Assembly: GCA_964036045.1 (NCBI GenBank)
Contig: OZ038398.1
Coordinates: 25,674,109-25,738,108 of the forward strand
Direction of reading: 5' to 3'
Source of the DNA: Eutreptiella sp. 'Long Island Sound 2002'
Taxonomy: Eukaryota > Euglenozoa > Euglenophyceae > Eutreptiales > Eutreptiaceae
Length of the DNA stretch: 64,000 nt
Positions 1-64,000 of this stretch are shown in pieces (the stretch's first letter is position 1; each line of letters begins with the position of its first letter). A program made the position numbers and the translations under genes. Below the pieces are notes generated by a model. The model searched no databases and was not told the origin of the DNA. It was given only the letters and a program-made list of their open reading frames with translations.

Positions 1-1149
1 GGGGAGTGAGTTAGTTTTTGGCCCTTAGAAAAATGGGCGTTTTGTATGCCCTTAGCACACTTGGGCACCCCTCCCCTCTAGTAGGTAGGGCTTTTGCCGT
101 CTTCCCCAAATGATAGGCGCCAGCACAGAAATTGGGCGCCATAGGAGTGGTAATAGTACCTGATTAGGACCTTGGGTCCGAGTTCAGCGAAGCCCACTTT
201 GCGGGAGCCACGCCCGGGAGTGAAGTGTGACACATACAGACCTACGTAGCACACTTAGGGGTACGGTAACACTGCCAAGTAGGGTAGAACCCGATGGGTC
301 CGGACCAGTTAGGGGTCCTAACTGTGGGCACGCTTGTCTCCAAGGAGGGTGGACACACCCTGCTTTACAACACCTTGCTTGTCATTCCTCCCTGGAGTAG
401 AAAGCCACCGCTCTTCGTTTGCTCCCCAAGGTCATTACATTAGGACATATCCCATGCAACACGTTGTCAACAAGGCACACACTCGCTGGGTGGCTGCAAA
501 CCTGATAAGCGGCCATCTAGTTCACGCTCGTAACCACAGGCATGGGACTGCAAGGCACAGCCAGGGCAGGAGCAGGGCTCCGCAAGCAGCGGATGTGTAG
601 GTGTCTGGAGTGCCGAACCCGATTGAGGGTGGGAGTTGGTACATTCACCGTAGCTGGAGCTCTCCAGGAGTCCGGAGCCTGTCCTGGCACACACTGAGTA
701 GGCCTAGCTATCTACACAAGAGTACTCACCACCCCTGGGAGGTTAGAAAACAGTAAATAGATAGGCACAAGGAGATTAGTTTTTCTTCTTCCGCTAGGAC
801 AGAGTCTGAGCATGGGTTAGTAACTGTCCCTCTTTGTTCTCAACGAGGTAGGAACGAAAGATGCGGTTGATACTCCCATCTGGCTGTAGAAAGGCGGACA
901 TGGGCTCCTAGGTCGCCTCAGATAGCCCAGATCCGTGCCACAGGGTAAGGAATTTCCAGCCCTGTTTATACTCGTGGCGGGCAATACCTGCAACCACGTA
1001 GTAGCCATCGACTGCCATGTCATTGGCAGTCATTTCTTCGAGTTCGTCTGCCTCCTCAGGGCTCTTAGGCGGCTCAAGTTGCATGGTCAAAAATGTATGG
1101 CAAGTATGGCGAAATAAATATTTCTACAAAAATGCCGTGTCCCATGGGC
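1..1149. other. No gene identified
   Basis: Only short overlapping frames are open here on both strands, and none shows a recognisable domain. No repeat shared with the rest of the window was noticed. Confidence 0.5.
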
Positions 1150-1180
1150 GACATGGGGAAAAGTATTGTTTTGCAACTAT

Positions 1181-1490
1181 TCTTTGCGCGAGGCCTCGCG
1201 CAAAGACCTTCATTTGTGTCGGATTAATGTACTACAGCACAACGCATTAGGCAGGGTGTCTAGAAATAGAAACCTGTCGTATTTATACCCGTAATTTTGT
1301 ACCATTATCAGGATGGAGTGATAGAGATGGATCTATCAACGAATAAAGTTCAAAAGTTGCGTACCCAGGAAACCTGAAAAGTATAAATGTTCCGGAACAA
1401 ACTGTAGTTTCAAGCGCGAGGCGTCGCGCATGGAACGGCGCATGAGAAACATTAAAGTTTCGGTCATCATTGCGCGAGGCCTCGCGCAAT
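1181..1490. repeat. Cluster of three CGCGAGGCCTCGCG palindromes
   Basis: Palindromes lie at 1185-1202 (symmetry extends to 1181-1206), 1414-1429 (one mismatch) and 1471-1488 (extends to 1469-1490). The same three, in the same order and spacing, occur at 42489-42514, 42722-42737 and 42779-42796. They sit upstream of the coding part of the element and could be introns of an untranslated leader or structural motifs. Confidence 0.75.
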
Positions 1491-1703
1491 GGATCTGATA
1501 AGTGCTCATAGAAACCAAAAATGGAACAGATCCACCAACTACACAGCATGTGCATTCCCTTGATGCGGCGCTGCTGCATGGGTGTCCACACAGGACCCGC
1601 CGGCATCTCAAGTTTTCATACTGTGGTCACCGCTGGCTTCACTGCCCAACAGCGATGGTAGGTAGGGTTGGTGCGCTGCACTTTCTCCATTTCTGTTCTT
1701 TAG

Positions 1704-2987
1704 CCAAGGACATGCGCACCCGCAAAGAGGTTGCTGCACTTGGAAGGCTTGCCCCGAAGATGACTCTTGGTACATGGGGCTATTGGCGTGAGTCTGAAGG
1801 CAAAGGTCGCGGTCCATGGCCTGCATGGAAATCCATGATTCGCGCACCACTGTGGCAGGTGGCAGAGAAAGGCAAACCCGCCTCCCTGAAAATCCTCAAC
1901 GTCCAAAAACTCCTGGGTCAAGAGCCTACCAAGAGCCGTGTGGTCCCCCCAGCTGCTGGCTTTACTGGTGGCTTCAAGACAGTGGAACAGCAGGATCCAT
2001 TACTGGCAAGTCAAGCTATCACAATTAAGGCGACCCGAATTGCAGCTCTGGCCCACGATCCCCCGAGGCGGTTTATTGAGATTGACAAGAACCTAATTGT
2101 CATCAACGGCGACATATTTGAACATCTTGCTCCTGAGATGATGTGCCCAGCCTGGCTGTATAAAGAGATGGCGCGTGCGGATACCCTTATCTGTGGCTCT
2201 CAAACTGTTGTTGACAACATGTTCGACGTGCTGGAAACGGAATCAGAGAGATGTCTCAACGATGATTTCAACGCGCCGCGCACGGCTAGCATGTTGCGTG
2301 TTCCCATCTTCAGTTGGCCAGTCAAACCGAAGCCTGCAGGGGATCCTACAACGTTCGACGTTTGCTGGATGCTGATTTCGTCACCGGATAGCTGGACGAG
2401 AAAGGTATAATTCCCTCATTACATCCGCTCTTTGCGCGAGGCCTCGCGCAATAACTTCTCCCTCTTTGCAGATTCCGAATTATCTGACGTTTGGACCTAC
2501 TCAAGTAGCGGAGATGGATCCTGCTGAATTTGGCGGTCACCTTCCGATAACGACGGTTGTGTGGTACTTCGACACTCACCTCCATTACCTGAAGCAGGAT
2601 AAGAGCTTCAAGCCTGCGTTTGTGTTCATTGATCATCAGCCGAACCTGGTTTGCAAGATCGCTGGCATCGAGCCGGATTCTCGCATGTACCTTCTTGGTG
2701 TCACCACCGACAATCTCTCCAATTGGGTCAACAGAGTGCAGACTCAGTTGAACCACGTCCTGACACAGGGGTCGATATTCGACGCGTCTGGTGATTGGGA
2801 CCAGCAGGCCAACTGGGCAAACCCTGGTATTCCCCTTTGGGTTCGCGATGAGAAGTTGGGTTCTGAGGCGTTGTCGCTGAAGGAGGAAGAGACTGTTGAG
2901 AAAAGCCAAGCTGCAGAGGCACTGGCTCCTGCAAAGCGGAAGTCTACTGGTGGGGAACCAGCTCCCAAGAAGAGGTTTGAGGTTTGA
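1704..2987 (+). pseudogene. 3' part of an element-encoded gene of unknown function (copy 1), two exons
   Basis: Exon 1704-2404 is followed by a 67-nt GT-AG intron (2405-2471) and exon 2472-2987. The start at 1704 is a splice acceptor (ctgttctttag) shared with copy 2 at 47329. The protein matches the product at 47330-48600 almost residue for residue, beginning around KDMRTRKEVAALGR and continuing through FSWPVKPK and GDWDQQANWAN. The 5' exons are missing, and the lysine-rich tail is cut off at about 2970 and replaced by unrelated GC-rich DNA, so this is a truncated copy. No known domain was recognised. Unlike copy 2 it has no internal stop near codon IEPDSRMYL. Confidence 0.6.
2405..2471 (+). 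other. 67-nt GT-AG intron with an 18-bp palindromic core
   Basis: The donor gtataatt and acceptor ctttgcag flank a perfect 18-bp palindrome, TGCGCGAGGCCTCGCGCA, at 2433-2450. Removing the intron joins the same reading frame that copy 2 uses at 48031-48097. The palindrome recurs in other introns and in non-coding parts of the same element, which resembles introner-type introns. Confidence 0.7.
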
Positions 2988-2989
2988 GG

Positions 2990-4615
2990 TTTGATTTTGC
3001 GGGTACTAGACGCCTTTCGGCCCCGGGGGGCCACCTGGTCGGGCCAGGTGGTATCCTCCCCACCGGGTCCTAGTGGGGGGCCCTCCAAGACGCACCTCCT
3101 GCCTGGTGGCGGAGTCCCCCGGGTTCACAGGGCTCGGAGCCCCCTCCCTCCCCGGCTTCCCCGTTTCGCCACTCCCCGGTCAGTGCATCAATTCGCAGCC
3201 GTGGCTGCGGGCGCTTACCCACCGCCTCGCCCCCCTAATGCGTGGTCGCCCAGGGCGCCGGCGCCGCCGGGCCCGTGCTACTGGCTTGTCGCCAGTGGGA
3301 CCCCCTTGGGCTGGCGCGGAGGCTGCCTAGCTTAGGGGTTGGGGCGTGGCGCAGTGCGCCACTACTGCCTTGGCGGGTGCAGTGCCCCGTCCATGTGTGC
3401 GCGGCGCTCGCGGCCGGTTCGGGGGGTTCGGGCCGGTACCTGGTGTTGTGTCTCTCCCGTTTCCCCCTTCCTGCCCCGCGTGTCCCGCACTGCGTGTGGC
3501 GGGCCGTCCCGTCCAGGTTTCCCTTACCCTCGCTCGCTGGTACGCCATTCCACGCGGTCTGTGCGTTCCGCGAGCTCGGTCTGGTTGCCCTTCTGGTAGT
3601 CTTCGCGTGTCCTTTGCGTGTGTGTGCGCTCGCGCTCTCGCGGCGTCCGCCCGCCCCCCCTGGGTGGTGTGGCGTGCGCACCTCGCACGGTCCCGGCACT
3701 GGGCGCTGGTAGGGCCGTTCCACATGGTCCGTGCCCCTCCGCGTGTCCTGCCCCGGTCCCTTGCTCCGTCTGGCATGCTTGGGGGGGGGCGGCCCGGTCC
3801 CGGTTCCCTCCTACTTGGCTTGGGGCTGTGGGGGTGGCAAAAGGGCGTCCCTGGGGGGGGTGCCTTCCACTGTTGCGAGGGGCGTCTGGGGTCAGGCGCT
3901 CCCCCTCCCCAAACTGCCCGCCCACTGGGCGAGCTGTTGGGGTCCGCTACGCACGTGCTGTGGGCGCAGGCCTGTGGGTGTGGGGGCCAAACACTGTCTC
4001 CTTGGCCTGCATGCCCTGTGGGGGCTGGGTGCCGCGGGGGTGGTGGGGGGCCGTCCTCTACCTGGCTTGGGGCTGTGCGCCCCCCGTGGGGCGGGTCTGT
4101 GGCGTTCGTGTGCCGGGGGGCGGGGTGGGGTGGGGGGGGGGGGGGCGTGCGCCGTGCCCCCCGTTTGTGCGGCCGGGGGGGGCCTGTACGGCGGGGGGTC
4201 GCTCTGCCTCGTTCCGTCCCTCTGCCTTCCCTGGGCAGGCAACAAAGCGGGTGTCACTGGCGTCGTTCTGGTCATGGGAGGCGTGGCCCCCCATACCACT
4301 CCGGTTCGTGCTCGCCCGCCTTCACTGGGCGCGATCTGTGCGGCGTCCTGGCGTGTTGGCGCGGGCTCGCTTGTTCCCCGCTGTTCCTGTGGGCGGGGGG
4401 GCGGGCCGTGCTCCGGCTCCTCTCTCAGGCGGGGGGAGGGGGGACCATCCCCCCTGCCTCGGGGGGTGGGGGCCGGGGCCCCCGTGGCTTGCGGGCCGGT
4501 GGGGGGGGTGGGGGGGGGGGGTCGCGGCGCGGCCTCCCTGCTCCCCCTCTGGGTGGCGGCCCGCGGTTCCCTACCCTGGCCCCCCTCTGTCATATGCTTG
4601 TGCTTGGGTGCATAT
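2990..4615. other. GC-rich low-complexity block without a supported gene
   Basis: The block is dominated by runs of G and C (for example around 4130 and 4500) and stays open in several overlapping frames on both strands. That is expected from stop-poor GC-rich DNA. The translations are Gly/Pro/Arg/Ala-rich without conserved motifs. The block starts abruptly where the copy 1 gene is truncated. Confidence 0.6.
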
Positions 4616-5495
4616 AGAAAACCCATTTTCCTTGTCTTGCACTTAAAAATCAAATTGTTTCCAATGTTCTCCATTACAATTGATCTTGTTGGCAAGTACA
4701 GGACACAGGCAACAGCAAGAAGACGAAGAACTTGACGAATATCAAGCTGGACCAACTGGCTGGTCCAGTAATACGGGTTCACATGCCTAAATAACAGGAA
4801 AATTAATGTAGCATTAAAATCTCATTAAAAAGGCAATAAAACCTATATTTTAACAACTTTCTGAGTAGTCTATCTTGTCACAGGCCTCGTCAATATCACG
4901 TATATGCCGTCGGCGACAGCAGGCGCCGACAATCGCGACAGGCCTTCTGAAGCTTCTAAATTGCTTCAAAATAGCTTCTAATACATTAGAACCTTCTAAA
5001 ATGGCATAAAACATAATGAATAAAATGGCATAAAAAGGCTAAGGAGGGGAGGAGGGAGGAGGGGAAGCAGGACAGGGGGGGGGGGGGAGTGCTGGGGGCC
5101 CGGTGGCAGAACTTTCGTTACCCCGCTGCGCTATACTAACTGCAGTCCCAGGAGTTGATGACTATGGCTGTTAGACACTGCAGCAATGTACAGGGAGGTG
5201 GGTGGCACTTTGCAGTGCAGAAGAAATGAGCAGAAAAAACCTGGCTGGATCACTCTGCGTCTGAAAAGAGGTCCCCACTCAGCAACCACGACACACTGCT
5301 TGTGTGGACAGGCAAACAGTGGGGATCGCTGTCATTCTTCTTCCATGTACTGACCACACACAATCTGCGTTGCAAAGCTCCCAGAAGTTGATCACTATGG
5401 CTGTCAAATGCTGCAGCAAAGCAGGGGCAGCTGGGTGGCACAATGCACTCCAGAAGAAATGAGCAGAAACAACCTGGCTGGATGTAGTCCCTTCC
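4616..5495. other. No gene identified; A/T-rich then G-tract DNA
   Basis: An A/T-rich stretch (4616-5035) is followed by a purine-rich run with a G tract near 5075. No open frame with recognisable similarity is visible. Confidence 0.5.
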
Positions 5496-6689
5496 TCAAA
5501 CCCTCCCTTCCGCACAGTCATCCTGGACCGGTGGACAGTCCCCAAAACCAATGGGGTCACGCCCAAACACCAGTCTGTGAGGGCTGTAGGGACTGTGAAT
5601 GCCAGGCAGGTCATTCACTGCCCACACTGCCAGCGGTAGGGCATTCACCCACAGCGCCTTTCGCTGCTCCAAATACAGGCGGAGCGAATTTACTACCGCC
5701 TTGACTGCATTTTCGGCCCTCCCATTACTCGAAGGCCTATACATAACACCCCTGTGGGTCTCAATCCCCATTTTCTCACACAAACTGTGAAAGAAATCAC
5801 TGGTAATGACATTGTCATTGTCACTCATGATTTCTTTCGGCACGCCAGTGAAGAACAAGCAGCGTTGCAAAAACAAATCTGCCGCTGCTTTGGCATCCAG
5901 GCCCTGGACCCTGCATGGCACCGCAGTCAAATAACCTGTCAGCCTGTCTACAATTACCATACACTGGTCATACACCTGTCCGGCCGAAGTAATCTCCGGC
6001 AGTGATACAAAATCAATGGCCAGCGATGCAAAGGGATACTGGGGGACAGGGAAAAAACGACATTCATCAAAGCGTGCAGGGCCTGTTTTACACGTTTGAC
6101 AAACAGGACATCGTTTAACCAATTCAGTGACCTTTTTCTTCAAAACACTCGGCCGGAAGGTGAAATAAAATTTTCTGCGGACCCACTCTATCAGTTTGTC
6201 CCTACCTGGATGGACATACTGATGCATGGCAGTCAGAACCTTATCCGTTAATGAAAACGGAACCACGATTTTGCCATGGTGTCGCAGCTTCCCCTGAAAA
6301 AGCGAAAAACCTTCAACGGCCTGACCCTGTGACAATTTGTCAAAAATGGTGGAAAAATTGCGGTCACTCTGGTATTCATTGTCCCACTTGCCAAACAAAC
6401 ATTTAGTGAGTGGCTCCTGCGTCAGCGCTGCAAGCTGAAACGGGTCCAGCCCACTCTCAGCACAACATAAATTATGGATGATGCGCTCAACGCGCTTCTC
6501 GTGATTCACAGAATCCCCACTGGAGCTCTGCAGGGGTGATTGACTGTCACTGAACAACGACCGCAAGCGGGTATCCATCTGATGTCTCATTGTAGCTTCC
6601 GTGAGCTCTGTCGAGACGTCCTGATCCTGAACCTGAGGCACCACCTGTTCACTGCGTACCTGACGCAATAACCTCGCACTGTCCTGCAA
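5496..6689 (-). pseudogene. Ty3/gypsy-type integrase region of a retroelement polyprotein
   Basis: The open frame contains an HHCC zinc-binding region (HQYVH followed by CPVCQTC) and the three acidic integrase core residues in their usual contexts: AIDFVS, MSDND and NGRAE. It would catalyse insertion of element cDNA into the host genome. It lies downstream of the reverse transcriptase and RNase H pieces on the same strand, which is the Ty3/gypsy order RT-RH-INT. It is not an intact polyprotein: the RNase H just upstream is interrupted by an inverted segment, so this is a fragment of a broken element. No protease or gag region and no LTRs were identified. Confidence 0.8.
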
Positions 6690-6714
6690 AAGACGTTCCC
6701 TTCGATTTGTGATA

Positions 6715-7123
6715 CCATCGTACGCTGGAGAAGTGGTACCACGACGATTTGTTGACGGTCAGTGGTCCACTTGGCCGTCGCGGTCGTTGGCATGAATTTC
6801 TATCGAGATATCCCCTAGTGGAGGTGAGGTACACTCCGGGTGCGGGGCACATTGTTCCTGACGTGCTCTCCCGTTGGGCGTATCCTGCCAACACTGCGGC
6901 CCCTGATAGTAGCATACATGAGTCAGAAAATGATGCGGCTGCATGGGAAAGGACTGAGGTGGAGGTCAGGGAGCAGGAAAATCAGGCCTTGCGTGAGCAT
7001 CCACTTTTCGCTGATTGTGTGCAAGAGTTGGAGCGGGGCTCCAAATCACTACACCTCCTCTCACAGAATGACGGACGTCAGAGTGGGTTATCTTTCTACC
7101 TCAGTTCCCATCCCTATCCATGA
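6715..7123 (+). pseudogene. Inverted fragment: end of Ty3/gypsy RNase H
   Basis: On the plus strand this stretch encodes a typical RNase H end of a Ty3/gypsy polyprotein, with the motif RYTPGAGHIVPDVLSRW and an acidic linker after it. Its neighbours on both sides (integrase 5496-6689 and the RNase H start 7088-7567) lie on the minus strand. The missing second half of the RNase H has therefore been flipped in place, with breakpoints near 6700 and 7110. Confidence 0.7.
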
Positions 7124-7567
7124 CTGATGCTTATGCCATGGGGAGATGATGCCATACATCTCCTTTTCTCGCGTACTCCAACCCCTTTGTCCCCGCGCGG
7201 TACCATCACCTTGATCCCCTGCCAACTTTCTGGAATAGAATTCTACGGGCCTGAGCTGATTTTTGGAGTCATACTGCTCCAACACTGCTCCTACCGCATA
7301 GTCACTCGCATCAACCCTTATAATAAATTTTTTGTTGACATCCGCAATATCTAGGATCACATCCTCACTCATGCCACGTTTGATTTGGGAGAAAGCACGC
7401 TTCATCTCCCTTGTCCAAACAATCTTATGTCGCTGTGAGAAGCGTCCCTTATCCTTTGCGGTCGGTTCTGGTAATTTCCGCAGGGCCTCAGACAAAATCC
7501 CGGCATATTTTGCGTAATTACGCATATAAATTGCGTACCATTGGGTTAAACCCAAAAAACTTTTCAA
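7088..7567 (-). pseudogene. Ty3/gypsy RNase H, first half
   Basis: The frame shows the RT thumb/RNase H transition and the RNase H opening motif FIIRVDASDYAVGAVLEQ, followed by VEFYSRKL. It then runs into unrelated sequence where the inverted segment begins. It belongs with the RT pieces immediately upstream on the minus strand. The frame is separated from RT 7598-7942 by a short gap with a frame change, so the polyprotein is no longer continuous. Confidence 0.75.
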
Positions 7568-7597
7568 GTGTTTGGGAGTCCGTATGTCCTCCCATCG

Positions 7598-7942
7598 CTA
7601 TTTCTCAATAGCTGCCCGTTTTTCAGGGCTGGACATTCTCTGTCCATTACACAAAATATGCCCGCAGAATTTGACCTTTCGGACAAGAAGGTGCATCTTG
7701 GTCTTCTTCACTGTCAGTTTGTATTTTCTAAACAGTGTGAATGCCTCCCGTAACTGTATATCATGTTGTTTATATACTGTATCATCCACTTGTCCTGTAT
7801 CAATATTTGGGGGTGTGCCCTTTAAAACATCATCAATGTAGGGCTTCAGTTTAATGGAATCCAAACAATAGGAAACCATTCTCTGATATTGGGAGGGGGA
7901 AGTTTTTAAGCCCATTGGCAAAACCTGCCATTCAAACTTCAT
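7598..7942 (-). pseudogene. Ty3/gypsy reverse transcriptase, C-terminal part with YIDD
   Basis: The frame carries the RT palm motifs of Ty3/gypsy elements: LPMGLKTSPSQYQ followed by the catalytic PYIDDVL, then the HILCNG region. The N-terminal part of the same domain is at 8136-8942, separated by a 187-bp tandem duplication that breaks the reading frame. Confidence 0.8.
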
Positions 7943-8234
7943 TCAAATTCAGGGTGTTTGAATGAAACTTGTCAGATGCCTACTGTCTGGCGACAGTGGC
8001 ATCTGGTGGAACCCATCTTCTAAATCGAAAATGGAATGGAATGGAATCCAAACAATAGGAAACCATTCTCTGATATTGGGAGGGGGAAGTTTTTAAGCCC
8101 ATTGGCAAAACCTGCCATTCAAACTTCATTCAAATTCAGGGTGTTTGAATGAAACTTGGCAGATGCCTACTGTCTGGCGACAGTGGCATCTGGTGGAACC
8201 CATCTTCTAAATCGAAAATGCTCCACAGGGCATT
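7861..8234. repeat. 187-bp tandem duplication inside the reverse transcriptase
   Basis: Sequence beginning ccaaacaataggaaacc at 7861 recurs at 8048 with a shift of exactly 187 bp and near identity. It duplicates the junction between the two RT halves and disrupts the frame. It occurs only in the first of the three larger repeat units. Confidence 0.8.
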
Positions 8235-8942
8235 CTTCCCCTCCTCCACTATGCGATCCTCTATTATTGGGATCGGATATGTAATATTTTCTATGTTGTC
8301 ATTCAGGTGCCTGTAATCTATCACGAGCCTCCATTTTCCCCCCGGCTTAGGAACCACAAAGGCTCTGGCAATCCACAGAGGATTACCTTCCGCTTCTTTG
8401 ATCATCCCCCGATCAGAAAATTTATCAAGCAGTGCCTTAAAGGCAGCTGCTCGTACCCCCAGGCACCGGAATGGCTGCACTGACTTGGGCTCAGCACCCT
8501 GTTTCAGTGTTATAGTGGCCTCCGTATAAGGACCACGTATCTTATTTTCGATATCCTCAGGAGTAAGGGACTTGAATTTCAGGACGTCCTCAAACTCCTT
8601 TTCCAAAGCCTCCCTGTAACCTGAACAATTGGGATCAGTCATGTCCGCCTCAATCACAGAGCGAATAGACCGTCCATTGATGCCGGTTCGCAACTGCCCT
8701 GGTGGCGTATCCTGCAGGATCACTGACCTAACCTTTCGGCATTTTTTTGTACGCCCTGGCGACCCTGTCTCAGGGCCTTCATCAGAACTGGACACAGCAT
8801 CAGTATTGAACTGGGACAGGCGATCACGCTCTGTCCTGGTAAGCAGTCTGCGCCGCATCCTGCGGGGTAGGTGTCTCAAATCAGAACATGAGGCTGCAGC
8901 CTCCTGACACTGTTGTAGACCAGCTAGAAGAGGAGTCATCAT
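8136..8942 (-). pseudogene. Ty3/gypsy reverse transcriptase, N-terminal part (repeat unit 1)
   Basis: The 268-residue frame has the RT fingers/palm signature PKPGGKWRLVIDYRHLN and the motif FDLEDGFHQMPLSPDS. It is duplicated almost perfectly at 9613-10419 and in truncated form at 11090-11342, each time exactly 1,477 bp further on. It lacks the catalytic YIDD half, which lies in the neighbouring fragment at 7598-7942. Confidence 0.8.
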
Positions 8943-9612
8943 CCTTTGCAGAGGGAGCTGTAGGGAAGGAAATCATATTAAGGAGCAATAGTCCATGGGG
9001 CTTCTACCCATTCCAGCCCCCAGACTCACCCAAGGGGCAAGTCGCGCGGGTTTCTGGAGAGCTGCCGCCCTGTATGACAAGAGGCTCCCCCCTCCGTCCT
9101 TTAGGTTGCCTCACGTGAGGCCCGCCCATGCTTCATGGCATCCTTTGCAGAGGGAGCTGTAAAATGCGGCTTCAAAGATAATTGCTTCATCATGTCTGGG
9201 GAAGAGCCGCAAGGGAACGAAGGACTGGGGAACTGAGCGCCTAGGACTATAAACGAAGAAAAAGTTGGGATACACATTGGACACACACTTCCAAAGCCTG
9301 GGATACAGTGAGATACAATAATTACAAGTTTTGGGATACACTCTATCTCCAGGACTGCCTCACACCCAGGTGGGACCTGGGTGGAGCCTGCAGGAAACTG
9401 TCGCTGAGTGGTGACAACTAAAAGGGCACCAGATGCCTGGCACAGCCATCATGTTGACCACATCAAATATTTGGGGGTGTGCCCTTTAAAACATCATCAA
9501 TGTAGGGCTTCAGTTTAATGGAATCCAAACAATAGGAAACCATTCTTTGATATTGGGAGGGGGAAGTTTTTAAGCCCATTGGCAAAACCTGCCATTCAAA
9601 CTTCATTCAAAT

Positions 9613-10419
9613 TCAGGTTGTTTGAATGAAACTTGGCAGATGCCTACTGTCTGGCGACAGTGGCATCTGGTGGAACCCATCTTCTAAATCGAAAATGCTC
9701 CACAGGGCATTCTTCCCCTCCTCCACTATGCGATCCTCTATTATTGGGATCGGATATGTAATATTTTCTATGTTGTCATTCAGGTGCCTGTAATCTATTA
9801 CGAGCCTCCATTTTCCCCCCGGCTTAGGAACCACAAAGGCTCTGGCAATCCACAGAGGATTACCTTCCGCTTCTTTGATCATCCCCCGATCAGAAAATTT
9901 ATCAAGCAGTGCCTTAAAGGCAGCTGCTCGTACCCCCAGGCACCGGAATGGCTGCACTGACTTGGGCTCAGCACCCTGTTTCAGTGTTATAGTGGCCTCC
10001 GTATAAGGACCACGTATCTTATTTTCGATATTCTCAGGAGTAAGGGACTTGAATTTCAGGACGTCCTCAAACTCCTTTTCCAAAGCCTCCCTGTAACCTG
10101 AACAATTGGGATCAGTCATGTCCGCCTCAATCACAGAGCGAATAGACCGTCCATTGATGCCGGTTCGCAACTGCCCTGGTGGCGTATCCTGCAGGATCAC
10201 TGACCTAACCTTTCGGCATTTTTTTGTACGCCCTGGCGAACCTGTCTCAGGGCCTTCATCAGAACTGGACACAGCATCAGTATTAAACTGGGACAGGCGA
10301 TCACGCTCTGTCCTGGTAAGCAGTCTGCGCCGCATCCTGCGGGGTAGGTGTCTCAAATCAGAACATGAGGCTGCAGCCTCCTGACACTGTTGTAGACCAG
10401 CTAGAAGAGGAGTCATCAT
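9613..10419 (-). pseudogene. Ty3/gypsy reverse transcriptase, N-terminal part (repeat unit 2)
   Basis: A near-identical copy of 8136-8942, offset by 1,477 bp. It differs by only a few substitutions (for example Asp to Asn after SLTPE). The same flanking non-RT sequence is carried along, so the whole block was amplified rather than the gene. Confidence 0.8.
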
Positions 10420-11089
10420 CCTTTGCAGAGGGAGCTGTAGGGAAGGAAATCATATTAAGGAGCAATAGTCCATGGGGCTTCTACCCATTCCAGCCCCCAG
10501 ACTCACCCAAGGGGCAAGTCGCGCGGGTTTCTGGAGAGCTGCCGCCCTGTATGACAAGAGGCTCCCCCCTCCGTCCTTTAGGTTGCCTCACGTGAGGCCC
10601 GCCCATGCTTCATGGCATCCTTTGCAGAGGGAGCTGTAAGATGCGGCTTCAAAGATAATTGCTTCATCATGTCTGGGGAAGAGCCGCAAGGGAACGAAGG
10701 ACTGGGGAACTGAGCGCCTAGGACTATAAACGAAGAAAAATTTGGGATACACATTGGACACACACTTCCAAAGCCTGGGATACAGTGGGATACAATAATT
10801 ACAAGTTTTGGGATACACTCTATCTCCAGGACTGCCTCACACCCAGGTGGGACCTGGGTGGAGCCTGCAGGAAACTGTCGCTGAGTGCTGACAACTAAAA
10901 GGGCACCAGATGCCTGGCACAGCCATCATGTTGACCACATCAAATATTTGGGGGTGTGCCCTTTAAAACATCATCAATGTAGGGCTTCAGTTTAATGGAA
11001 TCCAAACAATAGGAAACCATTCTCTGATATTGGGAGGGGGAAGTTTTTAAGCCCATTGGCAAAACCTGCCATTCAAACTTCATTCAAAT

Positions 11090-11342
11090 TCAGGGTGTTT
11101 GAATGAAACTTGGCAGATGCCTACTGTCTGGCGACAGTGGCATCTGGTGGAACCCATCTTCTAAATCGAAAATGCTCCACAGGGCATTCTTCCCCTCCTC
11201 CACTATGCGATCCTCTATTATTGGGATCGGATATGTAATATTTTCTATGTTGTCATTCAGGTGCCTGTAATCTATCACGAGCCTCCATTTTCCCCCCGGC
11301 TTAGGAACCACAAAGGCTCTGGCAATCCACAGAGGATTACCT
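11090..11342 (-). pseudogene. Ty3/gypsy reverse transcriptase fragment (repeat unit 3, truncated)
   Basis: The third copy retains only about 73 codons around PKPGGKWRLVIDYRHLN and FDLEDGFHQMPLSPDS. It stops at about 11342, where it is fused to a second copy of a segment (ctccaggactgcctcaca) also present at 9349 and 10826. Confidence 0.8.
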
Positions 11343-11344
11343 TT

Positions 11345-11600
11345 TCTATCTCCAGGACTGCCTCACACCCAGGTGGGACCTGGGTGGAGCCTGCAGGAAA
11401 CTGTCGCTGAGTGGTGACAACTAAAAGGGCACCAGATGCCTGGCACAGCCATCATGTTGACCACATCAAACAGACCTTTGGCCAAGCGGGTGTTGAATGA
11501 GCTCTCACGGTTGTGCCAAGGGGGTCCCATGAGGTTCACAGGAACTGACGCAGGGTGACTCAGACTGACCCAGGCTGACCCAAGATGGCCCATGGTACCT
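11345..11600. repeat. Dispersed repeat segments bordering the tandem array
   Basis: 11345-11465 repeats the stretch at 9349-9465 and 10826-10942. 11463-11590 (around gagctctcacggttgtgcca) recurs at 13388-13520 with moderate divergence. Both are followed by short gactcagg repeats. Confidence 0.65.
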
Positions 11601-13110
11601 CAGGGCGACTCAAAGTAACTCAGGGTGACTCAGGGCACAGCCATCGTGTTGCCAACCCTTGGGTCACCGACTGTGACCGATGCCCCACTGCTCAGGGACC
11701 ATGTAGAGACTGGACGGTGAAATTTTTTTTGGATTGCTTTGCGACCACCCACCCAAGCCACAAGTATAAGTAAAGCGGGGGATCAATGGTCGGTGCTGAT
11801 CGACTGAATGTCCCCGCCATAGACACTTTCAGCCATTAGTCCAGAGGTTCTCTCACAGATGCATGTGTCCCCTTCTTGGTTGGGGTGCTCCACTATTCAA
11901 TGTACAGCAAGTAGGTACAAGGTTTCAATCAGCGGTGCCAGTGGCAGCTGCATTTGTTATATAACCTGTCGACGGCGAACCACTAAAGATCAATACCTGT
12001 GTGTTGCTGAGCTAGATGGTGCATGAAAAACAGCCACGCCCTCAAGCTGCGTCTGTGTTGATGTGTCGCAGTGAATCACAGGGCCGTATAGCCTGATGCA
12101 CTCCTTCGGCCTAACCATACGGCTTTCTGTTCTCCTGCTGGAGGGGATAAGTAAAGCGGGGGGGAGGGGGGTCCTAGACTGCAGACCCACGCACCCAGGC
12201 CATAATTGTAGGGGGGGGGGGGGTCCCCAAACCTTTGACCCAGCCCGGCCTACATCATGCTCAACAAGGGCCAAAAGAACCAAATTCATCCATTTATGTT
12301 GTTGGGGAGACATTTTTTTTTGCGCGTGAATGCAAGGAACTGACCTAGTGTACATGTTTGTGTGCTGCCTGGGATCAGGTTAGGGCAGGGGGTGGGGCGG
12401 GAGGGGGCACTGGCAAAACATCTGTATGGCCAATGGTCATCAACATACCCACTGCTGTGGCTATGGACTGATTGCATAGTTCAGTTGTGCCTTTCGGAGG
12501 TGTCTACATTGCTTGTCCCTCTGCTCACAATTGCTGCTGCTTCCCCCTGGCCTCCCTCCCATTCCAGGGCCGGCAATGCTCCACACCAAGTCTTTCCCAG
12601 GACAGTGCAGTTAGGAGGGTGCTCACCACCGATGTGGGAAAGGGAACACAGGGCCCTTCAGCGCTGCGCGAGGGGAAGCCACAGGGGCAGAAAGCCGCAG
12701 CCGTGAGCACTGGGCAGACATTCCGCTCCCAAGCACAACACCGTAGCTCCCCCCTCCATGCCCCCCCCACCAATCCAAACTATCGTGTCGTTTCACCCAA
12801 TGTCACTCCGGGCCCATGCCGGCCCCGCCCCCCCCCCCCCCCCCCCCTGGGGGGGGAACTGAATGTGTGGCCAGGGGATTCCGTATCACCACGTTGTACC
12901 CATCGGCGGGGCGCAGCATTTCCAGGCAAGGTTCGGAGGCTGCCCCCTGTTGGGGGAGGGGGGGGCACCACAGGCAGAACCCGATGGTCCGGCTTCGAAT
13001 CGATGCGTCAGCAGTGGGGCCATAAGGTGAGGGCCGACCTGCACTAGTCAAGCACCAGCCCCGATGCCGACACCCGTACTGCATCCACATCCGCAGTGTC
13101 CCTTGCCAGA
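11600..13110. other. No gene identified; GACTCAGG repeats and G/C tracts
   Basis: Short degenerate gactcaggg repeats occur near 11600-11640. Several homopolymer G or C tracts follow, including a C-run/G-run inverted pair at about 12825-12857. The segment around cccgatggtccggcttcgaa at about 12977 recurs at about 14526 and 15307. No convincing coding sequence was seen. Confidence 0.5.
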
Positions 13111-13112
13111 CC

Positions 13113-13308
13113 ACAGACAATGGCAGGGACAGCGCCACTGGCTGCAGGAACTGTAATGGCTGGCAACAAAATCGGGAGGAGATTGTGAGGAGGCTGCTGG
13201 GGTGTGGAGGCCATCACAGACAATGGCAGGGACAGCGCCACTGGCTGCAGGAACTGTAATGGCTGGCAACAAAATCGGGAGGAGATTGTGAGGAGGCTGC
13301 TGGGGTGT
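13113..13308. repeat. 103-bp tandem duplication
   Basis: acagacaatggcagggacag starts at 13113 and again at 13216, and about 100 bp are repeated nearly exactly. No coding role is apparent. Confidence 0.75.
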
Positions 13309-13479
13309 GGAGACCATTTGCGGGAGGACGCAGCCCGTGGCAATTGTTGTGGCAATGGCCACACGGTCCACAGGGAATTCTTTGAAACATCAAACAGACG
13401 TCTGGCGAAGCGGGTGTTCAAAGAGCTCTCACGGTTGTGCCAAGGGGGTCCCATGAGGGTCACAGGAACTGACGCAGGG

Positions 13480-13600
13480 TGACTCAGACTGGCCCAGGCT
13501 GACCCAAGATGACTCAGGGTGCCTCAGGGTGATTCAAAGTGACTCAAAGTGACTCAAAGTGACTCAGGGCGACTCAGGGCAACTCGGGGTGACTGCAGGG
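13480..13600. repeat. GACTCA-type short tandem repeat
   Basis: Repeated gactcaaagtgactcagggc units of about 10 bp follow the dispersed repeat also seen at 11463. Confidence 0.6.
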
Positions 13601-13872
13601 CCCTTGAACATTGCTACCAATATTGGTTGCGTTCTTCGGAGTGATTTCCCTGCCAACACTTCCAAGCGTCCCCAGAGATGTCAAGCCTCTTGCCTCACAA
13701 CATTAGACCCCACGTACCCAAATACCACAACATGTGCGCAGGTGATGTGGCAGTCATGTAGGGGATGGTCCCATACCAAAGCCCCATGCAAGCCACAGAC
13801 AACAAGTCCGTAGGAAATAAACAAACGTCCTGGATTGAAGCCAATGCCCTATGCCTTTCATACTACTGGACG

Positions 13873-14175
13873 GGCCAGAGGTACAGGGCACAGGGCGTGT
13901 GAGTGAGCAGGGCTGTACAGGGCACAGGGCGTGTGTCTGAGCAGGGCTGTAGAGGGTACAGGGCGTGTGAGTGAGCAGGGCTGTACAGGGCACAGGGCGT
14001 GTGTGTGAGCAGGGCTGTACAGGGCACAGGGCGTGTGAGTGAGCAGGGCTGTAGAGGGCACAGGGCGTGTGAGTGAGCAGGGCTGTACAGGGCACAGGGC
14101 ATCTGGGTGAGCAGGGCTGTACAGGGCACAGGGCATGTGAGTGACCAGGGCTGTACAGGGCACAGGGCGTGTGAG
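13873..14175. repeat. 34-bp minisatellite, array 1
   Basis: About nine copies of a 34-bp unit (core gggctgtacagggcacaggg) are present. The array is open in several frames on both strands and gives repetitive translations, which I do not regard as genes. It lies inside a larger duplication, 13754-14200 with 14642-15090, offset 888 bp. Confidence 0.85.
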
Positions 14176-14320
14176 TCAGCAGTACCCAAGTGCCAGCCCC
14201 ACGATCCAATACATGTTTGCACAAGCAGAGCACAAGAAAACTGCACAGGACTTGGACAAAGACAGGGAAACTGCCTAAACATTGGAGACGCAAACAAAAG
14301 TTGAGACGAGGCACAACTAG

Positions 14321-15410
14321 TGGTTTATCTAGTGAGGGGTAGATTTAGTATGGACCAAACCTATGAAGTCTTAATTCTAATGGCAGTAAATCTAATGATC
14401 CTTAGACCCAATGAATATTGGATCAAATGCCTATTTGGATCTAATGCATATTGGATCGAACGGTTCGGATTGGTGACCTCCGTGTGGAGGATCAAGGAAG
14501 ATGCTGCAGGCCGCACCACAGGCAGAACCCGATGGTCCGGCTTCGAATCGATGCGTCAGCAGTGGATTCCTCGTGAAACAGGCCCTGCCGAACGCCAGTC
14601 TTGGAGAAACGCAGAAGAATTGGGAAGCCAAGGAGTGGCAGTCATGTAGGGGATGGTCCCATACCAAAGCCCCATGCAAGCCACAGACAACAAGTCCGTA
14701 GGAAATAAACAAACGTCCTGGATTGAAGCCAATGCCCTATGCCTTTCATACTACTGGACGGGCCAGAGGTACAGGGCACAGGGCGTGTGAGTGAGCAGGG
14801 CTGTACAGGGCACAGGGCGTGTGTCTGAGCAGGGCTGTAGAGGGTACAGGGCGTGTGAGTGAGCAGGGCTGTAGAGGGCACAGGGCGTGTGTGTGAGCAG
14901 GGCTGTACAGGGCACAGGGCGTGTGAGTGAGCAGGGCTGTAGAGGGCACAGGGCGTGTGAGTGAGCAGGGCTGTACAGGGCACAGGGCATCTGGGTGAGC
15001 AGGGCTGTACAGGGCACAGGGCATGTGAGTGACCAGGGCTGTACAGGGCACAGGGCGTGTGAGTCAGCAGTACCCAAGTGCCAGCCCCACGATCCAATAC
15101 ATGGTTTATCTAGTGAGGGGTAGATTTAGTATGGACCAAACCTATGAAGTCTTAATTCTAATGGCAGTAAATCTAATGATCCTTAGACCCAATGAATATT
15201 GGATCAAATGCCTATTTGGATCTAATGCATATTGGATCGAACGGTTCGGATTGGTGACCTCCGTGTGGAGGATCAAGGAAGATGCTGCAGGCCGCACCAC
15301 AGGCAGAACCCGATGGTCCGGCTTCGAATCGATGCGTCAGCAGTGGATTCCTCGTGAAACAGGCCCTGCCGAACGCCAGTCTTGGAGAAACGCAGAAGAA
15401 TTGGGAACAG
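14321..15410. repeat. Segmental duplication, offset 781 bp
   Basis: tggtttatctagtgaggggt occurs at 14321 and 15102, with about 300 bp of near-identical sequence following each. One end of the first copy is fused to the second minisatellite array. Confidence 0.8.
14761..15063. repeat. 34-bp minisatellite, array 2
   Basis: This is a copy of array 1 at an offset of 888 bp, with a few unit-level substitutions. The sequence just downstream (14321-14640 and 15102-15410) is duplicated with a different offset of 781 bp, so at least two duplication events are nested here. Confidence 0.85.
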
Positions 15411-16486
15411 AAGGGAACAGGGGCAACAGAAGGGTTTCGGAAAAAGTGGAAATGTGAAAAACTTTCAAGTGTCACTAAACAGCCTATGCAACAGCAATTT
15501 TGGGGCTTTCGGAGGGCCCATGGCACGGGCTACATAGGCCTAGCAGCCACTACGTGGGTCCCCATGGATGCTCAAGTACCCGTATTGTCACCAAATGATC
15601 ACCCAAACCAATCCTAGGGGCAACGGAAGGTAGTCATGAAAAATCGAATTTCAAAAAACCTTCACGTGCCACTAAACAGCCTATCCAGCGTGAAAAACGG
15701 CTAAGTCCTCATTGGCGAGGGGCCATATAGGGGGGGGTGCCTAGGGGTACCTGGAGTTGGGACCCGGGACCCCCGCCATGGGTTAGAGGGTCCATATACA
15801 AGAAAAAAGTTCTCCAGGACCCAGGTCCAAATACACACACAGCGGCCACAATACACAAAGAAGTTTTGCCCCCCCCCCCCCCACCCCCCCCACCCCCCCC
15901 TCAAAAAAGGGTACCCCGGTGCGGGGGGGTACGGGGGTCAAAATCCAAAAAATCATTGGGGGATCATTTTTGGTCCTAAAATGACGGAATCTTTATTTTT
16001 AGCGCGGAATCTTTTTTTTTAGCGCGAAATCTTTTTTTTATGCTAAAAATTAAGATTTCGCATCTAAAAAAAGAGCTTGGACCCAGAAAATGCAAAACAT
16101 GGAAATCAAAAGGAGTGGTACAATTTTCTTGGGACATAACTAGACTTCGACGTAGCCTCCGGTCATTCAGTCTGTGCTACAAAACACCCAACGGGCCACA
16201 TTCGCGGCGGTATATCACGCACCAACCAACAACTGTTCAGTCTGATGCAGTCTGAACCAAAACCTGACCTGAACCAAAACCCAAAAGTCAGCAGTCCCGA
16301 AACCGCCGCCACCACCATCATTCACTCCCCGCTGTGGGGTTTGTGCCTCCCGCTTGAGGTTTTGTGCCTGCCGCTGCAGGGTTCCAGGCGGGGCGCGTAG
16401 CGCGCAACAATATGCACTTTCAACGCCTAATGCCACTCCGTTCACATGGGGATAACGACCAAAGAATACAGCAATGATGGATGGTG
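15410..16486. other. No gene; low-complexity DNA with an A/T-rich hairpin
   Basis: C-rich tracts lie at 15870-15900. An inverted repeat, GCGAAATCTT ... AAGATTTCGC, lies at about 16024-16060. The stretch gctaaaaattaagatttcgc at 16042 recurs at 58397. The block lies downstream of the minus-strand decarboxylase. Confidence 0.55.
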
Positions 16487-18305
16487 TCAACATTCCGTAC
16501 CAGCAGGGAGAGCTTTTTGACTGGCAAGGTCAACAACAAGACGTGCAGACCCAGAAGCATCTCCGTTATTGATGTCCGCATAGCAAACCAGGCTGGGTAT
16601 ACTGCAGCTCTCTGCATGGGACAGAGTGACTCGTACAAGGACACTTGGACCACAGGGCACCCTGGCCTTGAAATGACATGACGAACCTGATCCCCAAACT
16701 GGACACGAACGAGTGCCCCATCCAAGGCTGAGGCAAAGAGCAATGATGGATGTATCACCAATCACTCGCCCCACCAGTTCTGCCGACCAAAATTCACAGC
16801 AACTGGAAACCTCGACCCAAAATTCATATGATCGCTCCGACACCTGAACCACCTTCAGATGCCTGAATGACTCCGCAAGATTGTGCTGAGCGGACACATC
16901 ATGGAACCTCGAGATCTCCTGAACCACAGCCATCGAGACGGGGCGGCCGCGCTGATACGGCTCAGCTTGCCGGCCCCAAGTGTGCCATCGAGCCAGTGGC
17001 TCTCCAGCCCCCTCCGCCGTTGGATTGGTCAAGCGTATCATTGATCCGTCCTCACGCATCAGGACCGTTGCAGCAATCGGGCGGCCGTTGAACGTGCTTG
17101 CCACTGCGCCACAGTACGCGCCTGTATGCTTGATGAACAAGGGGTCGCCGACTTTGAGTCCTGAGATGTTTGTGGTTGCCAGAAGAGTGTCGCCGGAGAA
17201 GCAAAGAGGTCCCCCAAGAGCATCTGGTCCATCCGTAGCGAGAGGGCCACAGGGTCCCATGATTGTCATCGGGATTTGCATCAGGACAATAAATGGAAGC
17301 TTATCAAAGCCCACATCGGCAACAGCCCACTGCCTCCTGCGTACGGTCTTGATTGCTGTCACAGATCCCAGCAGGCCTCCGGCCGTCCCCACCAACGATG
17401 CGCCTGGCTCAAACCAGTACTCGAATTGGGGTAGCATGTGCGGCCGCATAGCGTCTGCAAGCTCAGACACTGTTGGGAAGGTCTGTCCTGCTGTGAATGG
17501 AATTCCAAGCCCACCACCGAGATCCAACACCTGCACCACCTGGCCACATCTGGCCTGGACCATGGCTGCGAGCTCTGCAAAATGATTCGCAAGCTGGATG
17601 AATGGCTCCACGTGGTCCATCGCAGTCCCAACGTGTGCATGCAGGCCTCCAACCCGCAACAACGATAACCCCGCGATTGCTTCAACCACCTCCTCGCTTG
17701 GTATCCCGAACTTTCCAGTCTTGTTTGCATGCTCAGTCATTGAATGATACTCCTCAGACTTCTTGTAGCGAATGTCCACAGACGGGTTGACGCGGACCAT
17801 GACCCTACCAACTTGCCTGGCCTTAGCCTGACCTGCTCGAGCGTCCAGCCAAGACAGCATCTCACGAGAATCTGCCACAACAGTGCCACCTTCCTGGAGC
17901 AGCTTCCACGCCATATGCCTGTCCTGCGCAGGAGAGTTGTAGACGATCCTCTCCCGCGGAAACCCTGCCAGCCCAGCCAGTGAGATCTCGGCAAGTGAGG
18001 AGCACTCGGCAGACGCCCCCCACTGCGCAAGGAGCTCGAGGATGGTGGGGGAGGGATTGGCTTTGACTGGATAGCAGATGCGACTTGGGCGCTTGGCAAG
18101 CAGGCACCAGGCCTCAAAGTTGAAGTGCAGTTGGCTGGCACTGATGATCCACGTGTTGGATCCGTACTCGCTCAGTAGCAAGCGGAGATCAAAGCCATCC
18201 GACCATGTCTCGAGCCCAGATGAGGGACTACTGCCTGACAGGGTGTTCTCAGTCAGAGACACACTTGCGTCCTTGGATCCTGCTTCGTGGCTGGACGCAT
18301 TGGCA
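16487..18305 (-). CDS. PLP-dependent decarboxylase, diaminopimelate/ornithine type (copy A)
   Basis: The protein has the fold-type III decarboxylase signatures in order: the PLP-lysine motif CYPVKANPSP (Lys codon 18062-18064), HAHVGT, the glycine-rich phosphate-binding GGGLGIPF, EPGASLVGTAG, PLCFSGD, and GAYCGAVASTFNGRP near the C-terminus. The family removes a carboxyl group from amino acids such as meso-diaminopimelate, ornithine or lysine. The substrate cannot be read from the sequence, and the usual Arg of EPGR is Ala here. The frame is continuous with the C-terminal half of copy B upstream (to 19219), giving a 910-residue composite ORF whose middle (18306-18790) shows no domain. The last about 100 residues (16487-16800) look non-conserved, so the true end or an intron there is uncertain. 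It follows the PKS on the same strand. Confidence 0.75.
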
Positions 18306-20200
18306 CTCATCCTAACCTCGAGCCCCGGCCCCTGCTGCTCCGAGTCAATCCGACCCGCTGTATTGACAAGCTCCAATTGGTCATGCTGCGCTGGCCTGTC
18401 TGATATGGATCCGTTCCTTCGTCCTTGTATCCTCACTTTCTCATCGTGAAATGTCATGTGGCACTCCACGTGGGGCACAGCTAGAATGGACACAACTCGG
18501 ATGCTCGTATCAGAGGCTTGGCAGGATAACGAGCATTGGAAGCAAAAGAGGTTACCAGAAGAAACATTGGAACCAAGAGCAAGGTTGCAGAGAAACAGAT
18601 GCCACTGGTCTTCTCCCCAGCGCGAAAAGCAGTGCTGGGAATGCATTAAAACAACCATAGCAGCATCCCGAAAAAGGCGACAAAGAAAGGAAGCAGAAAG
18701 GAAGTCCACAGGACTGGAAACCTCCACACAAAATTCATACGATCGCTCCGACACCTGAACCACCTTCAGATACCTGAATGACTCCGCGAGGTAATCTTTG
18801 ACCAACACAGTACTTGAAAGCGCCTGCACTGCATCCATCGAGACTGGGCGGCCGCGCTGATACGGCTCAGCTTGCCGGCCCCAAGTGTGCCATCGAGCCA
18901 GTGGCTCTCCAGCCCCCTCCGCCGTTGGATTGGTCAAGCGTATCATTGATCCGTCCTCACGCATCAGGACCGTTGCAGCAATCGGGCGGCCGTTGAACGT
19001 GCTTGCCACTGCGCCACAGTACGCGCCTGTATGCTTGATGAACAAGGGGTCGCCGACTTTGAGTCCTGAGATGTTTGTGGTTGCCAGAAGAGTGTCGCCG
19101 GAGAAGCAAAGAGGTCCCCCAAGAGCATCTGGTCCATCCGTAGCGAGAGGGCCACAGGGTCCCATGATTGTCATCAGGATTTGCATCAGGACAATAAATG
19201 GAAGCTTATCAAAGCCCACATCGGCAACAGCCCACTCACTGCCTCCTGCGTACGGTCTTGATTGCTGTCACAGATCCCAGCAGGCCTCCGGCCGTCCCCA
19301 CCAACGATGCGCCTGGCTCAAACCAGTACTCGAATTGGGGTAGCATTTGCGGCCGCATAGCGTCTGCAAGCTCAGACACTGTTGGGAAGGTCTGTCCTGC
19401 TGTGAATGGAATTCCAAGCCCACCACCGAGATCCAACACCTGCACCACCTGGCCACATCTGGCCTGGACCATGGCTGCGAGCTCTGCAAAATGATTCGCA
19501 AGCTGGATGAATGGCTCCACGTGGTCCATCGCAGTCCCAACGTGTGCATGCAGGCCTCCAACCCGCAACAACGATAACCCCGTGATTGCTTCAACCACCT
19601 CCTCGCTTGGTATCCCGAACTTTCCAGTCTTGTTTGCATGCTCAGTCATTGAATGATACTCCTCAGACTTCTTGTAGCGAATGTCCACAGACGGGTTGAC
19701 GCGGACCATGACCCTACCAACTTGCCTGGCCTTAGCCTGACCTGCTCGAGCGTCCAGCCAAGACAGCATCTCACGAGAATCTGCCACAACAGTGCCACCT
19801 TCCTGGAGCAGCTTCCACGCCATATGCCTGTCCTGCGCAGGAGAGTTGTAGACGATCCTCTCCCGCGGAAACCCTGCCAGCCCAGCCAGTGAGATCTCGG
19901 CAAGTGAGGAGCACTCGGCAGACGCCCCCCACTGCGCAAGGAGCTCGAGGATGGTGGGGGAGGGATTGGCTTTGACTGGATAGCAGATGCGACTTGGGCG
20001 CTTGGCATGCAGGCACCAGGCCTCAAAGTTGAAGTGCAGTTGGCTGGCACTGATGATCCACGTGTTGGATCCGTACTCGCTCAGTAGCAAGCGGAGATCA
20101 AGGCAATCCGACCATGTCTCGAGCCCAGATGAGGGACTACTGCCTGACAGGGTGTTCTCAGTCAGAGACACACTTGCGTCCTTGGATCCTGCTCCGTGGC
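16740..20200. repeat. Segmental duplication of the decarboxylase, offset about 1,909 bp
   Basis: About 1.45 kb (16820-18290) is repeated at 18732-20200 with near identity. About 440-500 bp of unique DNA separates the copies. The few differences include the 4-bp insertion in copy B and short end segments. Confidence 0.85.
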
Positions 20201-20222
20201 TGGAGTCGTGTGCCAGCGCCAG
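18786..20222 (-). pseudogene. PLP-dependent decarboxylase (copy B), frameshifted
   Basis: This near-identical duplicate of copy A is offset by about 1,909 bp. The PLP lysine is encoded at 19971-19973. At 19232-19239 a 4-bp tandem duplication (cactcact, versus cact in copy A at 17327) creates an immediate stop after RRRQ and separates the PLP-binding half (19236-20222) from the C-terminal half (18786-19219). Copy B follows directly on the KR-like end of the PKS in another frame, and the two frames overlap by about 50 bp (20237-20285). A PKS-decarboxylase fusion broken by a frameshift, an intron, or an adjacent gene are all possible. Homology between the copies starts near SKDASVSLTENT. Confidence 0.7.
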
Positions 20223-20236
20223 CTCCTTGATTCCCT

Positions 20237-23200
20237 CTACCGATCCCTCCCCCTCCATCTCCCGGCACCTCTCCACCCCCACCAACCTTCTCCCGGGTCA
20301 CCCAACTTCTGCTGCATTCCCTTTGCCACCCGCGCCCTCACCCTGTTCACATATGGAGTGTCCGGCAGCCTCCTTGGGTCCATCGGACACACCATGACCA
20401 CTGGCCCCGGCGGCTGGCGCAGCAGCTGCATCAGCGTCTTGATGCCCTGCGACGGCAACACAGGTAGCAACCCTTCCCTACCAAGCTGTCCCAAATTCGC
20501 ATCCGACGCCAGCTCATCTCCCGCCCACGCCCCCCACCGCACTGACAGCACCGGCAGCCCTGCGCTAGCCCTCTCTTCCGCCAGTGCGTCAAGGCATCCA
20601 TTTGCCGCACCATCGTGAGCAAGCTTTTCAAGTCCCAGCCCGCTTGCAATCGATGAGAACAGCACAAAAAAGTCCAGAGCCAGCCCCGCGCTGCATGAGT
20701 GCAGGTGCCGCGCCCCCTCCACCTTAGGCCTGTACACACTCCAGAAGTCCTCCTCCCTCAGCTCCCCGATCGCTGTTGGCGTCCTTGCTGCTGCTGCAGC
20801 GTGCACAATCCCCTTGATGTTGCTGTGCCTCCCTATCACTCGCTCCACCTCCGCCAGCTCCCCCACGTCGCACCGTTCAACAACTGGCCGCACCTCCAGC
20901 TCCCAGTCAGGCGGAAGCTCCGATCCGATGTTGTCTAGCAGGACCAGCCTCTGCGCCCCGTGCCCGATCAGGGCCTCTGCCACCAACCGCCCCAGATACC
21001 CTAGCCCCCCACTGATCACGTAGCACCCATCTTGCGACATCAAGAGTGGCCGCTCAATCACCACCTTGCCTGTGTGCTTTGCATATCTGAGCTGAGGCAG
21101 CACATGCACCTCATGAAGCCTCCGCACACACCACAACCTGTCTCTGTACCTCCACTCATGTTCAGTGCCATTGTCTGGCATGTCGCCGTCACCATCATCA
21201 TTCCTGACCCACATCACTCGCCACGACGGGAACTCTTTCCGCAGGCACCGCAGGTATGCTGCCACCTCTTCGTCACTCACCTCCACCCGCAGCTCTGGTT
21301 GCGCCTCCATTCTTGTCACCACAGCCGCATGCATTGCCGCCACGCTCTGCGGTCGCAACACTGCCCCGTCCAGTCGTGTCATGCCTTTCCCTGTGCCCAA
21401 GTGAGTCCCCCGAGTCGTTGTCACCTCAGCCTTCTCCCACTCATCTACCCACACGCTGCACGGCTCATTCACGTTTCCGACCTGCGGCGTACCGATCCCC
21501 AGACCCCTGATCTGCACCAGCACCTTCCCCTCGTCGTCGCAAACAGTCACCAACAATGTGCCGGCACCATCTACTGCTTGCCCCTGCACGAGGCTCCATA
21601 CACGGTCATGAGCCAACCGGCTCGTCCCCCACACTCGACACGCGTCCAGCCCCGTAGCAAACATCCCAACCATCCGTTCCCCAAGATCCATCCCGAAAAG
21701 CGGCATGTGCGTCGCCACCTCTACCCACGCACACGTGCGCAGGAACGCAGGCGCCCCCCCGTGGTCTCCGCCCACCCCATTACCCATCTCAATCTGTCCC
21801 AGCAACTCCCCCTCTCCTTCCCACACCCGCGCCAGTGAGCTGAAATCTCCCCTGAACGCGTTCCTCAGCGTCGTGTAGAAGTCCTCACACTCCACTGCCT
21901 CCCCGCATCGCCCCTTGATGTCCTCCACCGACATCGGCTCCAACCACCCCCCCAACACCACCAGACGCATTCGAGCATGTACCTTCCACCCGTCCCTGTC
22001 CTCATTGCACGACTCGATCGAAACCTCCCTTCCACCCTCACCTTCCCCTGCTCCTCCCACTCCAAACACCAGCCTCATTGTCGGCGCCCGTCCCTCCTCT
22101 AGGGGCAGAACGCCCTCGAACCGCACGTTCCGCAGCTCGTAAGCCACGTTCCCGTACACCTCCTCCACAGCAGGCCCCACCATCTCCAGGTAGCAGCTCC
22201 CCGGCACCACAGGCACATCCCGCACCCGGAAGTCCCGAAGGTACTCTACGATGCTCTCGCCCCACTTGCATGTCCACATCAGCGCCTCCCCTTCCCTCTC
22301 GCACCGTCCCACGAATGGATGCCCGGACTCCTGTGAACTCGAGCCCCTGAACTCCAACCCTGCCACAGGCACCTTCGGGAACAGCTCCGCCTCGATGTGC
22401 TGTGCCAGTGCCTCCGGTGTCGGGTAGTCGAACAGCATCGTGCTGCTCAGCCGCAGCGCTTCTCCCAGCTCCCGCTGCAGCGCCATCCGCATCTCCACCA
22501 TACTCAGCGAGTCGAGCCCCGCCCGGCCCCACTCCTCCTCGTCGGCGAAATCCGTGGACGCACCTACATGCGCCGCTTCGGTGCGGATCTGCTCTCTGAT
22601 CACCTTGATCCCAGTCTCTGTGTCCAAGCTCTCCAACCTCTGCACCCACGGAGTTTTTGGGAACTTGGACACTCCTACCGCCAGCACCTTTGGTGCTGCT
22701 TGCACCTTCGGGAACAGCTCCGCGTCGATGTGCTGTGCCAGTGCCTCCGGTGTCGGGTAGTCCAATAGCATCGTGCTGCTCAGCCGCAGCGCTTCTCCCA
22801 GCTCCCGCTGCAGCCCCATCCGCATCTCCACCATACTCAGCGAGTCGAGCCCCGCCCGGCCCCACTCCTCCTTGTCGGCGAAATCCGTGGACGCACCTAC
22901 ATGCGCCGCTTCGGTGCGGATCTGCTCTCTCATCACCTTGATCCGGGTCTCTGTGTCCAAGCTCTCCAACCTCTGCACCCACGGAGTTTTTGGGAGCTGG
23001 GACATCCCAGCAACTGCTTTCCTTGGCGCGTCCTGGACCGGAGCAACATGCACGGACGAGACCTTACTTGCCTTTAAAGCGGCGTCAGCTTTGGCATGCG
23101 AGTACGTTTTCCAGACCTCATGTGCAGCCTGAGCCCTCGCCCTGGAGCAGAGCGTGGAGGTATGGCTCGGATGGAAAGCTTTGGTTGTACCAGCATGTTG

Positions 23201-23243
23201 CCTTGCAAGCTGCAAGGCTGCAGCCTTGGCAGCAGACGTGTCT
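20237..23243 (-). CDS. Type I PKS segment: ACP - ACP - DH-like - KR-like
   Basis: Numbering follows the 1,063-residue open frame that starts at 23428. Its first 61 residues derive from the LINE 3' end, and true PKS starts at about 63. Two nearly identical acyl carrier proteins lie at about 148-241 and 259-352, each with GLDSLSMVEM (phosphopantetheine Ser196 and Ser307). A DH-like domain covers about 369-650. Its HxxxGxxxxP site reads DFRVRDVPVVPG, so the catalytic His is Phe400, and no Asp is seen at the second site. A KR-like domain covers about 800-1010, with the nucleotide motif GGLGYLG (807-813), Lys902 and Ser926, but the Tyr of the YxxxN motif is Asp939. DH and KR are therefore probably inactive or structural. 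No AT or KS is present. It continues the KS-HMGS-ECH protein interrupted by the LINE. Confidence 0.85.
23227..23243. repeat. 17-bp target-site duplication, LINE 3' side
   Basis: tggcagcagacgtgtct is repeated exactly at 30847-30863 on the other side of the LINE. An eight-T run directly after it is the short poly(A) tail of the minus-strand element. The uninterrupted site is seen in the paralogue at about 40798-40814. Confidence 0.92.
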
Positions 23244-23634
23244 TTTTTTTGCACTGAACGGCGCCTTTTGTGGCTGGCCAGGCCGGGGAGAAAGGCTCTT
23301 GCGCGCCAAGCTTTTTTGGGGAGGGGCGGGAGCCCGAAATCAAGTTCAATCGCGGGCTGAGTACCGCTGCACGTTGCTGTCCTCGTCTGCTTCATCTCAA
23401 AGAGACTTGGCAGCCCCGTTATAGACAACCGCAGGCCGGGGTCTCCGCTTGATACCCGAAGGCGGTGTGGTTGCGGATTGGGGGTTAGAGCATGACGGCT
23501 GGAGCACGGGGGGTGGCTTGGGGGAGGGATTCATTTGCAGAAGTGACTGGTGAGTGCCAGTGTGGTAGTACTGATTGATCGCGCCGCTAGGGCTGTCGAG
23601 GGTCGGCGTGAGAAAATGTGTAAGTGTGGCTTTT

Positions 23635-26600
23635 TCAAAGAGATGACACGTTGGACGAGTGTGAGGACGATTGTGAGTTTGTACTCGCGGGGGAGGGGGG
23701 GGCTGGTGCGAAGTACCTTGTTATGCGAGGAGAAGGGGCGGAAATGGGGGCGGAGGCGGCGAGGGGGGGTGCTGGTCTAGGGGGGGGGGGGAGGTTGAAC
23801 ATGTCCCTGATTGTGAGCGGCCGTTTGGGGGGCGGAGGCTCTGGCTGGGGTTGACTTGCGGTACCGCGTTTCAGTGATAGAGGCCGGACGGGCCTTGGGG
23901 GCTGGCGGCCGTGTTTTCGAGTTTTGGTGTGTGCCGCAGGAGATGGGGGGCGGGGGCGTTTTGGGGGCTTGTGTGCAACTTTGTCCGGGAGGGGGGGGGG
24001 AGGGTGGTAGGCGGGGGGGGGGCGTTGTTGGGCGGTGTGCGACGTGCTGTAGGGCGACCAGGGGCGTCCCCATGAGTTGGGGCCCGTAGGGGGGGTGAGC
24101 GGGGCTGGGGGGGGGTGGTCTTTTAGCCATTCCAGCGTGCGGTATAGGGCGCTGAGGAGCAGGGGAACACGATCCTTCAGGGCGAGTTTTAAGTCGTGAC
24201 AGTGTGCTGGTTTTCTTCGGCCGGAGGGGGGGGTTGTGAGTTTGGTGTACAGCGTCATGGGAACAAGCCCCCGGACGAAATTGCGTCTCTCCCCCACGTG
24301 TGTGGTCGCGGACCACCATTGGGACACCACCGTGGTGAAGGGGGGGCGCCAGCATTGAATGTAGGATTGGACCAGGTGTTCGCACGTTGGGCAGTGTGAG
24401 ACGAAAGAGATAACATCCATCGGGTGCGGGTCGGGGCAAGCGTGGCAATGGCGAGGGCGCAAGTCGTCATGGAAAGCAAATGGCGCCATGTTGAAATTTC
24501 CGGAGGACCATTTGAAAGGGAGGCCTTTGAACCACGAAGTGTGATTGTAAAAATGGAAGCTGGACGGTGCGTGGATGTTTTCGTGTTTGTGGCGAGGGAG
24601 GAGATGCTTGATTGAGGTTGTAGTCAATTTCTGTATGACTGGGAGGGGGCCCCTGGATATGCACCCTATCGGGGGGGGGGGAAGGAGGGAGGGGTCCCAG
24701 ACCATCACGTGGGCGGCCCACTTTGAGTAAGCATCTGAGATTTCATTCCCCACGAACCCGGCGTGCCCCTTGATCCACCCCCAACCCTGGATCATCCCTG
24801 GGCGTAGGGAGGCCTGAATGGACTGGAGAGAGGATTCCCACGTGCCGGCTGGCGAGCGTGATGGGAGGCCTGGGGGGGTGTTCGGAGAGAGAACAGTGAT
24901 AACGTGGAGGTTGTCCCCTAGCACGGCGAAGGTGAGGTGCGGGTGAGATGCAAGGGCCCACCGTAGGAACATAATAGCGGCCCAGAACTCCGATCCCTCT
25001 GATGAACGGTACGGGGACGTTTGGCACAGTACCCATCTGGAGCCATTTGGAAAAAACAGGGAGGCCGCCGACCCGTAGCCCAAGGCGCCCGCTGAGCCAT
25101 CCAAGTACACCCATGTCGTGCCGGGGGACGATGCGAGGAGGAGGGCAAGGGCTGCTTCACAACCCCATTCTTCGAGGTCGTCGGGGTCAAGGGAGTGAGG
25201 TTCATCTGGGAGCCGGTACAGCTCGCCATGCAGTGACGAGTCGAGTAGGACCCCGCCGTATGGCCCGGGGGGGGGGTTGAGGATGTATTCTTGAGGGTGA
25301 AGAAGGGGGGGGGTGAGCAGTTCGTGGCGCCCCGCCAGTTGAGGGAGGACAGAAATGGCTGGGTTTTGAAAGGTGTATTCTTTCTCGTTACGGCGGAGAC
25401 CGGGGTTTTTGATGGTGTGGGTGGTGCCGTCCGAAAACTGGAGTGTGGCCGATTCTGTATGCGGTCCCCATTCTCTGATCGATAGAGGAGGTCGTCAACA
25501 AAGGCGTGGCCCGATTCGTGTGGGGAGGGGGGTGCAGTGACGTGGGACGGCAAGGCGAAGAGGAGCACATTCAGGTAGAGGCAGAAAAGGATTGGTGACA
25601 TGGGGCATCCTTGCCGAACGCCTCTGGTTTGCAGGTGTGAGGAGTGGGTTTGACCTGACACCACTGGGAAGTCGCGAGGGGCACGGTACAAGGATTGAAT
25701 GAGGTTTACGAGGGGCGTAGGAAAGTTCAGGCGGGACAGAACTGTGAAGAGGGTGGTGTGGGGGACGGAGTTAAAAGCCTTATTGAAATCAATGTAGAGG
25801 CTGTAGCTACCGACCGATTCCCGAAACGTGGATAAGAGGTTGAAAATGTGGTCCTGGCATCTGCGGTTCGGAAGCCCGCCGAACTGGGTGGGGTGTATGA
25901 TGGAATGTTCAATGGCCGCTGCCAGTAGCTCTCGATTGGCGTGTGTTGCAATTATTTTGTAAACGCTGTTCAGCAAGGCTATAGGCCTGTAATTTACCGG
26001 GTTCATCACGTCCCCTTTCTTAAAAAGCAAGATAATGTTGGCTTCGAGCCATTTCTCGGGCAACGGCCGGTGGAGGTAGTAGTTGCATACCTTCCAAATG
26101 AATTGTTGGATAGGGGGGGGGGAGACGTGCAAAGTGTAGTTGTTGGTGAAGTCCCGCCCCCCCGCCTTGTTGGGCTTGGACCTCTTAAGCGTGTTGCGTA
26201 ACGATTCCCAGGTAATGTCAGGGAGGAGGCCGTGTTTTGTGGGTTCGGGGCAGGCGGGGGAGTGTGCGAGTAGGCGATCCACTAGAGTGTTCGGCGGTGC
26301 GTATTCGAGGCTGCCCCCCAGGGTGAGGAGTGTAGAAGAGAAAATAGAGCCCACTTCTTTGGGGGTGGAGACGAGCTGTGTGGTGCCCGGGCGCTTCAGC
26401 GTTATTTCACCTCGTTCCACGGGGTTGAGCGCCTCGTTGATGGTGCGTTTGATCCTAGTTTTCCTCACTAGGCACCGATGGATTTTGGTGGTTGCGGCCT
26501 TGTTCACTTTGGTTTCCCACTCCTTGACGAGTTTGTTGAGCGTGTCCATGGAAGCGGGGTAGTTGGGATGGCTGGGGGGGGGCAGGGTTTGCAGGGACTC

Positions 26601-27695
26601 TTTGATTTTCTTTACCAGAGCCGAGGAGGTAGGGCGTGACGGCGTGGTGATACTGTGGTAGCTGGTCGCCACTTCCTCCAGCACGACGTCTGTGAAAAGC
26701 TCGATGTCCGCCGAGGACAAGGACTCAAAGCGGGGGAGGGTAGACTCGCACCACCGCGCCAGGGGGGCAAGGGAGTCGTGGTGCTTGGAGCGTTCCCGCT
26801 CCGTCAGTATTCGGAAAACTTTCCTCTTAGTTGTGGGAGCTTCGGTAAAAGGGTGAGGGGGGACTTGAGAGGTGTACGTGACTGGGTGGTGGTCTGACGT
26901 TTTGTCGTCGGTTTGGATGGTTGCAGAGGTGGGGGCAAAAAATTCCGAGGCCGCCGGGGAGAGCAAAATATGGTCAAGGCGGCTACTGCTTGCCCTGTAC
27001 GGGGTGGGGTATCGGGAGAAGGACCGCTCGGTCGGGTGAAAGTGCCGAAAGGTATCGATGAGGCGCGGCGGGTCGCTCGTGATCTGTCTGCGAAGCCACG
27101 GCCATTCGTTGTCCGTTTGGAGGTTCGATCCGTCTAGTTCAGGGCACATTATGCAATTGGTGTCCCCACCGAGGACGTGGTTAGGATACTGATGCATGAG
27201 TGGCCGTAGGATGTTTTCAATTTTTGAGCGGTGGACGTCCGTGCTTGGGGCGTATACCGAGACCAGCAAGGTGGGCGGGGCCCCCGGGAGAGTGAGAACG
27301 GCTGCCGCCAGCATCCCTTCTGTATCTAGTCGGGGAAGGGGGGTAACGAAGCGGGAGAGCCGGGGGGAACAGACCAAGACGGAACCATGCTCGCCTCTGG
27401 AGTGTTTGTCTTGGCTGATATTCGAAACGATGGTGGCTTTAGTGCCCGAACCGTAGGCGTATACGTGGGGGAGGATGGGGGCGTGATTGATTTCTTGGAG
27501 GAAGAGGATGTCGAAGTCGTTCTTGAGGTGTCGGAGAATTTGGCTGCTCACTATGGGTTTCTTCTGCAAGTTGTGGGATAGAAAACGCAGTTCTGAAGGG
27601 AGGGGTATGGGGGGGCGGTGAGGCCGTTGGTAACCCTTCCGTAGGCGCGTTTTGGATCTCGGGGGGGGCGGGATAGGGGGGGGCTGGGGGGGCAC
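23635..27695 (-). pseudogene. LINE ORF2: AP endonuclease - reverse transcriptase - RNase H, one frameshift
   Basis: The first frame (27695-24918) has an AP-like endonuclease (LQEINHA, VYAPSTD, GGDTNC, SSRLDHIL, SDHHPV) and a non-LTR reverse transcriptase (NYRPIALLNSVYKI, YIDFNKAFNSV, GVRQGCPMSPILF, catalytic FVDDLL). Just after FVDDLLYRSE, near 25460-25490, coding shifts to the frame that includes 25110-23635. That frame contains a complete RNase H with YLDGSAG, the Glu of SEFWAA, GDN and the Asp of GNEISD. A proline-rich tail carries LTIRDMFN and RITRYFAP, which resemble PCNA-binding boxes. No ATG was found for the start, so the 5' end is uncertain. The single frameshift may be real decay or a sequence error. 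Confidence 0.85.
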
Positions 27696-27912
27696 TGGGG
27701 AGCCGGGCTGGCTGGGCTGGCTAAGGCAAAGAAAGTGCTGAATTTGGTCGGCCGGTATCCCGGCCGAGGTGAGCTCGTCGTCTAGTCCCTTGCCTGTGAT
27801 GGTGGAAGCCGTGACTGGGCCGGTGGTTCACTGAATCTTGGCCCTTTTGTGTTCAGGTAGAGGGGGCTGGACAGTGCAGGAGGCGGGTACCCGGCCCTCT
27901 GGCTTTCGTGGG

Positions 27913-30624
27913 TTAGCTTGCCTGTGGTATGTGTCGGAGGATTAGAGCGAGGCGAGGGACGGTACGAGGGACGGTTAGCCCAAACACTTCGTCTTCTCTC
28001 CGTCGAGGTATACCGTGGTGCCACTCATGGCGTGCGGCCCCCGTGAGGACCAGGAGAGAGCGGGCAAACAGGCGGATGCGAAAGGAGTCCCCGTTGGAGG
28101 GGTTCTTAAAGAACATTGTGGTGTCCGATTGGGAACCAAAAATGGACACTGGGTCGCCTAGCAAGGGGTCGTCCCCGTGGTAGCCGATGCCCTCTCCCGG
28201 GAGATACATTGTGCCCGTGATTTGGTTGGGAGGAGGGTGTGAGAGGCCTAGCCGCTCCAGCGCGGCATTGTAGGTTTGGAGGATGGAGGAAAACTCTTCC
28301 GGGATGGGGGACGTGGCGGCGACTTTGCTCGGGCCGAGGTATGCGTGGCCGAAGTGTTGGACTGAGCGCCCGTGGTACTTCTCCCACGTGTTGTCGTGGA
28401 GAATCTTTTTTACCGTTTCCTCTTGGCTTTCGGAGAATACGTCGCGGACGTAATAAAAACCAGCGGGGAGGCGGGGGTCGATTTGAATATCCGAGGCGGG
28501 GGTGGGGGCACCGTGGTCGGGGGGTAGGAGGGTGGTCGCCTCGCCTCCTAGTGGAGCAAGCAGCGGGACGCTGGTCTCGGACATCTCTTCGATGCGGCTT
28601 GGTCCCGGCGTTGGCGTAGCGGCGCCGGCGTCCTCCGGTGCCGCGTTCCACTCGCTGATGCGCTCAGTCAGCCCCGTAGCGGGCCTTTCACGAAGGGCGG
28701 TGACAAGTTGGGACACGAAGGCCGTGGACCCCAAGGCGGCTCCCGCTTGGAGGCGCTGCACTATGGGTTGTTCGTGCTCGGCCACATCCGGGTCTTGAGC
28801 GGGGAGGATCTTCTCGAGGGCGATGAGGTTTCGGTGTAGTGGGGCAAAGGCAGCGTCTCCATATTTGAAATCATGCGCTAGCAGCGCGGATTCCCCCTTT
28901 TCGTAGACCACGAGGTAGGCTTGTTGGTGTTCGTAGGGAGGCCGTGTGGGCTCGAACGACACGTACGGGCCAAGAAACCCCGCTTGGACGCGCAAGTCGA
29001 GAGCGTGCGCCGATCTTGGGGCCACTAGGAGCACGGCGGTCTTCGGGGCCTTAGATGAGTCGTATGAGGGCGGGGCCGGCGTCGCGTGGGCTCGCTCGGG
29101 GGCGCCCGAAGGCGCGGACCTCGCGTTGCCGTCGGATCGTGACGAGAACCGCACTAATTGCCCATCTATGCCATGAAAGAGGACAATGCCGCATGAGTGG
29201 AAGAAGCGGATAGCTAACGTTTGGACACCGGTCTTCATGACGTCGCACGGCGCGTGAGTGGTGTCAATCGCCACGACCAAGGAATCTTTAGACCGGAACA
29301 TCGCTCCTAGGGGCGGTGAGGCGCCCCGTCCACCGGGCAGGTTGGCGATCATCATGGTGAGCATTTCCGGAGCTTGTAGGTCTTTGTTTCTTTCCTTTCG
29401 GTCCCTAGCGATCACGGCTCGATACACTTCGGTAGTCGGCAAAGCGTGCATGTCCATTGCAAGGAGTTCTCCGGTGAGGAATTGGGCGCACTCTCGGACC
29501 TTAAACATGAGCTCGTCGGCAAAGCGAGATGGGAGTTCCCAATCAAACCGGTAGTAGGCCCAATGCGGGCTCTCGGAAGGGACTATGTGGCCAAACGGGT
29601 AGTAGGCATTTTTGGTGTTCACCGATACGTTTGCTAGCGCGGGGACAAACATTTCGTTCATTAACTTCATGAAAGCACGGGCGTCTCCAATTTTGCGTTG
29701 CCTTGGTTTAGTTTTATCTCTCTCTTCCGGCGGCGAAGGCTCAATGTGATCAAGGAATTCTATGCTCACCTCAAAACGTAGTGTTTTGTGCAACCGGAGG
29801 TCTCGCACCGTTGGATGGGCGTGCTTGGCGGCGAAGCGGAAAGGTTCAAACTTAAAATTGATGTCTTCATATCGGCACCCGTCAAAGGAAGAGGTGTTTA
29901 GGAGCAAGGCAACATACGGCATCGTTTGATGGCCGCTCGTGCGGAACTCGTAGGAGTCTTTGCCGTCCCTTTTGACCTTGTAGGCGTCCCGGAGTTGCGC
30001 CCCGTGCATACATATCACGCTAGAAATGTACGGAAGAAGAGGAAAAAGGGCGGAAGTTGAGCCTAGCATGCGAAAGGTGGCGGCAACCACTTGAGCGTCC
30101 CACGCCGGAATAACGAACCATCCTTTGAGGTCTTTGTTCTCTTCTTTGGCTTTATCTAGCACGGTTCTTAATTGTTTAGCCCACGGGGTGGCGGTGGGTG
30201 GAGACTCCTTGGCTTCGGCTTGGGAATAGTCCAACTCATACGGCTTTAGGTAGAAACGCTTGTGCTTGAACAAAAGCTTTTCGAGCTCGTTGTAGTTATT
30301 GTGCGCAACGGAAGAGACCCTACCTCGATCTAGAATTTCCGTGGAGTTGCTCCCAACGAAGGCGGATTGAATATCGGTGCCTTCCACATCCAGGTAAAAC
30401 TCGGAGTAGTCTTGTAGTCGGCGGTAGACTTCGGGAACGAAAATGCGTTGGCGTGTGTCAAATATTTTGCCTTCAATGGCTTCAAGTTGGCGTGACGGAA
30501 AGCGTGTTTGCAACGGCGAATTTGAGGCTTGGTGTTTTTGAAAGAGGTGTGACGGAGAATAGTTGAATAGCGTTGAAAGGCCATCATCGGCGGCTTTGGA
30601 GCTTCCAAATAGGGTGAAATTCAT
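27913..30624 (-). CDS. LINE ORF1 protein with C-terminal AlkB-like 2OG-Fe(II) dioxygenase
   Basis: I chose the ATG at 30624 (MNFTLFGSSK), which gives 903 residues; the frame is open upstream to 30768 without an ATG. The N-terminal three quarters match no domain I recognise. The last about 190 residues form an AlkB-type oxygenase: the opening FYYVRDVFSE, the metal site in YLPGEGIGYHGDD (His and Asp), SLLVLTGAARHEWHHGIP supplying the distal His, and RLALILR supplying the 2-oxoglutarate-binding Arg. Known AlkB proteins oxidatively remove methyl groups from nucleic acid bases, so repair or protection of element RNA or cDNA is a reasonable inference. It lies between the LINE target-site duplications and is therefore part of the element, not a host gene. 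Confidence 0.82.
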   Translation of the reverse strand: MNFTLFGSSKAADDGLSTLFNYSPSHLFQKHQASNSPLQTRFPSRQLEAIEGKIFDTRQRIFVPEVYRRLQDYSEFYLDVEGTDIQSAFVGSNSTEILDRGRVSSVAHNNYNELEKLLFKHKRFYLKPYELDYSQAEAKESPPTATPWAKQLRTVLDKAKEENKDLKGWFVIPAWDAQVVAATFRMLGSTSALFPLLPYISSVICMHGAQLRDAYKVKRDGKDSYEFRTSGHQTMPYVALLLNTSSFDGCRYEDINFKFEPFRFAAKHAHPTVRDLRLHKTLRFEVSIEFLDHIEPSPPEERDKTKPRQRKIGDARAFMKLMNEMFVPALANVSVNTKNAYYPFGHIVPSESPHWAYYRFDWELPSRFADELMFKVRECAQFLTGELLAMDMHALPTTEVYRAVIARDRKERNKDLQAPEMLTMMIANLPGGRGASPPLGAMFRSKDSLVVAIDTTHAPCDVMKTGVQTLAIRFFHSCGIVLFHGIDGQLVRFSSRSDGNARSAPSGAPERAHATPAPPSYDSSKAPKTAVLLVAPRSAHALDLRVQAGFLGPYVSFEPTRPPYEHQQAYLVVYEKGESALLAHDFKYGDAAFAPLHRNLIALEKILPAQDPDVAEHEQPIVQRLQAGAALGSTAFVSQLVTALRERPATGLTERISEWNAAPEDAGAATPTPGPSRIEEMSETSVPLLAPLGGEATTLLPPDHGAPTPASDIQIDPRLPAGFYYVRDVFSESQEETVKKILHDNTWEKYHGRSVQHFGHAYLGPSKVAATSPIPEEFSSILQTYNAALERLGLSHPPPNQITGTMYLPGEGIGYHGDDPLLGDPVSIFGSQSDTTMFFKNPSNGDSFRIRLFARSLLVLTGAARHEWHHGIPRRREDEVFGLTVPRTVPRLALILRHIPQAS

Positions 30625-30846
30625 GGTGTTTTCGGGATGAACGAAAAGGTGGCTTGGCGTCAATTGAAAGATTGCGAGCGTGGATTTGAACTCGGGAATT
30701 GAGATGATGATTTGAAAACTGCGGGAAAGGCTCCAGAACTTGAACAGCCCAGGATTTTCTCCAATCACCGAATAGCCTGGACTACTGGTGGATCCATCAA
30801 CAAAATGCTGAGGGTCAATCGAAAAAAAATAGACACTCAGAAAGTG

Positions 30847-30863
30847 TGGCAGCAGACGTGTCT
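30847..30863. repeat. 17-bp target-site duplication, LINE 5' side
   Basis: This is an exact copy of 23227-23243. PKS coding sequence resumes immediately beyond it (tggggctgtcgcg). Confidence 0.92.
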
Positions 30864-33800
30864 GGGGCTGTCGCGTGAACTATCCCGAAAACAAGGCTGT
30901 CCTGTGCCGACATCTGCGAGTCTTCGAGGTACAATCTCATGGCGTTGGCGGATCCAACAGTCAGCGGTGACGACATACTCAGCAGAAACAGCGGATTCCT
31001 TCCCCGTGGAAGATTTCCGAGGTTGAAAATGGTGTCTTCAGAGCACACCCGGAAGTCAGCAGCCAACGCCAGTGCCAAGCCCCCGCCGATGACCTTCCCG
31101 TGCACGGCCGCAATTACAGGCACAGGGAGGCTTCGGATCATAGCAGCTATGCGCTCGCAGCGCATAAGGGCAGTCGCGTCCACTAAAGGGTTTTCAGTGG
31201 AGCTTTCTGTCTGCCAGCCGCCGGTACAGAAGTGGGGACCAGCACCCTGCAGCACCACTGCCCTTACATCTCCGCGCTCAACCAACTGTTGCACCTCAAG
31301 AATGCAGCTCAGAAGATCTCCCAATAGTTTGATGCTCATGGCGTTGAACATGGCTACATCGTTGAGCTCTATGGTGGCCACACCGTCTGACATCGCTAAA
31401 CAAACCAACTTTCGACCGTCGCCCTCCGCGTCCTGCTTGCCCACAACAAGCAGCTGGTCCAGTACCAGGTACGCTTCCTCCGCGCATGCAGCGGGGAGAT
31501 GCTTCTTGCACAGCCGCAGCAGACTCGAATCAAGCTGGCGGAACCGCGCCAGCACAGATTTCACTTCCTGCTCCACATCAACCGTTCTAACCACAGCCTT
31601 GAATCTTGGGTGGAGACGTGCTGGTGGAAGAAGGCTGAAACTGATATTTGCGCTGACAAATGCAAGGTCTGATGCCGCTATCAGCAACAAGACATCTTCA
31701 CCAAGTCGGCTTCCATCGGCCTTTGTGTGTGTATCCGTCACTTCAACTACCACCTGTAGTTCACAGCGCTTCACGCAGTCCACTACCAGCATGACCGCTT
31801 CGATGTCAATCTCTTCGACAATCACTGAGTAGGCTGTGAGGTGCAAAACATGAACAACCGAAGCGGGTTGCATCGCGTCCGAAATCATCTTCGCGGTTTG
31901 CAATGTAATATGACCCCGTACAAACAGGTGGACAACCGATTCCAGCACTTCCACAGACACCATATCGCCGTCCACTCCATGTTGCTCAGTCACTGGTTCC
32001 ACTTTGACGCTCAAAAATCGTGCAGCTGCAATGACGCGCTCTGCATCCTCCTCTCCACTCGCGCCGAGAGCCATCCCTCGAGGAAGGATGCGGAATCCCA
32101 TGCCAGTGAGTCGCAGCTGCTCCTGAACATTCTCATCCACAAATGCCGAAGGATTCTCCACAACATCAGTGATGAGCCTCATCGTGAGCGCTCTCTTCGA
32201 GTCAATCGTGCTCGGTTGCATCTTCAGCCGCTCGGCGGCTGCAGCCCCGATAACTCGTGGAAGAGAATCCGTGGCAGTGAAGACCAGACATGCAGTGATG
32301 GGGTCTGTGAAGTCAAAGGTGGTGCTCTCACTACCAACGCGGACGTCAGAAGCGCACGCAACAAGTGCACCCAGCGCTGAAATCTTGCCAGCAAGGAGGG
32401 TAAAGACTGGCACACGTAGATCTTCCAGACCGCGTTTGAACGCTGCTGCTGCAGCAAAGGCCTGGATTAGTGCAGAGAGTTCCAGGGTAGCAAAGCCCTG
32501 CTCACTCTCTCCGTCCGTTGCGTCAAATACAACTGCTTTAAGGGTCTTAGACTTCTCTTGCAGAACTTGCAGGGCTGTTGGCAGCAAAGCCACCGTAGGC
32601 AGCCTTAACCGAGCAACGCCATCGCACATCCAGTGAATCTCAACGCTGCCAACCGCATGTGAGCCACATGCTTGTCGCATTGCCACGGATATCACTGCCT
32701 CTGAAATACTGCTTCCTACCCATGAGCCCACATCCACGTCATCAACGTGCAAGTCCATAACCCTGTCAATGACACCAACCTTCAGGCCAGCAGTCGCCCA
32801 CATCCCTGCATCGCCGTGGTAGGCTGCAAGGCCGAATCCAGCTGCGCCAAGCTTCCGCACCAGGCATGCCACCAATACTGGTGACAGCTGAGACGTGCGA
32901 AATCTCACATCGGGGGATGCCATCGTCACGTCTGCCGCCAGGGCCAGCAGCATGCTCTTCTCCTCCGTACTGCTGAAATACTGCACGCACACTGCCGGCT
33001 GTGGTCTCAAAAACCATTCAAGCATCGATAGCAGCGCTTCAGTCCCCGCCGCCGTCTCTAGCAGGTCCCCTTTCTCCGTCACATGCACGAAAATTGTCTG
33101 TCCCTCTGCCTGTCTGGAGACAGTCATGAGACGATTGAGCAGTTCATCTGCGGTCATCTTGCTATCTATCACCACCACAGACGTCGAGGCTGCCACGTCA
33201 CCTTTTGGTCCACCCTCTCGCACTTCCTGCATCTCTTGCTGATTCGAGAGGGCTGCGTTGCAAACTGACTTGCGCAAAAGACTTCTCGCAAGAGATACAC
33301 ATCGCAGTGCAATTGCCCCTGCATCTGATTGATGCCGAATCAGACTGAGGGTTGCTCGTACACCATAGGAGGGCGCCGATGCCACTTCTGCTGCCAGATG
33401 CAGCGCCCTGTCGAGTGCAGATGACTCAGAGTTGCATGTCAAGGTGAGTCCCAGCTCACCAGCTCTGTCTTCGTGCACCATCCCTTCATGCTCCCGCAAG
33501 ACTGCTGCCCACTCGCACTCTCCAACAAGTCGTGACATGCTCTCATCCACACCGAACAGTTGGTTCGACTCTGTGCAGGCGTAATTGAAGCGAGCTCCAG
33601 GCTCTGCTACCCTGTAATCTGCGGAAAGCGCGACAGCCAGGCCAGGACCGCAGACCTCCCCGCTCACTACCATGATCACTGGGACCGGAACGCCTGTGAA
33701 CAGCGTTGCATAAGCAGAAGCAACACGATGGAGAGATGATGCAGTTGTGTCTACTTCCAGATCTTCATTGCTACCATTGAGGAGGCGAATCCAGTCCCAC

Positions 33801-36800
33801 AAGCCGACATTCCCTGCAAGGCACACTCTGGATGCGTCCAGCACGATTGCCTTCAGACCATCCGATTCGCTCAGTTTTGGCAAACGCGACCGCAACCCCT
33901 CCACGAGACCCCAGCTCAGGTTGCTTTCCTGAAGTGTATCTGTGAATGAAATCAAACAGATGCCTGGGCTCGGCCAGCTCATCACCACTCCGTCTGAGCT
34001 TTCCACGTTATCCCCATCCTTGCTCAACAGCTTTGCAGCAAGCCTCCCAACCCCGCTTTCCACCACAGCCGTTTCAAGATGCCCATGCGAAGCGACAACT
34101 CGCTTGTACGATTGCAGGAGATGCAGCGGACTCTGCCTGAGGCCGTGAAGAACACGCTCAAGAGCTTCTTCCATTGTCTCACCTGATGTGGTGCCCACAA
34201 TGCCGTCTACAAGGCCGGCAGCCTGCGCCTCCACAGCATTGACTCGGTCTCCCGTCAGCATCCACTTTCGAGACGTTCGACAATCCAGCCGCTTCTGCAA
34301 AGCAACAGAAACAACCGCTGGGAGGACCCCTCTTCTGATCTCTGGTAATCCAAACGAGGCGTCGTCGGTTGCCAGCACGATGTCTGCAATGCCTGGGAAC
34401 AGCATCCCACCCCCTCTTGTTGCGCCGTGACACACCACAATGGTCGGCATGTCGCACTTGGACAGGCACGTCATGAGGTCTCCAAATTTTGGAACTTTAC
34501 TTAGGAAGCTGTTTAGGTCGATTTCGCCGCCCTCAGAACCACCAAGACAGAAGTTGTCGCATGCGCTCGTGATGATGTGCATGCGCCCAGGCTGGATTGC
34601 CTCCAAGATTTCGTCAACGAGCGTCGAGTCAATTGTCTGTTGCATCAGGGTGATTCTCGTAACGTCAACGGCAGAATTGTCGACCTGCACTCCTCTCGAG
34701 GTGTGTTCCTCGTACAGCCGTACCCCTGCTGCGTCCACGCTGCTGAGATAGTAGGCACCACGTTGTCGGTCTGCTGTGTGCGAGGGTGTGAAACCGAAGC
34801 GGCCGTATGTGTCCTCGAAGGCTTGCACGAGTCGCAGTGTTTCGTCAACTGTCTTTGGAACACGTGACCTCAACTCTTCCAATAACCCACAAGGATGTTG
34901 CGGCACGCCACACACACGGATGCCGTAGAGGCTCGCTGCGCAGCCGGAGCCGTAAGAGTAGCACAGCACCCGCTTACCGACTAAGTCCTCTCCCTTCTCC
35001 AACGCCAGCGAGAGGAGGCAGGCATAGAGTGGGCAGGTATACGTCGTAGCATTCTGTGCACTGATGGTTGTACCAGCCTTGGCGTATTGCTCATACAGTG
35101 TGTCACGCTCCTCCTTGTTCAGCTTTCCGCCATAAAGGTGTGTATGTAGCAGAGCTAGACTGCGCTTGGAGTGATATGGGGCATTGCAGTGAAAAACAAC
35201 CATATCATAGAGGGACAGGAGGTCTCTGGTCCCCGCGGCTTCGCTGAAGCTGTCCAGGCAGTAGCGTAGCGCATCCTCGTACTGCTGAGTTGCGCTGTCG
35301 CCATCGAGAAAAGCATCATTGTTGTGCCACCCGATCGGGCGATAGAAGTCCCATGCGTTCTTGATGAACGTCGATTTGTGTGGCTCAATCACCATGGGAG
35401 CCCCGGGACCAATGAGCATGGCAACAGCAGACGCACCGATTTCAGAGAGGTGTGCAGGGTCGGGGTGCACGGCCGCGTTGCTGCAGATGACAACAGCATA
35501 CTTACCATTCCACGAATTGCCGGTGACCCAGTTGATGGCGTTGAACAGGGCGTTCGTGCCACCGTAACATGCATTGTACGTGTCCGTGCCTTGAACATCA
35601 AAAACGCCATGCTCCTCGAACAGCGACATGAGGAATGTCTTGATGGATTTGGCGCGGTCCACCTGGCACTCAGTGCCGACCTCGAGCCGTCCAATGTCGC
35701 TCCACTGCAGCTGGCACCGGTCAACCAGCCGCCGCAGTGCCGACATTGCCATCGAAACAGCATCTTCGTCATCACTGCAAAACGTCACGTTCTCCTGTCC
35801 CCTCCCATTTGTGTACCTCCCAATCTGACCATGAAACTGTTCTATATCAGCAGCCCTCACACACAGTCGAGGGCAATAATACTCAAAGGCAAGAATGCCT
35901 GCATCCTTATTGCACAACTCAGCCGTGGCCTCCACATCTGCATTAGTCTCAAGCCACGGAAACTCTGACCGATGCCAGTCAATCGCAGGCTGAGCCGGTG
36001 CCGCTGTCCCTTCCGGAGCCAGCCCCAACTCGACGTGCGCGTTCGTGCCACCAAACCCGAACGATGACACTCCCGCGTACACCCCTGCCGCCAGTCCAAT
36101 GCTCTCCCGCGGAAACTCGCACATGCACTCCTTCAGCAGCGGCTCCAGCAGCTCATTCAGCCGCTCACAGTGGATGTTGGGCGGCACCAGCCTGTTCTGA
36201 AGGCACAGCACCGCCTTGATCACCCCTGCCATCCCTGCAGCCCCCTCCAGGTGCCCTATGTTGCTCTTCACAGCCCCCACCACGAGAGGTGTCTCTCGCC
36301 CCCTAAAAACGTTCACAAGCGCCCCCACCTCCAGCGGGTCCCCCAGACGCGTCCCCGTTCCGTGAGCCTCCACATACCCCACATCATCGGGTCTGATTCC
36401 CGCCCTCTCCATCGCCCTGCGGATCACTTGCTCTTGGGCAGGACCGTTGGGGGCAGTGAGGGTGGCAGTACGGCCATCCTGATTCACCGCCGACCCATGC
36501 AGCACCCCCCACACCGCGTCGCCATCTTCTGCCGCCTTCGACAGCCGCTTCAGCACCACTGCACCACACCCCTCTCCGCGAGCCATCCCGTCTGCTTCGT
36601 TGGAAAAAGTCGCACACCGACCTCGTGGGGAAAGCATGCCGCCCGCGCTGAGCTTTACGTAGTTGTCCATGGTGAGGTTGAGTTGGACGCCCACTGCAAC
36701 TGCCAGCTCGCAGTCATGGTTACATATGACCTTGCATGCCACATCCATTGCCACCAGTGACGACGAGCACGCCGTGTCAATCGTCAGGGCTGGGCCGTAA

Positions 36801-36932
36801 AGGCCAAACGTGTAAGAGATCCTGGCCGCAGTGATGCTGTTTGCACCTCCAGTCGCCGAGTAGGGCCCCGGAGCTTCTCCTCTCTTCATGAACAAGAAGT
36901 CATTACTCGCTTCACCAACAAATATCCCTGTC
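30864..36932 (-). CDS. PKS beta-branching megasynthase: KS - HMG-CoA synthase-like - six ECH repeats
   Basis: Numbering follows the 2,098-residue frame that opens at 37111; residues before 59 and after 2088 come from the flanking retroelements. KS (59-375) keeps Cys115 (DTACSSS), His250 (EAHGTGT) and His287 (SNIGHLEG). An HMG-CoA-synthase-like domain (about 400-740) keeps Glu481 (EVGTE), Cys515 (NACYGG) and His641 (FHCNAP). Six crotonase/ECH-type repeats follow at about 812-1025, 1040-1250, 1310-1465, 1485-1650, 1716-1860 and 1900-2087. The first (HGATRGGG, FGLPEIRRGVLP) and the last (HGKVIGGGLALALAADF) keep oxyanion-hole glycines, while the middle four are degenerate. In known trans-AT PKSs, HMG synthase and two ECHs add and process a beta-alkyl branch. 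No AT and no ACP lie between KS and HMGS. The KS start is in the exon at 39949-40240, cut off by an LTR element. Confidence 0.88.
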
Positions 36933-36937
36933 ATGCC
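36933..36937. repeat. 5-bp target-site duplication (ATGCC), left
   Basis: atgcc directly before the element terminus tgtaaaacg matches atgcc at 39944-39948 directly after the other terminus. Removing one copy and the element restores the KS reading frame as QDGMTGIFVG. Confidence 0.85.
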
Positions 36938-36978
36938 TGTAAAACGCAAGCACCCAAAAGGCTGCCTTGCATGTTTAC

Positions 36979-37484
36979 ATTTCAAGACCTCCGAGTCTTG
37001 TTTCGGCCAGTACTCAGAATTTTCAAACCTCTCATTTTGAATCTCCTGCAGTCCCATTTTGAAAACCTTGAAACGACGCCCTTCTTGTAATTGCCGCACG
37101 CAATAAATCAAATGAGTTGATCAATCTTGACTTGGTGATACGGAGTGATTCAACAGATAAGCCGTTTCATGGCCTAAACAATAATGGACGCTCAGCACAA
37201 TACATACACTGTAAACATGCTAAAATCCTACAAAATCAGATCTTTTTATAATAAAAATCAGTGCTTCTCAGACAGAAAACAATGCACTCGTCAGTGCGCA
37301 CGCGTGCCCTGCAGTGCCCAAATAGCGGCATCTGCGACGCACCACAGCAAATAACTTATATGGGGCTATGTCATGCACAACAAACAAAAATTAGACATAA
37401 TTGCTGTAATCCTGACCCTGCCAAATGCAGAGGTCCACAGAAGAAACCAACCTTGTTCTGTCCTGTCCTGAGCTTCCCTTTACA
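36979..37484 (-). repeat. LTR-like direct repeat (3' copy)
   Basis: It is offset 2,459 bp from 39438-39943 and practically identical. It begins on the minus strand with tgtaaaggg right after a G-rich polypurine tract. The terminal stretch 36938-36978 completes the putative LTR. Confidence 0.82.
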
Positions 37485-37590
37485 CTCCCCCCCCAAGCCC
37501 ACACATACCCTGATGTGTGGCTGAGACCCCAAAACAAAAGGGTGCGAAGGGTTTTACCATAGGGCTGGGAAAAGCTCAGACAGAGCTGGG

Positions 37591-37635
37591 TGGGTGTAAA
37601 ACGCAAGCACCCAAAAGGCTGCCTTGCATGTTTAC
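37591..37635. repeat. Second copy of the LTR terminus (about 42 bp)
   Basis: tgtaaaacgcaagcacccaa and the following bases to tgtttaca duplicate 36938-36979. Like the 3' LTR, it is preceded on the minus strand by a G-rich purine tract. It may be a remnant of an internally deleted LTR from a nested insertion. Confidence 0.6.
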
Positions 37636-38511
37636 ACTCCCCCCCCAGGCTCAGCACTCCCCAAATGAGTTGCTGACCCGAGAAAAAAAATAGCAAAACA
37701 TGCAGGCCTTTACCTACAATACAATACAGATATTATTGTCTGTGATCTGGCTATTTCTACTCATTCCAGGTAAAAACAGCTACTATCTATGTGCAGATCA
37801 TGCTAGTGGAATACCACTGATACCACAGATAGCTTTACCCTCCTGAAAGGGATTTCTGTCACAAAACAGTGCCCTAGGGAAGTGGTGAAGTGGTGTTTCA
37901 ACCTATACCCACTCAAACTCCTCACAGGGTGTAAAAACCTAATAAGTGCTCATGGCACACAACCTGAAGTGCTCCTGGCACAGATAAAATTTAGTATAAA
38001 AATACTGAAAGAAAACCCCTGCTTTTTCCAACAAAAGCAGAAAAACAAACGGGAAAACCACTCTGCTTTTTCTCCAAGACAGAAGCAGCTGAAAAAGAAA
38101 AAAAGACACACTGCTCACAAGCAGGCAGGTGCAAAGCAAAACAGAATTGCAAAACTGAGTAAACCAGAGTTCACTCAAAGTGTAAAGCAGGGTGTATCCC
38201 ACCACTGCTCATTGCAGATCCAAAATAGTATCTACAACGAAAAAGAAAGCAAAGGCACATGTCAGTGCCAGCAAACAAGGCGCTTGGCGCCCAAGAAGAG
38301 GCCAAAAAAGACCTCGTTGACATACTGAAAATGTACATGCCAGGGAATCTAAATCAGATTCCTGCATATATGCAGCCAAACAGGCTTCACACTGTGCAAG
38401 GCACAGCGGTTGCAAAAAACAAAGCGCTCACAGCGCCAAAGACTGATAACACAGAGCGCTGCAAGCGCTCGACATACGCGCAAGTTACAGAGCGCTCTCA
38501 GCGCTCAAAAC

Positions 38512-39437
38512 CTAAAGGAAAGGGTTGTACTTATCTTCCTTGGAAGCCAAACGCTGGCCCCACTCTGACCGCGGTGGGCAGGAAGTTCGACACCACTTGA
38601 AGGCCTTCTTGTTTTCCACTTTGGAGACCAGAACGTCAACCAGTTCACTGAAGTACTGGGCAGCTCTTCGTCTTTGAACGGCTTTGCCTGCGCGTCGTCC
38701 TCTTCTTGGCTTGCCCTCACTGATGACCTCCTGAGATTGTTCGGCCACCCAATTTCCCAAACCTTTTTCGAAGCTTGTAGAATTCGTCACTCGGTGCTCC
38801 TTTCTTCGTTTCCAGGGCTCTTTTTGTGACCCATCGGCGTTGGCCTCTTCACTTGAGCTGCATCGTGACTCCTTTTGGTCTTGAGTTGACGAACTATTTT
38901 TTGTGGCTCTGAAAGGCGTAGAAGGAAGCGGACTTCTCAACAGCGAGACGATACTTTGTAGTTTGTGCAGCGCAACTTCCAGCGACGACTCCAATTTTGT
39001 AAACACACGTGAATACGCATTGTTCTTCGTCGGCGCTGTCTTTGACTTGTGTGGAACTGCTTTCGTCCTCCACGGCAATTCTTCGCTTTGTACGCCGTGA
39101 ACCACGACCTTGTTGTCGGCGCTACTCAACTGCACCATGAGGGCATGGAAGAGACCTTGAAACTTGTACCCGAAATTCGCATAGAGCTTGGCGAACGTGA
39201 ATTCTTGAGCACACCTCAGCTGTTCCCGCACGCGTCGTTCCTCTCTCTCCAGATCCTGCAGTGACGGCGACCGTGTTGTCCTGGGCGGGGCTGGCGCTGG
39301 TCTGGACGGCGCCTTGATGGTGTCTTGATTGACGGCTCGGCCGGGCCGTAGACTCCTGTGATTGCACTCCTCACTCTTATTGATCTCATCTGCAGCTACA
39401 GGCAAAGGCAAAGAAACGTCGTGTTTATCTGTTGAAT
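38512..39437 (-). CDS. Unknown basic protein inside the LTR-like element
   Basis: The open frame runs from the 5' LTR-like repeat (start near 39570) to 38512, 352 residues in total. It is rich in Arg, Lys and Ser, with a Glu/Arg-rich helical stretch (LEREERRVREQLR), and has no recognised domain. Position and composition would fit a gag-like nucleic-acid-binding product, but this is inference. The first about 44 residues are encoded by the repeat itself and recur at 37111. Confidence 0.4.
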
Positions 39438-39943
39438 ATTTCAAGACCTCCGAGTCTTGTTTCGGCCAGTACTCAGAATTTTCAAACCTCTCATTTTGAA
39501 TCTCCTGCAGTCCCATTTTGAAAACCTTGAAACGACGCCCTTCTTGTAATTGCCGCACGCAATAAATCAAATGAGTTGATCAATCTTGACTTGGTGATAC
39601 GGAGTGATTCAACAGATAAGCCGTTTCATGGCCTAAACAATAATGGACGCTCAGCACAATACATACACTGTAAACATGCTAAAATCCTACAAAATCAGAT
39701 CTTTTTATAATAAAAATCAGTGCTTCTCAGACAGAAAACAATGCACTCGTCAGTGCGCACGCGTGCCCTGCAGTGCCCAAATAGCGGCATCTGCGACGCA
39801 CCACAGCAAATAACTTATATGGGGCTATGTCATGCACAACAAACAAAAATTAGACATAATTGCTGTAATCCTGACCCTGCCAAATGCAGAGGTCCACAGA
39901 AGAAACCAACCTTGTTCTGTCCTGTCCTGAGCTTCCCTTTACA
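39438..39943 (-). repeat. LTR-like direct repeat (5' copy)
   Basis: This is the partner of 36979-37484. It ends at the right target-site duplication and lacks the terminal 41 bp that the other copy has. Confidence 0.82.
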
Positions 39944-39948
39944 ATGCC
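39944..39948. repeat. 5-bp target-site duplication (ATGCC), right
   Basis: This matches 36933-36937. KS N-terminal coding sequence (LEAGQDG on the minus strand) begins here. Confidence 0.85.
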
Positions 39949-40240
39949 ATCCTGTCCTGCCTCCAAACACTTTGCCTGCTCCATCGCCTCGTACGCCACC
40001 TCCAGCGACACCCGCTGCTGCGGATCCATCGCCGTCGCCTCCGCCGCCGAGATCCCAAACCGCCCATTGTCAAAGAGCGCCGCCCCTGTGATGAACGCCC
40101 CCCGATTTGTGCAGCACTTGCCCAACTCCTCCCCTGACCCGTCATACCACTTTCTCCAGTCCATCCTCTCCAGCGGTATCTCCCCCATCCCATCCCCTTT
40201 GCCCTCCAGGAAAGCCCACAACGCCTCTGGGCTCTGGCAT
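39949..40240 (-). CDS. KS N-terminal exon or fragment
   Basis: The frame encodes the start of a ketosynthase: ALWAFLEG, then GISAAEATAMDPQQRVSLEVAYEAMEQAKCLEAGQDG. The DPQQR motif is typical of PKS KS domains. It fits directly onto the KS remainder at 36932 (MTGIFVGEAS) once the LTR-like element and one target-site copy are removed. Upstream it joins an ACP in a different frame because of a G-run (40241-40246) that is one base too long for continuity. Confidence 0.82.
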
Positions 40241-42279
40241 CCCCCCGGGAAGCTGCACCTCCACAGAATCCTCCACCTTCGGGAACAGCCCCGCGTCGAT
40301 GTACTGCACCAGCCCCTCCAGCGTTGGGTAGTCGAATAGCATCGTGCTGCTCAGCTGCAGCGCTTCTCCCAGCTCCCGCTGCAGCGCGTTCCGCATCTCC
40401 ACCATACTCAGCGAGTCGAGCCCCGCCCGGCCCCACTCCTCCTTGTCGGCGAAATCCGTGGACGCACCTACATGCGCCGCTTCGGTGCGGATCTGCTCTC
40501 TGATCACCTTGATCCGGGTCTCTGTGTCCAAGCTCTCCAACCTCTGCACCCACGGAGTTTTTGGGAGGCGGGACATCCCAGCAACTGCTTTCCTTGGCGC
40601 GTCCTGGACCGGAGCAACATGCACGGACGAGACCTTACTTGCCTTTAAAGCGGCGTCAGCCTTCACCCTGCAGCAGTAATGCCACGCCTCACGAGCAGCC
40701 TGAGCCCTCGCCCTGGAGCAGAGCGTGGAGGTATGGCTTGGGTGGTAAGCTTTGGTTGTACCAGCATGTTGCCTTGCAGGCTGCAAGGCTGCAGCCTTGG
40801 CAGCAGACGTGTCTGGGGCTGTCGCGTGAACTATTCCGAAAGCAAGGCTGTCCTGTGCCGACATCTGCGAGTCTTCGAGGTACAATCTCATGGCGTTGGC
40901 GGATCCAACAGTCATCGGTAACGACATACTCAGCAAAAACATCGGATTCCTTCCCCGTGGAAGATTTGCAACGTTGAAAATGGTGTCTTCCGTGCACACC
41001 CGGAAGTCAGCAGCCAACGCCAGTGCCAAGCCCCCGCCGAGGGCCTTCCCGTGCACGGCCGCAATTACAGGCACAGGGAGGCTCATAATTAAGGTACCTA
41101 TGCGCTGGCATAGACGGATAGAAACCAGCGTCTCCGCAAGTGCAGCACGCTGAGATTCCTCAGAAGTGCTATCGGTCCCGGGCTGCCAGCCGCCGGTACA
41201 GAAGTGGGGACCAGCACCCTGCAGCACCACTGCCCTTACATCTCCGCGCTCAACCAACTGTTGCACCTCAAGAATGCAGTCCACAAGCTCTCGATTTAGC
41301 TGAGGAGTCTGAGCGTTAAACGTGGCTACATCGTTGAGCTCTATGGTGGCCACACCATCTGACATCGCTAAACAAACCAACTTTCGACCGTCGCCCTCCG
41401 CGTCCTGCTTGCCCACAACAAGCAGCTGGTCCAGTACCAGGTACGCTTCCTCCGCGCATGCAGCGGGGAGATGCTTCTTGCACAGCCGCAGCAGACTCGA
41501 ATCAAGCTGGCGGAACCGCGCCAGCACAGATTTCACTTCCTGCTCCACATCAACCGTTCTAACCACAGCCTTGAATCTTGGGTGGAGACGTGCTGGTGGA
41601 AGAAGGCTGAAACTGATATTTGCGCTGACAAATGCAAGGTCTGATGCCGCTATCAGCAACAAGACATCTTCACCAAGTCGGCTTCCATCGGCCTTTGTGT
41701 GTGTATCCGTCACTTCAACTACCACCGGTAGTTCACAGCGCTTCACGCAGTCCACTACCAGCATGACCGCTTCGATGTCAATCTCTTCGACAATCACTGA
41801 GTAGGCTGTGAGGTGCAAAACATGAACAACCGAAGCGGGTTGCATCGCGTCCGAAATCATCTTCGCGGTTTGCAATGTAATATGACCCCGTACAAACAGG
41901 TGGACAACCGATTCCAGCACTTCCACAGACACCATATCGCCGTCCACTCCATGTTGCTCAGTCACTGGTTCCACTTTGACGCTCAAAAATCGTGCAGCTG
42001 CAATGACGCGCTCTGCATCCTCCTCTCCACTCGCGCCGAGAGCCATCCCTCGAGGAAGGATGCGGAATCCCATGCCAGTGAGTCGCAGCTGCTCCTGAAC
42101 ATTCTCATCCACAAATGCCGAAGGATTCTCCACAACATCAGTGATGAGCCTCATCGTGAGCGCTCTCTTCGAGTCAATCGTGCTCGGTTGCATCTTCAGC
42201 CGCTCGGCGGCTGCAGCCCCGATAACTCGTGGAAGAGAATCCGTGGCAGTGAAGACCAAACATGTAGTGATGGGGTCTA
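40241..42279 (-). pseudogene. PKS segment: ECH (partial) - ECH - ECH - ACP - start of KS
   Basis: From 42279 down, the protein repeats the end of the six-ECH array (equivalent to 32308-30847) almost residue for residue. It then runs uninterrupted into an ACP (GLDSLSMVEM, Ser627 of the frame opening at 42292) and the first residues of a KS (VQLPGG). It is the previous module of the same assembly line or a tandem duplicate. It lacks the LINE and so preserves the empty insertion site at 40798-40814. The 5' end stops abruptly at about 42279 in the middle of the fourth ECH repeat, where unrelated DNA begins. The frame breaks at the G-run 40241-40246. Confidence 0.82.
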
Positions 42280-42459
42280 GATTTTTCGGCATGTTTAGGA
42301 CAGTTTGCTGTGTTTTGCACAGGCATGTTTGTAGATCACGTCTAGTGATCTAAAATGCTTTGGAGTATTTGGATCAGTGACTGTGCTTCAGTGTCCATGG
42401 GAACAAGGGTCAAGGAATAGACCTCAGCCAAGACCAAGTAGGGTACTATTACAGGGCGA
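42279..42459. other. Junction between PKS duplicate and unknown element
   Basis: PKS similarity stops at about 42279. The next about 180 bp match nothing else in the window, then the repeated element starts. No target-site duplication was recognised. Confidence 0.5.
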
Positions 42460-43183
42460 GACAGGGAAAAGTATTGTTTGGTGACCATTCTTTGCGCGAG
42501 GCCTCGCGCAAAGACGTTCATTTGTGTCAGATTAATGTGCTACAGCACGACGCATTAGGCAGGTTGTCGAAAAATGGAACCCTGTCATATTTATACACCT
42601 AACTTAGTACCATTATCGGGATTGCGTGATAGAGATAGATCTATTAACGAAAAAACTGCAACAATGGTGTACCCAAGAATCTTGAAAAGTATAAATGTTC
42701 CGGAACAAACTGCAGTTTCAAGCGTGAGGCCTCGCGCATGGAACGGCGCATGAAAAACATTAAAGTTTCGGTGATCATTGCGCGAGGCCTCGCGCAATGG
42801 AGGTCACAAGCGCTCATAGAAACCAAAATTGGACAGATCCACCAACTACACAGCATGTACATTCCCTTGATGCGGCGCTGATGCATGGGCGCCCATACAG
42901 GTCCCGCCGGCATCTCCGGTTTTCATACTGTGGTCACCGCTGGCTTCACTGCCCAACAGCGATAGAAGCGCGCCGCAACTGGGTACCGCAATCAGGATTA
43001 ACTGGTCAAATGTGGGATCACCAGACAGTTACAGGTAACCGAAAATGGTGCATGCGACAAGCGAATCACAGAATAATTGGTCGCGCGAAAACTGTGTGAC
43101 AGGTTGATGTTTGAAATCAAGAAAGTTTTTCAAACAGCGATTTTTACATAGATACAGGTACGCATTTATTCTTCACAGCAACA

Positions 43184-43444
43184 ATGCCCCTGCAAAAAGA
43201 GGTGGACCTTGAGAAGACAGTGGCCGCAGCATCCGGAGTTTTCCGCGATGTCTGCTCAGAGGAACCGCCGTACCACACGGCAGAAGAACTGTGGGAAGGG
43301 CTAAAACAGGGGGACGAGGGCGCGCGATTGTTGTTTGTGTTTTTTCTGCGTCTGCGCAAAAATGAACGGACGCGTTGCAGCGTTGAAAAGCCGATTGCGG
43401 CAGAAGGCAATAGATGGGTTGGTGTTTTGATAGGGGAGGCCTAG
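43184..43444 (+). CDS. Small unknown protein of the element
   Basis: An 86-residue open frame starts at an ATG (MPLQKEVDLEKT) and is followed 10 bp later by the next frame. No domain was recognised. Support comes from the position within the element and the compact arrangement with 43454-44473. It could instead be the 5' exon of the next gene. Confidence 0.35.
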   Translation: MPLQKEVDLEKTVAAASGVFRDVCSEEPPYHTAEELWEGLKQGDEGARLLFVFFLRLRKNERTRCSVEKPIAAEGNRWVGVLIGEA

Positions 43445-43453
43445 CGCCTTTAT

Positions 43454-44473
43454 TTGCTGATGCGCCACCGCGCAGTTCCATACCAGGGAAAACCACAGTC
43501 AGTTGTTGCGGTAGAGGGAAGTAGGATTGTGACTTTTTTCCGTAAGGGTTTGTTGCGCAGCGGTGACATAGTCCCCTGTTTTCCCAAGCTGATCACAATG
43601 GAGATAACTGTTGGTGCACTGCTGTTGGGTATGGGCCCCCACATACGGCGCCTTAACCGAAAAAGTCATTCCCTTGAGCTGGCACGTCCTGCACATCGGC
43701 AAAGTCGCCTCCGTTACGCTGTGTGTAAGGCCATGCAGGTTCTGTTAACACAATACTGTCCCATGTTACCGTACCTAGGACACCTCGTTAGGCAGTGCAA
43801 TTGGGCTGGGGAGACGGCCAACACGGGTGTTTTTGCTTCTGAGGGATTGCAGATTGTTATGTGTCTGTTAGACCGTTTGAACATGGGGGACACACTTTTA
43901 AAATACGAACGCACTGTTGCAACTGCGCTATTGTGCCACACTGCATGGCACACAGCCATGCCTGGACAGGCTTTTGCCGAGGAATTTTGTGAAAGTCTGC
44001 TTTCCACCCTTGTGACAAAGAAGGGCCAAAACAGAGGTGCAGTAACCATTGAAGATGTTGACGATCTGTATCAGCTCATCACTATCCGCAAAGAAGGTCA
44101 CAGGGTGAACGTCTGTGAAATCCCCAATTCCTTTGTCAATTCCGTGCGTCAGCGGTTAACTGCTTACTTGAACGCAGAGCGTGTATATGTGCCTTGGGTT
44201 AGGTGGTGTGCTGAGCCTACTTGTACAATTCAGCCGCATTGGCCGCGCAGGGGTGTACCTAACTTTCCACCGTCTCTTCGAATTCCAAAGGGTTCTAACC
44301 ACTACAAACAAGTCCTTGTGTCTGTGTTGTTGGTGCTAACGCAGCAGGGGCCACTTAAGGCTGGTTTCAAGCGAAAAATGTCGGAGCTGATCCCCCAACG
44401 CAGTGTGTTGGAGGAACAGAGAGAGGCCGACACGCTGCGAAACGTTCGAAGAAGATTGGAGAACATGCAGTGA
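43454..44473 (+). CDS. Unknown 339-residue protein of the element
   Basis: This intronless frame has balanced composition and protein-like segments (for example GDTLLKYERTVATALLCHTAWHTAM and FVNSVRQRLTAYLNAERVYVPWVRW). A charged helical C-terminus follows (EEQREADTLRNVRRRLE). It is absent from copy 1 because of the deletion. The stop codon is followed immediately by a palindrome (44474-44491), and another lies at 44529-44546. I do not recognise the family. Its length and conservation of frame argue against a chance ORF. Confidence 0.55.
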   Translation: MLMRHRAVPYQGKPQSVVAVEGSRIVTFFRKGLLRSGDIVPCFPKLITMEITVGALLLGMGPHIRRLNRKSHSLELARPAHRQSRLRYAVCKAMQVLLTQYCPMLPYLGHLVRQCNWAGETANTGVFASEGLQIVMCLLDRLNMGDTLLKYERTVATALLCHTAWHTAMPGQAFAEEFCESLLSTLVTKKGQNRGAVTIEDVDDLYQLITIRKEGHRVNVCEIPNSFVNSVRQRLTAYLNAERVYVPWVRWCAEPTCTIQPHWPRRGVPNFPPSLRIPKGSNHYKQVLVSVLLVLTQQGPLKAGFKRKMSELIPQRSVLEEQREADTLRNVRRRLENMQ

Positions 44474-45222
44474 TGCGCGAGGCCTCGCGCAAACAGCATG
44501 AAACAACAGGTTAGTACACCCCCTCTCTTGCGTGAGGCCTCGCGCAAAGTTAACAGTCAAAAACAGTGTCGAGCCCCTTCAGTTTTGCATTCTGAACCAT
44601 ACTGTACTCGTATTCGCTAAAAGTGCCCCACATATGCATTATCGACGACGATTTTAACCATTTTTAATGTTATGTTTCCTTCAATACAGGCTTTCTTCTT
44701 ATCGCAGAATGGCAAGCCCCGCCAAAAAAACAGCCGAGGAACGACAAGATACCGACTATGACCGTGGGACCTCGGGATCGGAGGCTGGAACACCAAAGAA
44801 GGGGCGTAAGAAGAAGGAAACACCGGATCCTGGCTTAACCTTGGGTACTGACATCGAGGACCACCTGAAGCCGGACGGGAGGCAGGTGGAGGTTGAGCTT
44901 GACAACGTGAGAATCGACCAGGAGAAGACAAAGGGGCAGACTAGACGGAAAGATACGAAGTTACTGCAGAAGCGTATTGTGGGATGCAGCGTTCTAGGGC
45001 GTGGTGCGGAACCCCTAGTTAGAACGCAATTTCTGGAACACCCACCTACCCTCAATTTTGGGGCAAACCACCTAAAAAAATGGATTCAGCACCCTCAAAA
45101 ACCCCCCATCCCCTTTCTTTCCCCACATAACCCGCATCATGGGGGTGGTTTTTGGGGGGGGGGGGGTCAAAGAGTTAGAGCACAGTTAGAACAGAGTTAG
45201 AACGCAGTTAGAGCACCTTGCT

Positions 45223-45295
45223 CTAACTAGTTATCGCGCTAGTTATCGCGCGATAACTCAGTTATCGCGCAGTTATCGCGGGTAGTTATCGCGCA
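45223..45295. repeat. AGTTATCGCG cluster with an 18-bp palindrome
   Basis: Six closely spaced agttatcgcg units, in direct and inverted orientation, include the perfect palindrome AGTTATCGCGCGATAACT. They lie next to a hairpin gttagagc...gctctaac. Such clusters are typical of subterminal transposase-binding sites, though that function is inferred. Confidence 0.7.
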
Positions 45296-45363
45296 CCCCT
45301 CCTCCCTCCCTCCCTAGGACAAACAACACAAAACACTTGGCACAAAGCATCTGTGGTCGTTTT

Positions 45364-46430
45364 TCATACAAAGTCATCAATGTCTGAGGCCTTGGCTGCC
45401 TCCAGTCCCAAAAGCCCTTGCTCCAGGGCGTTCATGGACATGCAATGGTGCATGTGGCGGACGGACATACTTGGCCTCACCAAAGACCAACCCTTAAAAC
45501 AATTTTTGAGCCTCCTCTTGTAAGGCCCATGCCCATACTCCGTTGGGATGGAGGAAAACTGAAAAATGTTCCTCCATTTCTCGGCAAAAAAGGTGGAATG
45601 TGCCAAGCACCAATGGATCCACCTGGTGGGGGACCAACCTGAGTCTCCCCACGCTTTTGAAAATTTTGTGGTCAACGCACGGTGGCGTTCCACTTGGGTT
45701 AGAGTGTACAACTCCCTCACCCTCCAAAGCTCATACAAACCCTCAATGCATTTCACCATGACATGCACAACAACCCATAACATAGGTCCCCCAGGGGTCC
45801 TCACTGTGGGGACATGCTCTTTGAGGCATTCCACAAATTGCCTTTGGAAGGGGGGGGAGGTTAGGAAAACTTTGGTGCTGGTTAGATCGAAATCTTTTTC
45901 TGTGGCCCTCGAGGCCGAAGGGAGGCGTTCCCTAAGAGGGATGCCTGCGGTCTCATCCTTGAGGGCTTGTTTGAAGGCCTGTAAAGCTGCAAGAGCTTGG
46001 GCCTTACCAGGGGTACTAGGGGGGAGGGCCTGGAGGGTGGTCTCAATGCGCTTTGCAATGCCGTTTAGGATGCGGCATGCTGCATGTTGGTAGTCCCCCG
46101 GCCGCCTATCAGGGGTCACACTTCTCAAGAATGACCCCCATCTTGAGGTGGACTCCACCCCCATTTGCTCAACAATCCCATTGGGGTCTTTGCACAACCA
46201 ACACTTAGACCCAGCCCCCCCCATTGCTTGCATCCCCTTCCCATCCCCTGTCAAAATGACAGTGCAAGTCAAAAATTGGTTTTGAAAGAGGACAACGTCC
46301 TCTTCCACATCCCTCACCTCTTGGTTGAGGTTGGCGGAGATGTCCAGGCTTCTCAAAAAAGCCTGTTCATCCCCGCCATCCATGCAAAACCAGTCACTCA
46401 AAGCAGCACCGCCAACAGGCCCATTACACG
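45364..46430 (-). CDS. Unknown protein, possibly transposon-derived
   Basis: A long frame (about 355 residues within the insertion; open to 46602) has protein-like composition. Visible features are a CWLC pair after GDGKGMQAMGGAGSK, a Trp-rich central part (GWSPTRWIHWCLAHSTFF), IFQFSSIPTEYGHGP and a C-terminal HMHHCMSMNALEQ. The Cys and His pairs could bind metal. The context of an insertion within a mobile element suggests a transposase or accessory protein, but I cannot assign a family. A splice-acceptor-like cttcccag lies on the minus strand at about 46444. Confidence 0.45.
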
Positions 46431-46451
46431 TCGTCCTCTGGGAAGATAATA

Positions 46452-46524
46452 GTATGTTGCCAACCGACTTTTTGCTCTTCTCGTTGCGCGAGCCCTCGCG
46501 CATAGACGTGTCTAATATTTGCAG
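46452..46524 (+). other. 73-nt GT-AG intron with palindromic core
   Basis: The donor gtatgttg and acceptor atatttgcag flank an imperfect palindrome at 46485-46502 (TGCGCGAGCCCTCGCGCA). Phase 1 joining gives WEDNN-GDYWCV in an open frame. Confidence 0.6.
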
Positions 46525-46886
46525 ATGGCGATTATTGGTGTGTATCTGGACAGCACAGCGGGGAAGCGATTGCGAAGATTTGGGAGAAGCGACGTACAGC
46601 ATGTCTGGATCTGCAGCAGTGGCATACTGTATGCATCGCCGATATTCTGAAGCCTACGACACCGTGGGCCTTCCGTGCAAAGCTGGCGGGACAAGCACAA
46701 GGAAGCGCACAAGACGTTGAGCCAATTCCGCTGTATGAGGCAGCAGATAACCTCATTCGATGTGTTGAAGATCAGCGGAGGCGAGGCCTACCTGACACGT
46801 ACAGCAATCTCAAGATCGGGATTGTGGATGCTGTGCAGATGAGTGCCCTGGTTCCAACCGCTGAACTGAAGCAACCTGGTCAATTC

Positions 46887-46957
46887 GTATGTTCATTAAT
46901 CGTTGTTTCGGTGCTCTTCGTTGCGTGAGGCCTCGCGCATAACGTTGTGACTTTCAG
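46887..46957 (+). other. 71-nt GT-AG intron with palindromic core
   Basis: The donor gtatgttc and acceptor gactttcag flank a palindrome at 46922-46939 with one mismatch. Phase 0 joining gives KQPGQF-DKTYKLWKDF. Confidence 0.7.
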
Positions 46958-47255
46958 GACAAAACGTATAAATTGTGGAAAGATTTTATGACGTTTGCCT
47001 ACTATGCTGGTCCGGAAGCTGTGAAAGGTCTGCAGAAGTTCCACGACAAAGGGGAGAAAGTCACGAAGAACGCGCTGAAGAAACTGGACGGAATCCTGTT
47101 GCCGGAGTTCTACAACAAAGTGGCAGAAGTGGTGCAGGAAGAAAAAACAACCCTTAAATCCTTGCAGAATTCGTTTGACGACATCATCCTTGAGCAGTGG
47201 GTCTCAATGCATCTGGACCACCCGCACAACGGCCAGTACGTTCGACCTGAGAAAG

Positions 47256-47329
47256 GTGTGTACCATCGACGAGACGTGGGTCCCATTTCTGCATCGGTGC
47301 GCCTCACTTTCTCCATTTCTGTTCTTTAG
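47256..47329 (+). other. 74-nt GT-AG intron without the palindrome
   Basis: The donor is gtgtgtac and the acceptor ctgttctttag. Splicing joins RPEK to AKDMRTRKEV. Its 3' half is shared with copy 1 (1665-1703). Confidence 0.65.
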
Positions 47330-48030
47330 CCAAAGACATGCGGACCCGCAAAGAGGTTGCTGCACTTGGAAGGCCTGCCCTGAAGGTGACTCTTGGTACA
47401 TGGGGCTATTGGCGGGAACCTGAAGGCAAAAGTCGCGGTCCATGGCCGGCATGGAAATCCATGATTCGCGCACCACTGTGGCAGGTGGCAGAGAAAGGCA
47501 AACCCGCCTCCCTGAAAATCCTCAACGTCCAAAAACTCCTGGGTCAAGAGCCTACCGGAAGCCGTGTGGTCCCCCCACCTGCTGGCGTTACTGGTGATTT
47601 CAAGACAGTGGAACAGCAGGATCCATCACTGTCAAGTCAAACTATCACAGTTAAGGCGACCCGAGTTGCAGCGTTGACCCACGATCCCCCGAGGCGGTTT
47701 ATTGAGATTGACAAGAACCTGATTGTCATCAACGGCGACATATTTGAACATCTTGCTCCTGAGATGATGTGCCCAGCCTGGCTGTATGAAGAGATGGCGC
47801 GTGCCGATACCCTTATCTGCGGCCCCAAAACTGTTGTTGACAACATATTCAACGTGCTGGAAACGGAAACAGAGAGGCGTCTCAACGATGATTTCAACGC
47901 GCCGCGCATTGGCAACATGTTGCTTATTCCCATCTTCAGTTGGCCAGTCAAACCGAAGCTTGCAGGGGATCCTACAACGTTTGACGTTCGCTGGTTGCTG
48001 ATTGCGTCACGGGATAGCTGGTCGAGAAAG

Positions 48031-48097
48031 GTATAATTCCCTCATTACGTCCGCTCTTTGCGCGAGGCCTCGCGCAATAACTTCTCCTTCGTTGCAG
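48031..48097 (+). other. 67-nt GT-AG intron with palindromic core (copy 2)
   Basis: This is the counterpart of 2405-2471, with a perfect palindrome at 48059-48076. Phase 0 joining gives SWSRK-IPNYQTF. Confidence 0.72.
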
Positions 48098-49070
48098 ATT
48101 CCGAATTATCAGACGTTTGGACCTACTCAAGTAGAGGAGATGGATCCTGTTGAATTTGGCGGTCACCTTCCGATAACGACGGTTATGTGGTATTTCGACA
48201 CTCACCTCTTTTACCTGAAGCAGGATAAGAGCTTCAAGCCTGCGTTTGTTTTCATTGATCATCAGCCGGATCTGGTGTGCAAGATCGCGGCCATGGATTG
48301 ACCGGATTCTCGCATGTACCTTCTTGGTGTTACCTCCGACAATCTCTCCGATTGGGTTAACAGAGTGCAGACTCAGTTGAACCACGTATTGACACAAGAG
48401 TCGAAACTGCACGCGTCTGGTGATTGGGACCAGCAAGCCAACTGGGCAAACCGTGGTATTCCCCTTTGGGTTCGCGATGACAAGGTGGGTTCTGATGCGT
48501 TGTCGCTGAAGAAGGAAGAGACTGTTGAGAAAGGTCAAGCTGCAGAAGCACTGGCCCCTGCAAAGCGGAAGTCTACTGGTGGGGAAGCGGCCCCCAAGAA
48601 GAAGAAGACTGCCTCCAAGCCTCAGGCAGCGAAGTCGGTTACCGGTGCAGAATCCGACGAGAGCGATGGGGATGAAGAGGAGGAGAGCGAGGAAGAAGAG
48701 GAGGAGGAAGCGAGGTCTCCCAGGGCAAGACAGCGAAGAAAGTGGCAGCGAAGCCGAGGTCCGAGGAAACCGGGGCCCGAGCTCCATTCAAGCAGCCAGC
48801 CCGGCAGTCCCAATCAAGAAGCGCGCCCGCAAAGCCACCGCCTAAGGGTAACACGTCCGTTGCTAAGGCACTGGGTTCTAAGATGCAAACTGTTCCGAAG
48901 AAAAAGTAATTTCTTCGCTTGTTCTGATATATTATGCGCGAGGGCTCGCGCTATGCATTCCTCTTCGACGACCTTTATGCTGTCACCTTGTGCGGCATAT
49001 TTTTCTCTGTGATGCATTTTATTGCGCTGTTGTGTTGGTGTTTGCGCGAGGCCTCCCGCAAAGAAGGGGT

Positions 49071-50118
49071 GCCAAAAAATCCTTCCTGTCGTGCAGCGTG
49101 CAACATGGTTTTCGAAAACTGGTTTTCCAAAAAATTGAAAGCTCACGGGTGTTTTTATTGTAAAGCATAAGTGGTATAGGAAACAAAAAGCCGTGATTTT
49201 CCCAAAAAGAACTTCATTTTTCTGGGAATAAATCATTTTCCCGGGCAGTCGGTTTTGTTGAAAATAAAGGAAAATGGACCAGTTAATTGCTTTTCACGGG
49301 ATTTTTGGTTCTTGTGTTTTACGTTTCCCCCAAAAGGACTTTTTTTTCGCAGTGCCGTAGAGAGGCAGTTTGGTGCACATTTTCACCATGCAACTTGAGC
49401 CGCCTAAGCATGTGACATGGCAGTGACCTCAGCGCCACAAGCCATGCCACCTTAGCACCTATGGGACCAAAAAACAAAGAGAACACATCTCAAGATGGCA
49501 CTATGGAAGAGTGAGAGCCCATGGGGCAGTTTTTCAATCTGTTTTTCTCAAACATGTAAAACATTTCATCCTGAGTTGCAATGTATGTTAATTGCTGTGG
49601 TCTATTGTTGATAGTTGTCTTTATCTAACTCTTTGTGACTGCAGCCCTTCATGCTTTGATCCTGTTTATCTTCTACTTGCTTATATCTGGCTTGGGTTAT
49701 CCCGGATTGGTTGTATTTCAACAATAAGACATTTTCCTCATCAAAAACAAGCAGCAGGAACCCTACACCAGCAGCAAGCAGCAGGAGAGGCACAACAAAA
49801 GCACAGTGCTGAAAATACTATAAAACCTTCTGCGGAGCATTTCCTTTGCCTCGCAAGCCGAGGTACAAACACTCACCCCCGAGTGTGGGCACCAAGTACT
49901 AACCTCTGCGCCCATCTCCACACCCAAACATGAGTCCCAAAGCGCGAAGCCTGACCCAAAGCCTGACCCGAAGCCTAATCCATCCCAGCCGTCAGACCAA
50001 CCGGTTGCAGCCGAGGCCATACCTGACCCAGAAGCAGAGGTGATGGTGGACGACGCGGAAGACGAAGGGATTTCGCCAACACCCCCAAATCTGGACATGC
50101 CGGATCTAGGCAATCTAG
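49071..50118. other. No gene identified
   Basis: Only short frames are open. A stretch at 49940-50110 is Pro/Asp-rich in one frame and leads into the minisatellite, but shows no recognisable domain. Confidence 0.5.
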
Positions 50119-50600
50119 GAGGGAGTTGAAAATGAGTAGGAGGAAGTTGAAAATGAGTAGGAGGGAGTTGAAATGGAGTAGGAGGGAGTGGATTTTAACT
50201 TGGAGGGAGTTGAAAATGAGCAGAAGGGAGTTGAAAATGAGTAGGAGGGAGTTGAAAATGAGCAGGAGGGAGTTGAAAATGAGCAGGAGGAAGTTGAAAT
50301 TAAGTAGGAAGGAGTTGAAATTGAGAAGGAGGGAGTGTATTTTCACTTGGAGGGAGTTGAAAATGAGTAGGAGGGAGTTGAAAATGAGCAGGAGGGAGTT
50401 GAAAATGAGCAGGAGGAAGTTGAAATTGAGTAGGAGGGAGTTGAAATTGAGTAGGAGGGAGTGGATTTTCACTTGGAGGGAGTTGAAAATGAGCAGGAGG
50501 GAGTTGAAAATGAGTAGGAGGGAGTTGAAATTGAGTAGGAGGGAGTTGAAATTGAGTAGGAGGGAGTGGATTTTCACTTGGAGGGAGTTGAAAGTCAGCA
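50119..50600. repeat. 21-bp minisatellite with higher-order structure
   Basis: About 22 units of a 21-bp repeat (core gggagttgaaaatgagtagg) are interrupted every four to six units by a variant, tggattttcacttggaggga. Because 21 is a multiple of three, the array is open on both strands and gives seven-residue repeat translations. I treat these as a by-product of the repeat. Confidence 0.85.
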
Positions 50601-53450
50601 GCAGTAGCCTTGTTACCAGTAAGGTATCGTTCCCTTATTTGGCGATAAAAGAATGCAACTATTTTATAAATTTGGGCTGCAGAACGGTTCAAAACATCCT
50701 TGTCGCCTTTTAGCAGAAGATCAGTTGCAGTAGATCAGTTGCGGTCGTTTTTTCGGTTGTCCTAAATGCGTGTGCCGCCTGTTCGTGCGCACTGTTTCGC
50801 AGTCTGCTAGGGCCGCAGTTTGCATACCGTCACCGGGCCCAGGCGCCCCCGCGTTTTCGGCACTTGGGGAGTAAAACCTTCCAGATGGATTTTCTCTGAA
50901 ATTGTTACGGATGAAAGCCTGATTTGTGCATCGGGGAGGTCGCTAGTACATGCCCTCCTGGCCCCAATCGTGCCTTGTGCCCTACAGCGCCGATTTTCGG
51001 GTTTTTTTCGGGAAATCATAGTACACTGTCCTCTGGCAAGAATATAAATAGTGGAATCAACAACTGATATGATTATCTTTTCGTTGGATCTTTCACTTTT
51101 TTGCCACAGGCCTGTGCTCATGAATTTTATATCCCAATGTGACAAAAATCCAACATGGCATGTGCTGCGCACAAGTAACCCATGTCAGAATCCACTCTAC
51201 ACCATTTCTTAATATTGATATCCCCCCCAAAGTTGTTACTACCTTTTCATAAAGCTTGTTTTCTTGTTTCGTCTTGTTGGAGGGAGTATGGGTATTTCTT
51301 AACAAGTGTTTTTTTTTGCTTTTTTTGCTTTTTCGCCTCACCAAGGTCGCAAGCCGGTCCCCAATGCAATGTGCACTACAAAAGTATCTTTCACTTCCAC
51401 ATTGTGTACATATATGGCGCACGAGGCACCATTTTACTCTTGTTTTAGGCTTGAAGATGCGTTCCGGAGGGACTTTTTGCCCCCAAAATGAGCATGATTT
51501 GGCCTGTGGACATGTATACATGTGCGCGATGGTCAGGGTGACGTCATTTGTCCTTTTTAGACCATTATAAAGCAAAATGACTGTTGGATGAGCAAAAGTT
51601 GGGTGGTTTCCATTTTCGTGACATCTCCCGTGTCCACCCTACACTGGGTCCGAGGCACCGCATGTTTATTGGGGAGACATCAATGCACAAGTCGAGAAGA
51701 ATGTGTCGAGAATGGGAATTGGCTTGACCTCCTCCCTCCCTCAGCCCCTCCCTCCGATCCCGGGCCTCTCCCTCCGAGCCCAGACCTCTCCCTCCAAGGC
51801 TAAACAAGGCACAAAGCATAGGAGCAGAGATCCGTTCTACTCATTGAAAAGTGCTCCAGAACGAGGGTGCCCCAACCGCTTGTGCATTGCCATATCACTG
51901 TCATTCTTAAACACATAATGACAATACTTACAATTCTGAACCTTCCCCTGAAAAGAGGGTTGGTGAGTATCTCTTGGCACAATCACCTTTGCCACTTGTT
52001 GTTCATGTAGTGGTTAGCGTGCACCGGATGGGGAATGGGAGAGGGCAAACCCTTGAGGAGGTCCATTTGTGCCCGAAGTTGCGTAGCCCTCCATCCTTGA
52101 AGGGAACACTTGCAGTTCCTATCACTGCATCGAACAAATGCTAGCATATTCGAGCGCCGATCACAGTGATCAACCAGGAAACAATAATTGTCGTAAATAT
52201 CCTTCAAATCGGCCCTACTTTTGATGTTCTTGTTGGATGGCCGGGTGAAGAGCGGTAGAGAATCGTACGGGGGCCAGAAATCATGGTAATTATCTGTGAG
52301 AATCTCACAATGCACATTATACATTGCGCAAAATTTGTACTAAGAGTTGCCCCATGAATTTTCGAGCGGCAAAAGTGGTAAATGAGGATCAACTTGCGTG
52401 ACAAGGCACGAACGATGCAAAACGGCGCGCGGAACATAGTGCAATCGAAGCGCCTACGCAACCATACCACTTTTGCAAAAAACCTTCAACGTGCCGAAAC
52501 GAGCATTTACCATATGCCCTAAATCTGATCAAATTTTGCATCATCCAATCACGGGAGCAAACATACCAGCGCGGTGAACAAAAGTGGCTATGCCTTGTAA
52601 CACTTGGAACCACACTATGGAACGTCACCTAACGCTTCGTTTTAGCGATTGACGCTTGGGCAAGGGTGAATGGTGAGGCATCCTGCTGTGAAATTGAAAC
52701 CTTGCAACCAATGCATCTCAAGACAAACCTTCAGTTGGGAACCCAAACTTTGCGACCACGGAGTACGTCCACAGACCAACAGTGCGAGCTACTTGGCTTA
52801 CTCGGCGGCAAAACTGGCAAAACAGTTTTGTGGTGAACACTGGTCTTAGAAATATGAAAACTGCATCCATACCTGCAGTGGTACGAAAAATGATTCTCCG
52901 TGGCGCCCAAAGGTAAACCAGTTCTGAGTGCTGGTAGCGTCAGCAGCGACGCGCCCAGCACTGATTTTCATTGAATTGAGAATGGAAATCGCCCGGACCC
53001 CCTCCCCCCCCTCCCGGAATTCTCAACTTGTGCATTGGCGTCTCCCCATTGCCTGCATGTAATATGTACCGCCGCAACAAGTGTTTGCTCCAATCCCTTG
53101 TTGCTATGCTACCTCCTCTCCCCTTCTTGCCTTGCATGGTCACTTCGGGAGTATGACCGGCCGATAGGGTGCAAACTACTACGGGAGTAGGGCCAGCTGA
53201 TAGGCTAGCATTTTCGTCTACCACGGGCGGTGCATATTACGCCACGGAGAACAAGCCAACACAAAAGCACCTCGCTTATCCGTTTAACCATTAGAGGTTC
53301 ACCGCATGAATGGCAACTTTAGACATTGAGAATGTGCCCTGCACCAACCATGTCCTTGAGACATGGGATGGATAGACGGATGGGCCACGCATGAGCAACG
53401 CAAGACAGCCCTTCTCACGGCCCGTCGTTTCAACTCAAAACATGCAGCAG
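50601..53450. other. Gene-poor region
   Basis: No long frame with recognisable similarity is present, apart from the low-confidence ORF at 51093-51575. The stretch shows short A/T- and C-rich tracts but no array repeats. Confidence 0.5.
51093..51575 (-). CDS. Low-confidence ORF with a Cys cluster
   Basis: A 160-residue frame contains CxxCx6CxxxC (CTQCGSERYFCSAHC) followed by a Lys-rich stretch (RRKSKKSKKKH). The pattern resembles the small zinc-binding ends of some DNA transposases, but the rest of such a protein is not visible. It may be a fragment or a chance ORF. Confidence 0.25.
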   Translation of the reverse strand: MLYNGLKRTNDVTLTIAHMYTCPQAKSCSFWGQKVPPERIFKPKTRVKWCLVRHICTQCGSERYFCSAHCIGDRLATLVRRKSKKSKKKHLLRNTHTPSNKTKQENKLYEKVVTTLGGISILRNGVEWILTWVTCAQHMPCWIFVTLGYKIHEHRPVAKK

Positions 53451-53753
53451 CACACGCTTGGGGCCGAGGCCTAAATTGCGCCGTCTCTTGGTTTTGTTTT
53501 GGGTTTCTCTTCTTGGTTGTGCGACATCGACAAAAACACTAAGCCAATTGGGGTTGGGCCAAAATCCGGTGTTGGAAGCGATCGAAACTTTCAACGGGAA
53601 ACACTTGAATACTACCATTTCAAAAGCGGGCTCCGACCTGCAACACTTTCAATCAACCCCTCCCGAATCGACCTTAGAAGTTAAATCCGATTGCAAATAT
53701 TCGTCATCACACCAATCATACATCAAAAAGAACGACATATCATTTTTGGCGTC

Positions 53754-54109
53754 ATGGTGAAAAGAACATGCGACACTTGTGGTGGAGAGGGTCACTTCGC
53801 GCGAGAGTGTCCAAACAACCGTGCAAAGCACGACGATACACGGTCCGCCGCATCCCGAGATTCGAACTCATCACGCTTTTGCCCAATGGAGATCCAAAGA
53901 TATCCTGCCCATATCATGAGAAGGACGGCAAACATAAGCCTGAAGATTGTCTCTTGGGCCCCAACAAAAGGCGCAATGGGGCGCGTGTGCAACACACAGG
54001 AAATTTGGAACAACAAATTGCTTCGGTCGTGGCTGATGTTCTTCCTGAACATGCTGAAAAAGTCACCCTCAAAATTATCAAAAACGGAGTGCAGATAGAT
54101 TTTGCGTGA
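53754..54109 (+). pseudogene. Zinc-knuckle fragment (gag-like), frame-disrupted
   Basis: One frame begins MVKRTCDTCGGEGHFAREC, a canonical CCHC zinc knuckle (C-x2-C-x4-H-x4-C). A second frame (to 54109) carries CPYHEKDGKHKPEDC, another knuckle-like metal site, and ends KIIKNGVQIDFA. Coding appears to switch frame between them near 53830-53870. CCHC knuckles are typical of gag and other RNA-binding proteins, and no other retroelement domain is adjacent. Confidence 0.5.
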
Positions 54110-54182
54110 CCAACGACCACAACGGACGCATCATACATTACGGACAGTTTGCCACACGTGCGCACGACCAGTGGACGGGGGA

Positions 54183-54460
54183 ATCTTTTTTTTTACATGC
54201 GAAATCTTTTTTTTAGATGCGCTAAAATTTAAGAAAAGTGCTAACATTTAAGTCAAAACAGCTAAAAAATGAGCATACACAGGTAAAAAATGAGCAAAAA
54301 CATCCAAAAAAAAAGATTTTGCATCTAAAAAAAAATTTCTCTACTAAAATATAAGATTCCAACGAAACCCAAAATCTAAAAAAAAAATCATTCGCATGTT
54401 TAAAAACGTCAAAACAGCAGAATCTTTTTTTTTAGATGGCCAGGTAAAAAGGGAGATTTT
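54183..54460. repeat. A/T-rich degenerate repeat with GCGAAATCTTTTTTT motif
   Basis: Several direct and inverted copies of atgcgaaatcttttttt and aagattttgcatctaaaaaa are present. They are related to the hairpins at 16000-16080 and 58375-58436. Confidence 0.6.
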
Positions 54461-54772
54461 GGTAAAACTAAAAAAACACAAAGCCAGGGGTGGGGAGGGG
54501 ATGCAGAAATGCAATTCCTAGGGGCACCCCACCGGACGAATCATCCACATTCCCGAGCAAACCCTGCAAAACAAGGCACAAAGCAAAAAACAGTAAAGAA
54601 TGCCAACAAAACCGGAGCAGATGGCTGAGCACGTGCAGAACATGCTGTTGCAGTACACACTACATTACGTGAAGATGATGTAACCCACTTGATGGCGTCA
54701 GGACATGCCACTGTGCAAATGATGCACCAGACACCTTCTTTGTGGAGAAAAAACTTAAACTGAACTTTTGGG

Positions 54773-57180
54773 GTTTTTTTTTTTTATTTTTTTTTTTTTT
54801 TACACAACGAGAATTCTCCGACCTTCGGATTTTCGGATTCTCGAATTTTTTTTTTTTTTTTTCTGGTTTTCTGGTTTCTGGTTTTCCGGTCTTTTTTTTT
54901 TTTTTTTTCCACAAAACGAGAATTCTTGGATTTTTGGATGCTTGGATTTTTTTTTTGATTTTTTTTTTCCACAAAACGAGAATTCTCCGATTTTCGGATT
55001 TCCGGATTCTCGAATTTTTTTTTTTTTTTTTTTTCTGGTTTTCTGGTTTCTGGTTTTCTGGTTTTTTTTTTTTATATTTTTTCCACAAAACGAGAAGTCT
55101 CGGATTTTTGGATGCTTGGATTTTTTTTTTTTTTTTCCACAAAACGAGAATTCTCGGATTTTCTGATTTTCGGATTCTCGGATTTTTTTTTTTTTTTTTC
55201 TGGTTTTCTGGTTTCTGGTTTTCTGGTTTGTTTTTTTTTTTTTATTTTTTCCACAAAACGAGAATTCTCGGATTTTCGGATGCTCGGATTTTTTTTTTTT
55301 TTTTTCTCTGGTTTCCTGGTTTTCTGGTTTTCTGGTTTTTTTTTTTTTTTTTCCACAAAACGAGAATTCTCGGATTTTCGGATATCGGATTCTCGAATTT
55401 TTTTCTTTTTTTTTTCCCGAAAAAACTGAAACTGAACTTTTGGGGGTTTTTTTTTTTTTTTTTTTTCCACCAAACGAGAATTCTCCGATTTTCGGATTTT
55501 CTGATTCTCGAATTTTTTTTTTTTTTTTTTTCCTGGCTTTCTGGTTTCTGGTTTTTTTTTTTTTCATTTTTTCCACAAAAAGAGAATTCTCGGATTTTTG
55601 GATGCTTGGATTTTTTTTTTTTTTTTTTCCCACAAAACGAGAATTCTCCGATTTTCTGATTTTCGGATTTTTTTTTTTTTTTTTTCCGTGGTTTCCTGGT
55701 TTTCTGGTTTTTTTTTTTTTTTTTTCCACAAAACGAGAATTCTTCGATTTTCGGATTTTCGGATTCTCGAATTTTTATTTTTTTTCCCCCAAAAAACTGA
55801 AACTGAACTTTTGGGGATTTTTTTTTTTTTTTTTTTTTTCCACCAAACGAGATTCTCGGATTTTCGGATTCTCGAATTTTTTTTTTTTTTCCCGAAAAAC
55901 TGAAACTGAACTTTTGGGGGTTTTTTTTTTTTTTTTTTTTTTTTTCCAACAAAACGAGAATTCTCGATTTTCGGATTTTCGGATTCTCGAATTTTTTTTT
56001 TTTTTTCTGGTTCTCTGGTTTCTGGTTTTCTGGTTTTTTTTTTTTTTATTTTTTCCACAAAACGAGAATTCTCGGATTTTCGGATTTTCGGATGCTCGAA
56101 TTTTTTTTTTTTTTTTTTTTCTGGTTTTCTGGTTTCTGGTTTTCTGGTTTTTTTTTTTCTGTTTATTTTTTCCACAAAACGAGAATTGTCGGATTTTTGG
56201 ATGCTTGGATTTTTTTTTTTTTTTTTTTCTGGTTTTCTGGTTTCTGGTTTTCTGGTTTTTTTTTTCTGTTTATTTTTTCCACAAAACGAGAATTCTCGGA
56301 TTTTCGGATGCTCGGATTTTTTTCTTTTTTTTTTTTTTTCTGGTTTCCTGGTTTTCTGGTTTTCTGGTTTTTTTTTTTTTTTTTTTTTTCCACAAAACGA
56401 GAATTCTCGGATTGTCTGATTTTCGGATTCTGGAATTTTTTTTTTTTTTCTTTTTCCGAAAAAACCTAAACTGAACTCTGGGGTTTTTTTTTTTTTTTTT
56501 TTTTCCCTCCACACAACGAGAATTCTCGGATTTTCGGATTTTCGGATTCTCAAGTTTTTATTTTTTTTTTTTTTCCGAAAAAACTTAAATTGAACTTTTG
56601 GGGTTTTTTTTTTTATTTTTTTTTTTTTCACACAACGAGAACTCTCCGATTTTCGGATTCTCGAATTCTTTTTTTTTTTTTTTTTTTCTGGTTTTCTGGT
56701 TTCTGATTTTTTTTTCTTTTTATATTTTTTCCACAAAACGAGAATTCTCGGATTTTTGGATGCTTGGATTTTTTTTTTTTTTTCCACAAAACGAGAATTC
56801 TCGGATTTTCGGATTTTCGGATTCTCGGAATGTTTTTTTTTTTCTGGTTTTCTGGTTTTCTGGTTTGTTTTTTTTTTTTTATTTTTTCCAGAAAACGAGA
56901 ATTCTCGGATTTTCGGATTTTCGGATGCTCGGATTTTTTTTTTTTTTCTCTGGTTTCCTGGTTTTCTGGTTTTCTGGTTTTTTTTTTTTTTTTTTTTCCA
57001 CAAAACGAGAATTCTCGGATTTTCGGATTTTCGGATTCTCGAATTTTTTTTTTTTTTTTCCCCGAAAAAACTGAAACTGAACTTTCCGGGGGTTTTTTTT
57101 TTTTTTTTTTTTCCACAAAAGGAGAATTCTCGGATTTTCGGATTTTCGGATTCTCGAATTTTTATTTTTTTTTTCTGGTT
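54773..57180. repeat. 2.4-kb T-rich satellite array
   Basis: About two dozen degenerate units alternate long T runs with two motifs: acaaaacgagaattctcgga followed by gattttcggattctcgaa, and repeated ctggttttctggttt. Units are roughly 55-120 bp. Each contains the palindrome CGAGAATTCTCG or a variant. The array is open in many frames (Phe-rich on plus, Lys-rich on minus); these are not genes. In places cccgaaaaaactgaaactga interrupts the pattern, giving a higher order. Confidence 0.88.
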
Positions 57181-58374
57181 TTCTGGCAGAGCAGAAAAAA
57201 TGAAAAAGCATGAGCACCGTGGGCAAAAAAGACATGGGTGGTCAGTCTGAGTCAGTCTGGACCTGCACCTGGACTGAAATGGTACAATGCCCAAAACAAT
57301 TCTGCTCTTGCTTGCTGTTGTTGCTCTTGCTTGCTGCGGCCTGGTATGAAAAAATAGGCCCGGTATAAAAAAGCTGACCTCATTGCCTTGGCACATGAGA
57401 TGACCGTCCTGGATGGAAGCTCCAGACGATCGTTTGGGAATGTACACTCCCCCACAACAGGCCTGCCAATGCCTCTGTTGCCCTTGCAGGCATCAGCCCC
57501 CTCAGTTGTCATGCGACTTCTCAAAGACATCGGACAGGTTTTTCCCTTTCAAAAGTCATCAAGTACCCCCCCCCCCCGTTTCGTTTTGGGTCTCTTTCCA
57601 CAAATGCGCTGCATTTGTGCTGTCATCGCGGCAAACAAATGCTTCAACGGTGCCCGAACCTTCGCGTAAGGTGGTCGGACATATTCCAAAGGGACCAATC
57701 CTTGGCACTTTCTGCCCACCACTTTGACTTGTACCCAATGAAATGTTGGGGGATTCCATGCATTTCCGCAAGCCACAGTTGGGTGTTCACGCGGACCGAG
57801 GCAACGGCACCTGTTACTCCGGACAACGTTTCATCTACCGTATCAGAACTAGTCATCGCTGCCTCCCTCAAGCATGCCTGGACCTGCCCGACGAAATCTG
57901 GCCAACATGGTTGAGTGCCCTACTTCACAAAATCCAGGCATTACCTATGATCCGTTCAAATGACCTCTCTGCATAGGTCCCCCAGCGAAGGGAAACCCCT
58001 GTTCTCTGAGCAGATGAAATTGTGCACATGGGCTCTGGCCAAGGTGGCTGAGTACCATACTTTACAACATTCAGACATTACCTGTGATCCTCTCCGATGA
58101 ACTCTCTGCATAGGCCCCCCAGCTCCAAAGGGACACCCCTGTTGTGAAACACAAGTTCTGCGTAATGCACCCAAAACCTTCCACATTCATGACATCCCTG
58201 CATAGGGTACCTCCTCACCGCATGCAGCAGGCAACAAGGAAAGAGGGCCACTGGGTGCATATTGGGTCAGTCCCGAAACCCAGGTTCCCCTACTGTATGA
58301 AGTTGTGAACATGGGCAGGGGTTGGCTTGATGCAGTAGCACTCCTTGTAACCCCCCCCCGTGCAACTTTTTTTT
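57181..58374. other. No gene; diverged repeats near 57925-58330
   Basis: Related stretches around ctctgcatagg and cccccag occur near 57965 and 58105. Related gaa-ttgtg-acatggg stretches occur near 58017 and 58303. They suggest an old tandem duplication. No coding evidence was seen. Confidence 0.5.
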
Positions 58375-58436
58375 TATGCTAAAAAATAAGATAAGTGCTA
58401 AAAATTAAGATTTCGCATCTAAAAAAAAAGCTTGGA
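58375..58436. promoter_or_regulatory. A/T-rich conserved motif downstream of the PKS
   Basis: gctaaaaattaagatttcgc and about 20 following bases at 58397-58436 match 16042-16082 almost exactly. Both sites lie just past the 3' end of a minus-strand gene (129 bp after the PKS stop here). A role in 3' end formation is possible, but a dispersed repeat is equally likely because a third related site exists at 54183. Confidence 0.35.
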
Positions 58437-58564
58437 CCTGGTTCTGGGGCTGGTTTTAGGACAGCAATGTGTGCAGGGATGCACGCATCATCTACCGTAA
58501 ATTGGTGCGAAGGCAGCTCTCACACAATAGCACACCCAGCAGTGTGGTGCCACGCAATGAAACT

Positions 58565-61500
58565 TCACTTCCCTTCAAAAAAATCGATTTCCCTTTCCAA
58601 GTGGCTCCCCAGCGCCTGCACATTCTCAGCATACAACCAGAATAGATGATGTGCGCCGCGCACTTCAGCCGTGTGTAACTGCTGGATTAGGTCAAACCAG
58701 CCCCATGCACGGCTCTGGCTGCATGTGCTCTGATCCAACTCCTCGCCACCGTGCCTGTCTTGTAACCAGTCCCACAGGTGAAACTGATATTCGCTGTTTT
58801 CCGCAACGAACATCCGCACTGGTCGGTCAGTGCACAGCAGCTCAGAGCTGACGTCCTTGAGTGACATCAACAAATTGCGGGTGATTGCCACAAGCCTGGA
58901 CATCTTTGGGTGGATTGCATTCAGCTCTCTCCTAAATGTTGCGCTGTCCTGGATGCTACCAGACCTGAGCTGCCGCAATAGTGGATCCAGCAGTTTTGAT
59001 GCGTCCCCGTCCAGCGCGCGCCCTAGCTCTTCCAGGAACTGCAATTCCCATTTAAATGTGCCATCCCTCAGCAACTCCGGGAGGTGCCTGAGCATGGTGA
59101 TGGGTGGGTCGATTAATGTCAAGGAAAACACAAGCCCTACCTCCTTGAACAGGAACGCCATCTCACGCACGTAAAAGGCACCAGCTGACCACCCAACGAG
59201 ATGCGCCCCAATGTTCCCGAAGTGACGCCGGTAGACGGCGCAATAGTGCTGCATGCGTGCCTGTGAAGAGTCAAAAATATCCCCATTGACCCACTCGACG
59301 GCCTGGAAGCAGTACACTGGCCGTGTGCGGTCCAGGACCTGCAGGATCTGTGTGCCGTAGAACTGTCCAAAAAGGCCATGGACCAAGACGATGGGCATTT
59401 TGCCTGGATCGCCCTTACGCAGGCAGCAAAGGGTGGATTCAATCGGGTTGCGGAAATGACTCAGGTCCCGATCCATATCGAAACTCATGTGACTGACAGC
59501 CCCTGCGTCCTGCTGTGCAGGAGAGGGGCTCTTGTTGCAGCCAGAACCCAACGTCATCACTTTGGACACAAACTGCTCCTCTTCCAGCCCTGCTGGTGGT
59601 TGGGGGATGGGAGGATTGAGCGCTCTCATGCAGAGCCCCAATAAATGGCTGGCAAGTTTGTCAGTGTTGTCCTTCTTTGTGTAGAAGAAGGGATGGTAAC
59701 CCTGAGCCTCCTTTACCTCTAGGTCACGGATCAGCCGCCTCCAGCCGTACAGCTCCTCGCGACTCCAGGGCGTGCCGTCAGGCAACTTTTCTATCTGGTC
59801 GCTATAAAACTCAGCCCACTGTTCTTTCTGCCAACGGCCGTCGAGCAGAAAAATGGTGGCCGTGCCCTTGGGAGCGGGGAGCGTCTGCCTTGTTTGTGCT
59901 TCCCAATCACAGTTCCTAACCGCCAAATCCAGAAGCGAGTAGAGTTTGGGGTCCAGTGTGTCCAGCTCAGTGCGCAACTCCGACACGGTCAACGAGTCAA
60001 CGCGGAGCTTGCCCCAGAAGCGCACCTCCAGCGCCTTGATTTCACTCCTGATCTCTTTCGGGGGCAACGAAGTTTTTTGAACAATTCTTAGGACTCGCAG
60101 CAAGCGCTCCACCAACGGCATTGCGACAGACCCAAAGGCTGGCAGCGGAAACGGAGGATCCACAAGTGTCAGTGTTGTTGGCAGCCCGTCTTGCTGGAGC
60201 TGAAAAGCCAGCTCGCGTGCTAGAATGCCGCCAGAGGAGTAGCCCACCAGGTGGGCGCCAACAGACCCGATGTGCCGTTGGTACACACCATAGTAGTATT
60301 TGATCCGCGACTGCAGAGACTCCCCTATCTCAGACAGGACCTGTTCCGCCTTGGATGACAAGTTGTCTTCCTGGTCTTCGAGCATGCAGAGCTCTGGGGC
60401 TTGGAAGCTGTACACAGGCTGCTCAGGGTCGGTCGTGAACTTTCGGATCATAAGGCCAAGTCCCACGCCAAGCATGGAATGCATGTCGACGATGGGCATC
60501 CGGCTCTTGCGCCCCTCCTGATAGCACACCAGCACCCCCTCAATCCGATTCGATCCGCGGCTGGCGGTTACCATACTCCCATCCACCCAGATCGACTTCG
60601 TCGGCACCACAGGGCCCGGCTTCGTTGTCGTCACAGAGCTCGTAGCAGCCTGCGGAGCTCCCTCCACACACTCAGCATCGGTGGCTCGCAGCGACGGCTT
60701 ATCTGCATTGGCCTGGGATCCAGCCCCATGCTCACGTTCGCTCACGTCGACTTTGTGCTGCTCAATGATGCCTTCATGCGTCTTGTCAGAAGACGCCGGA
60801 GTCGCAACACTGCAAGTCGCATACAAACGTTCATAGATATGTTGGCCCAATTCCTTCACAGTGGGATAGGTGAAAATTGCCATCGGCGAGATTTCCAAGT
60901 CAAATCTGGTCCTCATGTTATGAACCAACTGACCAAGGGCCAAAGAGTCAAGATCAGCCTCCAGAATATTGGCATCAGGACCGACCCCAGGTCCGTCAGC
61001 ACCCAGGACACTCTGCACTGCCACCGCAACCTCCGAAAAGACAGCTCGCAGCGACCACTTGCTGGCAGCGGCGTGAGGCTCGGGCTGATGGAAGTGCTCG
61101 CCCACCTCCCTTTCTTGCTGCTTGATCACTGTTTGCTGCTGCTCACCCTGACCTCTGCTGGACCCTCTCGTCCCATCGCCTTCCACCTGCTGCGCTGCCT
61201 GCCTCTGGAACGGCATCACATGCTCCACCAAAGCTCTGGCAAAGGGCGCTTGCAGTAGAGGATTTGTATCGCTGAAGAAGCCCACCGGGATAGGCGAGAG
61301 CACTGGCATGTCCATCGGAGGAGTAGAGGAAGATCGCCAAACCTGCCCAAATACCGCCTGCGCCAACTGTCTTTCCAAGATTGTATCCGGATGCGGCCGC
61401 CACTCACTGTCCATCGCCGCCGCCATGCCCACGTCGGCGATGGCAGGCCACTGGATGGACACCGCCGGCAACTTGAGAGTCCTCCTGTAGCAAGCCAAGG

Positions 61501-64000
61501 CGTCCAAGAAGGCATTCGACGCGCAGTAGTTCGCCATTCCCACGTGGCCCATCAACGCGGCGACGGAAGAGAAGAGCACGAAGGATTTCAAATCGTCTTC
61601 GAGCGTTTGCTGGTGGACAAACCACGCGGCCTTGGCCTTAGCGTTGAACACGGCCTGCACCCGGTCTGTGTTCTGATCCTTGAGGCGTGCGTTTGCCAGC
61701 ACCCCAGCAGCATGAACGATCACGTCGAGTTTGCCCAGCCTCCGCTCTCGCTGCAGGAGCGCTCGGAGGTCCTCCTCGCATCCCACGTCGCAGCTCTGTA
61801 CAGACACCTCGCAGTTGAGGGCGTCCGCGGCCGCCTGCAGCCGCTGCAGCCTCCCGTGTAGGTCCTGGCCCTCGTAGCTTTTCACCCGCCCGCTGCGCGA
61901 AACGAGCACTACACGCTTACAGCCCGCCGCCACCAGGACGTCGGCCATGAGCAGCCCCAGGCCCCCAAGGCCACCCGTGATGAGCGCAGTCCCGACGTCT
62001 GCCCTGTTCGCATTTGCAAAACAGGTGTTGCCGAGCAGAATTGGCTTGGCCCAGCGGAGTTTCCGGAAGAAGCGCCTCCCACCGCGGTATGCCACCTCGG
62101 GCATGAGGTCCCCAGAAGCGAGCTCAGAGACGGCGCTGCGGCAGAGATCATCAGAGTCCGCGTCGATCATTGTGATGGACAGCTTGCTCAGCAGGAGCTC
62201 CTGTCGGGCCCCTCGCATGAGGCCCCAGATGGGAGCGGCGAGCAGCATGGCCTCCGCAGCGGCTGCATCGTTGTTGCCCCAAGCGTGGGAGCCAACGGAG
62301 GGCCCCTGCACGCCTGAGGTGAGGAATGCCACTTGCAACTCTCTCTGGGATGAGAGCCTGTTGAGGACCTGCAATAGCATGAGCACATCCTCCGTGAGCG
62401 CACTGGTCATAAAACTGGTTGCTGTGTGCCCGGACAGAAGTGGCACCACCAGCTTCCTGGGGATCTGCTGCGGGCCGAATCCAGCGGCAACCAGCAAAAG
62501 ATCTGAGGGGGACATCCGCAACGCACTGCCAAAATCCACCAAGTGAGCGCAGCCAGGGAGCTCCACCAGGCCGATGGGCTCAACAACAGCAGCAGATGTG
62601 CTCACCAATGGAGGAGCCTCAATCCAGCAAGCGGCGAAGAACCCTGCCTCCTGGTGTTTGACACCAAGAGGCAACGGGGCGGTTTTCACCACCTGGACGC
62701 CCTGGTTCTCAATCACTATGCGACCCTCCACGTCACACACATGAACTGTGAAGCTCCCTCCACATTCACTGTTATTCCGACGCACATGTGCCCAAACTTC
62801 TTGTCGGACTCTGAGCGGCTGATGCAGCACCACGCGCTCAATGCCGGTCACCTGTGCCACGCTGTTGTCCTCTGTGCCAAGGCAAACGGACACCAGCCTC
62901 AGCGCTGCGTGCAGAATGCCAGGGTGCACAACGTAGAAAGGCGCGTACTCATCATAGCCACCACCAGTGGTACTCATTTTCACACCACCAACAGAAAACC
63001 GAGCCAGCGCAGCCGATCTTGCCCTGTTCATCCAAATGGACGGCTGGTCACTTTCCAAGGTCGGGGGCATGGAATCCATCCTCTCCTGACACGCTCCATG
63101 AAACACCTCCATATCGCACTCCCTTTTCCAATAGTCCAGTACACTGATATTCACCCCTACCTCGTCAATGAGGTTGCGGTGGGGTGACAGCTTCGTCTTT
63201 TTGACCGCACATATCAGGTTGCCCTCGCCCCTCTCACGTGTGTAGAAATCCATCCCACCATGGGCGAAGTGATGCTCACACACAACCTCTGTCCCCTCCA
63301 TCAGCACAAGCGGCCATGGGAACTCGATGCCCTCGAGCTGTACGCCGATTGCCGGCCCTGACCGACCGGCACGAAGCGCCGCAGATAGCGCCATCTCGAG
63401 CAGGCCGGCCGCTGGAAACCTTGCCACTGAGCTGCTTACATCGATGTCATGACCAAAGAATACGCGATAAAGGCTCTGTATTAGCGCCTTGTGGAAGATG
63501 GTCCTGAACTCCATCCCACGGGCTCCAATGGGGGCAGCGAACTGCAGCAGCGGGTGCGGCAGGAACCCGCCGGTCTGCCACGGAAACTCGCGTCGTTTTG
63601 GAAAGGCGTTGTCAAGGGAATGCGAGGAATCCCCACCATTGTTGTTGTTGCAGGGGTCCCGCTGGCACGTGTCTGGCGCCGAACTGAGCACTGCATGCGC
63701 GATGGTGCCGCTGAGGCCAAAAGAGGAGACGCCCGCGAAGCACGACTTCCGCTCGTGCCCCTTCCGCTCCTCTGAGGAGTGGTCCTGTTTGCATGATTTG
63801 GGCCCACGGAGTGGCTCTAACTCACGGGGGAAGTGTAGCACCGGACCCTTTCCCACTGGCTGATGCTTTGCCATCGTCTCAGCAATCAGAGGGTTGAGTT
63901 TCTGAAGGGCAGCGTTGGGCGGGGCCTGCTTATGCTGCAGCACCAGCACCGCCTTTATCAGACCGGCCATGCCTGACGCGCATTCCAAGTGACCCAAATT
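58565..64000 (-). CDS. Terminal PKS module: KS (end) - DH-like - KR - ACP - TE - TE, 5' end beyond window
   Basis: The frame is open to the window edge. Numbering starts at 63997. KS end: GHLEC at 2-6 (third catalytic His) to about 105. There is no AT. A DH-like domain (about 148-440) has HPGILHAAL where HPxLLDAxxQ is expected, so the catalytic Asp is absent, and its first His site has non-canonical spacing. KR (about 665-860) is intact by motif: TGGLGGLG (674-681), Ser811, Tyr824 and Asn828. ACP covers about 985-1058 with Ser1018 (DLDSL). Thioesterase 1 (about 1165-1455) has GYSSGG (Ser1254), Asp1280 and His1435. Thioesterase 2 (about 1532-1800) has GWSAGA (Ser1604), Asp1630 and His1783/1784. 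Tandem thioesterases at the C-terminus are expected to release the finished chain by hydrolysis or cyclisation. The stop is followed by no further PKS sequence. Confidence 0.9.
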   Translation of the reverse strand, partial: NLGHLECASGMAGLIKAVLVLQHKQAPPNAALQKLNPLIAETMAKHQPVGKGPVLHFPRELEPLRGPKSCKQDHSSEERKGHERKSCFAGVSSFGLSGTIAHAVLSSAPDTCQRDPCNNNNGGDSSHSLDNAFPKRREFPWQTGGFLPHPLLQFAAPIGARGMEFRTIFHKALIQSLYRVFFGHDIDVSSSVARFPAAGLLEMALSAALRAGRSGPAIGVQLEGIEFPWPLVLMEGTEVVCEHHFAHGGMDFYTRERGEGNLICAVKKTKLSPHRNLIDEVGVNISVLDYWKRECDMEVFHGACQERMDSMPPTLESDQPSIWMNRARSAALARFSVGGVKMSTTGGGYDEYAPFYVVHPGILHAALRLVSVCLGTEDNSVAQVTGIERVVLHQPLRVRQEVWAHVRRNNSECGGSFTVHVCDVEGRIVIENQGVQVVKTAPLPLGVKHQEAGFFAACWIEAPPLVSTSAAVVEPIGLVELPGCAHLVDFGSALRMSPSDLLLVAAGFGPQQIPRKLVVPLLSGHTATSFMTSALTEDVLMLLQVLNRLSSQRELQVAFLTSGVQGPSVGSHAWGNNDAAAAEAMLLAAPIWGLMRGARQELLLSKLSITMIDADSDDLCRSAVSELASGDLMPEVAYRGGRRFFRKLRWAKPILLGNTCFANANRADVGTALITGGLGGLGLLMADVLVAAGCKRVVLVSRSGRVKSYEGQDLHGRLQRLQAAADALNCEVSVQSCDVGCEEDLRALLQRERRLGKLDVIVHAAGVLANARLKDQNTDRVQAVFNAKAKAAWFVHQQTLEDDLKSFVLFSSVAALMGHVGMANYCASNAFLDALACYRRTLKLPAVSIQWPAIADVGMAAAMDSEWRPHPDTILERQLAQAVFGQVWRSSSTPPMDMPVLSPIPVGFFSDTNPLLQAPFARALVEHVMPFQRQAAQQVEGDGTRGSSRGQGEQQQTVIKQQEREVGEHFHQPEPHAAASKWSLRAVFSEVAVAVQSVLGADGPGVGPDANILEADLDSLALGQLVHNMRTRFDLEISPMAIFTYPTVKELGQHIYERLYATCSVATPASSDKTHEGIIEQHKVDVSEREHGAGSQANADKPSLRATDAECVEGAPQAATSSVTTTKPGPVVPTKSIWVDGSMVTASRGSNRIEGVLVCYQEGRKSRMPIVDMHSMLGVGLGLMIRKFTTDPEQPVYSFQAPELCMLEDQEDNLSSKAEQVLSEIGESLQSRIKYYYGVYQRHIGSVGAHLVGYSSGGILARELAFQLQQDGLPTTLTLVDPPFPLPAFGSVAMPLVERLLRVLRIVQKTSLPPKEIRSEIKALEVRFWGKLRVDSLTVSELRTELDTLDPKLYSLLDLAVRNCDWEAQTRQTLPAPKGTATIFLLDGRWQKEQWAEFYSDQIEKLPDGTPWSREELYGWRRLIRDLEVKEAQGYHPFFYTKKDNTDKLASHLLGLCMRALNPPIPQPPAGLEEEQFVSKVMTLGSGCNKSPSPAQQDAGAVSHMSFDMDRDLSHFRNPIESTLCCLRKGDPGKMPIVLVHGLFGQFYGTQILQVLDRTRPVYCFQAVEWVNGDIFDSSQARMQHYCAVYRRHFGNIGAHLVGWSAGAFYVREMAFLFKEVGLVFSLTLIDPPITMLRHLPELLRDGTFKWELQFLEELGRALDGDASKLLDPLLRQLRSGSIQDSATFRRELNAIHPKMSRLVAITRNLLMSLKDVSSELLCTDRPVRMFVAENSEYQFHLWDWLQDRHGGEELDQSTCSQSRAWGWFDLIQQLHTAEVRGAHHLFWLYAENVQALGSHLEREIDFFEGK

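Follow-up and report, generated by a model that had tools for sequence, protein, structure and literature searches.

We interpret a 2098-aa stop-free frame in Eutreptiella as the central remnant of an in-line beta-branching module from an AT-less (trans-AT-like) modular euglenid PKS, present here as a pseudogene, and we put the probability of this reading at roughly 0.78. The frame lies on the minus strand of a 64,000-nucleotide stretch of DNA (the window, C21:25674109-25738108) within an assembly of 2.28 Gb and 2205 contigs. A first-pass annotation had proposed an in-line beta-branching module of an algal PKS, which remains the best reading given the ECH1- and ECH2-type domains and tandem ACPs, although the copy in the window is disrupted.

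Domain content of the open frame

The frame holds part of a KS domain, a complete HMG-CoA-synthase (HMGS) domain, and four crotonase-like (ECH) domains, arranged as follows.

30815..37111, minus strand: 2098-aa open frame (ORF)
36164..36967, minus strand: C-terminal part of KS, with Cys115, His250, and His287 (Pfam, local profiles, residue check)
34706..35908, minus strand: HMGS domain of eukaryotic (mevalonate) type, with Glu481, Cys515, and His641 (Pfam, structure match, local profiles, NCBIfam)
34193..34651, minus strand: putative ECH1-type crotonase domain, Glu kept, motif FGLPEIRRG (local profiles, alignment/tree)
33437..33919, minus strand: crotonase-like domain e2, Glu motif gone (local profiles, alignment)
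32156..32593, minus strand: crotonase-like domain e3, Glu motif gone (local profiles, alignment)
30863..31330, minus strand: putative ECH2-type crotonase domain, interrupted by a LINE, motif FNLGNLPRG as in bacterial in-line ECH2 (local profiles, alignment)

The occurrence of KS, HMGS, and crotonase domains in one uninterrupted frame, as first annotated, was borne out far beyond chance by Pfam (HMG_CoA_synt_N, E 2.5e-56; HMG_CoA_synt_C, 1.9e-21; KS_C, 9.1e-44; KS_N, 5.4e-40; ECH_1, 9.8e-64). ECH_1 scored three stretches, and the four crotonase-like domains were resolved with profiles built from the locus itself. The three HMGS residues assigned by the first-pass annotation are exact when counted from 37111, and its KS Cys-His-His triad was also found, but in an incomplete KS whose N-terminal part is absent from the frame, the KS_N profile match beginning only at position 116/252. 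Similarly, the interval originally proposed (30864..36932) does contain a frame, but one that runs on the minus strand, extends over 30815-37111, and is a fragment of a broken gene. A plus-strand reading of 30864-36932 was rejected for its many stops. Phage relatives retrieved by tblastn with the frame (39 records) were set aside as uninformative, the five listed showing 26-31% identity over 14-18% of the frame.

Disruption of the window copy

The features that surround the frame are given below, with G2 and G1 denoting a sister copy and a neighbouring synthase, respectively.

23244..30846, minus strand: LINE retrotransposon inside the fourth ECH (Pfam, self-comparison, target duplication, spliced leader)
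27913-30768, minus strand: LINE ORF1, weak AlkB-like domain (Pfam)
24918-27695, minus strand: LINE ORF2, endonuclease-reverse transcriptase (Pfam)
20240..23226, minus strand: continuation past the LINE, end of the fourth ECH onward (Pfam, self-comparison, local profiles)
22727-22906, minus strand: ACP past the LINE (local profiles)
22394-22573, minus strand: second ACP past the LINE (local profiles)
21482-22321, minus strand: DH past the LINE (local profiles)
20522-21028, minus strand: KR past the LINE (local profiles)
36938..39930, no strand: stretch of ~3 kb separating the two KS parts (self-comparison)
36979-37484 and 39438-39943: two identical 506-bp direct repeats in or near the 3-kb stretch (self-comparison)
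39931..40257, minus strand: N-terminal part of KS (tblastn, 84% to G2 residues 1626-1734; DNA comparison)
40298..40477, minus strand: ACP of the upstream module (Pfam, local profiles)
40814..41302, minus strand: putative ECH2-type crotonase domain of the upstream module, W2 (local HMM, 225 bits; Pfam ECH_1; 80% to the fourth ECH of the frame)
58568..64000, minus strand: C-terminal end of G1, comprising KS end, DH, KR, ACP, and hydrolase (Pfam, local profiles)

The LINE is 7.6 kb in size and flanked by a 17-bp target duplication (TGGCAGCAGACGTGTCT, at 23227 and 30847). A second copy ~90 kb away matches 23245-30847 in two blocks that are 99.5% and 99.6% identical by self-comparison, with ~850 bp extra between them, while the sequences flanking the window insertion (22703-23243 and 30847-32306) adjoin each other in the internal duplicate at 40274-42278, with a 17-bp overlap there. 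The 5' end of the element is the 28-nt spliced leader ACACTTTCTGAGTGTCTATTTTTTTTCG; the 28-nt leader of Eutreptiella is reported as 100% identical to that of Euglena gracilis (PMC3621762). This leader marks the DNA as coming from a euglenid. At the other end of the frame, the KS N-terminal part (40257-39931) lies ~3 kb from the rest of the domain, in a frame that differs from that of the preceding ACP, and DNA comparison gave 467 bases for the KS-start stretch against 517 in G2, i.e., about 50 nt are missing. We considered an LTR reading of the 506-bp repeats, but a check of the flanks showed no matching duplication and they are left as direct repeats. With the KS start out of frame and ~3 kb off, and a LINE interrupting the fourth ECH, we therefore regard the window copy as a pseudogene.

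Related synthases in the same genome

The sister copy G2 sits ~66 kb from the window frame, on the far side of G1, and is 97.6% identical to it over 3.85 kb. It spans 102734-112048 on the window scale and encodes 3105 aa with the order MT-ACP-ACP-KS-DH-ACP-KS-HMGS-ECH-ECH, and is itself cut short where an inverted stretch adjoins an 85-bp minisatellite, so that we found no undisrupted copy of the window module. Between the window frame (W1) and G2, dN/dS was 0.39 for KS, 0.46 for HMGS, and 0.41 for ECH1, indicating moderate constraint only.

G1 (58568 to 93286 on the window scale) is a single-frame, AT-less PKS-NRPS of 11,573 aa. It starts with AprA-type winged-helix and methyltransferase domains, AprA_N itself scoring below cut-off, followed by KS-DH-KR, KS-DH-ER-KR, and KS-DH-KR with four ECH-like domains (two of them weak), then by KS-DH-KR with four ACPs, C-A-PCP, KS-DH-KR, and a hydrolase. 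Profile scans of its 11,573 aa returned neither AT nor HMGS matches. More broadly, AT (PF00698) had zero matches in the window frames scanned, G1, and G2; it does match C7 modules of the same genome, and further matches sit in short frames, e.g., one of 487 aa on C24.

C7 carries an undisrupted frame of 14,181 aa, of which the domain reading covers 10,976 aa, with AT domains and a module of the order KS-AT-DH-ECHs-HMGS-HMGS'-ACP. Its HMGS shares 33.9% identity with that of the window and is thus not close kin. Genome-wide, PF01154 had at least 20 matches, including two on C21, two in the C7 frame, and one on the small contig C1589, in a 493-aa frame resembling an ordinary free enzyme. Another 15 are in frames of 140-298 aa on C6, C19, C4, and C8; judged only from their coordinates, several lie within about 10 kb of ECH matches.

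Recurrence of the one-chain order

A search with the HMGS domain yielded 2607 matches among 8000 scored candidates (the best 120 of 2607 were listed), and a region search with HMGS plus ECH yielded 30 proteins, which were then classed by local profiles. HMGS and ECH shared one chain in 22 of the 30, with HMGS first in 6 and the ECHs first in 16; the remainder had HMGS without ECH (7) or ECH without HMGS (1). Among these 22 are the window's own protein (P0121) and P0122, which matches the query at 98% identity and has the layout of the sister copy. P0123 has HMGS, then four ECH-like domains and an ACP, as does P0137, which retains only the last 67 aa of HMGS, while P0124 reads KS-HMGS...ECH-ACP and the sister copy KS-HMGS-ECH-ECH, so the domain order is not a one-off. 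The placement of HMGS directly after KS, highlighted in the first-pass annotation, is seen in the window frame, the sister copy, and P0124, but in P0123 a DH rather than a KS precedes HMGS, and the KS-HMGS neighbourhood is hence not constant. Among EukProt entries, P0138 is a 3433-aa chain running from KS to HMGS, and P0003 (labelled Rhodomonas salina) has HMGS and then the start of an ECH, as judged by eye. Bacterial one-chain examples include P0125 (Burkholderia ubonensis), P0128 (a Dyella MAG), and P0130 (Pseudomonas sp. Q1). In addition, scanning bacterial and archaeal genomes with two peptide patterns gave 68 pattern matches and 5 confirmed loci (L039-L043), four of which encode ECH-ECH-HMGS in one frame; in the fifth, from Symploca, HMGS begins in the next, overlapping frame.

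This recurrence bears on whether KS, HMGS, and ECH were wrongly joined in an assembly chimera, an outcome that the first-pass annotation had named as a test of its claim. Near-identical duplications, inverted segments, and repeats abound at the locus, as they might in a misassembly, yet the HMGS-ECH order recurs in G2 and in metagenome proteins, namely P0123 and P0124 (48% across the region that matches) and P0137 (42%), and we consider a chimera highly improbable. It is somewhat less difficult to imagine, though still improbable, that the gene is functional and that the 3-kb stretch and the LINE are spliced out as introns to give an active KS-HMGS-ECH synthase. Euglenid introns are of unusual kinds, an acceptor-like stretch (TTTTACAG) lies directly before the KS part at about 36938, and the 2098-aa frame is still open; however, the LINE has a clean 17-bp target duplication within coding sequence, about 50 nt are missing at the KS start and its frame is shifted compared with G2, and the neighbouring G1 is one frame across 34.7 kb. 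We thus retain the reading of the window copy as a pseudogene.

Lineage of the HMGS domain and reading of the module

Compared with solved structures, the window HMGS was closest to the mitochondrial HMG-CoA synthase 2wya (E 7.9e-73), which we take to be human HMGCS2, with PksG at 6.6e-8 and CurD at 6.8e-7. It passed the NCBIfam model for eukaryotic HMGS (TIGR01833) with 307.8 bits (cut-off, 286.2), and its relatives scored 295.6 (G2), 297.3 (P0001), and, just below the cut-off, 286.0 (P0002, partial). In the first tree, which used 50 of 150 proteins, five sequences had long branches (P0147, P0149, ownC7b, P0028, and P0032) and were dropped from the later trees and the AU test. The side with the in-line domains was supported at 99/97 (32 of 55 rows) and, in a second tree, at 97/94 (37 of 60 rows); the ordinary eukaryotic side reached 80/61 and 91/85, and the algal clade containing the window 100/100 in both. 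The in-line side is mostly PKS-embedded, and also includes a free 435-aa Blastocystis protein (P0017) and rows of unknown context. Mean identity to the window HMGS was 60.2% for 9 algal in-line domains, 40.7% for 19 bacterial-type in-line domains (one of which is EukProt P0138; the HMGS row of L043 is partial), and 35.8% for 17 eukaryotic enzymes of mevalonate type, excluding P0148. Hence, in-line HMGS domains appear to form a clade beside eukaryotic mevalonate HMGS and far from PksG-type enzymes, a clade to which bacterial one-chain PKSs also contribute. For the phylogeny suggested by the first-pass annotation, the outcome lies between its two alternatives: the domain is of eukaryotic/mevalonate rather than PksG type, but it falls in a mostly PKS-embedded clade that appears to stand next to the ordinary enzymes.

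With regard to function, HMGS and at least two ECHs occur in one chain with the KS and ACP of a modular PKS. The intact module would have read KS-HMGS-ECH1-degenerate ECH-degenerate ECH-ECH2-ACP-ACP, although the tandem ACPs sit downstream beyond the LINE, so that for the window copy we infer the one-chain state. The ECH1 and ECH2 assignments are suggested by motif and weakly by tree: the first ECH (W1_e1) keeps the Glu of FGxPEIRRG and groups with algal and bacterial in-line e1 domains (SH-aLRT 84), the fourth (W1_e4) shares FNxGNLPRG with bacterial in-line e2 domains, which have this motif or one close to it, and the divergent middle domains e2 and e3 lack both motifs. As the ECH tree is a quick one with long branches, this grouping supports, but does not prove, these roles. 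From here on we infer the reaction, where the acetyl donor comes from, and a functional ancestor: the chemistry would follow that of the bacterial HCS cassette, all in one chain, with the KS extending the chain, HMGS attaching an acetyl unit, through its methyl carbon, to the beta-keto group of the ACP-bound chain, ECH1 taking off water, and ECH2 taking off CO2, which would leave a beta-methyl (or exomethylene) branch. The acetyl-donor part of the bacterial cassette (a decarboxylating KS and a donor ACP) was not recognised at the locus; the KS here keeps its Cys, and no dedicated donor ACP is distinguishable. A Trp right after the phosphopantetheine Ser flags bacterial ACPs for beta-branching, and this residue is found in no ACP of this locus, G1, G2, or C7.

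Two alternatives concern the origin of the HMGS and the reaction of the module. Capture of a PksG-type enzyme from bacteria, as in trans-AT clusters, would account for the same kinds of catalytic residues and ECH partners. However, the prokaryotic NCBIfam model gave the window HMGS only 131.6 bits against the 307.8 of the eukaryotic one, and two free-standing PKS HMGS controls showed the reverse (eukaryotic, 131.8 and 115.6; prokaryotic, 263.6 and 255.9). Mean identity was also lower, at 23.5% to 3 free-standing PKS enzymes (24.9% to 2 other bacterial ones), and the AU test, whose p values are only indicative since the groups were picked after seeing the tree, rejected a clade uniting algal in-line and PksG-type domains (p-AU 0.002) but not one uniting algal in-line and ordinary eukaryotic enzymes (p-AU 0.194), so that such a capture is hardly credible. 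The other alternative, that the HMGS and ECH domains do other chemistry, for instance carboxymethyl branching without decarboxylation or double-bond shifts by the ECHs, is unlikely but carries more weight: the Glu motif is gone from both middle domains of the four ECH-like ones, a G1 module without an HMGS match contains an ECH array, and a bacterial in-line ECH alone does not predict the outcome (PMC8739492). Nevertheless, motifs of both ECH1 and ECH2 type are kept and match those of bacterial in-line cassettes, which speaks against this alternative.

Taken together, this suggests two origins for the HMGS of beta-branching. A broader scenario, which we hold to be evenly balanced, is that beta-branching was assembled at least twice: besides the free-standing PksG lineage, PKSs would have taken up a eukaryote-type, mevalonate-like HMGS in cis, along with an ECH1/ECH2 pair of its own, and the cassette would then have passed between protists and alpha-, beta-, and gammaproteobacteria, Myxococcota, and cyanobacteria, in two arrangements, with HMGS before the ECHs (window type) or the ECHs before HMGS (C7, bacterial type). 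If so, the cassette would form a branching module complete in itself, independent of any docking flag on the ACP. Beta-branching in algal polyketides is inferred from isotope labelling. The recurrence of a one-chain cassette whose HMGS falls in a recognisable clade offers a way to find such modules in protists by sequence, and the module might also be transferable in one piece.

Comparison with known systems

The suggestion in the first-pass annotation that the fusion may be undescribed did not hold. Emiliania PKS modules that combine an HMG-CoA synthase with two enoyl hydratases have been described, and a legend for Euglena gracilis megasynthases names HCS and ECH (PMC7073580), so the fusion is of a described kind; bacterial one-chain versions are also present in databases. 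In-line ECH domains have been noted in bacterial clusters (PMC8739492), and dinoflagellate HMGS genes have been called for (PMC6835853). HMGS did not appear in the accessible portions of the euglenatide papers PMC9321709 and PMC11703798 or of PMC12455990, and the word mevalonate is absent from the main text of PMC7073580. The mevalonate-side in-line HMGS clade and its bacterial relatives were not met in the literature searched on in-line HMGS and algal PKSs.

Like the window module, the algal in-line HCS/ECH modules place HMGS and enoyl hydratases within a multimodular PKS, and in Emiliania these are proposed to add a beta methyl (PMC7073580). The same source assigns a single N-terminal AT to haptophyte synthases and cis-ATs to the full E. 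gracilis T1PKSs, whereas this locus shows no AT and has four ECH-like domains, two of them degenerate. We treat the lack of an AT as a difference between variants, not a mark of the kind.

The free-standing bacterial HCS cassette (PksG/H/I, CurD type) shares with the window module the Cys-Glu-His of HMGS, ECH1/ECH2-type partners, and tandem ACPs. It differs in that the window module is in one chain with an HMGS of eukaryotic/mevalonate type, a separate decarboxylating KS and donor ACP are not seen, and the ACPs are without the Trp flag. Bacterial one-chain PKSs (P0125, P0128, and P0130; L039-L043) also have ECH1- and ECH2-type domains in the same chain, and their HMGS falls on the same side of the tree; across 19 rows, identity with the window domain was 38-42%. 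However, their order is ACP-ECH-ECH-HMGS, in some cases with a reductase domain, whereas the window HMGS follows KS and precedes the ECHs, and P0125, P0128, and P0130 also have an AT, unlike the window. Finally, both the NCBIfam model (TIGR01833) and the solved structures (2wya) that fit the window HMGS best are those of eukaryotic mevalonate HMG-CoA synthase, from which it differs in being fused into a PKS and in being separated by the supported branch (99/97; 97/94) that lies between the two.

Neighbouring and related synthase frames

The PKS-NRPS adjacent to the KS-HMGS-ECH module (G1) occupies a single frame that includes an AprA-type methyltransferase region, with no AT match found across the 11,573 aa scanned. 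Self-comparison showed that internal stretches of its DNA are mutually 97.9-99.4% identical. Local profiles placed four crotonase-like (ECH) domains, two of the four weak, at residues 5529-6391 within a KS-DH-KR module, and returned no HMGS match within this module. An 11,534-aa frame on contig C11 has an ECH match that scored the same as that of G1. The 2.28 Gb genome also harbours giant synthase frames without interruption on contigs C7 and C3.

Window 58568-64000 and L009-L011: G1, PKS-NRPS, single frame, 11,573 aa (34.7 kb)
C7 77.35-77.39 Mb (L029-L032): 14,181-aa open frame, several AT domains
C3 76.28-76.33 Mb: 16,441-aa open frame, several AT domains

In the C7 frame (L031), an HMGS domain comes first and a second one, HMGS-like but divergent, stands after it. 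Local profiles likewise delineated two HMGS stretches in P0147, a protein from the HMGS and ECH region search; these may be a single match split in two, or P0147 is perhaps a further case of the doubling seen in L031.

Mobile elements and repeats

Self-comparison further identified the following features, window-scale positions continuing the window's numbering past its end:

Window 23244-30846, minus strand: LINE copy 1 (L014/L015 pair)
Window-scale 121131-129586: LINE copy 2 (L014/L015 pair)
Window-scale 100458-102425: 85-bp minisatellite (L012), 98-99% self-identical
Window 8040-9866 and 9517-11343: recent duplication, 99.3%
Window 16795-18295 and 18707-20204: recent duplication, 97.2%
Window 54747-57186: tandem repeats in an AT-rich patch (GC 0.33-0.38)

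Over their aligned parts, the LINE copies are 99.5-99.6% identical. The element appears to have been copied from trans-spliced RNA, because an exact 28-nt euglenid spliced leader starts both copies and their target duplications differ (17 vs 19 bp). Its ORF1 weakly matches an AlkB-like (2OG-Fe(II)) domain. The minisatellite adjoins the broken end of G2, the sister copy of the module. The 97.2% duplication falls within and beside a frame bearing an ornithine/arginine decarboxylase domain.

Comparison with bacterial loci

The five bacterial loci from the peptide-pattern scan (L039-L043) belong, in order, to Rhodospirillales, Alphaproteobacteria, Myxococcales, Candidatus Thiosymbion, and Symploca. 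ECH-ECH and HMGS share one frame in four of them, unlike the Symploca locus, where they are split over overlapping frames.
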